In this document: piece after piece, positions 1-64,000 of the stretch
Layout: every line of letters begins with the position of its first letter
How positions within the stretch are numbered: position 1 is the stretch's first letter
Assembly: GCA_963924555.1 (NCBI GenBank)
Contig: OZ004582.1
Coordinates: forward strand, 9,619,887-9,683,886
From: Crambe crambe
Lineage: Eukaryota > Porifera > Demospongiae > Poecilosclerida > Crambeidae
DNA length: 64,000 nt
Direction of reading: 5' to 3'
The notes under the pieces: model-generated
Databases searched by the model: none
Told to the model about the DNA's origin: nothing
What the model saw: the letters and a program-made list of their open reading frames with translations, nothing else
Made by a program: the position numbers and the translations under genes

Positions 1-1
1 C

Positions 2-187
2 CTCCAGCTACATGATTTTCATAATACTGCTGCTAGGCTAAAAACAACTGCTGCTAGTGCTAGTGAAGACCAAACAAATTCTGGTGACCCTTTACCTGAT
101 TCAGCATCATCACAAAGTTGTCACAAAAACACTTCTGAAGTGGACACCATTTGCTCTCCTACCCATTGTGCAGATAGTAAATCATAG
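2..187 (+). CDS. Possible C-terminal fragment of an unidentified gene (left edge)
   Basis: One frame is open from the window edge to a TAG at 185-187, about 61 codons, rich in Ser, Thr, Ala and Asn. No domain is recognisable. If real, it is the last exon of a plus-strand gene starting outside the window and converging on PIFO, whose stop lies 100 bp further on. The composition is coding-like but the stretch is short, so it could be chance. I cannot assign a function. Confidence 0.25.
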   Translation, partial: LQLHDFHNTAARLKTTAASASEDQTNSGDPLPDSASSQSCHKNTSEVDTICSPTHCADSKS

Positions 188-287
188 TTCTATTGATGGG
201 ATAAAAATGAAAGGAAAAAAAAAAGGTCAGATAAGTGATGCGTTGCAGGTGTAGGTTGTTATAATGTGAACTATGCTGAACAGAGAC

Positions 288-1428
288 TCAAAAATATTGA
301 CTTAAGTAAGCCTCTCTGTATCGCAGCTTTTTCTGATCCTTCTCTGATACCAACTGCAACAAACGAAGACAAATGGCTACTGTCTCACGGGGTAACTGGA
401 TACTTACCACAACTTTTGGTTCTCTTCCAGGGAACTCGTGCTTGTGTATGGAAGAACAGTCACGGACCTTTTTCATGCCCTTAAGGCAAGATGGATCTAT
501 ATCACCATCTCCTACTTTTGTAGTTTGAATGGAGTTGAAGCATGGACGACAGAGAGCAAACTTATTATTCTCATAATAGTCACCAACTGGCTCCTTTTCA
601 CATATTTTACACTAAAAATCAGCAAGTTGAACAGAGATCAAGTTTTAATGTGTAAGACTTGCCTTGTCAGGAATGCCAAGTGTGCACTTGACTGTTATTG
701 TTGCCTTTAAATGCTTTGGTCCACCAAAGGACTCTTCAAAACTTACATGGCGATCGTGAGCAACACTATGTTCATATGACCCTGGGCTATATATGACATG
801 AATGACAGTATTTGCATTTATCAGTCACATACCCAAGCTGTGTTTCAGACACACTGTCCTTGAGGCGAGGGCTTGCTGAATTGAAGGGGCAGTAAGCAGG
901 TTTAATTTCAGTATCAAAAGGTGAAGGTTTGGCTTGGTACTCTCCCGGACCAGGTCCTACCTGTACCATAAATTAAAGCCAGAGATCCCAAGATTCTATT
1001 GTTACCTTTATAGGTACTGGTGATCTTTTGGAGCCAGAAGCACCAAAACCGTATCCTCTTGTACTGCATGGATGGGCATCCATCTGATGTTGAAATGTAT
1101 TCATCTGTAGAAAGTACCTAATTATGTGCATTATTGACATGCAAATAGCATAATGCTTACCGGGTCACTTTCATAACGCCCAGGACCAACATGTGGTTGG
1201 CTACGTACTCCCTGTTCAATACCCATTCTGGTAGCATCAGAATGAATTGGAAACATTTTGCGTTCTACACTGCTGCCAAATGCAATGCGACCATCTGGCT
1301 TCTCTGTCAAATGTAAATACAGTTTGTACTACTGCCAGCAAATTTTGTGCCTGTTTAACAGCTAGTAGAATTACGATGCTGGCTATCTTACTTTTCTTCC
1401 ATGATCCTTGACCGAAAATAGCAGTCAT
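288..1428 (-). CDS. PIFO: Pitchfork (PIFO/CIMAP3)-like ciliary protein, 7 exons
   Basis: Joining seven exons (1392-1428, 1161-1303, 1006-1083, 833-960, 725-786, 408-511, 288-353) through GT-AG introns gives 206 codons in frame, close to the ~190-residue vertebrate protein. Three PG-rich turns typical of sperm-tail/SHIPPO repeats are visible: VGPGRYES (exon 2), VGPGPGEYQ (exon 4) and LGPGSYEHS across the exon 4/5 junction. The order FGSSVERKMFP, GPGRY, RGYGFGAS, CPFNSASPRLKD, then a C-terminal YREAYLSQYF matches Pitchfork as I remember it, including its end (VAYLSLYYN). Family knowledge: Pitchfork acts at cilia, in disassembly of primary cilia through Aurora A, and is listed as a ciliary microtubule-associated protein. 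The start MTAIFGQGSW was preferred over an upstream Met because it sits in the spliced first exon. The exon 5 donor (TTTG|GTGGAC) is weak but is the one that keeps frame. Confidence 0.82.
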
Positions 1429-1595
1429 TTTCCCTACTTCACACTTCTCTTTTGAGCTAAGCCTACATTGCAGCAGCGGTTCCGCCTCCAAAATTAAAAA
1501 TGCAGCAGATCAATTCGACGACCCCTTACCGATCCGCCAGGGAATTAAAAAAAAAAAATCAACACAAAACATAATAATATTATCATGGTGCAGTT

Positions 1596-4500
1596 TTATG
1601 CAGTGTTATGGTGAGTGGAGGTGGAGGGGGGAGTGAGGGTGGCAGCAGCTAACAATTTCACACCATTTGGAGCAAAACAGGTGACACAGGCTGACTCAGG
1701 AACACAACTCTTATGGAATGCATGACCTGAGAAGAAGAAATCTTATTAGAACGTCATACACAAATAAGGTTTTTTTGGGTACATACCACATATAAAGGTG
1801 ATGAGACCAGGTAGTCTCTCTGACACGGGACTGATCAATGGGAGGGAACAGATGGCACAGACATCACTACCCCCAGAGGTCCTGACCCCCCAGTGCATCC
1901 CTGCCTCCTCCAGAGTGGGAGGCAGAAGGACAGGGGAGGAAGAAGGGAGGGGAGGGAGGGGTGAAGGCATAGCTTCCTACAAGGTCAATTTTGACAGGAG
2001 AATGCATGCACACAGACTATATTTGTATACCTTGACTGCATCTGTCTCCTTCTCTGAGGACAGGGTGGTGCGAAGGTGAGGGCCCAAGGCACTTGGCCGA
2101 GGAGACCATAAATACCTGTCTACTTTCTCAAGGAGGGCATGTGCTAGAGATCTAGAAGGAACACATTAAATGCTTAACAGCAGTATTATAGCAGTAAGTG
2201 AGACTATCATGTAGAGTGACTGACCTCTGTTGTGCATGTAAGGAAGTGAAGGCCACAAGGAGAGAATGAAGACCTTCTTCGATAAAGAAATTTCCAGGAC
2301 AACTGGACAAGAGTTGACTGACAGCATTTGGTGTTAGTGTGGAGAGCATGTAATATAGTAGCCACTCCTTTTCTTTAGAGTCTGCAGAGAGAGATTCCTG
2401 GATTTCATTTTCACTGTGTAACTCTTCCTTTTTCTGATTATGATTTGTGGGTGTGGTCTCAGCACTAGTGTCAGAGTTTCCCAAGGAACCGTTACCAATG
2501 GGTGTAGCTACGGCAATGGGCGTGTTATGTTTAGATGCTGGTTCAGTGGTAGAATGTGTTGATGCAGCCACAGAAGGTGGGGCTGAACACTCCAGCACCA
2601 ATCGCCAATCAGCCATGTCTCCCAATAAAACACCTGTTAATAGACAACAGTAATCACTTGAAACATACTGACGTACTCACCCCATGGTTGTGGCTGAGTC
2701 AGTAACTGCATGTCCCCTAGACACAGAATGGTCTTCAGTGCATTCTTTTTATCTCCCATGGCAACCTGTAGCTGAATAACTCCCAGCCAATACCTACAAG
2801 TCCAGAGATACTCAGTGAGGACACGATGTACGTAGCTTGTCGTCACTCACCCTGAACTCTGACAGAGTTCTAATGCTGACTGTTTCTGTCTCTCCGTTTC
2901 CATGTGGACAGCCATACCCACCAAACAGTCCAGACAGCCAGGTTCTGCCCACTCAGTCATGTGACTTCCTGGCCTGAGTATAATTAATGATAAAACTGTT
3001 TGTACATGCATGGGCTTCCCTAATAGGTGAGTGTACCTTGGTTTTTCCTGAGGAGTGGTATGCGTGGTGTGGGTCTTGTCTTCAGCTTCCAACACAACTC
3101 TTAGTGACAGCAACAGCAGGTCAGGGTCACACACAAATATCTCGTGCAGAATTTCTCTGTGAATATCTGACTCATTCTTATCAAGTAACTGACTCAAGTA
3201 GCTTATGTAGAGATCTCGACGAATTGGCTTGCTGGAATCTGATTGGTCAAACTGTAAGCCACAGGCCATTGCCACCTCCCATGGCATCAACCGAGGGAAA
3301 TAGGAAAGGGCATTGCTTAAGAAATCCTCCGGTGTTATAGGATACCTGTGCAGGCAAGTATGGTTACCTTAAAAGCACCCACTTCCCCATGAAGTAATAA
3401 TTGTGTGACTTACTGAAGTAGTACAGTGAGCATGCTGTGGTCAGTCAAAGTGGACTGGCTTTTCTCCAAGGCAATATCGCTGAAGGCTACAAAGTAATCT
3501 ATTTATACATGTATATAATTAACGAGAATTGAATTGTGTGCTGCACCAGTACCTGCAGTAGTGAGAGTTCTCCATGCTTGCTGACGTACAATCCACTCTT
3601 GCTTGCCCAGCAGACGACGAAGGCGACCCATATCCAGTAATTCTCCATATCGACTGATGAACTCCACCAGATCACCCACCGGATGGTCATATGACTTGGA
3701 GTCTAGGGTCTCAGAGTGGTCATGTGACTGAAGGTCTGCAGTCTCAGAATTGTCATGTGATATATGAGGTGTATGATTGTCACATGACTGTGAAGCTTCC
3801 ACCATGGGTTCTGGCGGCATGTTATCACTGATGCTGGAATAAACTGCCAACTCAGCACATAGCATGGCCAGATGAGAGGCAGAGGAGACGATGGAAGGTG
3901 GGAGGGGAGGAAGGGGAGGGGGAGGAGTCAGGAAAGATATGGAGTCTGCTACGTTAGAGTGTGTGACGATATGAGAAGTGTAATTCTCCAGTGCAGTCAC
4001 CCAATGACACAAAACAGAGCGAAGGTCCTCAGGGCAACAAAGCAGTAAAGGGTCCTCCAAACTCTCCCTAAGGATATTAAAAGTGGGAAACACATCATCA
4101 ACTATGAAAGTACCTTTAGCTGCACTATTAATGTTCTACCCACTTTACCAATTTAACACACACTGAATGGATTAAGGAAAATCAGTTGGCAGATTACCTT
4201 GTTTCCATGGTTGCAGTGGAGAATTCATCAGTTTGAGGGTCAACAGGTGGGGGTGGGGGTGGGGGAGGGGTAGGAGAGGACAAACTTTCACTTGGACTGC
4301 TTATCTGGTCCCTTGATGGAGGAGGTGATGTTGCCAGGGCGAATTCACCCTCTTCTACAGATCCAGGAGATGACAGTAGAACATCACTATTCCGATACAC
4401 CACAGGTTGTTTAGAAGTCACATGACTAGCTGCTGAGTCATGTGATGAGCTATGCTGGCCAGAAAAGGAGGAAAACAAATCTTTGACTTTTCTCTGCCCT

Positions 4501-7500
4501 CCCTGTGCCATCGTTTTCAAAGCAACTGCCACACCCCCTGCTACGATATCGATGGATGAGGATCTTTGGATTCTTTGTTTTTCAAGAGGATCTTTGTTCC
4601 CCTGTGATTGCGTCTGCACTGAATGTGCTGACTCTGCTTTTTCCTGGGAGTGTTCAGAGAGTGTTTGGACTTGAGAGAGGAGGAGGGAGGGGTTGAGGGG
4701 ATGGTGCTGTATGGGAGGAGTCCGAGATTGAGGAGGTGTGGAGGGGAGAGAGGGGAACGGGGAAGGGGTGTGACTAGGTTGAGGGGAGTTCTGGCTGGAA
4801 GGAGGCAGTCCTGCCTCAGGAAAGGGAAGTTCTTCCTCAGGGATGTGGACCAGTGACGAGGGTGATGAATTGGACACCGATGACAACACTATGTTAAAAT
4901 TTAGTTACAAGTTATGGCAGTTTGTAAATTAACCCGGATTCAGATATCAGTCACATCAAAAATTCTTAGTTATTGAGCGATATAAAAAGTTTAAAAAAAA
5001 ATCTTTTACCATGGTTACAAAAACTTTGAGATCAATGACACTGATATGTGGAAAAAGAAGAAACATACCATTGGCATCATGGTTGGCAATCAGTTGCTGC
5101 TGTTCTCGCTGGGTTATTTGAGGTTGGGGGTTGGATGTCTTCTTACGACGAGATTTCTTCTTACTCTTACTCTTGCCACTCAAAGACCTGAACAACAACC
5201 ATGTATCACCTTTCGCTCCACACATATCCTAGCTCTAGCTAAATACTTACCCACTACTGGCGCTACGCACGATCACGGGAACAGCAATTACATCCTCTTC
5301 ATCTTTGGACTCATTACTGGACTGCCACACCCCAATATGCTCAGATGACTGTCTAGTGGTCCTGTGTCGTTCAATACTGCCTCCTTCATGAAAGGAGGAG
5401 GAGTCAACACTTGAGAGACTACCGACACCACCACTTGTGTCTCCAATCGAAAAGGAGTATTGACCATTCCCTCCTCCACCCACAGACCCTCCGAGGGAGC
5501 TGCTAGGGGTTGAGTGCGAAGATCTCTCAGTTTGAAAGCTGGAACGATGGTTTTCTGATTGGGGGATGGTTTTGGACTGAGATCGTGCCACTAATATGTC
5601 AGTCTCTTCATTGGACACAGCTTCTGAATGAGTGGCTTGGAGAGAGGAATGTTTGTCAGGGTCTAAACTAGTCACAGGCTGGGTCTCTACTTTGTCAGCA
5701 ATGGTTGTAGTTAGAGAAATTTCATCAGAAATGAGGGTTGAGTCAAGGTCTGGTTCTTCCTCAGCCATCCCACCATCATTAGATACTGGTCCAGAGGGAA
5801 AATCTCCACTATCTTGGACGATAGATGATGTCATAGTATCTGATTCCAATCGGTTGTCATGTGAATCATTCAATGAATCAGCAGCCACCCTGTCATTTGA
5901 TCTTGTGTTCCAAGTGAATGTCTCGACTGATCTTACTGTGCTGGGACCATCGATCTTGTCACTCTCCACCCCTCCACCACCAGTATCAGCACCCTCTTCA
6001 TGTACAATTTCAACTTCAACTTTATTAGCCACTCCATTCTGGAATAATGAACCATCCTCACCAGATGTACCAATTTCACCAGATGCACCGCCCTCACCAG
6101 ATGTACCACTCTTATCAGATGTACCAAATGCACCACCCACACCAGATGTACCACTCTCACCAGATGCACCACCCACACCAGATGTACCGCCCTCACCAGA
6201 TGCACTACTCTTACCAGATGTACCAGCCTCACCAGATGCACCACTCTCACCAGATGTACCAAAACCCTCATCAGATGCATTGCCCTCACTGGACACGGCT
6301 ACTTTAGAGATGCTACTAGTTTGATGGTCCTTCAATGTACTTATAGTTTCCTCCAATAACAAGAGCTGCTGGCTCAGCGACGTGTTTTGTGAAGCAAGAG
6401 CAGCAGAACAGGCCGTCAGGAGGGTGTGGTCACTGGAGAGGAGCTCCTTCACTTTATCACAATGCACCTCCATCATCTGTACACAACAGAATATTTACCA
6501 TAATGTCACAAAAGGGACCACTTGAGTTATTGGTACAGTTTTAACCTTTTCATGACCAATTTTTATTAGCCTCGTGAAAAAAAGTTAGAGCCAATAATTA
6601 TGTGGGATAAAAAAGCTTTGTGTCTGACCTTGCATGCCTGTTGGTCCAAGCCTAACTTCACCAATGTCTTCACTGAAGTATTAACACTTGCAAATTGCAG
6701 GACCTTGATGCCCCTCCCCCCTTGAGTGAGCAAAAGGAGTTGTCGACCATCACAGTAGAAGTGTTCTGGAAGGTCCAGAGCCTCAGTCCATGCCACCAGT
6801 TGGTACGAGGAAGAGTGAAAGAGGAAGAGGGAGGAAGGAGACTGACACACCAAGTAACGCTGATTCACGATTGAGAGGTGAGGAAAATTGAAGGGCAAGG
6901 AAGGGCTAGGTGCACAGGCACTCATTTCAAGACTGCAATAACGAAGAGCAGGCGAGCTATAAAGTGGAACTTGAAAACTAAAAGAGAGAACTCACTGACT
7001 CAAGACACCTTTACTCACTCTCTCATGACTCAGTGACTCACTCGTATCCCATAAGGGGTGTGGCTGGAGCAATAATGAGATCCTTGAGTCGCAGAGTGGA
7101 GACCACAGTTCCTTGAATGTCAGCCTCCCATAAGCGCCCCCCTGGACGAGCAGAGTAAATCACAGGAGGTTTGTTTGGCCATCGCAGGTGGAAACAGGCA
7201 CCAAAGGCTCCATCTCGTGGCCTCTTGCCTACCTGTACCACCTCATGAGAGTTCACATTCAACAAAATGCAGCGAGTAACTGTAGAAACCAGCAACAGGT
7301 CCTGATACAGATCCTGATAAAGAACCAGTCAGTAGTAGAGTGAATAGTAATAGTACACACACTCCGATACAATAAGGTTATAGGTCAGTACTTGACTCTT
7401 TACGTGGGAAGCCTAAAGATGGTGGGTACTTTCAAGATTGTTTTAGTTACTCACCATCTGTACAATGGGCTTCTCCTGGTGCATCACTTCATCTGGTTTT

Positions 7501-8300
7501 TTAAACTTCTTCTGCATGAACATAAAAATGTAAGTGCATTTATTATAAGGGTGGGGCTACTGAATACAAAAACGAGACAAATGGTCAGACCAGGTGATAC
7601 CTTTGGCATGTAGGAGACAGCTAGTCTTCCCTGATCATCTCCAAAAAACAGTCGAGTGGCTTTGTTATCCCACACCATGTCAATCACCGCTGCATCCTTC
7701 AGCAGACTGGACACATGCACACGCTGCAACACACAAAGGAAATTACTGGAATGATGAACAGTCAACATTATCCACCAGTGGAATGATGATACCCCCACAC
7801 TCAAGTGAGGCTGACTCACTCTAGATATTCCCTGGTGGGGAAGGTTGAGTTCCCACAGGCTGACATGGCCTCCTCCATTACACACAGCTAAGGAACTTTC
7901 CGAGGGAGAGATCTTGAGCAATGATACACTCCCCTCCTGCAACAACACATTCATTAGATATGACTGTTGGTGTATACCTGTTGTATGCATACCTGGTTTG
8001 CCAAGATCCTGATGTAATGATAATCATGACGATGGAAGCAATAGACACCACCAGTGTTGGCCCCCACGGCAATGTAGTGTGGAGAACAAGTGATACATGT
8101 GTACTATAAAATAACAACACTGAAATATCTGCTATGCTATAGCTATGAATGTGTGATGATCATCAGGTAGTCAGCTAGCAATTTACCCTTATCCTGGGAG
8201 CTGATGCTATGGGGGAGAGGAGAGGACTTGTATCCTTCACAGAGAGCAAGCAACAACCTTCCTCTTCATTACTAGTGTTCTCCTTGGTGTTCTCTTCCAT
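1596..8300 (-). CDS. HPS5: HPS5 (BLOC-2 subunit) with C-terminal RING-H2
   Basis: A multi-exon gene starting at MEENTKENTS (ATG at 8298-8300) and ending at TAA 1596-1598. The N-terminal part is a WD40-type propeller: exons near 7.5-8.1 kb (HVSLWELNLPHQG; VWDNKATRLFFGDDQGRLAV) and 7.04-7.30 kb (GKRPRDGAFGACFHL, YSARPGGRLWEADIQG) match HPS5 blocks. The middle (about 3.5-6.5 kb) is long, acidic and Ser/Gly/Thr-rich with little expected fold. The C-terminal helical part (MPWEVAMACGLQF; LLEKVDRYLW) again matches HPS5. After the point where human HPS5 ends, two further in-phase exons add CAIC...FICGHAFHKSC...CVTC, a RING-H2 like that of VPS11/18/41/8. HPS5 with HPS3 and HPS6 forms BLOC-2, which sends cargo to lysosome-related organelles. 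It sits head-to-head with LRRIQ1. Confidence 0.88.
6050..6295 (-). repeat. In-frame minisatellite coding for Gly/Ser/Thr repeats in HPS5
   Basis: About 15-18-bp units repeat imperfectly and code for a run of GTSGE, GASGE and GTSGV type pentapeptides in the disordered middle of HPS5. The unit keeps frame, so copy number can change without breaking the gene. The same stretch stays open in frames on both strands, a by-product of the repeat. Confidence 0.8.
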
Positions 8301-8451
8301 CTTCCAAAACTTTCATTCAGAAACAACGAATGGGGGCGTGTCCTATTTCGCCACACCCACATTAAAAAGGGCGTGGCCTTTCTATATCACCACGCCCACT
8401 TATAGAAACAAGACTATTAGAGCGACTCAGCTGGAGGCCAGGCCGGAGAGA
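8301..8451. promoter_or_regulatory. Bidirectional promoter HPS5/LRRIQ1 with KLF/SP boxes
   Basis: Only 151 bp separate the two start codons, which face away from each other. Four GC/GT boxes of KLF/SP type lie here in both orientations: GGGGGCGTG at 8332-8340, CCACACCC at 8351-8358, GGGCGTGG around 8369-8377 and CCACGCCC around 8390-8397. No clear TATA box is seen. Use as a shared promoter is inferred from the spacing. Confidence 0.6.
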
Positions 8452-11400
8452 ATGGCGGAGGAGGAAGAAGAAGAGTGGGTGGAGGCAGAGATCAAGCGCG
8501 AACTTGCCGGGCTCCAACACCTCACTATAGAAGATCTGGAGTTGGAGGACCAAAGTTGCCATGACGACCAAAAGGTGAACAACATCACTGGGTTTGCATA
8601 GTTTGTAACATTTTTTTGTTTTACAGAGCCCCTCCCCCATATTTGAAGATAAAGTGGTGGATGTGGCGTCGCTCTTCAAAGGCTACTTATCCAAATTGCA
8701 GGACACACAAGAACACGACAGCTTAATCACAGATGTAAAGGATCTCCTTGCCTATGTGCAGCCAGAGATCACAACAGCTAAAAACAGACCCATCTCTCCT
8801 GTGGAATGGAACGGAAACCTATCTCTTCCGCAGAATGAGAGCAAGAATGGGTGCATTGAAAGAAGATCAGTAGTGGAGGATGGAACCATCGAATCCCATT
8901 CAGAGGAAGCAAATGAATTTCCTTCATCACCTTTAGGGCATCAATCTCCCTTGGGGCATTGGAATCAATCTTCCTCAGGTGATGGAAATAGGAACATAGC
9001 CCCTGCAGGGAATAGGAACATAGCCTCACATTCTGCCGAGGGAGAGGATTCACTGGGCATAGTAGACAGGAATCTTGATGGAAAGAGAGCATTTACAACT
9101 CCCCAACTTAAAATTGGTGAAAGTTTCAATGCATGGGAAAGCAGTGATACCAGTATTAGCAGCACTGAGAACTTTGACAGCCTTGAAGGTAATTTGTCAG
9201 GAAGAGGAAGAGGGCTAGCAGCTTATAGTGCAGGAAAAGGAGATGGGATAGTAGGAAGAGAGGTCCAGAGTTGGAAACTTTTTCTGCACTCACTGAGAGA
9301 GGAGCAGACAAGAAGTGAAGAAGTTCTGGAGGAGGAATTTCGGAGGCGAGAGGTAAAACACTTGCTGTTAGCTCTGACATGTAATTATATTATTATTACA
9401 GGATGCCTTGAATGCTGAGATTGAGGAAAGAGAAATGGAGAGGAGAGAACACGACAGGTTACTAGTGAGTGGTTGTGGAATTTAGTGTACAAATAATCGT
9501 ACATACTTTTTGATTGCAGGTGGAGAGAGCTGAGAGGGAGCTTCATATTCGAGTACAGGCTGCCGTTACAATACAAGCTGGAGTGCGTGGGTGGCTGTGC
9601 AGGAGGTGCCACACCCAAAGGCTAAAGGAAATGAAGGAGGAAAGACAGAGAAAGGAGTCTCAGTTAATATTCATACAAGCATGTTCCCGTGGTTTCCTAG
9701 TCAGGCAAGCATATTTATCAAAGGTGCAACTGCTGAAGGCTAAAAGGAAGGAAAAGCGAGAGAGATTTGTGTTGGGACTGAGTTATTTTCAGCGTCACTC
9801 GAGGGGCTACTTGACAAGGGAAAAGTGGCGACCACTACTAAGAGAGATGAGGGAGAAGAGACACAGGATGAAGTTACTAATCTCTTCCTTACAAGCTCAT
9901 TGCAGGGGTCATCTCATTAGGAGATCAATCCAAATCCATTTGGTGAAATTAGCAGAAGAAAAGGAAGCACAAAGGAAGGAGTTTGAAGTTTGTGTAGTGA
10001 AGATACAGGCTTGTGCTCGCAGATACCTCACAAGGAAGAAATATTTAGCAATGGCAAGAAAAAAGGAATCATCCAAAGTTCTTAAAACAGAGCACATGTC
10101 ATGTAGCAATTCTGATGGTACTGTTGTGGACTCTGAAGCACCATCCTCCTCACCTTCTCCACCCCATTGTGATCCCAGTGAGCCCAAACTATCTTCCTCG
10201 CCACTAGTACACAGCCAACCATCAATTACTCCTAATACTCCTCCCACTGCCAAGCTGACTGTGGTTCGAAGACTCGAGTCAGCCATCAAGGCACTCCACC
10301 CGGATAAACTCACCAAGCAACACCACTCTCAGTCTGATCCTTCCATCAATAATCCATCCACTATGATGGCCACCACTCCAAGTCTCTCCACCTCTCTCTC
10401 CACTACTCCCTCCAACACTTGTAACCCACCAGCACCGAAACTTGCAAAACAACTTCCACTGCCTGCAGTATCACCAGTGCCTCCACTGCCAACATCAACA
10501 TCAGCTCCACCTTCACTGCCTACAGCATCACCAGTGCCACTACAACCACCACCAATATCAATGCCTGCATCGCATTCACCTTTACTGCCAACCTCAACAC
10601 CAGCATCACTACCTACAGAGTCTGTCAAGGAGCAGTCACTAGCAGCAGAAGAGAAAGTGCTGCAGGAAATGATGGAAAGCAGAGAGGAGGAGAAGGCTAT
10701 TGCACAACTAGCCAGAAAGCGAATGAATTCCATTTTCAGTGCAGAGGGAGACATGGCTCAACGGACTGCCAGGGAGAAACAGAAGACCTCTTATAAGAAG
10801 GAGCTCGAGCATGCTGCCTCACCACTGCTGGGTACTGCTTGGCTTGGGCTTGTGCAAGACAGGATGGAATCATGGAAGGACAACCACTCTCCAAGAAAAT
10901 TGCACAAACAGCCATTACTTCCAGAAGTCACACGCAACGCACCAAAGACCACTCCTCCCACCAGTGGTGTCCCCCTAACTAGAGTGCAATTGTTGGGAGC
11001 ATCCCCTCAGGGGGTGAGGCTGGAGGAAGTAGTGCAGGTGGAAGTGCATAGAACTCGTGAGCCAGTAGACATCAGATGCCTGGGGCAGTGTGCACACTTA
11101 AAGAAAGCCACATTGGAGAGCTGTGGAGTAGAGGCATTGATGGGCTCATCTTTACTGCCATGTCCACTACTCACTGAACTCAATGTCCCAGTATGTTATA
11201 GAACCCAGTGAATCGTATATTATTGTATATCATGTTAATTGTAGTCCAACCAGATGAAACAAGTGTGTATTGAAGAAGGGGATCTGAAGAACCTGTGCTT
11301 CCTGGACCTCAGCGAAAATCATTTAGCCTCCCTCCAGGGTCTGAGCCACACTCCTAAACTTCTACACCTTAACTTATCCGGAAACAGAATGGCGAGGATC

Positions 11401-12534
11401 ACTGGAGTTGGTGGTTGCCCACAGGTACAGCAGCTCAACCTTGATTCTAACCTGCTCATCAACTCCAAGGTAATTAACTCATGTGTGAACCCCTTCATAT
11501 CCAATGCTTATCTGTGTTATTTAAGGGTCTGGAGGAGTTGAGGGAACTGGAATGTCTGTCGTGTTGTGAGAACCACTTGCCTACAGTGGATGGTCTCAAT
11601 CATTGCCACCTCCTCCAACAACTCTTGCTAAGCCAGAACAACCTTCAACAGGTCAACTATTGTAGTGTATTTATGGATGTGATCAGATAAGATTGACTCA
11701 TGAGGATGCATATCTGCAGATTCCATCCCTTTGTAACCATGTGTTGCTACGTGAGCTGAGACTGGAAGAAAATAATATATCAGACTTGTCTCCGATCACC
11801 CAAGCATGGCTACCTCTCCTCCAAACTCTCTCCCTTGCAAATAACTGGTCTGTCTCTGTCTTTCTCTCTCTCTCCTTAGTCTCAATGACTTTATTTCGTT
11901 TCAGTGTATCCCACCTGAACTCCCTGGCTTGTCTAGTGATGCTTACGTCTTTGGATATGTCCTGTAATTCCCTCTATGGTAAAGCACAAAAAAAAATTAC
12001 TTTGTGAGTGGAGGCAAATGTTTTAATGTGTAGATTTGCCAGTGTTACTGCAAGCATTGAGGGGTTGCTACCAACTGAGGAGACTGTGGATCTCTGGCAA
12101 TCCTGTCACACAAGAACCCAAGCTGCGTCTGCATATGCTGCAAGCTGTTCCATCATTGGAAGAACTTGAGAATGAGAGAATAGGTGTTGGTAGGAAGTCG
12201 ACATCATCATCAGCATCAGCAGCAGCAGTACCTGAAGCTGTTGCCACTAGCAACATTTATGTCACCTGTGCTCGTCAAATAGCCCAACAGGACACACTCA
12301 GGAAGGAACAGAAGCAACATTTACAGTAAGTAGGTAAATACATCCCCCCTGATCCCATCCCATCACTGTGAATACCAATCTAAGATCACTGTCAAGTGAG
12401 AGCAAGTCATGTCCTTCAGCTGTTGCCAAAGTTTTAGAAGCCAAAGTGGAGCAATGTCATGTCTACCACAGACTGCTGTATCAGCATCTTATGGAGCAGG
12501 AAATGCTGGCTGCAGGAGAGTGGAAACCAGCACG

Positions 12535-12580
<46 letters not shown>

Positions 12581-14080
12581 GAAGATAAAGAGTGGCAAGA
12601 AAGCAGTGATGGAGGTGGTGAAAATGAAGTGAGGACTGGAGCAGCAGTGAAGATACAGGCCATATGGAGGGGAATGACTGGAAGGAGGTTAGTCAAGACT
12701 ATGAAGAGAGAACTACTTGAGGACCAACAAAGGAAAGATGCAGCTGCTACTATTTTACAAGTATGCCTACTGAATATTACAGAGATTAGTCGTCTTTGAG
12801 GTACTGGTATACTGCATAGGCATACTTCAGGGGCTACAGGCTGCGGAAACACTTAAAGCATTTGTTGGAAGACAAGATGGCAGAACCTGCAGTGCCTCCT
12901 CAGGAAGAGTTTGATTATGAAGAAGAAATAGTTTTGGATTTCCTGGATGAGGTACAATCAGAATTAATTGACCTGCACTCCTGCACTGTCATACATACTT
13001 TCATTATAGAAAGTGTTTGAGCCTGACTTAGTTCCCTTCAGCCACTGTGAGGAGCAAGTGATGCAGAAAGGAGGTAGTGAGGCATTGATGCCTGCTTTCA
13101 CTCTGCCTGGTGGTGTGGATATGGAAATATCTTATGAGGAATGGATGGAAGCACAACAAGTCCAGGCAAACCCTCACACTGTCATGCCTATTCACACAAC
13201 CAATACAAGACCCAAGGAAGGAAGTTCTAATGCAAAACCTAAGAAAGAAATTTCCACAGACAGTCCATCAGATGAAGAACGTCATGTACTTGCTTGGGGG
13301 AATAGCAGTCCATCTCTTTCTTCTCTTCATCAGCTGCAGGAGGAGCAAGAGAAAGGGTCACAGGTATTTGCAAAAAAGAAGCACTTGGAAAGTATGACTG
13401 TTAAGAAGAAAGACACCATTAGCAAGGACTGGTGAGTGAATATCTGTTGTATGTATGTATGTATGCATGTGTGGAGTCACTGGCAGTGAGTGGTTTGCAT
13501 TCTGGGCTTGACCATGAGTTTGAGTCCCACCAGTGACATAATTATGATGTTTATCCATCTTTTTCACTAACATTAATTTTTCTATGCATATCTGTATGTA
13601 TGTATGCATGCATGTATGTATGTAGGGGGTTCACTAGTGATACTACAGCAGAACTGATGTGGAAAAGAGCAGAGCGACAACGTCAATTCCAGGGTAAGGC
13701 AGCTCATAGAAGAAAGATGGCAGATCCATCAGCCCGGTTGGCTCGCTTCAAGAAGCACACTGCACACCATATTCCACATAAAACATCTCTCCAGCAAAGA
13801 GAGTGTTTGGCAACATGTGAAGACTCTATGATATCCTCACCACACCCTGAAAGTCCTATCAAGCATACATTATATCAGTATGTCATCAACTCCTAACCCT
13901 TCCCATCCTGTCAGCTCTTTACATACATACAGGTGGGTTCACAACCAGAAAATAGTACACCCCCAGTCCAACACAAGTGCTGGATCACATGACACAGTGC
14001 TTCCCCATATGGAACCACACATACTGGCTGGACATCCACCAAGGCTCGTCACAGCTGTAAGCAGTTCAACACCAGACTAG
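8452..14080 (+). CDS. LRRIQ1: LRRIQ1-like: leucine-rich repeats and IQ motifs
   Basis: Starts MAEEEEEEWVEAEIKREL, like human LRRIQ1. A Ser-rich acidic stretch is followed by five IQ-type calmodulin/light-chain motifs between about 9560 and 10050 (for example TIQAGVRGWLCRR, FIQACSRGFLVRQ, KIQACARRYLTRKK), a Pro/Ser-rich linker to 10.6 kb, and LRRs from 11.0 to 12.1 kb (LCFLDLSENHLASLQGL, LRELRLEENNISDLSPI). A polyglutamine tract comes next, then two more IQ motifs near 12.64 and 12.75-12.84 kb, and the conserved tail: acidic EEIVLDFLDE, the GFTSDTTAELMWKRA block, DPSARLARFKKH, and YRWVHNQ before the end. The order matches human LRRIQ1 throughout. Introns are short. The function is not well known; a cilium link for LRRIQ1 is recalled only loosely. 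Confidence 0.9.
12534..12580 (+). repeat. CAA trinucleotide run (polyglutamine) in LRRIQ1
   Basis: An almost uninterrupted CAA run codes for about 15 glutamines (from RQQQ to QQQE) between the LRR block and the late IQ motifs. The pure codon use suggests recent slippage rather than old protein-level selection. Confidence 0.9.
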
Positions 14081-14302
14081 TAATAATTTCATTTTTGTAT
14101 GTCATACATACAGAGTTCAGAGGTCTTGGAAAATGTCTCATCCAGCAATACAAAATCACATTGAGATTTAACCAGCCAGTATTACTGTATAATTTTATTT
14201 TATTTTATAAAATCTTGTGGAAAACTCAACACAATAATTATCATTGTGGTACTAGTCATAATTGACAGAATAGAAATGAGAGTAAAACGAGCTGAAGATG
14301 GC

Positions 14303-17300
14303 TCATGGACCAAAGGGAGAGACGGCACACTGGCGTTGAAGCTCAAAATTTTCAGTGAGGAGTTTCTCAATATGTTCATGTTGCTTTTCCATCACTTGTT
14401 TGTATGAGACTAGCTCCTCCTTGGTCTTTTTACACTCTTCTGTCACCATCAAAAAATCGGTCTGCTTCTTGTCCATTGCTACCTGCATGTTAAGAGAGAG
14501 ATATAGCAACAGTTACCATGACAATGTAGAGTTGTCGTGTACCTGTGTCTGTTTTAGGAGGGCAGAGAGTTTTTCACAATCTCTCTGCACTTGCCTCAAC
14601 TGTTCATTCTCACGTCTCAAGTGAAGCAGCTCACTAGAACTCTTTCTTGCACTGGACTGCAGGAAAGAGAAGGGTGGGGTCACGACCTCAGTGTAGGTAG
14701 GAGGTGGAGAGTGGTTGCATGTGACCGGGAGGAGAGAGGAGTGCAGTTCTTCCAAGAGAGTGGCTACACGTTGTGGGTGTGGCAGATGGACATGCCCATG
14801 CTGTTGAACATGTGATTCAAAAGTGGAGATGAAATCAGTGAAAGATTTTAGTAGTTGGTCATCATCTTCATGAGATGAGGTTGATGACCTGCAGTCAAGA
14901 ATTGACAGCATTAGCAAATACAAAACTGCAATGTTCTACTTAAGGACGCAGTGTTCTACTTTCGATTACTGACCTCTGTGGCACTGTGATACCACCAGCC
15001 TCCATGAAGACATCAGCACCTTGAACTAACTCACGGCCACGATGGATCTCGAGTTGCTCTACAGCCATTGACATACTCTGCACATGGTCTGCACTGTGGG
15101 CGAGGTCTTCCACCAACACTGCACGGGTAGTTGCCACTTTCAGGTGCAGGGGGAGGGGCAAAATAGCTTCATACTCATCATCAAAGAAGTCCTTCATGAT
15201 TGCAATGTTGGGCATGAGAAGAGAAAGGTCCAGCCCTTCCACTTTGGCTATAACAATGATGTCCTGCTCCACAGAGTTGCCGGGGTAGAAGCGAGCTACT
15301 TGCTTCCCTACTTCCATCCTAGCTTTGATAGAGGGGGAAGAGTTGGGGGGTCCTATGTCCGATGGAGGTTTCCTACGGTCAAACAACTCCTTCATACCCT
15401 GATACTCTTGTGTGCCTAGCTCTCTCAGTCCCACAGTGTCAGCACTCAGTCGCACAGATATCTCCCCAGCTTTGATGTTTGGGATGGCAAAAATATGTTT
15501 CACCTCGGCATGTAGCACAAACTGGGGGGCTGCTTTGAGAGGAACAGGACTCTTTTGACGACGAGGAGGCCTTGCCTGGTGGAGGGGGTCAGTGCTTAGG
15601 AGGGAGGAAGATATGGAAGAAGTGGAGGGATAGCGAGGTACAGCTCCACTTGGATAAGACCTCGTCTCCTCTAACAGGCCAGGTGGGGGCCTATTAATTT
15701 CAAGCTGACTCGATTCAACCATCACAAAGTCTTCTCTACTATCATTTTCCTCATCTCCCTCAGCAGTGTTTCTGTGCTCGTGTCCAGTCTTCCTTTCTTC
15801 ATCTGATTGGCTTGAAAAGTCTAGGACTGGTAGTAGGTTGTGAATGGGATGGGAGGGGAGGAGTTCTACTGCACTATGAGTCCTGGAAGGAGGTCCAGAA
15901 TTAGAAACTGGCAGTGGAAAGCGAGTCGTGCTGCTGGGTAAATTACTTGTGCTTGCATATGTTCCTGGAGAGTGTGACCTGTGTACTTTGGGTATGTTAG
16001 CCAGTGAACTGTTGGGAGAAGACGTTTGTGGTGACGGAGCCAGTGGCTGTGGTGGACGTATGGTGGTGTTGGTGCAGTTCATGTCCTCTGGACTGCCATT
16101 CAATGGACTAGATTGCTCTAGAGAAGTGGTTTTAGGAGAGGGGCTAGTAGTGGTCTGATCTGGAGACACGACCCTTTCGTTGTCTATCATTTGTAAAGTT
16201 TTGTTGGTGGAAGTGAGGGTGGGGAGGAGAATGCTAGCCTTCACGCGCCTTAACATCACATAGCCACTTATAGTGATAGGAGACGAGGACGATTCAATGT
16301 CGTCAGCATCCTTGGAGGTGTGGCGATGTGCCTCTAGAGTCTCCTTCAAATTGGGAGCAAAGGTGTCAGGGTCCAGGAACCTCATGAGAGAGTCTTTGAA
16401 AGCAGTGAAGGAATCCTTCAGACGCATCAGAAACAGAAGCTGCAGTCGTTCCAACTCGACACAGATCTCTGAGGGGGCATGTCCGATGATGGTAAACCGA
16501 GGATCTTGATTTGTGGGGGGAGAGGAAAGTGAAGGAATGGAGGTATCGAGGGAGGAGGGGGGAAGGAAGAGCCAGAAATGGAGTGGGAAGTCACTGATGA
16601 AGGTCTTGGTGTTAAGGGTAGCTTGGTGGGTGTAGTTGCTGGCAAATGCCACATGGACACAACTGGTACTAATGTGCCAGCCCTCAATGCCGACCATCTC
16701 AGACAAGGTTTCTTCGGGGGCCAGGGCAGAGGAGCATCTGTCATGAGAGGGTGAGCTACTGGAAAAAGATTCTCCTCTTTTTCGTCCCGTCCTGATCGTC
16801 TGCTGCAGCAACTCTTGCAGACGAGTTGGCAATGCTCTCAGGTCGTCCTGATAGTGAGGAAACTGGGTGGTGTCTTGAGAGGAGAGAATCCAGCAATCTT
16901 TCAAGGCCTGGAGGGCCTTGCTAAAGTTGTCGTCACCCAGCAGGTCATTGAGGGGACAGTTTTTAACCTCGATGGCAGAAGTTTCGATCTGTAGTGCCTT
17001 GGGACGCCCATCATCAGCAGCATCAGGTAGCGGAAGTGTGACCTAATGTTATCAGTAATAACATCATGAATAACAATGGAGGTGTGATCTTGTGGTGCAT
17101 GTGAATATTACACTACCTTAGTAAACAGGATTTTGAACTTGATATCAACCCCAGGAAGCTGGGTGACCTCGGCAGCATCAGATTTAGCTTTTATTTCTTC
17201 CTGTACACAGCAAAAATTTTAATAGACGTTACGAGAACGATTGGAGTGACTCACTAGGAAGGACTTTCCTTCATCCTTGACATCGAGGGCTAATTCTACA

Positions 17301-19622
17301 TTGATGGTTTTGACTACACCATGCACAAACTCCACCAGCCACAGACAACTCTTCTGGTCAATGTTAGCATGAACAGGATTCATGTAGATGTAAATATTAG
17401 GACGAGGCACTGAGAGTGGGTAAATGGTTGACTCTGGAATAAACCTTGACACACTATATCAACTATCAACTCACCAAGAAATTTGTTTCCATGCTTGTCA
17501 GGGTAAAAGTAGAGGGACACACCCACCTGAAAGGCAGGGTTATGGAGGTCATCTGGAATATTGAAGGTTCTCTTATCCGATCTGATAATGGGAAGTGTCT
17601 CGCTAATGGATTTCGATCTTCTATCTTTAATACTACTCCTCAGTGCACCCACAGTGAAGTCAGAACATCGGATGACCACACCCCTCTCTCTTAAGTGTCC
17701 CACACTAACTGAAGGAACATCAACAAACTGTGTCTTTGAAGCTGTAGTCACGAGCTTGTTACTCCAACTACAACAATGAAGCGCTTTATGGCAACATCAA
17801 ACTCGACTACTGATTAGATAATGCTACATATCATGTAGTGCATACATAAGGAAGTGCTAGTTTCAATAGCTACAGACATATGCTCCAGTTCTGCCAACTA
17901 CCCCCACACTCTCATAGTGCAGTATAGCACGGTACCTGGTGTTTTGTTCCAGAATGTCATTGGCCTTGTTCCAGTGAGCACGTCCCACGCATGCCGGTCG
18001 GTCAAGATACACATCTATCATCAATTCAGTCAACTGCACATGATGTCATGTGGTCGATACAGTTTCAATGTATGTGATCATTATCTCTCACCTCAATCAA
18101 CATGGAGCCTTGTACAGAGCCCCTAGGACTTCCTTCCTGCAGGCCAGAACTAGAACTAGACTCAGAGTTGGAGTCAGGGACTGCAGTGTCATCACACAGC
18201 TGGAAGTCCACCTTCCCCGTCTTCAGGTGAAAAGAATTTTGAATGACTTCATGTGAAGGTAGATTAAATTTCCCTTCACGATAATCAGCGATTCTTTCTT
18301 CTACTGCTTTTTCTCGTAGCAAAGTGGTTTTTGATTTCTTCTTCTTTTTCTTTTGCTTCTTTTCTTTTGTGTCTTCCTGTGACTGCGATTTTTGAGTGCT
18401 TCCAGGTGGGGTAGGTTTGCGAGAACTCTTATCACTAGAAAACGACTCAAAACTGTCAATGGACTCTGCATCACTTTCGCCTTGCTCCTCCTCCTCACGA
18501 CGGAGCTGTTGCGTCTGTACAGCAGCATCCATCAGAGACTGGACAAGACGGGACACTGCACGCAACTGAGACTGGGTCAGAATCCAAATTAAGTCTCCTG
18601 GACAGAATATTTCATTGTATCTATCACGTGATTACTGTCTTAGAGAGTACAACCATGGAGGAATCACTCACCTAAGTGTACAGAGACTCTCGTGCACATG
18701 AGTTTGCTATTGGAGACCTTGCGTTTGAAGGCAATGTACATCTTACTAGCACCTACAATAAGCCTGAGTTCATTGTGAGTGTTGGACTGGCTTGCGGCAA
18801 TACTCCAGCCTTCTATCTTGAGGCTAGTAAAGCTACACACTTTATAATTAATCACAGAGTCCTCGTCCTCATTACGCACCCTAAAATTACAAAATAGCGA
18901 TCTGGGTTCTCAGCAACTCAACAGCAGTCTCATCTACGTACACACCTGGATTTGTTGAGAGGAACCACTTTCCATTGCGAGGAGGTGCTCTCAATAAGAA
19001 TTTCTGACATTTGTAGTTGAGCATGAAAATAAGCGTCTTTGAGAAAGACGAGAATGGAGCGGATCTCTATTCGCATTCCATCAATCACTTTCTCTATCAG
19101 CCCATACTTGGAGGGATTGCCCCTACAATAAATCGATGAAAGAACATTGTAACTTACTTTAACAGGAGAGACTCACCCCAGCTTATTGAGGAGTTTAACC
19201 GAGCCAGGTTCAGGGCTACTGGCAGTGACTTTGGTAATTGTGCTTACTTCAATCAGCACTTGACCTACATACTGTGTAAGCAACAGTACATAAATACCAG
19301 TTTGGTTGACGTAGTCAGTACTCACAAAGTTGACAGGGTCAGTGTTGAGGTTAGTAAAGGGCACCTGGGCACGCAAAGTGTCACAAACAACTCGACTGAC
19401 AGCAATCCATGGAGGCAGTTGAAGAGCCTCTGAGATGAATCCCGCATTCAGTTCAAGGTTATTAAGGTGACCCTTACCACTCAGAAAACTCAGAGATATG
19501 TCACTGGGCTTAAGATCCTTAGTGAATCTGCAAATGATAAGTAGGACACTAGGAAATGTAGCTACAAGTTGATCTTACTTGGCTAGTTTCTCTACTATCT
19601 TTTTCTTTATGAAATCCACCAT
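14303..19622 (-). CDS. BLTP3: BLTP3 (UHRF1BP1/UHRF1BP1L)-like bridge lipid transfer protein
   Basis: Multi-exon gene from ATG at 19620-19622 to TGA at 14303-14305. The first exon reads MVDFIKKKIVEKLAK, the chorein start typical of VPS13/ATG2/BLTP proteins (human BLTP3 begins MAGIIKKQILKHL). An exon near 18.56 kb reads LIWILTQSQLRAVSRLVQSL, matching the LLWVLTDSQLKAM block of UHRF1BP1-type proteins. The middle exon (14.94-16.90 kb) is a long Ser/Pro-rich stretch with beta-rich blocks on either side. The last exons (14.3-14.9 kb) form a coiled coil (LRRENEQLRQVQ..., KKTKEELVSYKQVMEKQ), as at the end of the vertebrate proteins. Members form a hydrophobic groove that moves lipids at organelle contacts, with links to endosomal trafficking. 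Orthology is to the UHRF1BP1/UHRF1BP1L pair together. Confidence 0.85.
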
Positions 19623-20138
19623 TGCTGCCCAGTAGCTTCATTCATCAGTCTTGTAACAGGACTAGAATGGTACAGGGTCTCCATTAGGTGGGCCACTCCC
19701 CCCATTCCCACCATGCACGCATGCGCACTAGTTAATACGTCACTGAAGTTTTCAATTTCCGGGCCCGGGCCGGCCCGCCCGGGCGCGCCGGGGGATATCG
19801 GATGGATATGACATCATGCTACGAGTGACGTCATTTTTCTTTTTATTGGCTTCCCTCAAAAGGGGGCGTAAAACTACTTTCTTGGCGTACCTGTGTGCCT
19901 GCTGGCACTGTTTTACTGTTGTACTACGCTACTACGAAGGCAGTCGTGTGTGTGGATCTCTGTAGTTTTGCGATTGGCAGAGTCCAGACCCACGCCATAC
20001 GGACCTTGGAGCCAATCTCTACGTCCCAAGGGTGGGTGATGCCTAACCTGCAGCTGCTTTCTATGCTGTGCTGCTGAGCTAGTTAACAGATTATCTACCA
20101 TCTCTCAAGGTGTGAAGGCAGCACAGTGTACTTAAAGA
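19623..20138. promoter_or_regulatory. Divergent promoter region BLTP3/HIPK with CRE and NRF1-like sites
   Basis: 516 bp between two outward-facing start codons. A perfect palindromic CRE (TGACGTCA) lies at 19826-19833, and an NRF1-like site with one mismatch around 19716-19727 (CATGCGCA core). A CCAAT box in reverse (ATTGG) is near 19847 and a GC box (GGGGGCG) near 19863. A 36-bp pure G/C island lies at 19759-19794 (separate entry). Binding is inferred from motif match only. Confidence 0.5.
19759..19794. other. 36-bp G/C-only block of overlapping palindromes
   Basis: Every base from 19759 to 19794 is G or C, in a locus otherwise near 40-45% GC. Four 8-bp palindromes overlap in it: GCCCGGGC at 19763-19770, GGCCGGCC at 19768-19775, GCCCGGGC again at 19777-19784 and GGCGCGCC at 19782-19789. 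It may be a CpG-dense promoter core, but it also looks like a linker, so an assembly or library artefact must be considered. Confidence 0.7.
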
Positions 20139-23225
<3,087 letters not shown>

Positions 23226-23523
23226 CCTTGACTGCTGCACCGTCCTCAACTTTTCCTATAATTATCTCGACTTTTAAAGTTTATACTGTTGCACTTTCTG
23301 TATGTGTTCAGCACTTGATTTCCAACACAATTCTGCCCAAATTGCACACATCAGTCGATGATTTTATCTATTTTTTTTTGTTCTTTTATGAGTCTTTGTC
23401 TTCTTGTGTGTTTTGGAATCTGAAGCAGTTACTTGCTGGTCATTTCCTCTCTTTAAACTTTTCTTGCTACAATGAATGAAGTGCACCATTAAGATGATGT
23501 GTACCCCTGAGGATGTTAACTAA
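23226..23523. other. Tail-to-tail intergenic region HIPK/NAT10
   Basis: About 300 bp between two converging stop codons. It is T-rich and holds the 3' untranslated sequence of HIPK and probably that of NAT10. No further gene or repeat is seen. Confidence 0.6.
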
Positions 23524-26500
23524 TTACCTTTTGATGCTGACAATGCCAGGTTCTCTCCCCCCACTGATGTCAACCCAGTCCTCCTCTTGACCCGACACTG
23601 TGTACCTACATAATACAACATCATGTATATCCAGAGGAATGACAACAGTGCAAACATGATGTCACTGTCACATTAACTACACAGCACTCACTGTGCAAGA
23701 GCGGGACTGTTCAGAAGTTCTGATCTTTCTTTGGACTGCTTTTTTTCGAATACCTTTGCTTCTTCTGACTACATGCATACATCAGTTGTAAACACCCAGA
23801 CAACTTTGAACACACTTACTAGTTCCTTGTCAATGGATTGTGTGATTGGGCACAGGTCGAGATTACTACTGTTTGTTGAGTTGGCAATCTCACCAGCTGC
23901 TACACTCTCCTCCAGCGATTTAAAGAGTTTCAGAAATTTGTGCATGACACGATTGAAAAGACCAAGAAGTTGGGATGCCCCCAATCCAAGTTCACCCTGC
24001 AGTGATTTACACAAATGATATCCAGGTTCTTAACACGGGCATTGTGTGCACGTGTGTGTGGGAGGGGTTAACCTGTAGGACGTCGATAGTTTTGTGCTGA
24101 AGGCCAAGGCTGAGAAGGATCGTAGCCGGCAGCTCTGTCAGTTTGAAGCCGACTTCACGGGTGAAGCACAGCCTGGAAACTAATTATGCACGATACAGGA
24201 CAACCTTAGTGATGCTGTCCACTTACTGGGTGGAAGGAGGTCAGTTATGAGGTGATAATCAGCCATGTTCCTAGCATAGAGGTCTAGGCGCTTAAGGTCG
24301 TACTTTGATAACACGGTTGTCATAACTTCGTGGGTGACTGCTTCTCCATTACTGCAGTTCAAGGACAAATGGCCTTTGGCATCCACTTGTTGCAATAGCC
24401 CAAGGGCTAGTTTAGGAGGAAATGACCGAAACTGGTAGCCAAGTAGAGATAGATACCGCCTCCTGAAATCTGGTTAGAAACGAATAATCATGATCTGCTA
24501 TAACGACACTGTACACACTGGTACCCTTGGAATAGAGTGGCAGCCAATCATCCTCTGAAGGATGGTCAACAAGTTGTCTCAGCATAATGCAGGAATGCTC
24601 ACCAGTCAAATCATTCTGCACGAATCATGACGTTTCATTCACTACAGCTATGGAATGCACAATACACCTACCGCAGTTTGTCTCAGATAAACAGGGGTGA
24701 ATTTGTTTCTTGACCAAAATCTACAAACGTGAACGATGGATGAATCACCACGGAGTGAGTTGCATCAGTTACCTTAACAGGTCGAGAGTGAGTCCAAAGG
24801 ACACACCAACGTAGTCAAGTGCCTCAGGCTTTCTTTCACTCAGCTGACAAAGGAGAGGCGGGAGCAAGGTTCGCGGAGCAATCACATCATGAAGTAATCC
24901 CATCGATTCATTCTGTCCAGCATCCAGCTTCTGCTGCTCCTGCACGGTTGCATTGGCATCCGGGAGTACAGAAGTCATCTTGTCAGAGTAGTACTCAATC
25001 AAACAGTGGAGGGCACGAGTTCCATACCCCATACGCTGAAACTCTGGATGTGTTGCTATGCGTACTATACGAGCTCCAGACAATCCTGCAAAGTCATGAT
25101 CTGCAAACTTTACAACAGAAGAAGAACTCGAGACCCTCAAATGAAACTATACCAGATCACTGCAACAGACCTGCTGAGATAGAGTCCAAGGTATGAGGTC
25201 ACCAGATGCCCTCTTCCCTCTGGACAGGCTACTCACGACTGAACTCCGACTAATAGCTCCCTCCAAACAAATTTGCAGGACACACAGGATATCAGGTATG
25301 GACGTGGTGTCTGGGGAAATGGGTCCTAGTAATACAAAGACGTGGTGTGCTGGAGCATCTGAGAGGAGCTGGAGGTCATTGGGGGAGTTTTTGTAGTGAG
25401 AAGACACATAGAGGGCCATGAGTTGCTGCAGAAAGACTTCACTGGCCTTATGGTAGCAAAATAAAGTGTCCCTGTTCACATAATATCTAAAAAAAATAAT
25501 AGAAATGACAGAAGGATTACAGAGACACCTACAGATTGCAGTCTGATGGGTTAGGACAGCCACCAAGGACTCTGGGTAAGTCTGCATCCAAACACAACAG
25601 CTGATGGAGCCACTTTTCAACAGAGTCGTCTGCACCATAGCGAATAGGCTCATCCAATGAAATCTCTTTGAGAACACGCCCACTAGCTCCACCTCTTGCA
25701 CTTTGACTACGCAAGTCCTCTAGGAGTTTGAGTGAGAGCGAGCGACCAGTTCCCTCATAACTGTAGCAAGGATACAAAATTTTCTCACTACTAGTGCAAG
25801 TCAATCTCTGCTGCAGACTCACCCATTAATAGTAGAAGCCATGAAGACCAAGTAGGGGCCCAAGAGCTCCTTTACCATCGGGAGAGGAATGGCAGCAGCT
25901 TCATCAATGCACACTAACTCTGCCTGCTCCAATTTGTGAGCATCAGATGGACGAATGTACTGTACATCAACATGCCACTCTATTAATTATTGCACTTGCA
26001 AACCTCCTCCTCCTCATACCTGAATAGTCTGGCGGTGTTGGTGAAATATGTTGATCCTGACCAAAGCACGGTTAAACTCTGGGTTGGTAGACTGTACAAT
26101 TTCGTAATGCTCATGCTCCTTATAATCAACACTGTCAAATCCCTTCAATACGAAATCAAAGAAAGTTCCAAGGTTCTCAGGACTTGGAGAGGTAACAAAG
26201 ATGTTAGAATACCTAGAACGGGAGAAAGTGGTAAGCAGTATTCAAAGACGGTACATTCAAACAACACACACCCGAATGCCACAGCTGCTGCTACTGCTAG
26301 CCCTAGTGCTGCTGATTTGCCACGCCCTCGAGATGCTGTCACGGCTACAGTGGAACGGAGGGTTTGCTCTGATATGGCTTCTACAAATTTGAGGAGCGCC
26401 TTTGCCTGGAGCGTAACAATGTCGTTGCAGTTACTACGACTATACTAATCTAACTCACCTGATCTAAGGTCTTGCAACAGCCGACTAAATGACCAACTGG

Positions 26501-27529
26501 CTGGGTGTCCAAGAGACTGTCTTTGAGAGCTTGCAACTCGCTCATCCCGTTCTCTTTGTTCTCTGCCTACCACAAATTAAATATCACAAAAATATTAATG
26601 AGAAGACGACAATATCCCATCACTACACCGAACTCTGACCTTACGGGGTAGTTTGGATATAGACAGCATATGAGAAGATAAGGGAAGGAGTGTAAGTTGG
26701 TCATCTACTACCATGCATTGTTGACAGTCTGCCAAAGAAAGAAGAAACCTAGACTGCGCACATGTATATGCCATCACAGTAATTGGTATCCAGAATGGAC
26801 TTGCCTCTCATTGAAGCGTGCCGTAACGTGTTTATGGGATTCAGTACGATAGCGAGCATGGACATCCATAGACATTGTGTACAGTTGCTTTAGGGATGTC
26901 ATGGTCCTCAACAAGAGTACAGCTATTCCACCTCCTTCAACTGTCTCCACTGTACGTGCCAACAAGTTGGGGGTCAATGCTTCAAAGTCCTGTTGTCACA
27001 TTATAGGTGGCCAAGCACATGAATTCGTCTCCTACTCTATCCCCTCATCTCACCTGAAGTACACACATGCCGTATGTGTTGCCAAGAATCTTGTGTGTGT
27101 CAGCATAGTAGCAAAAACGTATGTTAGTGGAAGCTATGAAGAGCTCAAAAGGATCGTCTTCACTGACATTAAGCGTCCCACTCTTCATCTTTTTCTGAAG
27201 CTGTCGCATTCGCTTTTTCCTGTGACTGCATGCAACCAACACAAGTTTAACCTATAGTGCACAACATTGTAACATACCTGCTGAATTCCAGTTCCTTCTT
27301 ATAGCACCACAAGACAGAAGGCCGACCTTTCTTCACCACTGCGTTGCACATCATATGGTGGAGGATCACCACCTGATATTTAACTGTTCCTTATTATGCC
27401 TTCTGTGTTCATCAAGCTTACCTGATCGCGGCCACGGTCCCCCACCATCACGAATAAACATCGATGATTTAGGGCTACACTGTTCTCTATCAGAGTACGA
27501 ATTCTACTATCTATCTTCTTCAGAGGCAT
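23524..27529 (-). CDS. NAT10: NAT10/Kre33 RNA cytidine acetyltransferase
   Basis: Start MPLKKIDSRIRTLIENSV (ATG at 27527-27529) matches the human start; stop TAA at 23524-23526. Blocks follow in order: GDRGRDQ, KKRMRQLQKKMKSGTL, DPFELFIASTNIRFCYY, the Walker A region RGRGKSAALGL near 26.33 kb, DEAAAIPLP near 25.9 kb (Walker B), STINGYEGTGRSLSLKLL, YYVNRDTLFCYHKASEVFLQ, the GNAT domain with RIATHPEFQRMGYGTRAL (acetyl-CoA site near 25.05 kb), NDLTGEHSCIMLR, and YDLKRLDLYARNMADYHLI. The enzyme uses ATP and acetyl-CoA to make N4-acetylcytidine in 18S rRNA and tRNA, in the nucleolus. The C-terminal Lys-rich tail of the human protein seems short or absent: the frame stops after GIVSIKR. More than ten introns, mostly short. 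Confidence 0.96.
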
Positions 27530-27857
27530 TGCTACCACGTGTATTCTGGATTCGCTCAGTATTGAAGTTGGGATTCCTCCGTAAATCTCAGGTTACGAAA
27601 TTTGAACACCGGGATTTGAAAGTGCAAGTGACAAGGAGTTGTGTGGCGAGGGTGACCGTCCTTGTAGCTCCTTCCACCTCTCTACTATCTTAGGACTTGT
27701 CCAAAAAGCTTACCTGCACTAGCCGGAGTTCTGCATAAGGCTTTACCTTCCTCTCTAAACGTTTTTGTTTACTCCCCATCTACCATATAGCCACCGAGAG
27801 CTAGCTGGGCTAGCTCGGCAACCTCTGCTCTGCAGCACTGCTGAATAGGTCACCATC
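27530..27857. promoter_or_regulatory. Divergent promoter region NAT10/CECR2
   Basis: 328 bp between outward-facing start codons. A short minus-strand open stretch starting MGSKQKRLERK (ATG at 27777-27779) ends at a good donor (GTAAGC near 27713). It does not splice in frame into NAT10, so I read it as a 5' leader exon with a possible upstream ORF. Repeated AGCTAGCT-type palindromes occur from about 27795 into the first CECR2 intron. Confidence 0.45.
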
Positions 27858-30800
27858 ATGGAAGGTAAGCAGCACTACGCTACTGTCTTTTGCATGCAAG
27901 TGTCTAGTTTAGCTAGCTGGGTATGCGGTATCCTACTCCCCATAGCTAGTACTACGTGTTGTTAGCTAAAGTGTTTAGCTAGCTCGTTAGTTGCCGTTTG
28001 GATTCGTTCGAGCTACTTTAGCTATAGTTAGTCAGCGAGCGTGTTAGTCAACTAAAATCATGAGCTGGGATTTGGCAAAAAGTACAGTAGTGGTTTCTCT
28101 TTATGCAGATCAGTTAGTGTTGGGTATTGTCTGAGTGGTGCTAGTCTGTTAATTTTCGGTCATTTCTAACTAGCTGCATTCTGAAAGTGTCAATTTTTAT
28201 AGTGTGGGTAGTTAGCTAGTTTGTTATGATGTTGGGCCATAATATGTCATTTACCCCCTTTAGTCATCAGGAGCTGGTGGGAAGTGCCTTGTATTGCACA
28301 CTTTTGTCATATCTTCCACAAGCCGTTTAAACTTCCATCGTTTGAGATCGAGGTGAGTGCAGCATATTAAGGATCATAGCAGCTCTGGGAGGTGGCGGGT
28401 CTCCATTCTTATCAGATCTGATGGTAAAACTTATCTAATTTCAGGAATTGGAGGATGCATTATTATTGGACTCCCTGCAGTCTCCTTCTAAGCTGATCAT
28501 TGATCTTTTTCGCAGTTTTCTTAATGGAATCATTGACAGTCACACTGAAATAACGTGAGTCATTTTATTGCATTTTCATATTAATCAGTGATGCTAGGAG
28601 ATCTCTGTACGATGCATAATAGTAATAATCATATGCAGTGAGGAATAATAATAATAATCCAACAATAATAATTATATGCAGTGAGGAGAATTGGCCTCTG
28701 CTGTTGAAGTTGCATTTAAAGTGGCGTTGTGAACACTTGAAAGAGAAGTGGAACCCTCTCTCTGGAGACTCTGAATACAAAGACTTGGACAATTACTCTA
28801 GAATCAGCATCATTCATAAGCTCTGCCATTGGAGGTTGGAGCTTGATGATATTGCTGATCTGCTAAGGGTGAGTGCATTGCCCCAGAGAAGAGGGTGTAA
28901 TTTTCAAGTTCATGGTGTGTGGACCATTAATTTTTAACCGTGAATGGCTTCCTCATGCAGTGGTTAGTGGAACTTGAGAACACCTCGGTCTGTCTAAATG
29001 TGGACATGCATGCATGCAAAACCAAAGCACAAAGTGAACTTCCTCCGTGCATAATAGTCATTGATATGCTGTCAGTGTCACCACTAATACTCATTATGAT
29101 AAAATGTTGAGTGATAATGACTGGACCAGCACACATGGCTAGGAACGTAGTAATAGTCCTGTAGAAGGTTATTATTGCAGGGTTTTGAATGCAATAGGGT
29201 ATGGATGGACCAAGTCTGAGATTAGAACCAGTTGGGAGAGATATGGACGGCAACACATACTGGTACTTCTTTGGCACAAGGCTTTACAAAGAAGAGCCAA
29301 AGAAAAAGAAAAAGAGGAAGAAGAACGACAGTAGCGAACCTGGTACCCCAGTGCCCTCAGCTAATAAGAAAGGGAAAGAAGGAGAGGGTGTCGCTAATCA
29401 GGGAAAAAGTAGTCGTTCCAAAGGAGCTACTACGCCTTCCAGTCGAAGGGGGAGGACCAAGCAGGTAGTTCAGGACAACACCACCCCCAGTGGTCGTCCC
29501 GGGGGAAGAGGAGGTCGCACCACAAGGAGGAGCCGTCAGGTGTTGGAAAATGGGAGTTATAATGGCGATAAGGAAGGGGAAGAAAGTGGCAGGTTAGAGC
29601 AGGAAGAGGAAGAACTGGAGGAAAACGAGGAATCAACAAAGCAGCAAGAAGTGGAGGGAGAGGAGAGGGGTGGTTGTGGGGAACAAGTGAAGGAGGATGG
29701 GGAGGAGGAAGAGGAGGAGGAGGACAAGTAAGTCTCACATTGTCGTGATCTTGGTTGGCAATTTTTTTTTGGTATGTTTGTAGTATGTCTGAGTCAAAGG
29801 CATCTCAACCTGTGGAGGAAAAGAGTGGCGAGGTGATACCGTCAACTGGATGGAGCGTTGCCTGTACGACTGCGGAGGAGTGGACTGCTGTGATAGAAAC
29901 TCTTCAAAAATCCAAGCATGCGGAGACCAAGAGGCTTGTTCGTGCTTTGCAAGGTTAGGCTGTGGTATTGTATAATAGAGGTTACTGAGCACGACTGTTC
30001 TTACCCAGACTTTCTGTGTGAAGTTGAACACATTCTATCTGTTCAAGAGAAGCAACTAAAGAAGAGGATGCGTGCCGAGATGCCCCGAAGGACCTCTGAC
30101 CGTATAGCTATCAAGGCTGCTATCAAGGAAGAGGAGGTGACTATCATGTACCTTACCTGATGTGACATAGTATTGGTTATTTGCAGGAAAAACTGGATGC
30201 AATGGAAAGAGAAAGACAAAGGGAAGAGCTTAGACAGCTGGAAGCCGAGGAGCAGCGCATTAAGGAGGAAGAAGCAGAGAAGAAGAGGCTGAAGCGTATG
30301 GAGGAAGCCTTGCAGCGACGTAAGGTTCGTGAAGAGCAACAGCAGAAGCAACGACTGGAAGAAGAGAGCAACTGGGAAAAGGCTATGAGCGGGGAACTCA
30401 CTGGACGCAGGAAAGCAGCCATTGGTGCAGCAGAGAACGTTTCAGAAGTGCAGAGAATGGCCGAAGACTTTATGCTGACTGACGATAAGGATTTCGACAT
30501 CTTCGTAGCCATGTATAAAAGTGAGCATATGAACCATAGAACTTTGTACGCGGAGTTATGTGTTTGTTCTTAGTCTTAAGTGGCCTACGTAAGCACGAGG
30601 AGGCGTGGGTATTCGAAGATCCTGTCACTGAGGCCATAGCTCCAGGATATTTCGAGGTGGTGTCAAAACCGATGGATTATGTGACCATAGAAAAAAAGCT
30701 AGAAGAGCAAGCCTACAAGAGCAAGGACGAGGTAGAGAAGTACTGAAGGCTGATTGGAGTGTATTGCATTATGAATCGTGTATTGTAATCATAGTTTGTG

Positions 30801-33485
30801 ACAGATATGGAACTGATCTTTGAAAATTGTCGGGAGTATAATGGTGACGATAGCGAGTACTCCGAACTTGCCGACGAGACGAAGAAGCTCTTCCATTCAT
30901 TAGTGAAGGTTCATTTAGAGGGAAAGGTCCCCGATGAGGACAAAGTGGAAATCAAAGGAAAGAAGGGGCGCAGTCGTGAGTCTCGATCACCCTCAGCTTG
31001 TAAGACTCCAGAACTCACTTCAGAGAGCTCCAGTGAGGAAGATAGTGACGATGGAAGGTTTGTTGTGTGTACGCGATTAACTGGTGCAATGTATGATTTC
31101 ACCACAAGAAGTGTGTGTTTTGGTTAGTGGCTTACTACTGTTATGTTTGATACAGTGACGAATCGTACGTGGAAGATGGACGTGTCAGAGCCAAGCCCAA
31201 GTTTTCTGGGCTGAAGCTCCCTCCATCTATTGAGCAGCGGCTGGGACCAGGGGGCATGCCTCCGCGCATGCCACCAGGACACCACCATCCTCCCAACATG
31301 CCACCACACATCCCACCACACCTCTACAATCACTACTTGCATATGGCTTCCCATGGCAGAATGCCAGTGCCACGCCCACCTCATCATCTGCCTTCAGGGC
31401 CTCCAGACATGTTCCAGCCACAGCCAGGGGCTCCTTACCCTTCCCCACGTCTCCCTCCACCTTACCCTGGTTTCAACGAGCGCAACCCCACCTCTGGATC
31501 GCCTCCCTTTCCCCCACCTGACCGTGGCGGCATGTATCCACTGCCTCCACATCACCAGCAACACCATCCTCCACCACCAGACATGTTACCGCCACGCCCC
31601 ATGTACCCACCTCCAAACCACTACCCACCTCACTTTCCACACACTTCAAGCCCGAGCCCTCATCCGCCTCTTCCTTCACACCCTCCACACCCCTCACATC
31701 CTTCACATCCGGCACATCCTCACCATGCTGCCTACCGTCAACACATGTTTTACGAGATGCAGTATCGAATGGACCCCAGAGCTGCTGGAATGGGAATGAG
31801 ACCTGGAATCAATTCTAGGGTAGGAATGGAACAATTTCATAGGATGCGACCATTACACTCTGATATTACGAAATCAAGAAACTCTGAAAGTCCTCGTACT
31901 GAGCATAAATCTACAGAAAAACCTGTCGATATGGAAGACAAGGAAGAGAGTCGGAATATGACTGAAGAAACTCAAGCAAATCGAGATGATGTGGGTAGCG
32001 ATGAAAAGCAAGGAGAATCTGGTGATCAGGGTAGCAGTAACCAAAAGCAAACAGAGGGTGAACGCAGCAAGAATCAGGAGCAAGAAAGTAAGGAAAGCAA
32101 GAGTGGTTCGATTGATGAGGAGAAAGAAAAAGTAGCCGATGAGGGTAGCAGTGAAAAGGGAGATTGCAGTAAAGAGGAGGATGTCAAGGCTGTCACTGCC
32201 TCTGCTACAGCTAGTGGCGTGGAGAAGGGGGAAGGTGGGATGGTAGGCAGAGCTCGGATGACCCCAACACAGATTGAAAAATACAGGTTAGTTTCTAGTA
32301 TTTGCAATAGGTATTCTTTTTATTAATAATTTGTAGGTATCAGATGGCTCTCCATCAACAGAAGAGAGAAGCTATGGCTCGTGGCTATCCACCTTCACAT
32401 CATTCTGCACATCCTCCTTACCATTCTACTCACCCTTCCCACCATCACCAGCAACAACATCCAGACGAAGCTGCTGCTGCTGCCTTTTATGCTCATCAAC
32501 AGCAACTTTATGGATCACACAACTTCCCCTCTGGTCTTCATGGTGACCCTCGACAACTAGAGGCTGCTCATCATCACCATTGGATGGAGATGGAGGCACA
32601 AAGACGTCACCACTATGCCATGATGAAGCATGCACAATATAGCAGGCAACAGCAACAACAACAGCAGCAGAAACCACCACCGTCAACATCACCACAGGCA
32701 TTGCGTTAGTGAAAACATACTCAATGAATGCTGGAACTAGAATTAGTACTTTTTGTACATGTGTAGGAGGAGGAAAGGAGAGATCTGCTGAGACAGGACA
32801 GGAAGGGCTTGAAGAGGGACCCAATTCTCAAGAGGCTTTGCGAAGACCAGCTCAAAGCCAGGAAAAAGACGGTCATTCCTTATCCTCTCCTAGAGCAGAA
32901 GGGACACATGACACTGCTGCCAGCAGTGGTAGCGGCACACCAGATAATCAAGAATTAGTAGCGACTGAAGGACAGGAGAAGACTGTTAATCACTTTGATA
33001 AGAGAAAAGGAGCTGATCAGCCTCCTTTCAGTCCTCCTCAGCAGTACCCACCTTCACCTCTGGTGCCCAATGGCTACCCGTACCCTTATCATCAAATGCC
33101 ACCATATCATCAGCACCAACAGCACCCTGGCCATGCCCACCAGATGCCGCCACCCGAAGAAGCAGCAAGAAATGGAATGGGGTACCCTCCTCTACATGGT
33201 TACTATCCCCCTTCATACAGAATGCCCTATTATCCTCCACACCCAAACGTGCACAAGCAAATGCAAGGTGAGGTAGTGTTACATAATTTGTGCCTCGGTA
33301 TCACTATCATCTTATCCTGTAGATCACGAAATGTGGGCAAGGGCTAGTCCAGGTAAACATCCGGCACAAGAACCACCTGAAAATGGTTAGTGAACTAGCT
33401 AGAAGCTAGGGTGAAATTTTATTTTGATGTAAACAAAATAACAGCACCTCCTGTCAAGAAGTCTCGTCCGAGTAGTGAGAGCTGA
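27858..33485 (+). CDS. CECR2: CECR2-like chromatin remodelling subunit (DDT + bromodomain)
   Basis: A 7-base first exon (ATGGAAG) splices to [20 protein letters not shown], matching human CECR2 (LRSWWEVPAIAHFC). The DDT domain covers about 28.26-28.87 kb. [20 protein letters not shown] follows at 29.2 kb, then a Lys/Glu-rich basic region, a coiled coil (30.18-30.37 kb) and a bromodomain at about 30.57-30.91 kb with [20 protein letters not shown] and the acetyl-lysine-binding Asn in [11 protein letters not shown]. The C-terminal half is long and low complexity, rich in Pro, His, Met and Gln (31.2-33.3 kb), and ends [18 protein letters not shown]2 pairs with the ISWI ATPase SMARCA5 (SNF2H) or SMARCA1 (SNF2L) in the CERF remodeller. 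The His/Pro richness of the tail is notable, but its weak sequence conservation is usual for the family. Confidence 0.93.
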
Positions 33486-33681
33486 CCACACACTCCTTCT
33501 GTGACAAACACTGGTCACCATAAAACCTAAAATCTTTTATGTAAATCTTTTATGCAAATACATTATATTCTTCTTTTTTTTTTTTTTAAAACTAAAAAAA
33601 AAAGATTATTTAAAGATGCAATGATAGACAATCAACCATCAAAAATGTAGATAGGTACATTGACTGCATGTTAAGTAGTCC

Positions 33682-34492
33682 TCAGGCTAACAGTGCAGAA
33701 GCAGTTGAAGACTCGCTGCATTGAAAAGATAAATTTAGCAACTGCAAGTGACAAAGTTCAAGACTCACTATTTCCAGTTTGGAGGCAGCATTCTCTTGGT
33801 TTTATAGTAACGTGCTAAACGGTGAATTCGACTTTCCACTAGAATCAGACGAAACTTTGAGTCTTTATCCTGTACAAAGACCACTTTAAACCAGTTGAGG
33901 TTTGCAACAAAGTACTCTCACCTTTCTGTGCTTCTCTAAATGCTTCCTGATGGCAACAGCTTTTTTGATCATATAATATAAATCCTCAGGAAGAGATGGG
34001 CTCAGGCCTAAGCACAAGTGTACACCAACTCAACACTATGTAACACATCGACCATCAACTATTTGCATAACCTTTTGCCTTAAGCACACGTAGTATCTTG
34101 TTTCCAGTAATCAATTTGACTTGAGCAACCCCATGGGAGTCTCTTAAAATCACACCTATTATCATTGAAGCATAATAGATCAATCGCAGTGCATTACTAA
34201 TACTTGCCTATCTGCGATGGGTACAACCCTTTTTTCGCAAGCTTGTAAATCTGTTCCTTAATCTCTTCAGAACTCTGTTTCAGCCACTAAATAGCGATAA
34301 ATAGTAACTACACATGAAACAGACGAACAAAAGTGTCTCAAATATATCAACCCACTGTCGGGACAGTTCTTCTATAAGGCAAGGCACTTTGGGAAATACC
34401 TTTCCTACAGGAATCAGATACATACATTGGTCTTCCATTATATGAAAGTGACTGGATCGAGGCACTCACCCAGGAGCATGCATACGCCCCAT
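33682..34492 (-). CDS. RPS13: Ribosomal protein S13 (uS15), 40S subunit
   Basis: Starts MGRMHAPG (ATG at 34490-34492), then [60 protein letters not shown], and finishes [11 protein letters not shown] with TGA at 33682-33684 after a 50-bp last intron. About 151 residues over several small exons, nearly identical to animal uS15. It binds 18S rRNA in the small subunit. The 3' end faces CECR2 at only 197 bp. RPS13 introns host U14 snoRNA in vertebrates; the introns here look too short for that. Confidence 0.97.
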
Positions 34493-34677
34493 CTCTGAGG
34501 TAGCAGTTACTACACTAGGGATATAGAGACAGCCGAGGAAAAGAGAACATGTGCTTGCTCACGAGATTCTATTCATACAACGCGCGTGCGCACCTCAGGT
34601 TGCATCTTAGCTTACACACCCACAAAAAAATTAATTTCTATTAAGACTTAAAAAGATGAGATGAATATAACGTTACA
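34493..34677 (-). promoter_or_regulatory. RPS13 promoter with consensus NRF1 site
   Basis: The stretch 34581-34592 read on the minus strand is TGCGCACGCGCG, a full match to the NRF1 consensus YGCGCAYGCGCR, 89 bp upstream of the RPS13 start codon. The BRSK stop codon begins right after this short region, so BRSK 3' untranslated sequence overlaps the RPS13 promoter. Confidence 0.55.
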
Positions 34678-37600
34678 CTATTTTTCAGGATCTCCTAGCA
34701 GATTGTTGGTGTTGAAGCCATCCTCACTCTCACAGTCATCCTCTGTGGAATCGTAACTTCCCAAGAGTGTGGAGCCAACCATATCTTCTCGACTGCTGCT
34801 GGATGCAGTGGCCAAAGTTTCTCCTAGAATAGGACTGGCTGTGGAAGTAGTAAGGGTATCGTCAGAGCTGAGGCTGGGGTTAGTACGTTCATAGTCGGCC
34901 ATTTCCATACATAACATGTTGATGGAACTGGGATTAACCATTGCAGTTTGTAACTTCTCGCACACTCTTCTAAATCTACGTGTGGGCCCTGCAGAATAAC
35001 AACAAACAGTAATGATATCAGGAAACAAGGAATTGTACATAACATAACACCTGAAATTTGAGCAAACGTAACCGTAAAAGTCTTTCCATCAAACACGATA
35101 GCATCCCCAGCATCTACAGGTGTTGCTTGACTGGAAGATGTGGTGGTCTGAGTCGGAACTAACGAAATTGTTAACTTTACTGGTTTCTTGAACACATTTT
35201 TCCCTAAGTACCATTTACGACTTGACTTAACAGAATTAGTGGGGCAATAAATGCAAAACCTTTCTGTTTGGAAGACTCGTACTTGACTTTGAAATTGTTC
35301 TCATTGAGTTCTTCGAATTGACAGTTGACAACCTGCAAACAAAGTGAGTTATGCTCGCTGGCACAATGGAATAGCGATAGTGTACACCGACTAACGTTAA
35401 GTGCTTGTCTAAGTTCGGTCTTCAGGTCTTGAAATCCCTTATCACGATACACCACAACCACCTCTTCCTTCTCCCTCTCTGATCTGAAGTTGGCAAACCA
35501 AGACCTTTTGGCCCTGTGGATTTCGTAATGAAATTTTTTCTGAGGGAAATTACTAGGACTCACAGTTGAGGAGACGAGGGAACCATCTCGTTATTAGAAC
35601 TGTCAGAGCCATCATAGCGTTTACGATGAAATCGCGGTGATACAACCAAATGTTTCATGGTCTGTGACAGTTTGCGTTTCCATGGAGTTACAGAGGTTGG
35701 TGGAGGAGGCACGGAAGGGTCCAGCGTGTTACTGGAGCCAGTGCCTTGTGCTAATACACTCTCAGTGAGGGCATGACTTGTCTTACGGACATGAGAGGCT
35801 GGGGGCGTGTTGCTATTGTAAGTGTAGTAGCCTTGGGCAGATGGGGAATAGTTTGAAGTGGTTGTGACACTCAGTCTAGGAGAACGTGGTGGCAGTTGGT
35901 CTAAGTTAGCAGAACCAATAGACTGAGCCCTGCAATTGGAACAACTGAATGGATATAAACACGATTCTCTCCCACAAGAGTCACTACTCTAGGTAACCTG
36001 CCTCGATCGCTGGATCTGTAATTGAGGGGAGGGCACACACTTGGAATCCACTCTCTTTCTAGGCAGATCTATTATACAAACTTAAAAGCCTACGATAGTC
36101 GAGATGCCCACTTGGGTCTCACCTCTCTGATTAGTAGCTCCTGGAGCTCTAGCTTCGTCTTCAATACTCGGTTGTCTCTCTTTTCGAGAAAGCAGAAGAA
36201 AATACACAATTTTTTCTTCATTATGTCTGAAAATTATTAATAACGATACACCTGATTTCAAGCAGCACAATTAGTATTTACTCTTGACTGAGGAGGGCAG
36301 AAGCGAGCGCCTGCTTGTCCTTAAAGCAACCCAGTGAAGTCATGCTCTTGAAGACATCAGGATCAATATCGGCCTTGCTCTCAATGGAATAAGTCTGCAG
36401 CCAGCAAAGAAAAGATAAAACCATATTAATCTACACAAAGGAAACCAAGCACCTCAACAGCATCTTGCATCGGAGGTACTGGTTCCAGTTCATGTGATCT
36501 GCAGGATTACAGTTAAAGAATGAACAGCTTTGAGTACCACAGACATTTCAGTGGGTACATACCCTCTGAACCAGTTGTGTCGCATCACACTGTCCAACTG
36601 TAGAAATACAGTTCTAGTGACACAAGGAAATACAGAATACTACTACTGAGTTTACAGTGAGTCTCTTCTTGGGGTTAACATCGATCATTCCCTTGAGAAG
36701 CTGTTGTGCTCCAGGAGGTATGTATGGAGGTATGTGGAAATTTCCTCTCTTGACCTTCTCCAGCAAAACTCGCAAGTTATCATCATCGAATGGAAGTGCA
36801 CCCTTGCAGTGGAAACACGAAAGTAACAATGCACACGTACACGAACAGCACGAAGCACTCACCACCAGCAAGGCATACAGGATGACACCACAACTCCACA
36901 CATCAGCTTTTCTCCCATCATAGTGTTCACCCTGTAACAGGAAACTAGCATGAACTTTATCCACAGTTGTCGGAGGCAAGTTTTTACCCGTATGACTTCA
37001 GGACAAGCATAGTGTGGTGACCTGCATGTACCACATTGATTCATTGCTATAACGGGAAGTGAGAAACTTACCCACAGCTTGTTTCCAACAACCGCTCTCC
37101 CACTTGCAAAGAAGCCATACCAAAGTCAGCAACCTTGATATTGCGATGTTCATCCAGAAGCAAGTTCTCTGGCTTCAAATCTCTGTGACTGTGATGCAGG
37201 TAAAATTCAGTTCCTCAAGTATAGTACATTCATACATATGTCACAGTAATTACCAGATTTTGTGCTTGTGGCAGAAGTCTACAGCAGACACGATTTGCCT
37301 AAAGAATCTTCGTGCCTTAATTAATTAACGAAAGGATAAACTGAAATTTGGAGGACGGAGACAGACTATTCTTTACCTCTTTTTCTGAAAGGCGTCCTTT
37401 CTTGACCAAATAATCAAAGAGTTCTCCCCCAGAGACGTGTTCCAGCACCAAATACCTATATAGCGGATGGTCATGCATCACTAATATAAGTTGCTATATC
37501 ATTTGATACTAACAGGTATGTGTTGCTTTCATACACATCATAGAGCCCTAGAATGTGAGGATGGTCAATTAACTTCATAACTGCTATCTCTCGTTCCACC

Positions 37601-37909
37601 TATTATTATCACGACTTTAGATTTCCTGATTCATTTATAATCTTGGATACGTACCTTCATGAGTACAGATTTGCTCAACTTTTCTCTGTTAATAATCTTT
37701 ACAGCCACAGTTTTCCGTGTTGTGCAGTGGACCCCCAACCTAACCAGACCTGTATGTACGCAGGCGTATAATGAAACCAACATCCCCAGAGCATCAAGTG
37801 CCTCACAGCACTAACTCCCCCATGTCTTACCAGTTTGACCTTTTCCTAATGTCCGCTGCAGAAGGTATGGTCCTACAACTTTTGTTGGTCCAACAGTTTC
37901 ATCTGCCAT
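34678..37909 (-). CDS. BRSK: BRSK/SAD kinase (AMPK-related)
   Basis: Starts [16 protein letters not shown] and LGKGQTG (ATG at 37907-37909). The kinase shows [36 protein letters not shown] with the LKB1 target Thr in the T-loop, [29 protein letters not shown] and [15 protein letters not shown]-like domain follows near 36.3-36.4 kb ([20 protein letters not shown]). After a Ser/Pro-rich linker comes the SAD-type C-terminal domain: [10 protein letters not shown] (35.5 kb), [23 protein letters not shown] and [15 protein letters not shown], each with a counterpart in BRSK1/2. The stop is TAG at 34678-34680 after an acidic tail. BRSKs set neuronal polarity and presynaptic organisation downstream of LKB1; in an animal without neurons the role would differ. 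A pre-duplication orthologue of BRSK1 and BRSK2 is likely. Confidence 0.93.
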
Positions 37910-38276
37910 GCCTTATCAGCCAGATATTAGATATAAGATACAAAGTCTGATCACTTTTAGTTAACTTAGCATTGTTTAACTAACTTGATGCGAACCCTGG
38001 AAGAGGCAGTGCCAGTGACTTCAGTCGATCTGACGGTGTCTGGCTGACTCTCTAGCTGCAAGCTACTCGAGCCAACAACCATACGTTTATTTATGGTGGG
38101 TGGGTGGGCACAACCGTGCACCAAGAAATAACGCCACACCTCCCAGCGACAGAGCATGGACTGTATTGAATTTGTACAGGAAGAAAGGAATGATCAGATA
38201 TCACCGTACGACATGTAGTGTCTGTTTGAAGCTAAAATATGTCCACCACTTTAATGAAAATTGTACAGTTGTGTGA

Positions 38277-39095
38277 TTAAGTATCTTTCAGTTTGCTAGA
38301 ATTTTCTAAGTTGATGATATGGTCTCCATTGGGAACACTTGGATTGGAGAGCTGCAACACCTCCCGTAAATGCTTGTTTTCGTACTCCAGGCGAGCTAAT
38401 TTTTCTGAGACTTCTTGAGTTGTATCATCTTCCACCTGAGCTGCTCGGTACATGATGGCTGCAAGACCATATACCTGTTCCGTTCGACAGGCCAAATCCT
38501 ATAAGACAGAAACAGTAATCACAATTCTTGGCAGCCAAAACAATACAATTTAAATACATAATTGGTCAATGGCCAATAAACCATCCTATTATTGCATGCC
38601 ATTGATTTACACACTGACTTGAGTTAGTTGTCCATCATCACCCATAGATTCCCTCTCCTTCTCATTTGCCATGAAGTCACTGACCTAAAACAGAAAAGTA
38701 TCAGCTTAAAGGACAACATCCAAGAACAAACTTACTTGCTGCCTGTATTTTGTCATTATCATTTGTAGAGTTGCCTGGTGCTCCTCTAACAAGCTACGTA
38801 GTTCTGAGTTATCCTGTTGCAACTGACGAACATAGCCGAACTCAATGTTGGGTAGCCTGACACGAGACTCTACCCCACCATTCATTTCTTGAAGACAATC
38901 TCGATACTAGTCATACAACATGAAGTCACATGAATAGAGTTCCCTGGTACACAAACTCACAGATGGACTAACCTGTCTCATAGCTTTAAGCTGTTGCTGA
39001 AGTGTTTCACAATGCTTCAATAACTCCCCAGCTGCCACTTCATTACTCTCCACCTTCGACGATAATTCCTTGGCAGCACCTAACAAACGCTCCAT
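38277..39095 (-). CDS. FGFR1OP2: FGFR1OP2/SIKE family coiled-coil protein
   Basis: Four or so exons, starting MERLLGAAKELSSKVESNE (ATG at 39093-39095) and ending LENSSKLKDT with TAA at 38277-38279. The order matches the FGFR1OP2/SIKE1 family: N-terminal coiled coil (LLKHCETLQQQLKAMRQ), then LQQDNSELRSLLEEHQATLQ and MIMTKYRQQ (human: ENKELRTSLEEHQSALELIMSKYREQ), then AAIMYRAAQVEDD (human: AAVMRKAIEIDE) and LARLEYENKHLREVLQLS. In vertebrates these are small subunits of the STRIPAK phosphatase-kinase complex, and SIKE1 also dampens IKK-epsilon/TBK1 signalling. The single gene here is probably orthologous to both. Confidence 0.82.
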
Positions 39096-39219
39096 TCCAA
39101 TTCTTGTATGTGCGCGTTAATTGACCATTGATAAGGACCACCCACCTTGCCCCGCCTATCTTGCCAAGTATGTATAAAAAGAATAACAAAGTAAAACTGG
39201 ACAAGTAAAACTGTGGTTT

Positions 39220-39903
39220 TCATTGATGCTTTCTATTAAAGTCACCCTTAGCAGCAAGAACAACTACTACGATAACTGCAATACCCACAGCTATGCACAA
39301 AAGAATAACACACAGTATTATCCACAGTCTTGCATTTCTCCAAAAAAGTCTCTTTCTCAGTTTAGTGGCACTAGACCTGAAGTATGTAGAGGAGTGTGCA
39401 AGCAACTCTGAACGATCAGTGAGATCATCTAAATTTTCTCCCCGATGCACAGCCTTGTTGATATTTTGCCTCATGATACCTTGAACTGCCCCAACTTTAT
39501 TTTCAAGATGATCCAACACATCACTGGACGAGTACTCAGAAAGGACATCTTTCATTATGGATCCAAAAGAACTACGCAGAGCATACGGTCCTGCTATTTG
39601 AGCCCTCTCCTGGAGACCTGCTGAAATAAGTCGACGTTCCAATTCAAATAAACAGTTAAATGCAACATTTCTGTCGAAGATGGTACCAGTCACACACAAG
39701 TATGTAATATTCCCAGAAACATATGCATGAACCACATACTCGTCACATTCATAGCTTGTTTTACTTGTCTCTCTCGATACATTATCTAGGACCGACTGGC
39801 AAGTTAATTCGAAATTCCCATTAGCAGCAATTTGGTGGTCACAGAGCACCGTCTTTCCACGGGAAATGAGAGCAAAGCGTATACCTTTTTCAGAAGTCGA
39901 CAT
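39220..39903 (-). CDS. VAMP7: VAMP7-like longin R-SNARE, single exon
   Basis: One uninterrupted frame of 227 residues. Residues about 7-125 form a longin domain (IRFALISRGKTVLCDHQIA, YVVHAYVSGNITYLCVTG, AFNCLFELERRL). The R-SNARE helix at about 130-190 includes VQGIMRQNINKAVHRGENLD, aligned with VAMP7 LKGIMVRNIDLVAQRGERLE; the central Arg of the ionic layer is the one in HRGEN and is present. A hydrophobic segment (WIILCVILLCIAVGIAVIVV) forms the C-terminal anchor, followed by a short lysine-rich end. VAMP7 drives fusion at late endosomes, lysosomes and the plasma membrane. The lack of introns is unlike its neighbours and could mean an old retrocopy. A VAMP7-like paralogue is possible. Confidence 0.83.
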   Translation of the reverse strand: MSTSEKGIRFALISRGKTVLCDHQIAANGNFELTCQSVLDNVSRETSKTSYECDEYVVHAYVSGNITYLCVTGTIFDRNVAFNCLFELERRLISAGLQERAQIAGPYALRSSFGSIMKDVLSEYSSSDVLDHLENKVGAVQGIMRQNINKAVHRGENLDDLTDRSELLAHSSTYFRSSATKLRKRLFWRNARLWIILCVILLCIAVGIAVIVVVVLAAKGDFNRKHQ

Positions 39904-40020
39904 GATCGACTAGACTATCACCTCATTTCATGACGTCATCATTATAGGATGCGCATGCGCTGTTCTGATTATAATTGTTAATTTCTCCAGTGCGCGTGCG
40001 CGTGCAGTGAGACTGTGTCA
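39904..40020 (-). promoter_or_regulatory. VAMP7 promoter with CRE and two NRF1-type sites
   Basis: A perfect CRE palindrome TGACGTCA lies at 39931-39938. A GCGCATGCGC palindrome lies at 39951-39960. A full NRF1 consensus (CGCGCACGCGCA on the minus strand) lies at 39991-40002, 88-99 bp above the start codon. Binding is inferred from motifs. Confidence 0.55.
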
Positions 40021-40950
40021 ACTTTCTGCACAGTAATATTTATCACTCAGATGAATTTAACCCAACACATACCAGATGGTTTGGGAAGAGCGTAATATTA
40101 TTGTTAGCTACTCAGCTAATAGTAGTGATACCGGGCTATTTTTAAAAACTATAAATTCATTTCTTAAAAATATTAAGCTCTTTTTCCTCAGCCAGATAAA
40201 CTTTATCCGATAAAAATCCATCCAGTAGAAGCAGAGATACGTAACATTTTACAATTGAAATTGTACAGGAAAATTTTACTTTCTTTTAATTAAGAAAACG
40301 GCACCTTTCCAAAGTAGGTTAAAGGTCATTATGGCTAATAGTACTGCAATCTTTTGCTCGTATCTTAGGATCTACTAGATGGATTTTCTTCAAACAAAGT
40401 TCATATGGAAGAGTAAGAAAATGACTATAGAACTAAGGGTAAATTTAAAAAAATAGGCCATGTAGTCTGGATAACACCAGACTAGTAGGAACTGTTGTAC
40501 AATTATTGTCCTAGAGTCTGTCTCTATTTTGAATGTACACAACATTAACAAAGTTAGGAACTTCAGTAGACCTACCCTCCCCATGTAAAACGTGTTTTTG
40601 ATTGCTCATTTCAAATTTACTGTATTACGGCTTTGCTATATTTTAGAATTTGTGGCACTAAGTCTGCAATTTATGCTGCCAAGCTTTGCAGTGGACAGTG
40701 ATTGATGTTCAAAGTCATGTACAGGATCTGGGAGCTTTGCTGTTATTAAGGAACAGACTGCAGCATTACTCCACAGCCAGAACTGATTTATGTTGTTCAG
40801 AGATTGATTCAGAATTCAAGCATTTTTCATCATTTTTATTTTACATTAAAATATGTACTATGGGGGTGAGGGGGGTTAGGCTATTCCCTGAGGCAGCACA
40901 GATTCAAATTAAGTGGGAAAGGGTTGAGGTCATGAACTTTGACCCATCAG
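40021..40950. other. AT-rich intergenic sequence, no gene seen
   Basis: Only short chance open frames are present, with no conserved motif, clear repeat or splice pattern. It marks the start of the gene-poor zone toward the telomere. Confidence 0.6.
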
Positions 40951-42048
40951 TTATATAAGTTGAATGCCTTTATCCTTCTTGCGTGCCTTCTTTTCTGCTT
41001 GATACAAGAAGTTATCCAAGGTACCAGGATCATTTTTTGATGCAGTTTCCAAAAAATATGGTTTCATGACCTGTTCAAGTGTTATATAATAAGAAAATCG
41101 AAATTTAAATATGTTTTTGAACATCAAATCTAAATTTAGCACTCTATCTAAAAGAAACTGTCACAGTTAGATTCTCTAGAATATTAGGATTCTGTTGATA
41201 TGTTTTTTTCCTGGATTTCTTTGGATCTGGACCTTCGCAGCCAGGTTATATCTTGGTCACTTTTGGTGCCGTCCTGCAGTATTATTTTTACGTATAAAAA
41301 ATTGACCCCGCCCACCATAGCATCATATAATAGTTATCAATTCAGCAAACAAATGCAAGTGAGTATAAGTACATCAAAGGGGAGGGGCTCAAGCCCGGCT
41401 ACAGGCCTGCATACAAAGTGCCACCACTGACTGCATCCATCATACTGTATCCAATCAGACATAGCTAGCTAAAGCTGATTCCACATACAAATTGGACCTG
41501 CTTTCTCACTCGCATAGCTACTTGGCTTCCTTTTTTTTCTTACTTTTTTCACTCTTTGCTCCTTTTTCTTTCTTTCTTTCTTTCTCAAGCTTTCTCTCTT
41601 CATCTACTTTCATTTGCTTCTATACTTTAATTTGCAATGCACCTTGCACTCACTAAGGCTCCTTTTTAGTAATCTTGACACATCTAATGTGGTACCATTG
41701 TGCACTGCACCCACCATGATCGTTTATTTTCCCGTTTCATCCTGCATACATCCTGTGGACATATTTCTTTTGGACCATCACTCTTCTATAGATAGTAACA
41801 ATTTCAATCGCCTTCATATCATTTGACTGTTCTCTTACCTGAACTACAGGAGATATTAAAGCATTATCCTCCATATTTGTAGAAACAAGAGGTCTAGGTC
41901 TACCTGCTGCTATTCAAACATTATAGCATTATACCATCATTACAAAAGGATACGAAATTAGTGACTTGCTGCATTGTATACTGAAATTAACTGCATTAAC
42001 TTACATACCATGCTTGACATTGTCCTTGATGTACTGAAGTTTAATTCT
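40951..42048 (-). CDS. Candidate spliced gene fragment, unknown function
   Basis: Three stretches join in phase through GT-AG introns. The first is an exon at 42009-42048 coding RIKLQYIKDNVKH with a GTATGT donor. The second, about 41844-41910, codes AAGRPRPLVSTNMEDNALIS and on to VVQ, with a GTAAGA donor. The last, about 40951-41070, opens with VMKPYFLETASKNDPGTLDN and ends KARKKDKGIQLI, TAA at 40951-40953. The phases agree and the composition is coding-like (charged, Lys-rich end). No start exon was found upstream, so it is partial or decayed. I do not recognise the family. Confidence 0.35.
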
Positions 42049-42070
42049 CTACACTTTCACAGCAATTTTT

Positions 42071-42730
42071 ATGTTCATCATCATACTTAATAACAGTTAT
42101 TGGATGAAGGACAAATTCCTAAACCTCATCAAAACGGTGAAAAATACTTCTTTTTATTTCTCCTATGGATTAGAAGACTACTATCCTCAACCCACTCCCG
42201 AAAAACCTCGTAAACTCTTTGAGGTGGCAGTCATGATAAATGTTGCTAAGTATGTCCTCCTCCCTCTGTTTGGTGTATTGGATTTTGAGTGCTCAAAAGG
42301 GTATAAAGGTCTCAACATATTGGGATAGGGAGTAAACAGACATTACATGGAACACCAGGCCTGCGTGTTGCGTACACTGATATGGTTTGCATATATTCTG
42401 ATAATGAAAGTGGTATACTAGAGTCCTGAAAACAATCACATACATGTACGTTGAAGGAAAAATAAAAATGACATAAATGAACGAGTATTGCGAGTTCATT
42501 TACGATTTTGATCAGCCATCATCACCTTCATTGAAATAATAGATAGCTCTTGTGTGTAAAGGATGTGCTCATCACGAGTGATGCTAGGAAATTTTATAGA
42601 GCTGATAGAAATCGTTTATCTCACAGTGGGGCTTTGTTGCTGTGGATAGCTGTATATGACAAGGGATCAATAAATTACCTCGGGTTCCAAAAATACATAA
42701 CTTCCCATTCTTTACAGATTTTTTTAAAAG
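42071..42730. other. Intergenic sequence, nothing convincing
   Basis: A plus-strand open frame of 85 codons (42071-42328) has no splice support or family resemblance. Otherwise the sequence is AT-rich with no clear feature. Confidence 0.4.
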
Positions 42731-42856
42731 GCTCTTCCGAAGGTTACAGAACAGTTCAAGTCCTCCATACTGGAAAAACTGGAGTTTGACAATGCATTGG
42801 AAGACTACAAGGCGTTGTGGTCCACAGATGTGGTGTGCAATAGTGAAACCTCATGA
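42731..42856 (+). pseudogene. Possible terminal exon of a decayed gene
   Basis: After a pyrimidine-rich stretch and AG at 42729-42730, a frame opens with ALPKVTEQFKSSILEKLEFD and NALEDYKALWSTDVV and ends with TGA at 42854-42856. The amphipathic, charged pattern looks coding and helical. No matching upstream exon was found, so it may be a relic. Function unknown. Confidence 0.25.
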
Positions 42857-42879
42857 TCTACCATACAGCAAGACATACT

Positions 42880-43032
42880 TTTTTTGTGTCGTTTTCAAGT
42901 ATATATTTTCACTCTGAACACCAGTGTGACAGTACTAATAGGTGTTGAGGATTGCTTCTCGATAATAAAAATGCTATATATTTTTTGTTGCTTTCAAGTA
43001 CATATATTTTCACTCTGAACACCAGTGGACAG
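42880..43032. repeat. Short direct repeat, two ~53-bp copies
   Basis: The stretches at about 42880-42932 and 42979-43032 share TTTCAAGTA, ATATTTTCACTCTGAACACC and CAGT with small differences, about 46 bp apart. Confidence 0.7.
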
Positions 43033-43469
43033 TAGGTTTTTAAAAAAAAATTGTGCAATTCTACTATGAAATGGTAGTGGGCATCTAGGACTCCATAGGC
43101 ATCTCATAATGGTGACGAAATTTAATGGTTACAACTAGGCTGTGGACTTGGGGAAATAAAAATTATTAGCTGTTGACTCTTCTCAAAGCTACCATATTTG
43201 ACTGTTGGTAAAAAAACTAGTAGACGTGAATGGACACGAAACTGTAGGATCGGTCAATGCAAGCCGAAGGTTCAATATGTAATGCACCTGATTTCTGCTG
43301 ATGTCTAATCAGCCCTGCCAATTATGTACCAGAACTATTAGATATGTAGAGCTGCACAGATTTTTCAGATCTTGAAGAATTGTTGATGTAAAATTTATGA
43401 TGGGTGTCTACAAGTATTTGTTTCATTACTCTAGCTCTTCGGTTTCCTTAGGGATTCTCTGCACTATAA

Positions 43470-43690
43470 GCTGTGTATGAGTGGTAAGTCAGATTATCTT
43501 GAGACGAAACAATTTCTGCCTATAGTGACGAGAATAAAATATACATGTGATGGTACAGAAGGTATTTGCCACACACACAGTCGGTTCAAAATAAAGTTGA
43601 AAATTGAAACATTAAAGCAAGACAGAGATGATGCAGTCACGAAAGTAACTTACCAGATGATGTTGAAGCTATGGAGAGGGATATAATGTC
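43470..43690 (+). pseudogene. Coding-like fragment, unidentified
   Basis: An open frame at 43477-43686 reads, in part, KIKLKIETLKQDRDDAVTKV, charged and helical. It ends at a TAA beside a partly repeated motif (GAAGCTATGGA twice, about 30 bp apart), and a second frame continues coding-like (MSKLWMGLSLDEWNHPQQ) to about 43800. It may be a frameshifted relic of a mobile element or gene. Not assigned. Confidence 0.2.
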
Positions 43691-43739
43691 GAAGCTATGG
43701 ATGGGGTTATCTCTAGACGAGTGGAACCACCCTCAGCAG

Positions 43740-46560
43740 ATCATTAGGGAAACCAAGAATGGCTTCGAATCACAAGACCTTGTCGGATCACAACGATGGC
43801 ACCACTAGTCACCTTGTCTTCCTCTTCTGCAACTGTTGGGTAATAATGCGATTTAATTGGAAATGAGTGTGCTGCAAGCTTACCTTGTATCATCACTGAC
43901 ATTATTCAAACTCTTACAGTGAGAGAGCAAACCCGACTCTTCTGGCACCTAATTGGCAAGGCTAATTAGGCATCAGCAGCAATTGGGTGTCCATGCAAGG
44001 AAAAGGAGTCTAAGCTTGTTGCAGATGGTAGTGCTTTGCAAGCTGATTGCAATATATGAACTCTGCCAACTATAGCTGGAGGAAGTCATATACTCTCCAC
44101 CATAGGGTCCTACAGTTTATACAACTGCATATTCTCTTAACACACTTAGCCTCAAGGTTACATGCTGGTAGAGTTATATTTGATCTCTAACCTGAAGGAC
44201 TAGTGAGGATAATAATCTGACACATCATTATTGACATTACTCAAGATTTGTGTGCCTCAACATGTCCTATTGCCACCACACAGGTTTTGTTGTAGTTTTC
44301 TCTTCACCTAATGTAAGATGCATATCAGTCATCTTGGTGAGAAAATTTGTTGGCTTCTAGACAGACAAGATGAGTTCAACTCATTTTTCAAGGCTCAACC
44401 ATGTGTGCACTCACCTCTGTGACAAGTTTCCAGATCACAAAAGTCATTTTAAAAGGTCATTCCAACCTTGACATTATTGACCAATTTGGGCTTCAACGGT
44501 AAAAAAGTGAATCTATGCATCATGCTGAATGTTTAGCTTCACATTAGAGTTGCTATTGGTCTCGTTAAAAATTGGCCGAATTTCGGTTTCTGGGGGAAAA
44601 AAACCAAAAAACAAAAAAACTGATTCGGGTATAACAGTCAAAAGTGATCTAGGCATCACATGATTCACAATAGGTCTTATAAAAAAAATCGGCCATTTTG
44701 AAATTTCTATATATAGCATTGGTAGAAAGAATCAAAAATGAAATTTGGCAATGTTTAGCTTGATATTTAAGTGCTATTGGTCTCGTAAAAAAAAGAGGCC
44801 AATTTATTGAAAATTCCCAAATCTATATAATAGCCTTGATAAATTGCAAAAAAAATAAATAAATTATGACCAGTTTTGGGCTTTAACAGCGATCTAGAAA
44901 TCATCAGATTCACATTAGAGTGCAATTGGTTTCGTAAAACAAATTTTTTGAAATTTCCCAAGTCAATAATGCCTTGGTAAATTCCGAAAAATAGGAAATA
45001 AATTTTGTGACCAATTTAGATTTCAACAGTCAAAAGTGAGTCAAATTTCAAGACGTTGTCGAAAAAGGATAGCACCATTAGTCTGAACGACATCTTCGTC
45101 TTCCACTTCCGCAACGGTTGAGTAATAAAACCAACAAAAAAGGAATGCAGTGTGCTGCAAGTAGTTATTGAAACTCTTGTGGTGATCACTTTGGTGGAGA
45201 GAGCAAACCTGACTCTAATTGGCAAGCAGCAGGAATTGAGTGAATTGGCTGATCCTCAAGCTCCTTGTCTCTGCAAGGAAAAGGAGTTGCAGATGGCAGT
45301 ACTTACAAGTTGGTTGGAATACACGAACTCTGATAACAAAACTTACTTTAGGGCTCCCACTTAACAATACACGACGGTAAACTCCCTCTAATCGGGATCC
45401 CTGAAATGTGTATTCAGGAAGTCCTGATGTATACTTTATATTGAGGCTGGATCCAGTGTGCAGCAAACTGGAAGCCCATTGTATTGTATGGGTTCCTACA
45501 GTTTACACAACTACATATTCTGTATTGGGATGGTTTCTTAGGCTACCTGTCACACACTAGCTACTAGCCTCACTGCTACATGCAGGTATGAGTTATATTT
45601 TATCTCTGACCTGAAGGATAATAATCTGACATGTCAGAGTATTATGACATGGTGACAAAAAATGTCAGACTGGCAGGAGTTGATCGATATGGAGAAACAT
45701 ATTGGCAGGCTTGAAAGAGCTCTCGCTTAAAACACACACAGTAAGATGCTGGAATGAAGTGCAAAAACAGATGCACTACCATTTTTTAGCACTATGCACT
45801 GTAATGCTTTGGATTTGCTGACACAGCAACCCAGGACTTACAGCAGTTGCAACCTGATATCCAAGTAGCTATTATCAGAGTACAAGTCTCGTACTGCTAT
45901 ATATAAAGTAACGACGCATCCTGTATAGTATTTGTCGTTTAACTTGGTAGGATTAGGTGGCTGGCCCAGGCATCATAAACATCTCTTTTAAAACCTAGCC
46001 TTGTCCCCAGGCTCTCTGGGCAAGAAGGGAAGACAGAGAGTCTTGGATGAGTATGGCCAGCTTAGAACTGCTATTACATAAGCAAAGCTAGTGTAAATGA
46101 AAGCCATTGTATGATTGCATATTCTCTATAGGACTTAAACAAGGTGCATGAATCAAAGTGTCAAAGGCTGTGGTGATTGTTTCATTTCAATGAACGGTTC
46201 TGCAAATTCAAGATTTGTGTGTCACATCTGTCCTATCGCCACCTATATTATTATCTCACAGGCTTTGTGTCATAGTAGATTCACTTCACCTAATGTACAA
46301 CAAAGGAGATGCATAATATTATCAGTCATCTTGGTGAGAATAATTGTTGGCTTCTAGACACCATATGCTAAGACAAATATCAAATAAATTCATTTATGTG
46401 CCAGGCTCAATCATGTATGTGCCACCTTTGTACCAAGATTACAAAGAAATCCTATTGGTGATTTGCAAGCTTAGACAAGCCTTGACCAATATCAATCAAA
46501 AGTGAGTCTAGGTATCATGCTGAATGTTTAGATTCATTATTGAGTTCCATTGGTCTTAAA
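43740..46560. repeat. Diverged tandem duplication (~1.4-2 kb unit)
   Basis: Several blocks occur twice in the same order and orientation. A GACCTTGTCGGATC/GACGTTGTCGAAAA block lies at 43780 and 45051. GAGAGAGCAAACC is at 43921 and 45198. A TACAGTTTATACAACTGCATA type block is at 44111 and 45497. TAACCTGAAGGA/TGACCTGAAGGA precedes AATAATCTGACA near 44190 and 45610. A TCTTGGTGAGAA...TGTTGGCTTCTAGACA block is at 44332 and 46328. The spacing grows through later insertions. Confidence 0.75.
44500..45040. repeat. Degenerate ~130-bp tandem repeat, about 4 units
   Basis: Related units start near 44510, 44640, 44750 and 44890. Each has parts of a series: CATCA-GATTCACATTAGAG, TGCTATTGGTCTCGTAAAA, a GGCCAATTT-like stretch, TTGAAATTTCCC, then TGACCAATTTGGGCTTCAACAG. 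AT-rich, with no coding sense. Confidence 0.6.
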
Positions 46561-46566
46561 AGAATT

Positions 46567-46567
<1 letters not shown>

Positions 46568-46628
<61 letters not shown>
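46568..46628. repeat. GA dinucleotide microsatellite
   Basis: About 30 uninterrupted AG/GA units. Confidence 0.97.
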
Positions 46629-46629
<1 letters not shown>

Positions 46630-46632
<3 letters not shown>

Positions 46633-47200
46633 ACCCTTTAATAAAGTCATGAGACCCTGATGCATTAACAACCCATGAATTGGTGCACAACTAACATTTC
46701 CATTGCCCTATAACTATGAGGGTAGAGTTTATAGTTATGTGCAGGGCATTTATGTCTAACCTATAGGCGATTATATGACTTTATTTGAGTAGGTAAGGCA
46801 AATTCTTGAGCTAAATCCAAGGCTTGTGGCAGGTTGAAGATGCTGCAATTATTAATGATGATATATCCGCACCGAACCAAAATAAAAAATATTATTGGCC
46901 TGGTTATATATTTCAACCTATGTAGCTATAATAGCTATCGTGGCTAAGCAATTCATTTGTATTAAAGTTTTCCACAGGTTGGAACACGTCAACGTAGATT
47001 CATGAATAATTTTATTGTAGAAAGAATGATCTTGTTTATAAGCCTGTTCAAAATAAAGAAGTGTGCATTGTTTGTGAGAAAGATGAAGAAGGAGACACGT
47101 GGGTGGAAGCTTCATCGATTTCATTTGCCCCGTTTGTTTGAAAAGCTGACAATTTCACAGTAATAGCAACAATCTTTCTGTCATTAACTAGCCCTAGCCC
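46630..47200. other. AT-rich intergenic sequence, no gene seen
   Basis: Only short chance frames. No repeat structure beyond simple AT-rich stretches is visible. Confidence 0.5.
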
Positions 47201-47209
47201 AAAATTTTT

Positions 47210-47360
47210 GATGGAATGAAAGTATTGTGGGTATCATATTTTACTGATATCCACAAATTAAACATGTGATCAGAAAGTACACACAGAGAGCAATGTACTG
47301 ATATTAAAATTATTTTTGGATATCAGTAAAATATGATACCCACAATACTTTCATTCCATC
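47210..47360. repeat. Perfect 44-bp inverted repeat, hairpin or MITE-like
   Basis: The stretch 47210-47253 is the exact reverse complement of 47317-47360, with a 63-bp AT-rich spacer. Complementarity continues loosely a few bases further. No flanking target-site duplication could be confirmed. Confidence 0.9.
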
Positions 47361-47374
47361 AAAATTTTTGAAAT

Positions 47375-47960
47375 ATAAAGAAATATAATAGCATTGCCCT
47401 CTGTTTAAGCTTTCTATCGATATGCTTAGTTTAGCCATACTGATAATTTCGAAAATATATTGTAAAAGGTCTTCAAAATAACTGACGATTAACATAACTT
47501 TTGAAATATCAAGTGTATACAGATAATTTCGATATCATAGCATTGCTCTTTACGTAAGCTTTCTGTTCATATGCTTACTTTCTCCATTCCGACAATTTTC
47601 AAAACAAAGGTAAAGGGTCGTCAAAATTCCAACCTACTCATAACTGATGGTGAATTCTGGCTATCATAACTTTTGAAATATCATGTATATACACACAATT
47701 TTAATACCATAGCATTGTTCTTTATTTATGCTTTCTGTTCATATGCTTACTGTTCATATGCTTACTTTATCCATTCCGATAATTAAAAAATATGGTAATT
47801 TTTCTTCAAAGTTCATAACTGATGGTGACTTCTGGCTATCATAACTTTTGAAATATCAAGTATATACATATAATTTTGATATCATAAAATTGCTCTCTGT
47901 GTAAGCTTTCTGCTAATATGCATATTTTGTCCATATTGACAAAGTTCAACTATCTACAAC
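47375..47960. repeat. Degenerate ~150-175-bp tandem repeat, about 4 units
   Basis: Units carry ATAGCATTGCTCT, TAAGCTTTCTGTTCATATGCTTACT, TCCATTCCGATAATT, then CATAACTGATGGTGA, TCTGGCTATCATAACTTTTG and AAATATCAAGTATATACA. They begin near 47380, 47540, 47705 and 47885. The third has an internal 16-bp doubling (TTCATATGCTTACTG). Confidence 0.75.
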
Positions 47961-48072
47961 ATTTTTTCACTATTAACTTTAGAAATATTCACCCACATTT
48001 TGTTAAACTTTTTTTAACACACACATATTTAAGACAATTGCGCATGTCAATTACCAACTACGCATATTTCTC

Positions 48073-49030
48073 CAATTGATGCCCACCATATCGAATTGAT
48101 GCCCACCATATCGAATTGATGCCCACCATATCGAATTGATGCCCACCATATCGAATTGATGCCCACCATATCGAATTGATGCCCACCATATCGAATTGAT
48201 GCCCACCATATCGAATTGATGCCCACCATATCGAATTGATGCCCACCATATCGAATTGATGCCCACCATATCGAATTGATGCCCACCATATCGAATTGAT
48301 GCCCACCATATCGAATTGATGCCCACCATATCGAATTGATGCCCACCATATCGAATTGATGCCCACCATATCGAATTGATGCCCACCATATCGAATTGAT
48401 GCCCACCATATCTAATTGATGCCCACCATATCTAATTGATGCCCACCATATCTAATTGATGCCCACCATATCTAATTGATGCCCACCATATCTAATTGAT
48501 GCCCACCATATCTAATTGATGCCCACCATATCTAATTGATGCCCACCATATCTAATTGATGCCCACCATATCTAATTGATGCCCACCATATCTAATTGAT
48601 GCCCACCATATCTAATTGATGCCCACCATATCTAATTGATGCCCACCATATCTAATTGATGCCCACCATATCTAATTGATGCCCACCATATCTAATTGAT
48701 GCCCACCATATCTAATTGATGCCCACCATATCTAATTGATGCCCACCATATCTAATTGATGCCCACCATATCTAATTGATGCCCACCATATCTAATTGAT
48801 GCCCACCATATCTAATTGATGCCCACCATATCTAATTGATGCCCACCATATCTAATTGATGCCCACCATATCTAATTGATGCCCACCATATCTAATTGAT
48901 GCCCACCATATCTAATTGATGCCCACCATATCTAATTGATGCCCACCATATCTAATTGATGCCCACCATATCTAATTGATGCCCACCATATCTAATTGAT
49001 GCCCACCATATCTAATTGATGCCCACCATA
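48073..49030. repeat. 20-bp minisatellite, ~48 copies, two homogeneous blocks
   Basis: The unit AATTGATGCCCACCATATCG repeats with no length change. About 16 copies (to 48410) carry TCGAATT; the next 31 (48411 on) carry TCTAATT, with no mixing. The last copy ends CCACCATA and runs straight into the telomere-type repeat. Because 20 is not a multiple of 3, all three minus frames stay open over the first block; this is not coding. Confidence 0.97.
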
Positions 49031-49064
49031 GGGCTAGGGCTAGGGCTAGGGCTAGGGCTAGGGG
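49029..49064 (+). repeat. Interstitial telomere tract 1 (TAGGGC)
   Basis: Five TAGGGC units and one TAGGGG, in the same orientation as the chromosome-end array. It sits at the exact start of the first copy of the subtelomeric element. Confidence 0.95.
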
Positions 49065-49259
49065 CATGGAGAAGGATCCCTCACCATCCCTCATATATAT
49101 AATATGATCCCTTATATTCATATACTTGAGTGTTTTATCCCTCAAATTCGCAAATTTGAGTCTTTTTTCCCCTTATGGTCATATACTTGGAGGATTTTAC
49201 CCTTATGTCAACCTCAACTTCATGGATAAATCTTATCTCGATTTAGGGGTAAAATATCC

Positions 49260-49690
49260 ATGAGGTTAGGTTTCTTTAACCTGGGTTGAGGTTTCCAGAG
49301 GTAAAATAGCCATGAGGTTATGTATTGTTAACCTGGGTTGAGGTTTCCAGAGGTAAAATAGCCATGAGGTTATGTCCTGTTAACCTGGGTTGAGGTTTCC
49401 AGAGGTAAAATAGCCATGAGGTTATGTCTTGTTAACCTGGGTTGAGGTTTCCAGAGGTAAAATAGCCATGAGGTTATGTCCTGTTAACCTGGGTTGAGGT
49501 TTCCAGAGGTAAAATAGCCATGAGGTTATGTCTTGTTAACCTGGGTTGAGGTTTCCAGAGGTAAAATAGCCATGAGGTTTTCCAACGTTAACCTGGGTTG
49601 AGGTTTCCAGAGGTAAAATAGCCATGAGGTTTTGTTTCGTTAACAGGGGTTGAGGTAAAGTATCCATGAGGTTAGTTAAGTATTTATGAA
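49260..49690 (+). repeat. 52-bp satellite, first block (unit A)
   Basis: Eight or so units with the core GGTTGAGGTTTCCAGAGGTA, then AAATAGCCATGAGGTTATGT and CTTGTTAACCTG. Variants differ mainly in the last 12 bp (TGTCTTGTT, TGTCCTGTT, TCCAACGTT). Confidence 0.93.
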
Positions 49691-49935
49691 GTCCCTCAAG
49701 TCACGGTAATGCACAGTAGATGTCCCTCAAGTCTATTCCTACACTTTGAAGTATTACCAAGTACACTTAAGTCCCTCAAGTATAGATAAAGACATTCAAA
49801 GTCCCTCAAGGCCAGATAGAGATTACGGAAGTCCCTCAAGTCATGGTAATGCACAGTAGATGTCCCTCAAGTCTATTCCTACACTTTGAAGTATTACGAA
49901 GTACACTTAAGTCCCTCAAGTCCATGCATCCGTAG
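49690..49935 (+). repeat. GTCCCTCAAG-rich repeat (unit A)
   Basis: The decamer GTCCCTCAAG occurs about eight times in phrases such as CATGGTAATGCACAGTAGAT and CTATTCCTACACTTTGAAGT. The ~170-bp phrase occurs twice here and returns at 51590-51745. Confidence 0.85.
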
Positions 49936-49998
49936 CGCAGGCTGAAACCACAGAAGGGGAAGTGCACGCCGTAGCCAGCCATATGACGCACTCAGTAG

Positions 49999-50386
49999 AT
50001 GTCCACCAGTCAACCTACCAACAGGCCGGCAACACTGAAAAGACTGTCAAAACGTAAGTCATTTACAGTCTGCACACACACTAGTTCAACTCACATTGTA
50101 CCATTCAGATACAAGAAGTTGTGGCCACGCCTTCCCAAAGCACATCAAACTCCACCCCCAGCAAAAAAGAAGACTCTATTCCGAAGAAGAATACTCAATC
50201 CTAAAGAGATATTTCGACATTGGCGGAGAGAGGTCTAAAGTGGCAAAACTTTCTGAGTGTGCAGATTTCCTTAGAGAGTACCAGAGAGATATGCAGTTTG
50301 AGGGGAAGGACACAGGACAAGATCAAAAACATGATAAAGCAGAGCAAGTGACAGCAAACCAACAGTTCTTTTTATTTAAAATGTAA
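49999..50386 (+). CDS. Small spliced subtelomeric gene, copy A (110 aa)
   Basis: Exon 1 is 49999-50053 and exon 2 is 50109-50386, with a 55-bp intron bearing consensus ends (GTAAGT...TTCAG). The joined frame is 111 codons with stop. The protein begins MSTSQPTNRPATLKRLSKH; a basic stretch (HIKLHPQQKRRL) leads to YSEEEYSILKRYFDIGGERS and KLSECADFLREYQRD, then a polar, Lys/Gln-rich tail. The middle resembles a small helical motif (acidic EEE, aromatic, later Cys and FL) found beside zinc-finger or transposon-type proteins in invertebrates; this is a pattern-level inference. Copy B codes the same protein. Expression is unknown. Confidence 0.5.
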
Positions 50387-50499
50387 TCAATCATTCTCAC
50401 AAAAAAAAGTACTAATGTAATCAATCATTCTCACAATTTCTTTCTATTTCTAATCAAGTCTCACAATTCAAATTTTTCCTCTAGAAATTTAGATACTTT

Positions 50500-50855
50500 T
50501 TGCTGGACATCCCTCCTAGCTATACACTTATCTTTCCCTCCCGGCTTGCACGTCTCGGTGAATATCCTTCATGGATCCTTCCTGGATATTCTGGGACTTT
50601 GAAATTTCAGATACTTCTAGGAGGACAATTGGTGGCCCCCATGGATTCTGAGAGGACAATTGGTGACCCCCATGGATTCTGGGAGGACAATTGGTGACCC
50701 CCATGGGCCAGATACATCATCCCTCCTAGCTATGACCTTACCTTTCCCTCCTGGCTTGCACATCTCAGTGAATATCCTTCATGGTTTCGTATTCGATCCT
50801 TCCTGGATATTCTGGGACTTTGAAATTTCAGCTCCTTCTTGGAGGATCCAGAGGT
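50500..50855 (+). repeat. ~240-bp repeat, first block (unit A)
   Basis: Two partial units: CTTTCCCTCCCGGCTTGCAC, GTGAATATCCTTCATGG, CCTTCCTGGATATTCTGGGA, then 31-bp sub-repeats with GAGGACAATTGGTGGCCCCC and ATGGATTCT. The same repeat dominates 52035-53830. Confidence 0.9.
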
Positions 50856-51590
50856 AAAATAGCCATGAGGTTATGTCTTGTTAACCTGGGTTGAGGTTTC
50901 CAGAGGTAAAATAGCCATGAGGTTATCCATCGTTAACTTGGATTGAGGTTTCCAGAGGTAAAATAGCCATGAGGTTATGTCTTGTTAACCTGGGTTGAGG
51001 TTTCCAGAGGTAAAATAGCCATGAGGTTATCCAACGTTAACCTGGGTTGAGGTTTCCAGAGGTAAAATAGCCATGAGGTTATGTCTTGTTAATCTGGGTT
51101 GAGGTTTCCAGAGGTAAAATAGCCATGAGGTTATGTCTTGTTAACCTGGATTGAAGTTTCCAGAGGTAAAATAGCCATGAGGTTATGTCTTGTTAATCTG
51201 GGTTGAGGTTTCCAGAGGTAAAATAGCCATGAGGTTATCCAATGTTAACCTGGGTTGAGGTTTCCAGAGGTAAAATAGCCATGAGGTTATGTCTTGTTAA
51301 CCTGGGTTGAGGTTTCCAGAGGTAAAATAGCCATGAGGTTATCCAACGTTAACCTGGGTTGAGGTTTCCAGAGGTAAAATAGCCATGAGGTTATGTCTTG
51401 TTAACCTGGGTTGAGGTAAAATAGCCATGAGGTTATCCAACGTTAACCTGGGTTGAGGTTTCCAGAGGTAAAATAGCCATGAGGTTATGTCTTATTAACC
51501 TGGGTTGAGGTTTTCAGAGGTAAAATAGCCATGAGGTTTTGTTTCGTTAACAGGGGTTGAGGTAAAGTATCCATGAGGTTAGTTAAGTAT
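50855..51590 (+). repeat. 52-bp satellite, second block (unit A)
   Basis: About 13 units of the same 52-bp satellite as 49260-49690, one shortened where GGTTTCCAGAGGTAAAAT has dropped out to GGTAAAAT near 51414. Copy B lacks exactly two units (104 bp) here. Confidence 0.93.
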
Positions 51591-51747
51591 TTATGAAGTC
51601 CCTCAAGTCATGGTAATGCACAGTAGATGTCCCTCAAGTCTATTCCTACATTTGGAAGTATTACCAAGTACACTTAAGTCCCTCAAGTCCATGCAAAGTC
51701 CCTAAAGGCCTGATAGAGATTACAAAAGTCCCTCAAGTCATGGTAAT

Positions 51748-52035
51748 GCACAAGAAGTTGTGGCCACGCCTTCCCAAAGCACATCAAACTCCACCCCTCA
51801 ACCACCAGCAAGTGTATAGCTAGGAGGGATGTCCAGCCAAAAGTATCTAAATTTCTAGTCCTAATCGAGAGGAAAAATTTTTTATAATTGAATTGTGAGA
51901 CTTGATTTTAAATATAAAGAAATTGTGAGAATGATTGATTACATTAGAACTGTTTTTTGTGAGAATGATTGATTAGTCGAAATATCTCTTTAGGATTGAG
52001 TATTCTTCTTCGGAATAGAGTCGTCTCTTTTTTAT
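51748..52035. pseudogene. Scrambled, partly inverted fragment of the small gene (unit A)
   Basis: 51750-51797 repeats the start of exon 2 (from 50111) in direct orientation. 51811-52033 is then the reverse complement of the gene's 3' flank (about 50395-50530) followed by part of exon 2 (about 50165-50221), with about 165 bp between them deleted. The protein cannot be made from it. Confidence 0.85.
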
Positions 52036-53830
52036 CTTTCCCTCCCGGCTTGCACGTCTCGGTGAATATCCTTCATGGATCCTTCCTGGATATTCTGGGA
52101 CCTTGAAATTTCAGATACTTCTAGGAGGACAATTGGTGGCCCCCATGGATTCTGAGAGGACAATTGGTGACCCCCATGGGCCAGATATATCATCCCTCCT
52201 AGCTATGACCTTACCTTGCACATCTCAGTGGATATCCTTCATGGTTTCGTATTCGATCCTTCCTGGATATTCTGGGACTTTGAAATTTCAGCTCCTTCTT
52301 GGAGGACAATTGGTGGCCCCCATGGATTCTTGGAGGACAATTGGTGGCCCCCATGGATCCTGAGAGGACAATTGGTGACCCCCATGGATTCTGGGAGGAC
52401 AATTGGTGACCCCCATGGGCCAGATATATCATCCCTCCTAGCTATGACCTTACCTTTCCCTCCTGGCTTGCACATCTCAGTGAATATCCTTCATGGTTTC
52501 GTATTCGATCCTTCCTGGATATTCTGGGACTTTGAAATTTCAGCTCCTTCTTGGAGGACAATTGGTGGCCCCCATGGATTCTTGGAGGACAATTGGTGGC
52601 CCCCATGGATCCTGAGAGGACAATTGGTGACCCCCATGGATTCTGGGAGGACAATTGGTGACCCCCCATGGGCCAGATATATCATCCCTCCTAGCTATGA
52701 CCTTACCTTTCCCTCCTGGCTTGCACATCTCAGTGAATATCCTTCATGGTTTCGTATTCGATCCTTCCTGGATATTCTGGGACTTTGAAATTTCAGCTCC
52801 TTCTTGGAGGACAATTGGTGGCCCCCATGGATTCTTGGAGGACAATTGGTGGCCCCCATGGATCCTGAGAGGACAATTGGTGACCCCCATCATCCCTCCT
52901 AGCTATGACCTTACCTTTCCCTCCTGGCTTGCACATCTCAGTGAATATCCTTCATGGTTTCATATTCGATCCTTCCTGGATATTCTGGGACTTTGAAATT
53001 TCAGCTCCTTCTTGGAGGACAATTGGTGGCCCCCATGGATTCTTGGAGGACAATTGGTGGCCCCCATGGATCCTGAGAGGACAATTGGTGACCCCCATGG
53101 ATTCTGGGAGGACAATTGGTGATCCCCCATGGGCCAGATATATCATCCCTCCTAGCTATGACCTTACCTTTCCCTCCTGGCTTGCACGTCTCAGTGAATA
53201 TCCTTCATGGTTTCGTATTCGATCCTTCCTGGATATTCTGGGACTTTGAAATTTCAGATACTTCTAGGAGGACAATTGGTGGCCCCCATGGATTCTGAGA
53301 GGACAATTGGTGACCAGATATATCATCCCTCCTAGCTATGACCTTACCTTTCCCTCCTGGCTTGCATATCTCAGTGAATATCCTTCATGGTTTCGTATTC
53401 GATCCTTCCTGGATATTCTGGGACTTTGAAATTTCAGCTCCTTCTTGGAGGACAATTGGTGGCCCCCATGGATTCTTGGAGGACAATTGGTGGCCCCCAT
53501 GGATCCTGAGAGGACAATTGGTGACCCCCATGGATTCTGGGAGGACAATTGGTGACCCCCCATGGGCCAGATATATCATCCCTCCTAGCTATGACCTTAC
53601 CTTTCCCTCCTGGCTTGCACATCTCAGTGAATATCCTTCATGGTTTCGTATTCGATCCTTCCTGGATATTCTGGGACTTTGAAATTTCAGATACTTCTAG
53701 GAGGACAATTGGTGGCCCCCATGGATTCTGAGAGGACAATTGGTGACCAGATATATCATCCCTCCTAGCTATGACCTTACCTTTCCCTCCTGGCTTGCAC
53801 GTCTCAGTGAATATCCTTCATGGTTTCATA
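52035..53830 (+). repeat. ~240-bp repeat array with 31-bp sub-repeats (unit A)
   Basis: Seven or more copies of TATGACCTTACCTTTCCCTC, GCTTGCACATCTCAGTGAAT, CGTATTCGATCCTTCCTGGA, TTTGAAATTTCAG, then two to four 31-bp sub-repeats around GGACAATTGGTG and CCCCCATGGAT, then CAGATATATCATCCCTCCTA. The sub-repeat number differs between copies. Open frames on both strands here are by-products. Confidence 0.93.
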
Positions 53831-54077
53831 GAAGGGATGACTAGGGCTAGATGCAACTCGGAAGGGATGACTAGAGCTAGATTCAACTTGGAAGGGATGT
53901 CTAGGGCTAGATGCAACTTGGAAGGGATGTCTAGGGCTAAATGCAACTCAGAAGGGATGACTAGGGCTAGATGCAACTCGGAAGGGATGACTAGGGCTAG
54001 ATGCAACTCGGAAGGGATGACTAGGGCTAGATGCAACTTGGAAGGGATGATTAGGGCAAGATGCAACTCGGAAGGGC
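53829..54077 (+). repeat. 30-bp minisatellite with a telomere-like core
   Basis: About eight units of GAAGGGATGACTAGGGCTAG followed by ATGCAACTCG. Each contains CTAGGGCTAG, one and two-thirds units of the local telomere repeat. Some copies differ by one or two bases (GTCTAGGG, AGAGCTAG, TTAGGGCA). Confidence 0.93.
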
Positions 54078-54084
54078 TAGATTT

Positions 54085-54595
54085 CAAAGTATATAACCTA
54101 CATGGCTAAATTAGGTGCCCCGGGTTAATACAGGTTGAGGTTATAAACCTACATGGCTAAATTAGGTGCCCCCGGGTTAATACAGGTTGAGGTTATAAAC
54201 CTACATGGCTAAATTAGGTGCCCCCGGGTTAATACAGGTTGAGGTTATAAACCTACATGGCTAAATTAGGTGCCCCCGGGTTAATACAGGTTGAGGTTAT
54301 AAACCTACATGGCTAAATTAGGTGCCCCCGGGTTAATACAGGTTGAGGTTATAAACCTACATGGCTAAATTAGGTGCCCCCGGGTTAATACAGGTTGAGG
54401 TTATAAACCTACATGGCTAAATTAGGTGCCCCCGGGTTAATACAGGTTGAGGTTATAAACCTACATGGCTAAATTAGGTGCCCCCGGGTTAATACAGGTT
54501 GAGGTTATAAACCTACATGGCTAAATTAGGTGCCCCCGGGTTAATACAGGTTGAGGTTATAAACCTACATGGCTAAATTAGGTGCCCCTGGGTTA
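54085..54595 (+). repeat. Second 52-bp satellite (unit A)
   Basis: About ten nearly identical units of AAACCTACATGGCTAAATTA, GGTGCCCCCGGGTTAATACA and GGTTGAGGTTAT. The period equals that of the other satellite, and several positions agree when both are started at GGTTGAGGTT. Confidence 0.95.
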
Positions 54596-54599
54596 AGAC

Positions 54600-55780
54600 C
54601 TCAACCTACAGGTTAAGGAGATAAGCCCTCAGATTTCTTCAGGTTTCTTCAGGTTAGGTTCAGGTTAGGTTAGGTTGAGGTTAGAGGTCCAAATCGGCCC
54701 GAAGGGCATATGTATACCCCCTAGGGGATCTCTATGGCACATGGGGGCAGGGTTAGCTGTCCTGGGGGCAATTTCATCTGGATTACCACGAAATTATCCC
54801 TCATGCTTCTCAGGTTATCCCTCCTGACTGTTTTCCACCCATTCAGGTTTCTTCAGGTTTCTTCAGGTTTCTTCAGGTTAGGTTAGGTTGAGGTTAGGTT
54901 GAGGTTAGAGGTCCAAATCGGCCCTAAGGGCATATGTACACCCCCTAGGGGATCTCTATGGTACATGAGGGCAGGGTTAGCTGTCCTGGGGGCATTTTCA
55001 TCCGGACTACCACGAGGTTATCCCCCATGCCTCTCGGGTTATCCCTCCTGACTGTTTTCCACCCATTCAGGTTTCTTCAGGTTTCTTCAGGTTTCTTCAG
55101 GTTAGGTTAGGTTGAGGTTAGGTTGAGGTTAGAGGTCCAAATCGGCCTGAAGGGCATATGTACACCCCCTAGGGGATCTCTATGGCACATGAGGGCAGGG
55201 TTAGCTGTCCTGGGGGCATTTTCATCCGGACTACCACGAAGTTATCCCTCATGCTTCTCAGGTTATCCCTCCTGACTGTTTTCCACCCATTCAGGTTTCT
55301 TCAGGTTTCTTCAGGTTTCTTCAGGTTAGGTTAGGTTGAGGTTAGGTTGAGGTTAGAGGTCCAAATCGGCCCTAAGGGCATATGTACACCCCCTAGGGGA
55401 TCTCTATGGCACATGGGGGCAGGGTTAGCTGTCCTGGGGGCAATTTCATCTGGATTACCACGAAATTATCCCTCATGCTTCTCAGGTTATCCCTCCTGAC
55501 TGTTTTCCACCCATTCAGGTTTCTTCAGGTTTCTTCAGGTTAGGTTAGGTTGAGGTTAGGTTGAGGTTAGAGGTCCAAATCGGCCCTAAGGGCATATGTA
55601 CACCCCCTAGGGGATCTCTATGGCACATGGGGGCAGGGTTAGCTGTCCTGGGGGCAATTTCATCTGGATTACCACGAAATTATCCCTCATGCTTCTCAGG
55701 TTATCCCTCCTGACTGTTTTCCACCCATTCAGGTTTCTTCAGGTTTCTTCAGGTTTCTTCAGGTTAGGTTAGGTTGAGGT
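54600..55780 (+). repeat. 224-bp repeat array (unit A)
   Basis: Five copies, joined at CCACCCATTC at 224-bp steps (54841, 55065, 55289, 55513, then 214 to 55727). Each has two or three AGGTTTCTTC decamers, a run of GGTTAGGTTGAGGTTAG, then GGTCCAAATCGGCC, CACCCCCTAGGGGATCTC and CTGTTTTCCACCCATTC. The last run passes directly into telomere tract 2. Confidence 0.95.
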
Positions 55781-55804
55781 TAGGGCTAGGGCTAGGGCTA
55801 GGGG
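55781..55804 (+). repeat. Interstitial telomere tract 2 (TAGGGC)
   Basis: Three TAGGGC units then TAGGGG, preceded by GGTTAGGTTAGGTTGAGGT. It starts unit B and is shorter than tract 1 by two units. Confidence 0.95.
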
Positions 55805-55999
55805 CATGGAGAAGGATCCCTCACCATCCCTCATATATATAATATGATCCCTTATATTCATATACTTGAGTGTTTTATCCCTCAAATTCGCAAATTTGAG
55901 TCTTTTTTCCCCTTATGGTCATATACTTGGAGGATTTTACCCTTAAGTCAACCTCAACTTCATGGATAAATCTTATCTCGATTTAGGGGTAAAATATCC

Positions 56000-56430
56000 A
56001 TGAGGTTAGGTTTCTTTAACCTGGGTTGAGGTTTCCAGAGGTAAAATAGCCATGAGGTTATGTATTGTTAACCTGGGTTGAGGTTTCCAGAGGTAAAATA
56101 GCCATGAGGTTATGTCCTGTTAACCTGGGTTGAGGTTTCCAGAGGTAAAATAGCCATGAGGTTATATCTTGTTAACCTGGGTTGAGGTTTCCAGAGGTAA
56201 AATAGCCATGAGGTTATGTCCTGTTAACCTGGGTTGAGGTTTCCAGAGGTAAAATAGCCATGAGGTTATGTCTTGTTAACCTGGGTTGAGGTTTCCAGAG
56301 GTAAAATAGCCATGAGGTTTTCCAACGTTAACCTGGGTTGAGGTTTCCAGAGGTAAAATAGCCATGAGGTTTTGTTTCGTTAACAGGGGTTGAGGTAAAG
56401 TATCCATGAGGTTAGTTAAGTATTTATGAA
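56000..56430 (+). repeat. 52-bp satellite, first block (unit B)
   Basis: Counterpart of 49260-49690, with at least one base change (TATATCTTG for TATGTCTTG near 56165). The GTCCCTCAAG stretch follows to about 56675. Confidence 0.93.
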
Positions 56431-56738
56431 GTCCCTCAAGTCACGGTAATGCACAGTAGATGTCCCTCAAGTCTATTCCTACACTTTGAAGTATTACCAA
56501 GTACACTTAAGTCCCTCAAGTATAGATAAAGACATTCAAAGTCCCTCAAGGCCAGATAGAGATTACGGAAGTCCCTCAAGTCATGGTAATGCACAGTAGA
56601 TGTCCCTCAAGTCTATTCCTACACTTTGAAGTATTACGAAGTACACTTAAGTCCCTCAAGTCCATGCATCCATAGCGCAGGCTGAAACCACAGAAGGGGA
56701 AGTGCACTCCGTAGCCAGCCATATGACGCACTCAGTAG

Positions 56739-57126
56739 ATGTCCACCAGTCAACCTACCAACAGGCCGGCAACACTGAAAAGACTGTCAAAACGTAAGTC
56801 ATTTACAGTCTGCACACACACTAGTTCAACTCACATTGTACCATTCAGATACAAGAAGTTGTGGCCACGCCTTCCCAAAGCACATCAAACTCCACCCCCA
56901 GCAAAAAAGAAGACTCTATTCCGAAGAAGAATACTCAATCCTAAAGAGATATTTCGACATTGGCGGAGAGAGGTCTAAAGTGGCAAAACTTTCTGAGTGT
57001 GCAGATTTCCTTAGAGAGTACCAGAGAGATATGCAGTTTGAGGGGAAGGACACAGGACAAGATCAAAAACATGATAAAGCAGAGCAAGTGACAGCAAACC
57101 AACAGTTCTTTTTATTTAAAATGTAA
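56739..57126 (+). CDS. Small spliced subtelomeric gene, copy B (110 aa)
   Basis: Exons 56739-56793 and 56849-57126, with the same 55-bp intron. The encoded protein is identical to copy A, including the YSEEEYSILKRYFD and ECADFLREY blocks. It lies 2.2 kb from the terminal telomere array, so silencing by telomere position effect is possible. Confidence 0.5.
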
Positions 57127-57239
57127 TCAATCATTCTCACAAAAAACAGTACTAATGTAATCAATCATTCTCACAATTTCTTTCTATTTCTAATCAAGTC
57201 TCACAATTCAAATTTTTCCTCTAGAAATTTAGATACTTT

Positions 57240-58240
57240 TTGCTGGACATCCCTCCTAGCTATACACTTATCTTTCCCTCCCGGCTTGCACGTCTCGGTG
57301 AATATCCTTCATGGATCCTTCCTGGATATTCTGGGACTTTGAAATTTCAGATACTTCTAGGAGGACAATTGGTGGCCCCCATGGATTCTGAGAGGACAAT
57401 TGGTGACCCCCATGGATTCTGGGAGGACAATTGGTGACCCCCATGGGCCAGATACATCATCCCTCCTAGCTATGACCTTACCTTTCCCTCCTGGCTTGCA
57501 CATCTCAGTGAATATCCTTCATGGTTTCGTATTCGATCCTTCCTGGATATTCTGGGACTTTGAAATTTCAGCTCCTTCTTGGAGGATCCAGAGGTAAAAT
57601 AGCCATGAGGTTATGTCTTGTTAACCTGGGTTGAGGTTTCCAGAGGTAAAATAGCCATGAGGTTATCCATCGTTAACTTGGGTTGAGGTTTCCAGAGGTA
57701 AAATAGCCATGAGGTTATGTCTTGTTAATCTGGGTTGAGGTTTCCAGAGGTAAAATAGCCATGAGGTTATGTCTTGTTAACCTGGATTGAAGTTTCCAGA
57801 GGTAAAATAGCCATGAGGTTATGTCTTGTTAATCTGGGTTGAGGTTTCCAGAGGTAAAATAGCCATGAGGTTATCCAATGTTAACCTGGGTTGAGGTTTC
57901 CAGAGGTAAAATAGCCATGAGGTTATGTCTTGTTAACCTGGGTTGAGGTTTCCAGAGGTAAAATAGCCATGAGGTTATCCAACGTTAACCTGGGTTGAGG
58001 TTTCCAGAGGTAAAATAGCCATGAGGTTATGTCTTGTTAACCTGGGTTGAGGTAAAATAGCCATGAGGTTATCCAACGTTAACCTGGGTTGAGGTTTCCA
58101 GAGGTAAAATAGCCATGAGGTTATGTCTTGTTAACCTGGGTTGAGGTTTTCAGAGGTAAAATAGCCATGAGGTTTTGTTTCGTTAACAGGGGTTGAGGTA
58201 AAGTATCCATGAGGTTAGTTAAGTATTTATGAAGTCCCTC
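57240..58240 (+). repeat. ~240-bp partial repeats then 52-bp satellite (unit B)
   Basis: 57240-57595 matches 50500-50855. 57595-58230 is the second 52-bp satellite block with two units fewer than unit A. Confidence 0.92.
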
Positions 58241-58383
58241 AAGTCATGGTAATGCACAGTAGATGTCCCTCAAGTCTATTCCTACATTTGGAAGTATTAC
58301 CAAGTACACTTAAGTCCCTCAAGTCCATGCAAAGTCCCTAAAGGCCTGATAGAGATTACAAAAGTCCCTCAAGTCATGGTAAT

Positions 58384-58672
58384 GCACAAGAAGTTGTGGC
58401 CACGCCTTCCCAAAGCACATCAAACTCCACCCCTCAACCACCAGCAAGTGTATAGCTAGGAGGGATGTCCAGCCAAAAGTATCTAAATTTCTAGTCCTAA
58501 TCGAGAGGAAAAATTTTTTATAATTGAATTGTGAGACTTGATTTGAAATATAAAGAAATTGTGAGAATGATTGATTACATTAGAACTGTTTTTTGTGAGA
58601 ATGATTGATTAGTCGAAATATCTCTTTAGGATTGAGTATTCTTCTTCGGAATAGAGTCGTCTCTTTTTTATC
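58384..58672. pseudogene. Scrambled, partly inverted fragment of the small gene (unit B)
   Basis: Same direct-then-inverted arrangement as 51748-52035 in unit A, with one visible base difference (GATTTGAAAT for GATTTTAAAT). The rearrangement therefore predates the duplication of the unit. Confidence 0.85.
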
Positions 58673-59031
58673 TTTCCCTCCCGGCTTGCACGTCTCGGTG
58701 AATATCCTTCATGGATCCTTCCTGGATATTCTGGGACCTTGAAATTTCAGATACTTCTAGGAGGACAATTGGTGGCCCCCATGGATTCTGAGAGGACAAT
58801 TGGTGACCCCCATGGGCCAGATATATCATCCCTCCTAGCTATGACCTTACCTTGCACATCTCAGTGGATATCCTTCATGGTTTCGTATTCGATCCTTCCT
58901 GGATATTCTGGGACTTTGAAATTTCAGCTCCTTCTTGGAGGACAATTGGTGGCCCCCATGGATTCTTGGAGGACAATTGGTGGCCCCCATGGATCCTGAG
59001 AGGACAATTGGTGACCCCCATGGATTCTGGG
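58672..59031 (+). repeat. ~240-bp repeat, cut off by the telomere (unit B)
   Basis: Holds one full and one partial copy of the repeat seen at 52035-52395. It ends inside a 31-bp sub-repeat at GGATTCTGGG. Confidence 0.92.
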
Positions 59032-62000
59032 CTAGGGCTAGGGCTAGGGCTAGGGCTAGGGCTAGGGCTAGGGCTAGGGCTAGGGCTAGGGGCTAGGGCT
59101 AGGGCTAGGGCTAGGGCTAGGGCTAGGGCTAGGGCTAGGGCTAGGGCTAGGGCTAGGGCTAGGGCTAGGGCTAGGGCTAGGGCTAGGGCTAGGGCTAGGG
59201 CTAGGGCTAGGGCTAGGGCTAGGGCTAGGGCTAGGGCTAGGGCTAGGGCTAGGGCTAGGGCTAGGGCTAGGGCTAGGGCTAGGGCTAGGGCTAGGGCTAG
59301 GGCTAGGGCTAGGGCTAGGGCTAGGGCTAGGGCTAGGGCTAGGGCTAGGGCTAGGGCTAGGGCTAGGGCTAGGGCTAGGGCTAGGGCTAGGGCTAGGGCT
59401 AGGGCTAGGGCTAGGGCTAGGGCTAGGGCTAGGGCTAGGGCTAGGGCTAGGGCTAGGGCTAGGGCTAGGGCTAGGGCTAGGGCTAGGGCTAGGGCTAGGG
59501 CTAGGGCTAGGGCTAGGGCTAGGGCTAGGGCTAGGGCTAGGGCTAGGGCTAGGGCTAGGGCTAGGGCTAGGGCTAGGGCTAGGGCTAGGGCTAGGGCTAG
59601 GGCTAGGGCTAGGGCTAGGGCTAGGGCTAGGGCTAGGGCTAGGGCTAGGGCTAGGGCTAGGGCTAGGGCTAGGGCTAGGGCTAGGGCTAGGGCTAGGGCT
59701 AGGGCTAGGGCTAGGGCTAGGGCTAGGGCTAGGGCTAGGGCTAGGGCTAGGGCTAGGGCTAGGGCTAGGGCTAGGGCTAGGGCTAGGGCTAGGGCTAGGG
59801 CTAGGGCTAGGGCTAGGGCTAGGGCTAGGGCTAGGGCTAGGGCTAGGGCTAGGGCTAGGGCTAGGGCTAGGGCTAGGGCTAGGGCTAGGGCTAGGGCTAG
59901 GGCTAGGGCTAGGGCTAGGGCTAGGGCTAGGGCTAGGGCTAGGGCTAGGGCTAGGGCTAGGGCTAGGGCTAGGGCTAGGGCTAGGGCTAGGGCTAGGGCT
60001 AGGGCTAGGGCTAGGGCTAGGGCTAGGGCTAGGGCTAGGGCTAGGGCTAGGGCTAGGGCTAGGGCTAGGGCTAGGGCTAGGGCTAGGGCTAGGGCTAGGG
60101 CTAGGGCTAGGGCTAGGGCTAGGGCTAGGGCTAGGGCTAGGGCTAGGGCTAGGGCTAGGGCTAGGGCTAGGGCTAGGGCTAGGGCTAGGGCTAGGGCTAG
60201 GGCTAGGGCTAGGGCTAGGGCTAGGGCTAGGGCTAGGGCTAGGGCTAGGGCTAGGGCTAGGGCTAGGGCTAGGGCTAGGGCTAGGGCTAGGGCTAGGGCT
60301 AGGGCTAGGGCTAGGGCTAGGGCTAGGGCTAGGGCTAGGGCTAGGGCTAGGGCTAGGGCTAGGGCTAGGGCTAGGGCTAGGGCTAGGGCTAGGGCTAGGG
60401 CTAGGGCTAGGGCTAGGGCTAGGGCTAGGGCTAGGGCTAGGGCTAGGGCTAGGGCTAGGGCTAGGGCTAGGGCTAGGGCTAGGGCTAGGGCTAGGGCTAG
60501 GGCTAGGGCTAGGGCTAGGGCTAGGGCTAGGGCTAGGGCTAGGGCTAGGGCTAGGGCTAGGGCTAGGGCTAGGGCTAGGGCTAGGGCTAGGGCTAGGGCT
60601 AGGGCTAGGGCTAGGGCTAGGGCTAGGGCTAGGGCTAGGGCTAGGGCTAGGGCTAGGGCTAGGGCTAGGGCTAGGGCTAGGGCTAGGGCTAGGGCTAGGG
60701 CTAGGGCTAGGGCTAGGGCTAGGGCTAGGGCTAGGGCTAGGGCTAGGGCTAGGGCTAGGGCTAGGGCTAGGGCTAGGGCTAGGGCTAGGGCTAGGGCTAG
60801 GGCTAGGGCTAGGGCTAGGGCTAGGGCTAGGGCTAGGGCTAGGGCTAGGGCTAGGGCTAGGGCTAGGGCTAGGGCTAGGGCTAGGGCTAGGGCTAGGGCT
60901 AGGGCTAGGGCTAGGGCTAGGGCTAGGGCTAGGGCTAGGGCTAGGGCTAGGGCTAGGGCTAGGGCTAGGGCTAGGGCTAGGGCTAGGGCTAGGGCTAGGG
61001 CTAGGGCTAGGGCTAGGGCTAGGGCTAGGGCTAGGGCTAGGGCTAGGGCTAGGGCTAGGGCTAGGGCTAGGGCTAGGGCTAGGGCTAGGGCTAGGGCTAG
61101 GGCTAGGGCTAGGGCTAGGGCTAGGGCTAGGGCTAGGGCTAGGGCTAGGGCTAGGGCTAGGGCTAGGGCTAGGGCTAGGGCTAGGGCTAGGGCTAGGGCT
61201 AGGGCTAGGGCTAGGGCTAGGGCTAGGGCTAGGGCTAGGGCTAGGGCTAGGGCTAGGGCTAGGGCTAGGGCTAGGGCTAGGGCTAGGGCTAGGGCTAGGG
61301 CTAGGGCTAGGGCTAGGGCTAGGGCTAGGGCTAGGGCTAGGGCTAGGGCTAGGGCTAGGGCTAGGGCTAGGGCTAGGGCTAGGGCTAGGGCTAGGGCTAG
61401 GGCTAGGGCTAGGGCTAGGGCTAGGGCTAGGGCTAGGGCTAGGGCTAGGGCTAGGGCTAGGGCTAGGGCTAGGGCTAGGGCTAGGGCTAGGGCTAGGGCT
61501 AGGGCTAGGGCTAGGGCTAGGGCTAGGGCTAGGGCTAGGGCTAGGGCTAGGGCTAGGGCTAGGGCTAGGGCTAGGGCTAGGGCTAGGGCTAGGGCTAGGG
61601 CTAGGGCTAGGGCTAGGGCTAGGGCTAGGGCTAGGGCTAGGGCTAGGGCTAGGGCTAGGGCTAGGGCTAGGGCTAGGGCTAGGGCTAGGGCTAGGGCTAG
61701 GGCTAGGGCTAGGGCTAGGGCTAGGGCTAGGGCTAGGGCTAGGGCTAGGGCTAGGGCTAGGGCTAGGGCTAGGGCTAGGGCTAGGGCTAGGGCTAGGGCT
61801 AGGGCTAGGGCTAGGGCTAGGGCTAGGGCTAGGGCTAGGGCTAGGGCTAGGGCTAGGGCTAGGGCTAGGGCTAGGGCTAGGGCTAGGGCTAGGGCTAGGG
61901 CTAGGGCTAGGGCTAGGGCTAGGGCTAGGGCTAGGGCTAGGGCTAGGGCTAGGGCTAGGGCTAGGGCTAGGGCTAGGGCTAGGGCTAGGGCTAGGGCTAG

Positions 62001-64000
62001 GGCTAGGGCTAGGGCTAGGGCTAGGGCTAGGGCTAGGGCTAGGGCTAGGGCTAGGGCTAGGGCTAGGGCTAGGGCTAGGGCTAGGGCTAGGGCTAGGGCT
62101 AGGGCTAGGGCTAGGGCTAGGGCTAGGGCTAGGGCTAGGGCTAGGGCTAGGGCTAGGGCTAGGGCTAGGGCTAGGGCTAGGGCTAGGGCTAGGGCTAGGG
62201 CTAGGGCTAGGGCTAGGGCTAGGGCTAGGGCTAGGGCTAGGGCTAGGGCTAGGGCTAGGGCTAGGGCTAGGGCTAGGGCTAGGGCTAGGGCTAGGGCTAG
62301 GGCTAGGGCTAGGGCTAGGGCTAGGGCTAGGGCTAGGGCTAGGGCTAGGGCTAGGGCTAGGGCTAGGGCTAGGGCTAGGGCTAGGGCTAGGGCTAGGGCT
62401 AGGGCTAGGGCTAGGGCTAGGGCTAGGGCTAGGGCTAGGGCTAGGGCTAGGGCTAGGGCTAGGGCTAGGGCTAGGGCTAGGGCTAGGGCTAGGGCTAGGG
62501 CTAGGGCTAGGGCTAGGGCTAGGGCTAGGGCTAGGGCTAGGGCTAGGGCTAGGGCTAGGGCTAGGGCTAGGGCTAGGGCTAGGGCTAGGGCTAGGGCTAG
62601 GGCTAGGGCTAGGGCTAGGGCTAGGGCTAGGGCTAGGGCTAGGGCTAGGGCTAGGGCTAGGGCTAGGGCTAGGGCTAGGGCTAGGGCTAGGGCTAGGGCT
62701 AGGGCTAGGGCTAGGGCTAGGGCTAGGGCTAGGGCTAGGGCTAGGGCTAGGGCTAGGGCTAGGGCTAGGGCTAGGGCTAGGGCTAGGGCTAGGGCTAGGG
62801 CTAGGGCTAGGGCTAGGGCTAGGGCTAGGGCTAGGGCTAGGGCTAGGGCTAGGGCTAGGGCTAGGGCTAGGGCTAGGGCTAGGGCTAGGGCTAGGGCTAG
62901 GGCTAGGGCTAGGGCTAGGGCTAGGGCTAGGGCTAGGGCTAGGGCTAGGGCTAGGGCTAGGGCTAGGGCTAGGGCTAGGGCTAGGGCTAGGGCTAGGGCT
63001 AGGGCTAGGGCTAGGGCTAGGGCTAGGGCTAGGGCTAGGGCTAGGGCTAGGGCTAGGGCTAGGGCTAGGGCTAGGGCTAGGGCTAGGGCTAGGGCTAGGG
63101 CTAGGGCTAGGGCTAGGGCTAGGGCTAGGGCTAGGGCTAGGGCTAGGGCTAGGGCTAGGGCTAGGGCTAGGGCTAGGGCTAGGGCTAGGGCTAGGGCTAG
63201 GGCTAGGGCTAGGGCTAGGGCTAGGGCTAGGGCTAGGGCTAGGGCTAGGGCTAGGGCTAGGGCTAGGGCTAGGGCTAGGGCTAGGGCTAGGGCGTAGGGC
63301 TAGGGCTAGGGCTAGGGCTAGGGCTAGGGCTAGGGCTAGGGCTAGGGCTAGGGCTAGGGCTAGGGCTAGGGCTAGGGCTAGGGCTAGGGCTAGGGCTAGG
63401 GCTAGGGCTAGGGCTAGGGCTAGGGCTAGGGCTAGGGCTAGGGCTAGGGCTAGGGCTAGGGCTAGGGCTAGGGCTAGGGCTAGGGCTAGGGCTAGGGCTA
63501 GGGCTAGGGCTAGGGCTAGGGCTAGGGCTAGGGCTAGGGCTAGGGCTAGGGCTAGGGCTAGGGCTAGGGCTAGGGCTAGGGCTAGGGCTAGGGCTAGGGC
63601 TAGGGCTAGGGCTAGGGCTAGGGCTAGGGCTAGGGCTAGGGCTAGGGCTAGGGCTAGGGCTAGGGCTAGGGCTAGGGCTAGGGCTAGGGCTAGGGCTAGG
63701 GCTAGGGCTAGGGCTAGGGCTAGGGCTAGGGCTAGGGCTAGGGCTAGGGCTAGGGCTAGGGCTAGGGCTAGGGCTAGGGCTAGGGCTAGGGCTAGGGCTA
63801 GGGCTAGGGCTAGGGCTAGGGCTAGGGCTAGGGCTAGGGCTAGGGCTAGGGCTAGGGCTAGGGCTAGGGCTAGGGCTAGGGCTAGGGCTAGGGCTAGGGC
63901 TAGGGCTAGGGCTAGGGCTAGGGCTAGGGCTAGGGCTAGGGCTAGGGCTAGGGCTAGGGCTAGGGCTAGGGCTAGGGCTAGGGCTAGGGCTAGGGCTAGG
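59028..64000 (+). repeat. Terminal telomere array, TAGGGC/CTAGGG, ~828 units
   Basis: About 4.97 kb of TAGGGC to the window edge. Only two irregular units were noticed: one extra G near 59092 and one extra G near 63294 (GGCGTAGGG). Between them lie about 700 identical units. The G-rich strand reads 5' to 3' toward the end, the orientation telomerase makes. The unit differs from the canonical animal TTAGGG by one T-to-C change. No canonical TTAGGG run occurs in the array. Confidence 0.96.

Follow-up and report, generated by a model that had tools for sequence, protein, structure and literature searches.

CTAGGG as the very probable telomere repeat of the demosponge Crambe crambe

The 64,000-nucleotide window analysed here, the whole stretch at the right end of contig C3, comes from the published PacBio HiFi assembly of the demosponge Crambe crambe (PMC12166358). 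It closes with an array of CTAGGG units that very probably caps chromosome 2 (contig C3) as its telomere, CTAGGG being the working telomere repeat of this genome. On the sequence evidence, the best reading is that Crambe crambe would have a telomerase-maintained, non-canonical animal telomere. The window contains the following features:

48074 to 49030, forward strand: 20-bp satellite AATTGATGCCCACCATATCT, adjoining interstitial tract 1
49029 to 49063, forward strand: interstitial telomeric tract 1 (5.8 units, 100%), preceding subtelomere copy A
49064 to 52392, forward strand: subtelomere element copy A, beginning right behind tract 1
53831 to 54076, forward strand: 30-bp satellite GAAGGGATGACTAGGGCTAGATGCAACTCG, which includes CTAGGGCTAG, from the tandem-repeat measure
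55781 to 55803, forward strand: interstitial telomeric tract 2, preceding subtelomere copy B
55804 to 59028, forward strand: subtelomere element copy B, from tract 2 to the terminal array
59029 to 64000, forward strand: terminal telomere array (CTAGGG)n, from the tandem-repeat measure, the unit count and the contig end

The terminal array has a period of 6, 828.3 copies and 99% matches, and holds 826 perfect CTAGGG units (700 in the longest perfect run) with two interruptions between them and no TTAGGG. These values bear out the roughly 828 nearly identical units counted in the sequence-only reading, which was also right that the array is terminal and G-rich outward, its start alone being set one base early (59028 for 59029). 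Contig C3 (9,683,886 bp) stops at the last base of the array, with no unique sequence past it, and the outward strand is G-rich. Two consecutive units never appeared in 20 mononucleotide shuffles of window positions 1 to 59028. Scanned against Rfam at gathering thresholds, the window had no match, and the Pfam scan covered seven open frames.

Across the genome, an outward CTAGGG array reaches the contig tip at 28 of the 36 ends of the 18 chromosome-size contigs, which upholds the earlier claim that the motif is not local noise. All 28 arrays have the expected orientation, C-rich at left ends and G-rich at right ends, and together they comprise 15,818 CTAGGG units, 57 interruptions and three TTAGGG. 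None of them is a TTAGGG array, the observation at other ends that had been named as decisive against CTAGGG. Three further ends (C1 left, C12 left and C10 right) carry arrays sealed by other DNA, and no array stands at the tip of the other five (C1 right, C13 right, C15 left, C17 right and C21 right). Contamination by another eukaryote was dropped as an explanation because most of the 18 chromosomes of the host carry the array. Additionally, (CTAGGG)4 matches the genome 40,889 times (19,099 and 21,790 on the two strands) with none for the reversed-pattern control, and (TTAGGG)4 matches this 143 Mb genome only twice, once on each strand (C12:294537 and C17:5345193), both places being interior and outside the end arrays. 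The Crambe crambe genome therefore does not fit the canonical (TTAGGG)n telomere, defined by its TTAGGG unit.

That the real ends are TTAGGG, miscalled through a sequencing or assembly artefact, is barely conceivable. Some ends are indeed faulty: C1 and C12 contain arrays fused at their ends, and C21 has a bacterial transporter gene at its right end. Against this stand the HiFi coverage of 459x and an assembly QV of 58.1, the genuine (TTAGGG)4 read correctly at two places of the same genome, and the CTAGGG unit found outside the end arrays, in interstitial tracts and a satellite. Telomere miscalls, moreover, are known from nanopore reads, where they yield other units. Equally far-fetched is a recent, private change by which a mutant telomerase RNA acts in the sequenced specimen alone. 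The assembly does represent one individual only, yet CTAGGG occupies both interstitial tracts (49029-49063 and 55781-55803), whose presence in the subtelomere had been noted from the letters, as well as the satellite; (TTAGGG)4 remains at just two interior places; and at the 13 ends where the base of the array was read, CTAGGG sits directly on other sequence.

The joints between array and other DNA argue for telomerase rather than for exchange of a satellite. We examined 17 joints and found an unbroken counterpart for 14 of them. In 12 of these 14, the counterpart overlaps the repeat by 1-4 bases, and in two, C10 left and the piece joined to C12 left, there is no shared base. The array start breakpoints are many and different, with C6 left and C8 left having one joint in common. 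Versions of the 20-bp satellite lie beneath the arrays at the left ends of C5, C10, C11, C14, C17 and C18 and beneath the piece joined to C12 left. In particular, the left end of C17, where the stretch of tract 1 is found as well, equals the window over 688 bases, after which C17 turns into CTAGGG and the window continues unbroken; because identity breaks directly into CTAGGG, this pair records the addition of a new telomere. De novo addition to non-telomeric DNA with short overlap is thus seen both in the 12 joints and in the C17 left and C3 right pair.

The rival to be weighed here is a terminal satellite without telomerase, in which CTAGGG spread by unequal exchange or rolling-circle copying and is telomeric only by position. 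Subtelomeres clearly exchange between chromosomes, and this speaks for such a process: copies A and B are 98.6-99.7% identical in the aligned pieces, the likeness is 98-99.8% when segments of C6 left, C8 left and C9 left are counted in, C6 left and C8 left share their joint, and two joints have no base in common with the repeat. Recombination of this kind nevertheless appears quite improbable, since the genome encodes TERT, the many different joints mostly overlap the repeat by a few bases as in telomerase healing, the C17 array is placed straight onto a breakpoint, and 15,818 units at 28 tips contain just 57 interruptions. Taken together, the terminal position, the outward G-strand, the single near-pure unit, the de novo joints and the TERT gene are what a telomerase-maintained repeat displays.

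The contig tips point in the same direction. On the assumption that each contig tip is the end of reads reaching the chromosome terminus, 15 of the 28 tips stop in the register ...GGGCTAG (P = 8.8e-6, or 5e-5 after correction for six registers), and the tips therefore look like true, processed chromosome ends. Such a preferred register is a mark of shelterin-type end protection. The human C-strand ends in the register 5'-CTAACC, to which the Crambe tip ...GGGCTAG corresponds.

The protein components were sought in the genome itself. One locus has a TERT RNA-binding domain (C6:7555175-7555665), supported by two Pfam matches (6e-12 and 3.8e-9) and by human TERT structures (8.5e-5). One TERT match crosses a TAG, which probably lies in an intron. 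No Pfam family matched a further piece, taken by eye for reverse-transcriptase motif 1. Two POT1 paralogues are present: a POT1-like gene on C20 (7.4e-25; human POT1 structures 5e-28) and another on C21 (4.4e-11; human POT1 structures 4e-12). An exon-by-exon search, run without a positive control, found no TRF homology domain (PF08558).

Pattern searches of the genome gave no convincing candidate for the telomerase RNA gene. A 10-nt template with broken flanks had 346 matches versus 29 in the control; among the 100 matches listed first, which lie on C1 and C3, many are satellite copies, and matches at the 30-bp spacing of the window's 30-bp satellite occur at several sites near the ends of these two contigs. 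An 11-nt template with broken flanks had 74 places versus 12 in the control. Of these, 57 loci were read; the other 17 are four unread copies on C14, one match within L069, and 12 matches that fall inside or next to L081, a satellite locus on C12. Among the 57 template loci, none matched an Rfam telomerase RNA at E up to 10, and our own pseudoknot descriptor found something at 15, none of it convincing. Another search used a human pseudoknot motif, which had 28 matches versus 6 in the control; none of the 10 loci read (eight by script, L123 and L124 by eye) has a template of at least 8 bases upstream of the motif. These negatives are weak, as the sponge template may be only 8-9 nt and a vertebrate model may miss sponges.

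The telomerase reading suggests a mechanism. Telomerase would add CTAGGG from an RNA template reading CCCUAG in some register; TTAGGG requires CCCUAA, so each template copy of that position would carry an A to G change. Broken ends would be healed when a few bases anneal to the template, and POT1-type proteins may bind the GGGCTAG end and fix its register. Every G-strand unit contains the self-complementary CTAG, by which ends could anneal and G-C structures could form. We therefore tentatively raise the possibility, an unlikely one, that the lineage rebuilt the way its ends are protected, by duplicating POT1 and by changing or losing TRF-type binding, along with its telomerase RNA template, and so stabilised a unit that is unstable in human telomeres.

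Were the sponge fully on CTAGGG, it would demonstrate that a switch of base 1 is possible in an early-branching animal. Crambe would also provide a case in nature of whole chromosomes served by a repeat that in human cells is unstable and poorly bound by TRF1/TRF2, opening template change, POT1/TRF specificity and repeat stability to joint study. Searches of the open-licence literature found no paper describing CTAGGG as the telomere repeat of an entire genome.

The canonical animal system consists of (TTAGGG)n, TERT and an H/ACA telomerase RNA, and TTAGGG is regarded as the repeat of the animal ancestor. Like it, the Crambe telomere has a 6-bp unit, is G-rich outward and kilobases long, and accompanies encoded TERT and POT1; unlike it, base 1 is C rather than T, in 15,818 units versus 3. 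Blocks of the (CTAGGG)n variant were reportedly seen in human telomeres by Mendez-Bermudez and by Lim in 2009. In yeast, Y' subtelomeric elements are bounded by short telomeric tracts, and the window resembles them, in arrangement alone, in having a repeated element by the telomere with tracts before its copies. As the sequence-only reading stated, TTAGGG was reported by FISH in sponges, namely three species (PMC5793068), and CTAGGG is linked to instability in human telomeres, where (CTAGGG)n is unstable, human POT1 is said to bind it efficiently (PMC8492063) and TRF1/TRF2 binding is reduced (PMC3919612). That instability makes CTAGGG at Crambe ends notable: the unit is identical, but the human form is an unstable minority block within TTAGGG, whereas in Crambe it makes up the whole array at most ends. 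Among other animals, nematodes have TTAGGC and arthropods TTAGG (PMC10767889), and Hymenoptera have variable motifs matched by altered telomerase RNA templates, animal telomere diversity minus insects being called monotonous (PMC9841428); the common motif formula is given as TxAyGz. Crambe resembles such lineages in that TTAGGG was replaced lineage-specifically, and differs from them in that base 1 became C, beyond TxAyGz, in a sponge.

The right end of contig C3 closes with a terminal CTAGGG array, and the same unit recurs further inside, in each case directly ahead of a copy of the subtelomere:

49029-49063: interstitial CTAGGG tract 1, found by the tandem-repeat scan
49064-52392: subtelomere copy A, following a telomeric tract
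55781-55803: interstitial CTAGGG tract 2
55804-59028: subtelomere copy B, following a telomeric tract and capped by the terminal array
59029-64000: terminal array, G-rich strand outward; 6-bp period, 828.3 copies, 99% match

The terminal array covers 4,972 bases at the window's 3' extreme. It is made up of 826 perfect CTAGGG units with two interruptions among them, and TTAGGG is absent from it. The longest perfect run in the window reaches 700 units, and two or more consecutive units occurred in none of 20 mononucleotide shuffles of the window minus the array. The sequence-only reading had described about 828 tandem units here and had seen the unit again in two interstitial tracts, and both descriptions hold. 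Unique sequence past the array, which it had regarded as contrary to its claim, is absent: contig C3 (9,683,886 bp) and the window share the same last base, which is the array's. Additionally, each strand of the array has one frame that stays open over more than 1,400 codons (58807-63297, plus; 58875-63299, minus), giving Arg-Ala on the G strand and Leu-Ala on the C strand, so that translation of a telomeric transcript might in principle yield dipeptide repeats. Elsewhere in the window, 54629-55784 holds a 224-bp subtelomeric satellite rich in AGGTT, TTAGG and TTCAGG, telomere-like but not the telomere unit. The region 7487-39909, within the subtelomere, holds ordinary genes (an HPS5-like propeller, an IQ-motif protein, a protein kinase and a longin/synaptobrevin SNARE) and a weak BLTP3-like match below cut-off; two of the seven window open frames scanned against Pfam gave no match.

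Across the whole assembly analysed (Crambe crambe, Demospongiae, Poecilosclerida; 143,139,886 bases, 119 contigs), which may be a later release than the published one (143.20 Mb in 124 scaffolds; PacBio HiFi, 459x, QV 58.1; PMC12166358), (CTAGGG)4 matched 19,099 times forward and 21,790 times in reverse, with no match for the reversed-pattern control. (TTAGGG)4 matched twice, once at 294 kb within C12 and once at 5.3 Mb along C17. A 28-bp interior satellite built around ACTAGCCCTAGCT, also a telomere-like unit, has at least 13 copies in one stretch read outside the window (G000:C12:247631-247980). Among C1-C24, 18 contigs are of chromosome size (C1, C3, C5, C6 and C8-C21), and all 36 of their ends were read: 15 left ends at 10 kb (C1 at 20 kb) and three at 1.2 kb, 17 right ends at 1.2 kb, and C3 right as the window. 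CTAGGG arrays lie at the tips, oriented outward, nearly pure and spread over the chromosomes; specifically, 28 of the 36 ends carry one reaching the tip:

Left ends: C3, C5, C6, C8, C9, C10, C11, C13, C14, C16, C17, C18, C19, C20, C21
Right ends: C3, C5, C6 (final dozen bases degenerate), C8, C9, C11, C12, C14, C15, C16, C18, C19, C20

The sequence-only reading had proposed a hexamer count at contig ends, and over these 28 arrays it comes out at 15,818 perfect CTAGGG units versus three of TTAGGG. The 57 interruptions are chiefly one G gained (21) or lost (13), and ATAGGG appears five times.

Three further arrays, at C1 left, C12 left and C10 right, are sealed by other DNA. At C1 left and C12 left, two arrays abut end to end, inverted and without N (stretch L011, ~8757; stretch L022, ~7645-7780), and these junctions could be an assembly join, a chimeric read or a true telomere-telomere fusion. 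C10 right (stretch L036, C10:8731212-8732411) shows a wrong-orientation telomere tract followed by a tandem repeat that, by eye, is of the same kind as one at C13 right. In the stretch read, no tip array was present at C15 left, which has a short telomeric tract at 4345, or at the right ends of C1, C13, C17 and C21; the left ends of small contigs C2, C4, C7, C22, C23 and C24 likewise lacked an array. C21 right is bacterial, with an open frame (stretch L055, C21:5670125-5671324) matching the model of PotC, a spermidine/putrescine permease, at 1.9e-73, below its cut-off; a symbiont contig seems to have been joined to a sponge scaffold there.

Arrays have been added onto diverse breakpoints, with start points at several phases of a 20-bp satellite, in the 31-bp satellite of the window, in a 224-bp repeat (C9 left) and in other sequence. 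The joints compared were those of 13 ends, of two joined pieces and of the two interstitial tracts, 17 in all, each set against any unbroken copy of the upstream sequence. An exact key found a counterpart for 12 of the 17, those of C3 left and C13 left being sighted once each, and every one of the 12 has 1-4 bases in common with the repeat, 2.2 on average. One-base slack added two counterparts, for C10 left and the piece joined to C12 left, each with no base in common and an extra G; neither search found one for C6, C8 or C16 left. A base is thus shared at 12 of 14 comparable joints, where a random joint would be expected to share one about a quarter of the time by our estimate, and the joints are partly non-independent (C17 left equals tract 1; C5, C11 and C14 left lie at the same 20-bp satellite phase). 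C17 left and the window are identical over 688 bases, which span the satellite, the tract and 19 bases at the start of the element that follows (GGCATGGAGAAGGATCCCT); past these, C17 enters CTAGGG and the window continues into its subtelomere. The two form a near-exact before/after pair for the addition of a new telomere.

TERT is present as a single, also Pfam-matched locus with a telomerase RNA-binding domain (C6:7555175-7555665; domain matches with E 1e-13, through one TAG, and 1.9e-6), which human TERT structures match at 8.5e-5. POT1 is present as two paralogues, on C20 (7.4e-25) and C21 (4.4e-11), both matching solved human POT1; these POT1-like genes (stretches L056 and L057) are diverged, lie on different chromosomes and have open frames of 623 and 491 aa. 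The TRF homology domain had no match in the genome, a result of little weight because control genomes were equally silent. Template/pseudoknot pattern searches of the genome and Rfam on the loci read did not find telomerase RNA, which is expected in Crambe because three sponge species are reported to have telomerase RNAs that combine template-pseudoknot, CR4/5 and H/ACA domains (PMC8480181). Its template would code CTAGGG, with one change needed if the template is short with a single copy of base 1 and two if it is longer. Base 1 lends itself to drift, since human telomerase extension raises base-1 (GTAGGG, ATAGGG, CTAGGG) and base-3 variants, not base-2 (PMC3919612). Binding of human TRF1/TRF2 to CTAGGG is reduced (PMC3919612); human POT1 binds it efficiently, and CTAGGG blocks are unstable in human cells (PMC8492063). 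CTAG is self-complementary, and in a DNA fold (CTAGGG)4 pairs weakly (-1 kcal/mol) and (TTAGGG)4 not at all; predicted self-pairing is only a hint, because 199 of 200 shuffles of (CTAGGG)4 fold equally well or better.

As the sequence-only reading had stated, sponges are reported as TTAGGG by hybridisation; the relevant statement, from FISH in three species, gives TTAGGG alone (PMC5793068). The main text of the Crambe crambe genome note contains no word beginning 'telomer' (PMC12166358), and 'telomere' does not occur in nine other open-licence sponge genome notes. Among the entries listed by searches of the open-licence literature, none describes CTAGGG as the telomere repeat of a whole genome, and we rate it as a variant of a known telomere type without an earlier report there.

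The tips have a preferred register: 15 of 28 outward strands end in ...GGCTAG, the others in GCTAGG (5), TAGGGC (3), GGGCTA (2), AGGGCT (1), CTAGGG (1) or out of phase (C6 right). The probability of at least 15 in one register is 8.8e-6 (5e-5 corrected for six registers), and because random shearing would choose no register, many contig tips look like true chromosome ends. Once end repair has taken off the 3' overhang, the 5' end of the C-strand fixes the tip, in this case 5'-CTAGCC. The human C-strand mostly ends in 5'-CTAACC, a register set by POT1. Crambe has this register on a changed repeat, which is a hint, not proof, that end processing is conserved. Copies A and B are 98.6-99.7% identical across aligned pieces, and segments at C6, C8 and C9 left are 98-99.8% identical to the window subtelomere; therefore, ends exchange sequence. 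The arrangement of tract, element copies and terminal array is similar to that of yeast Y'.
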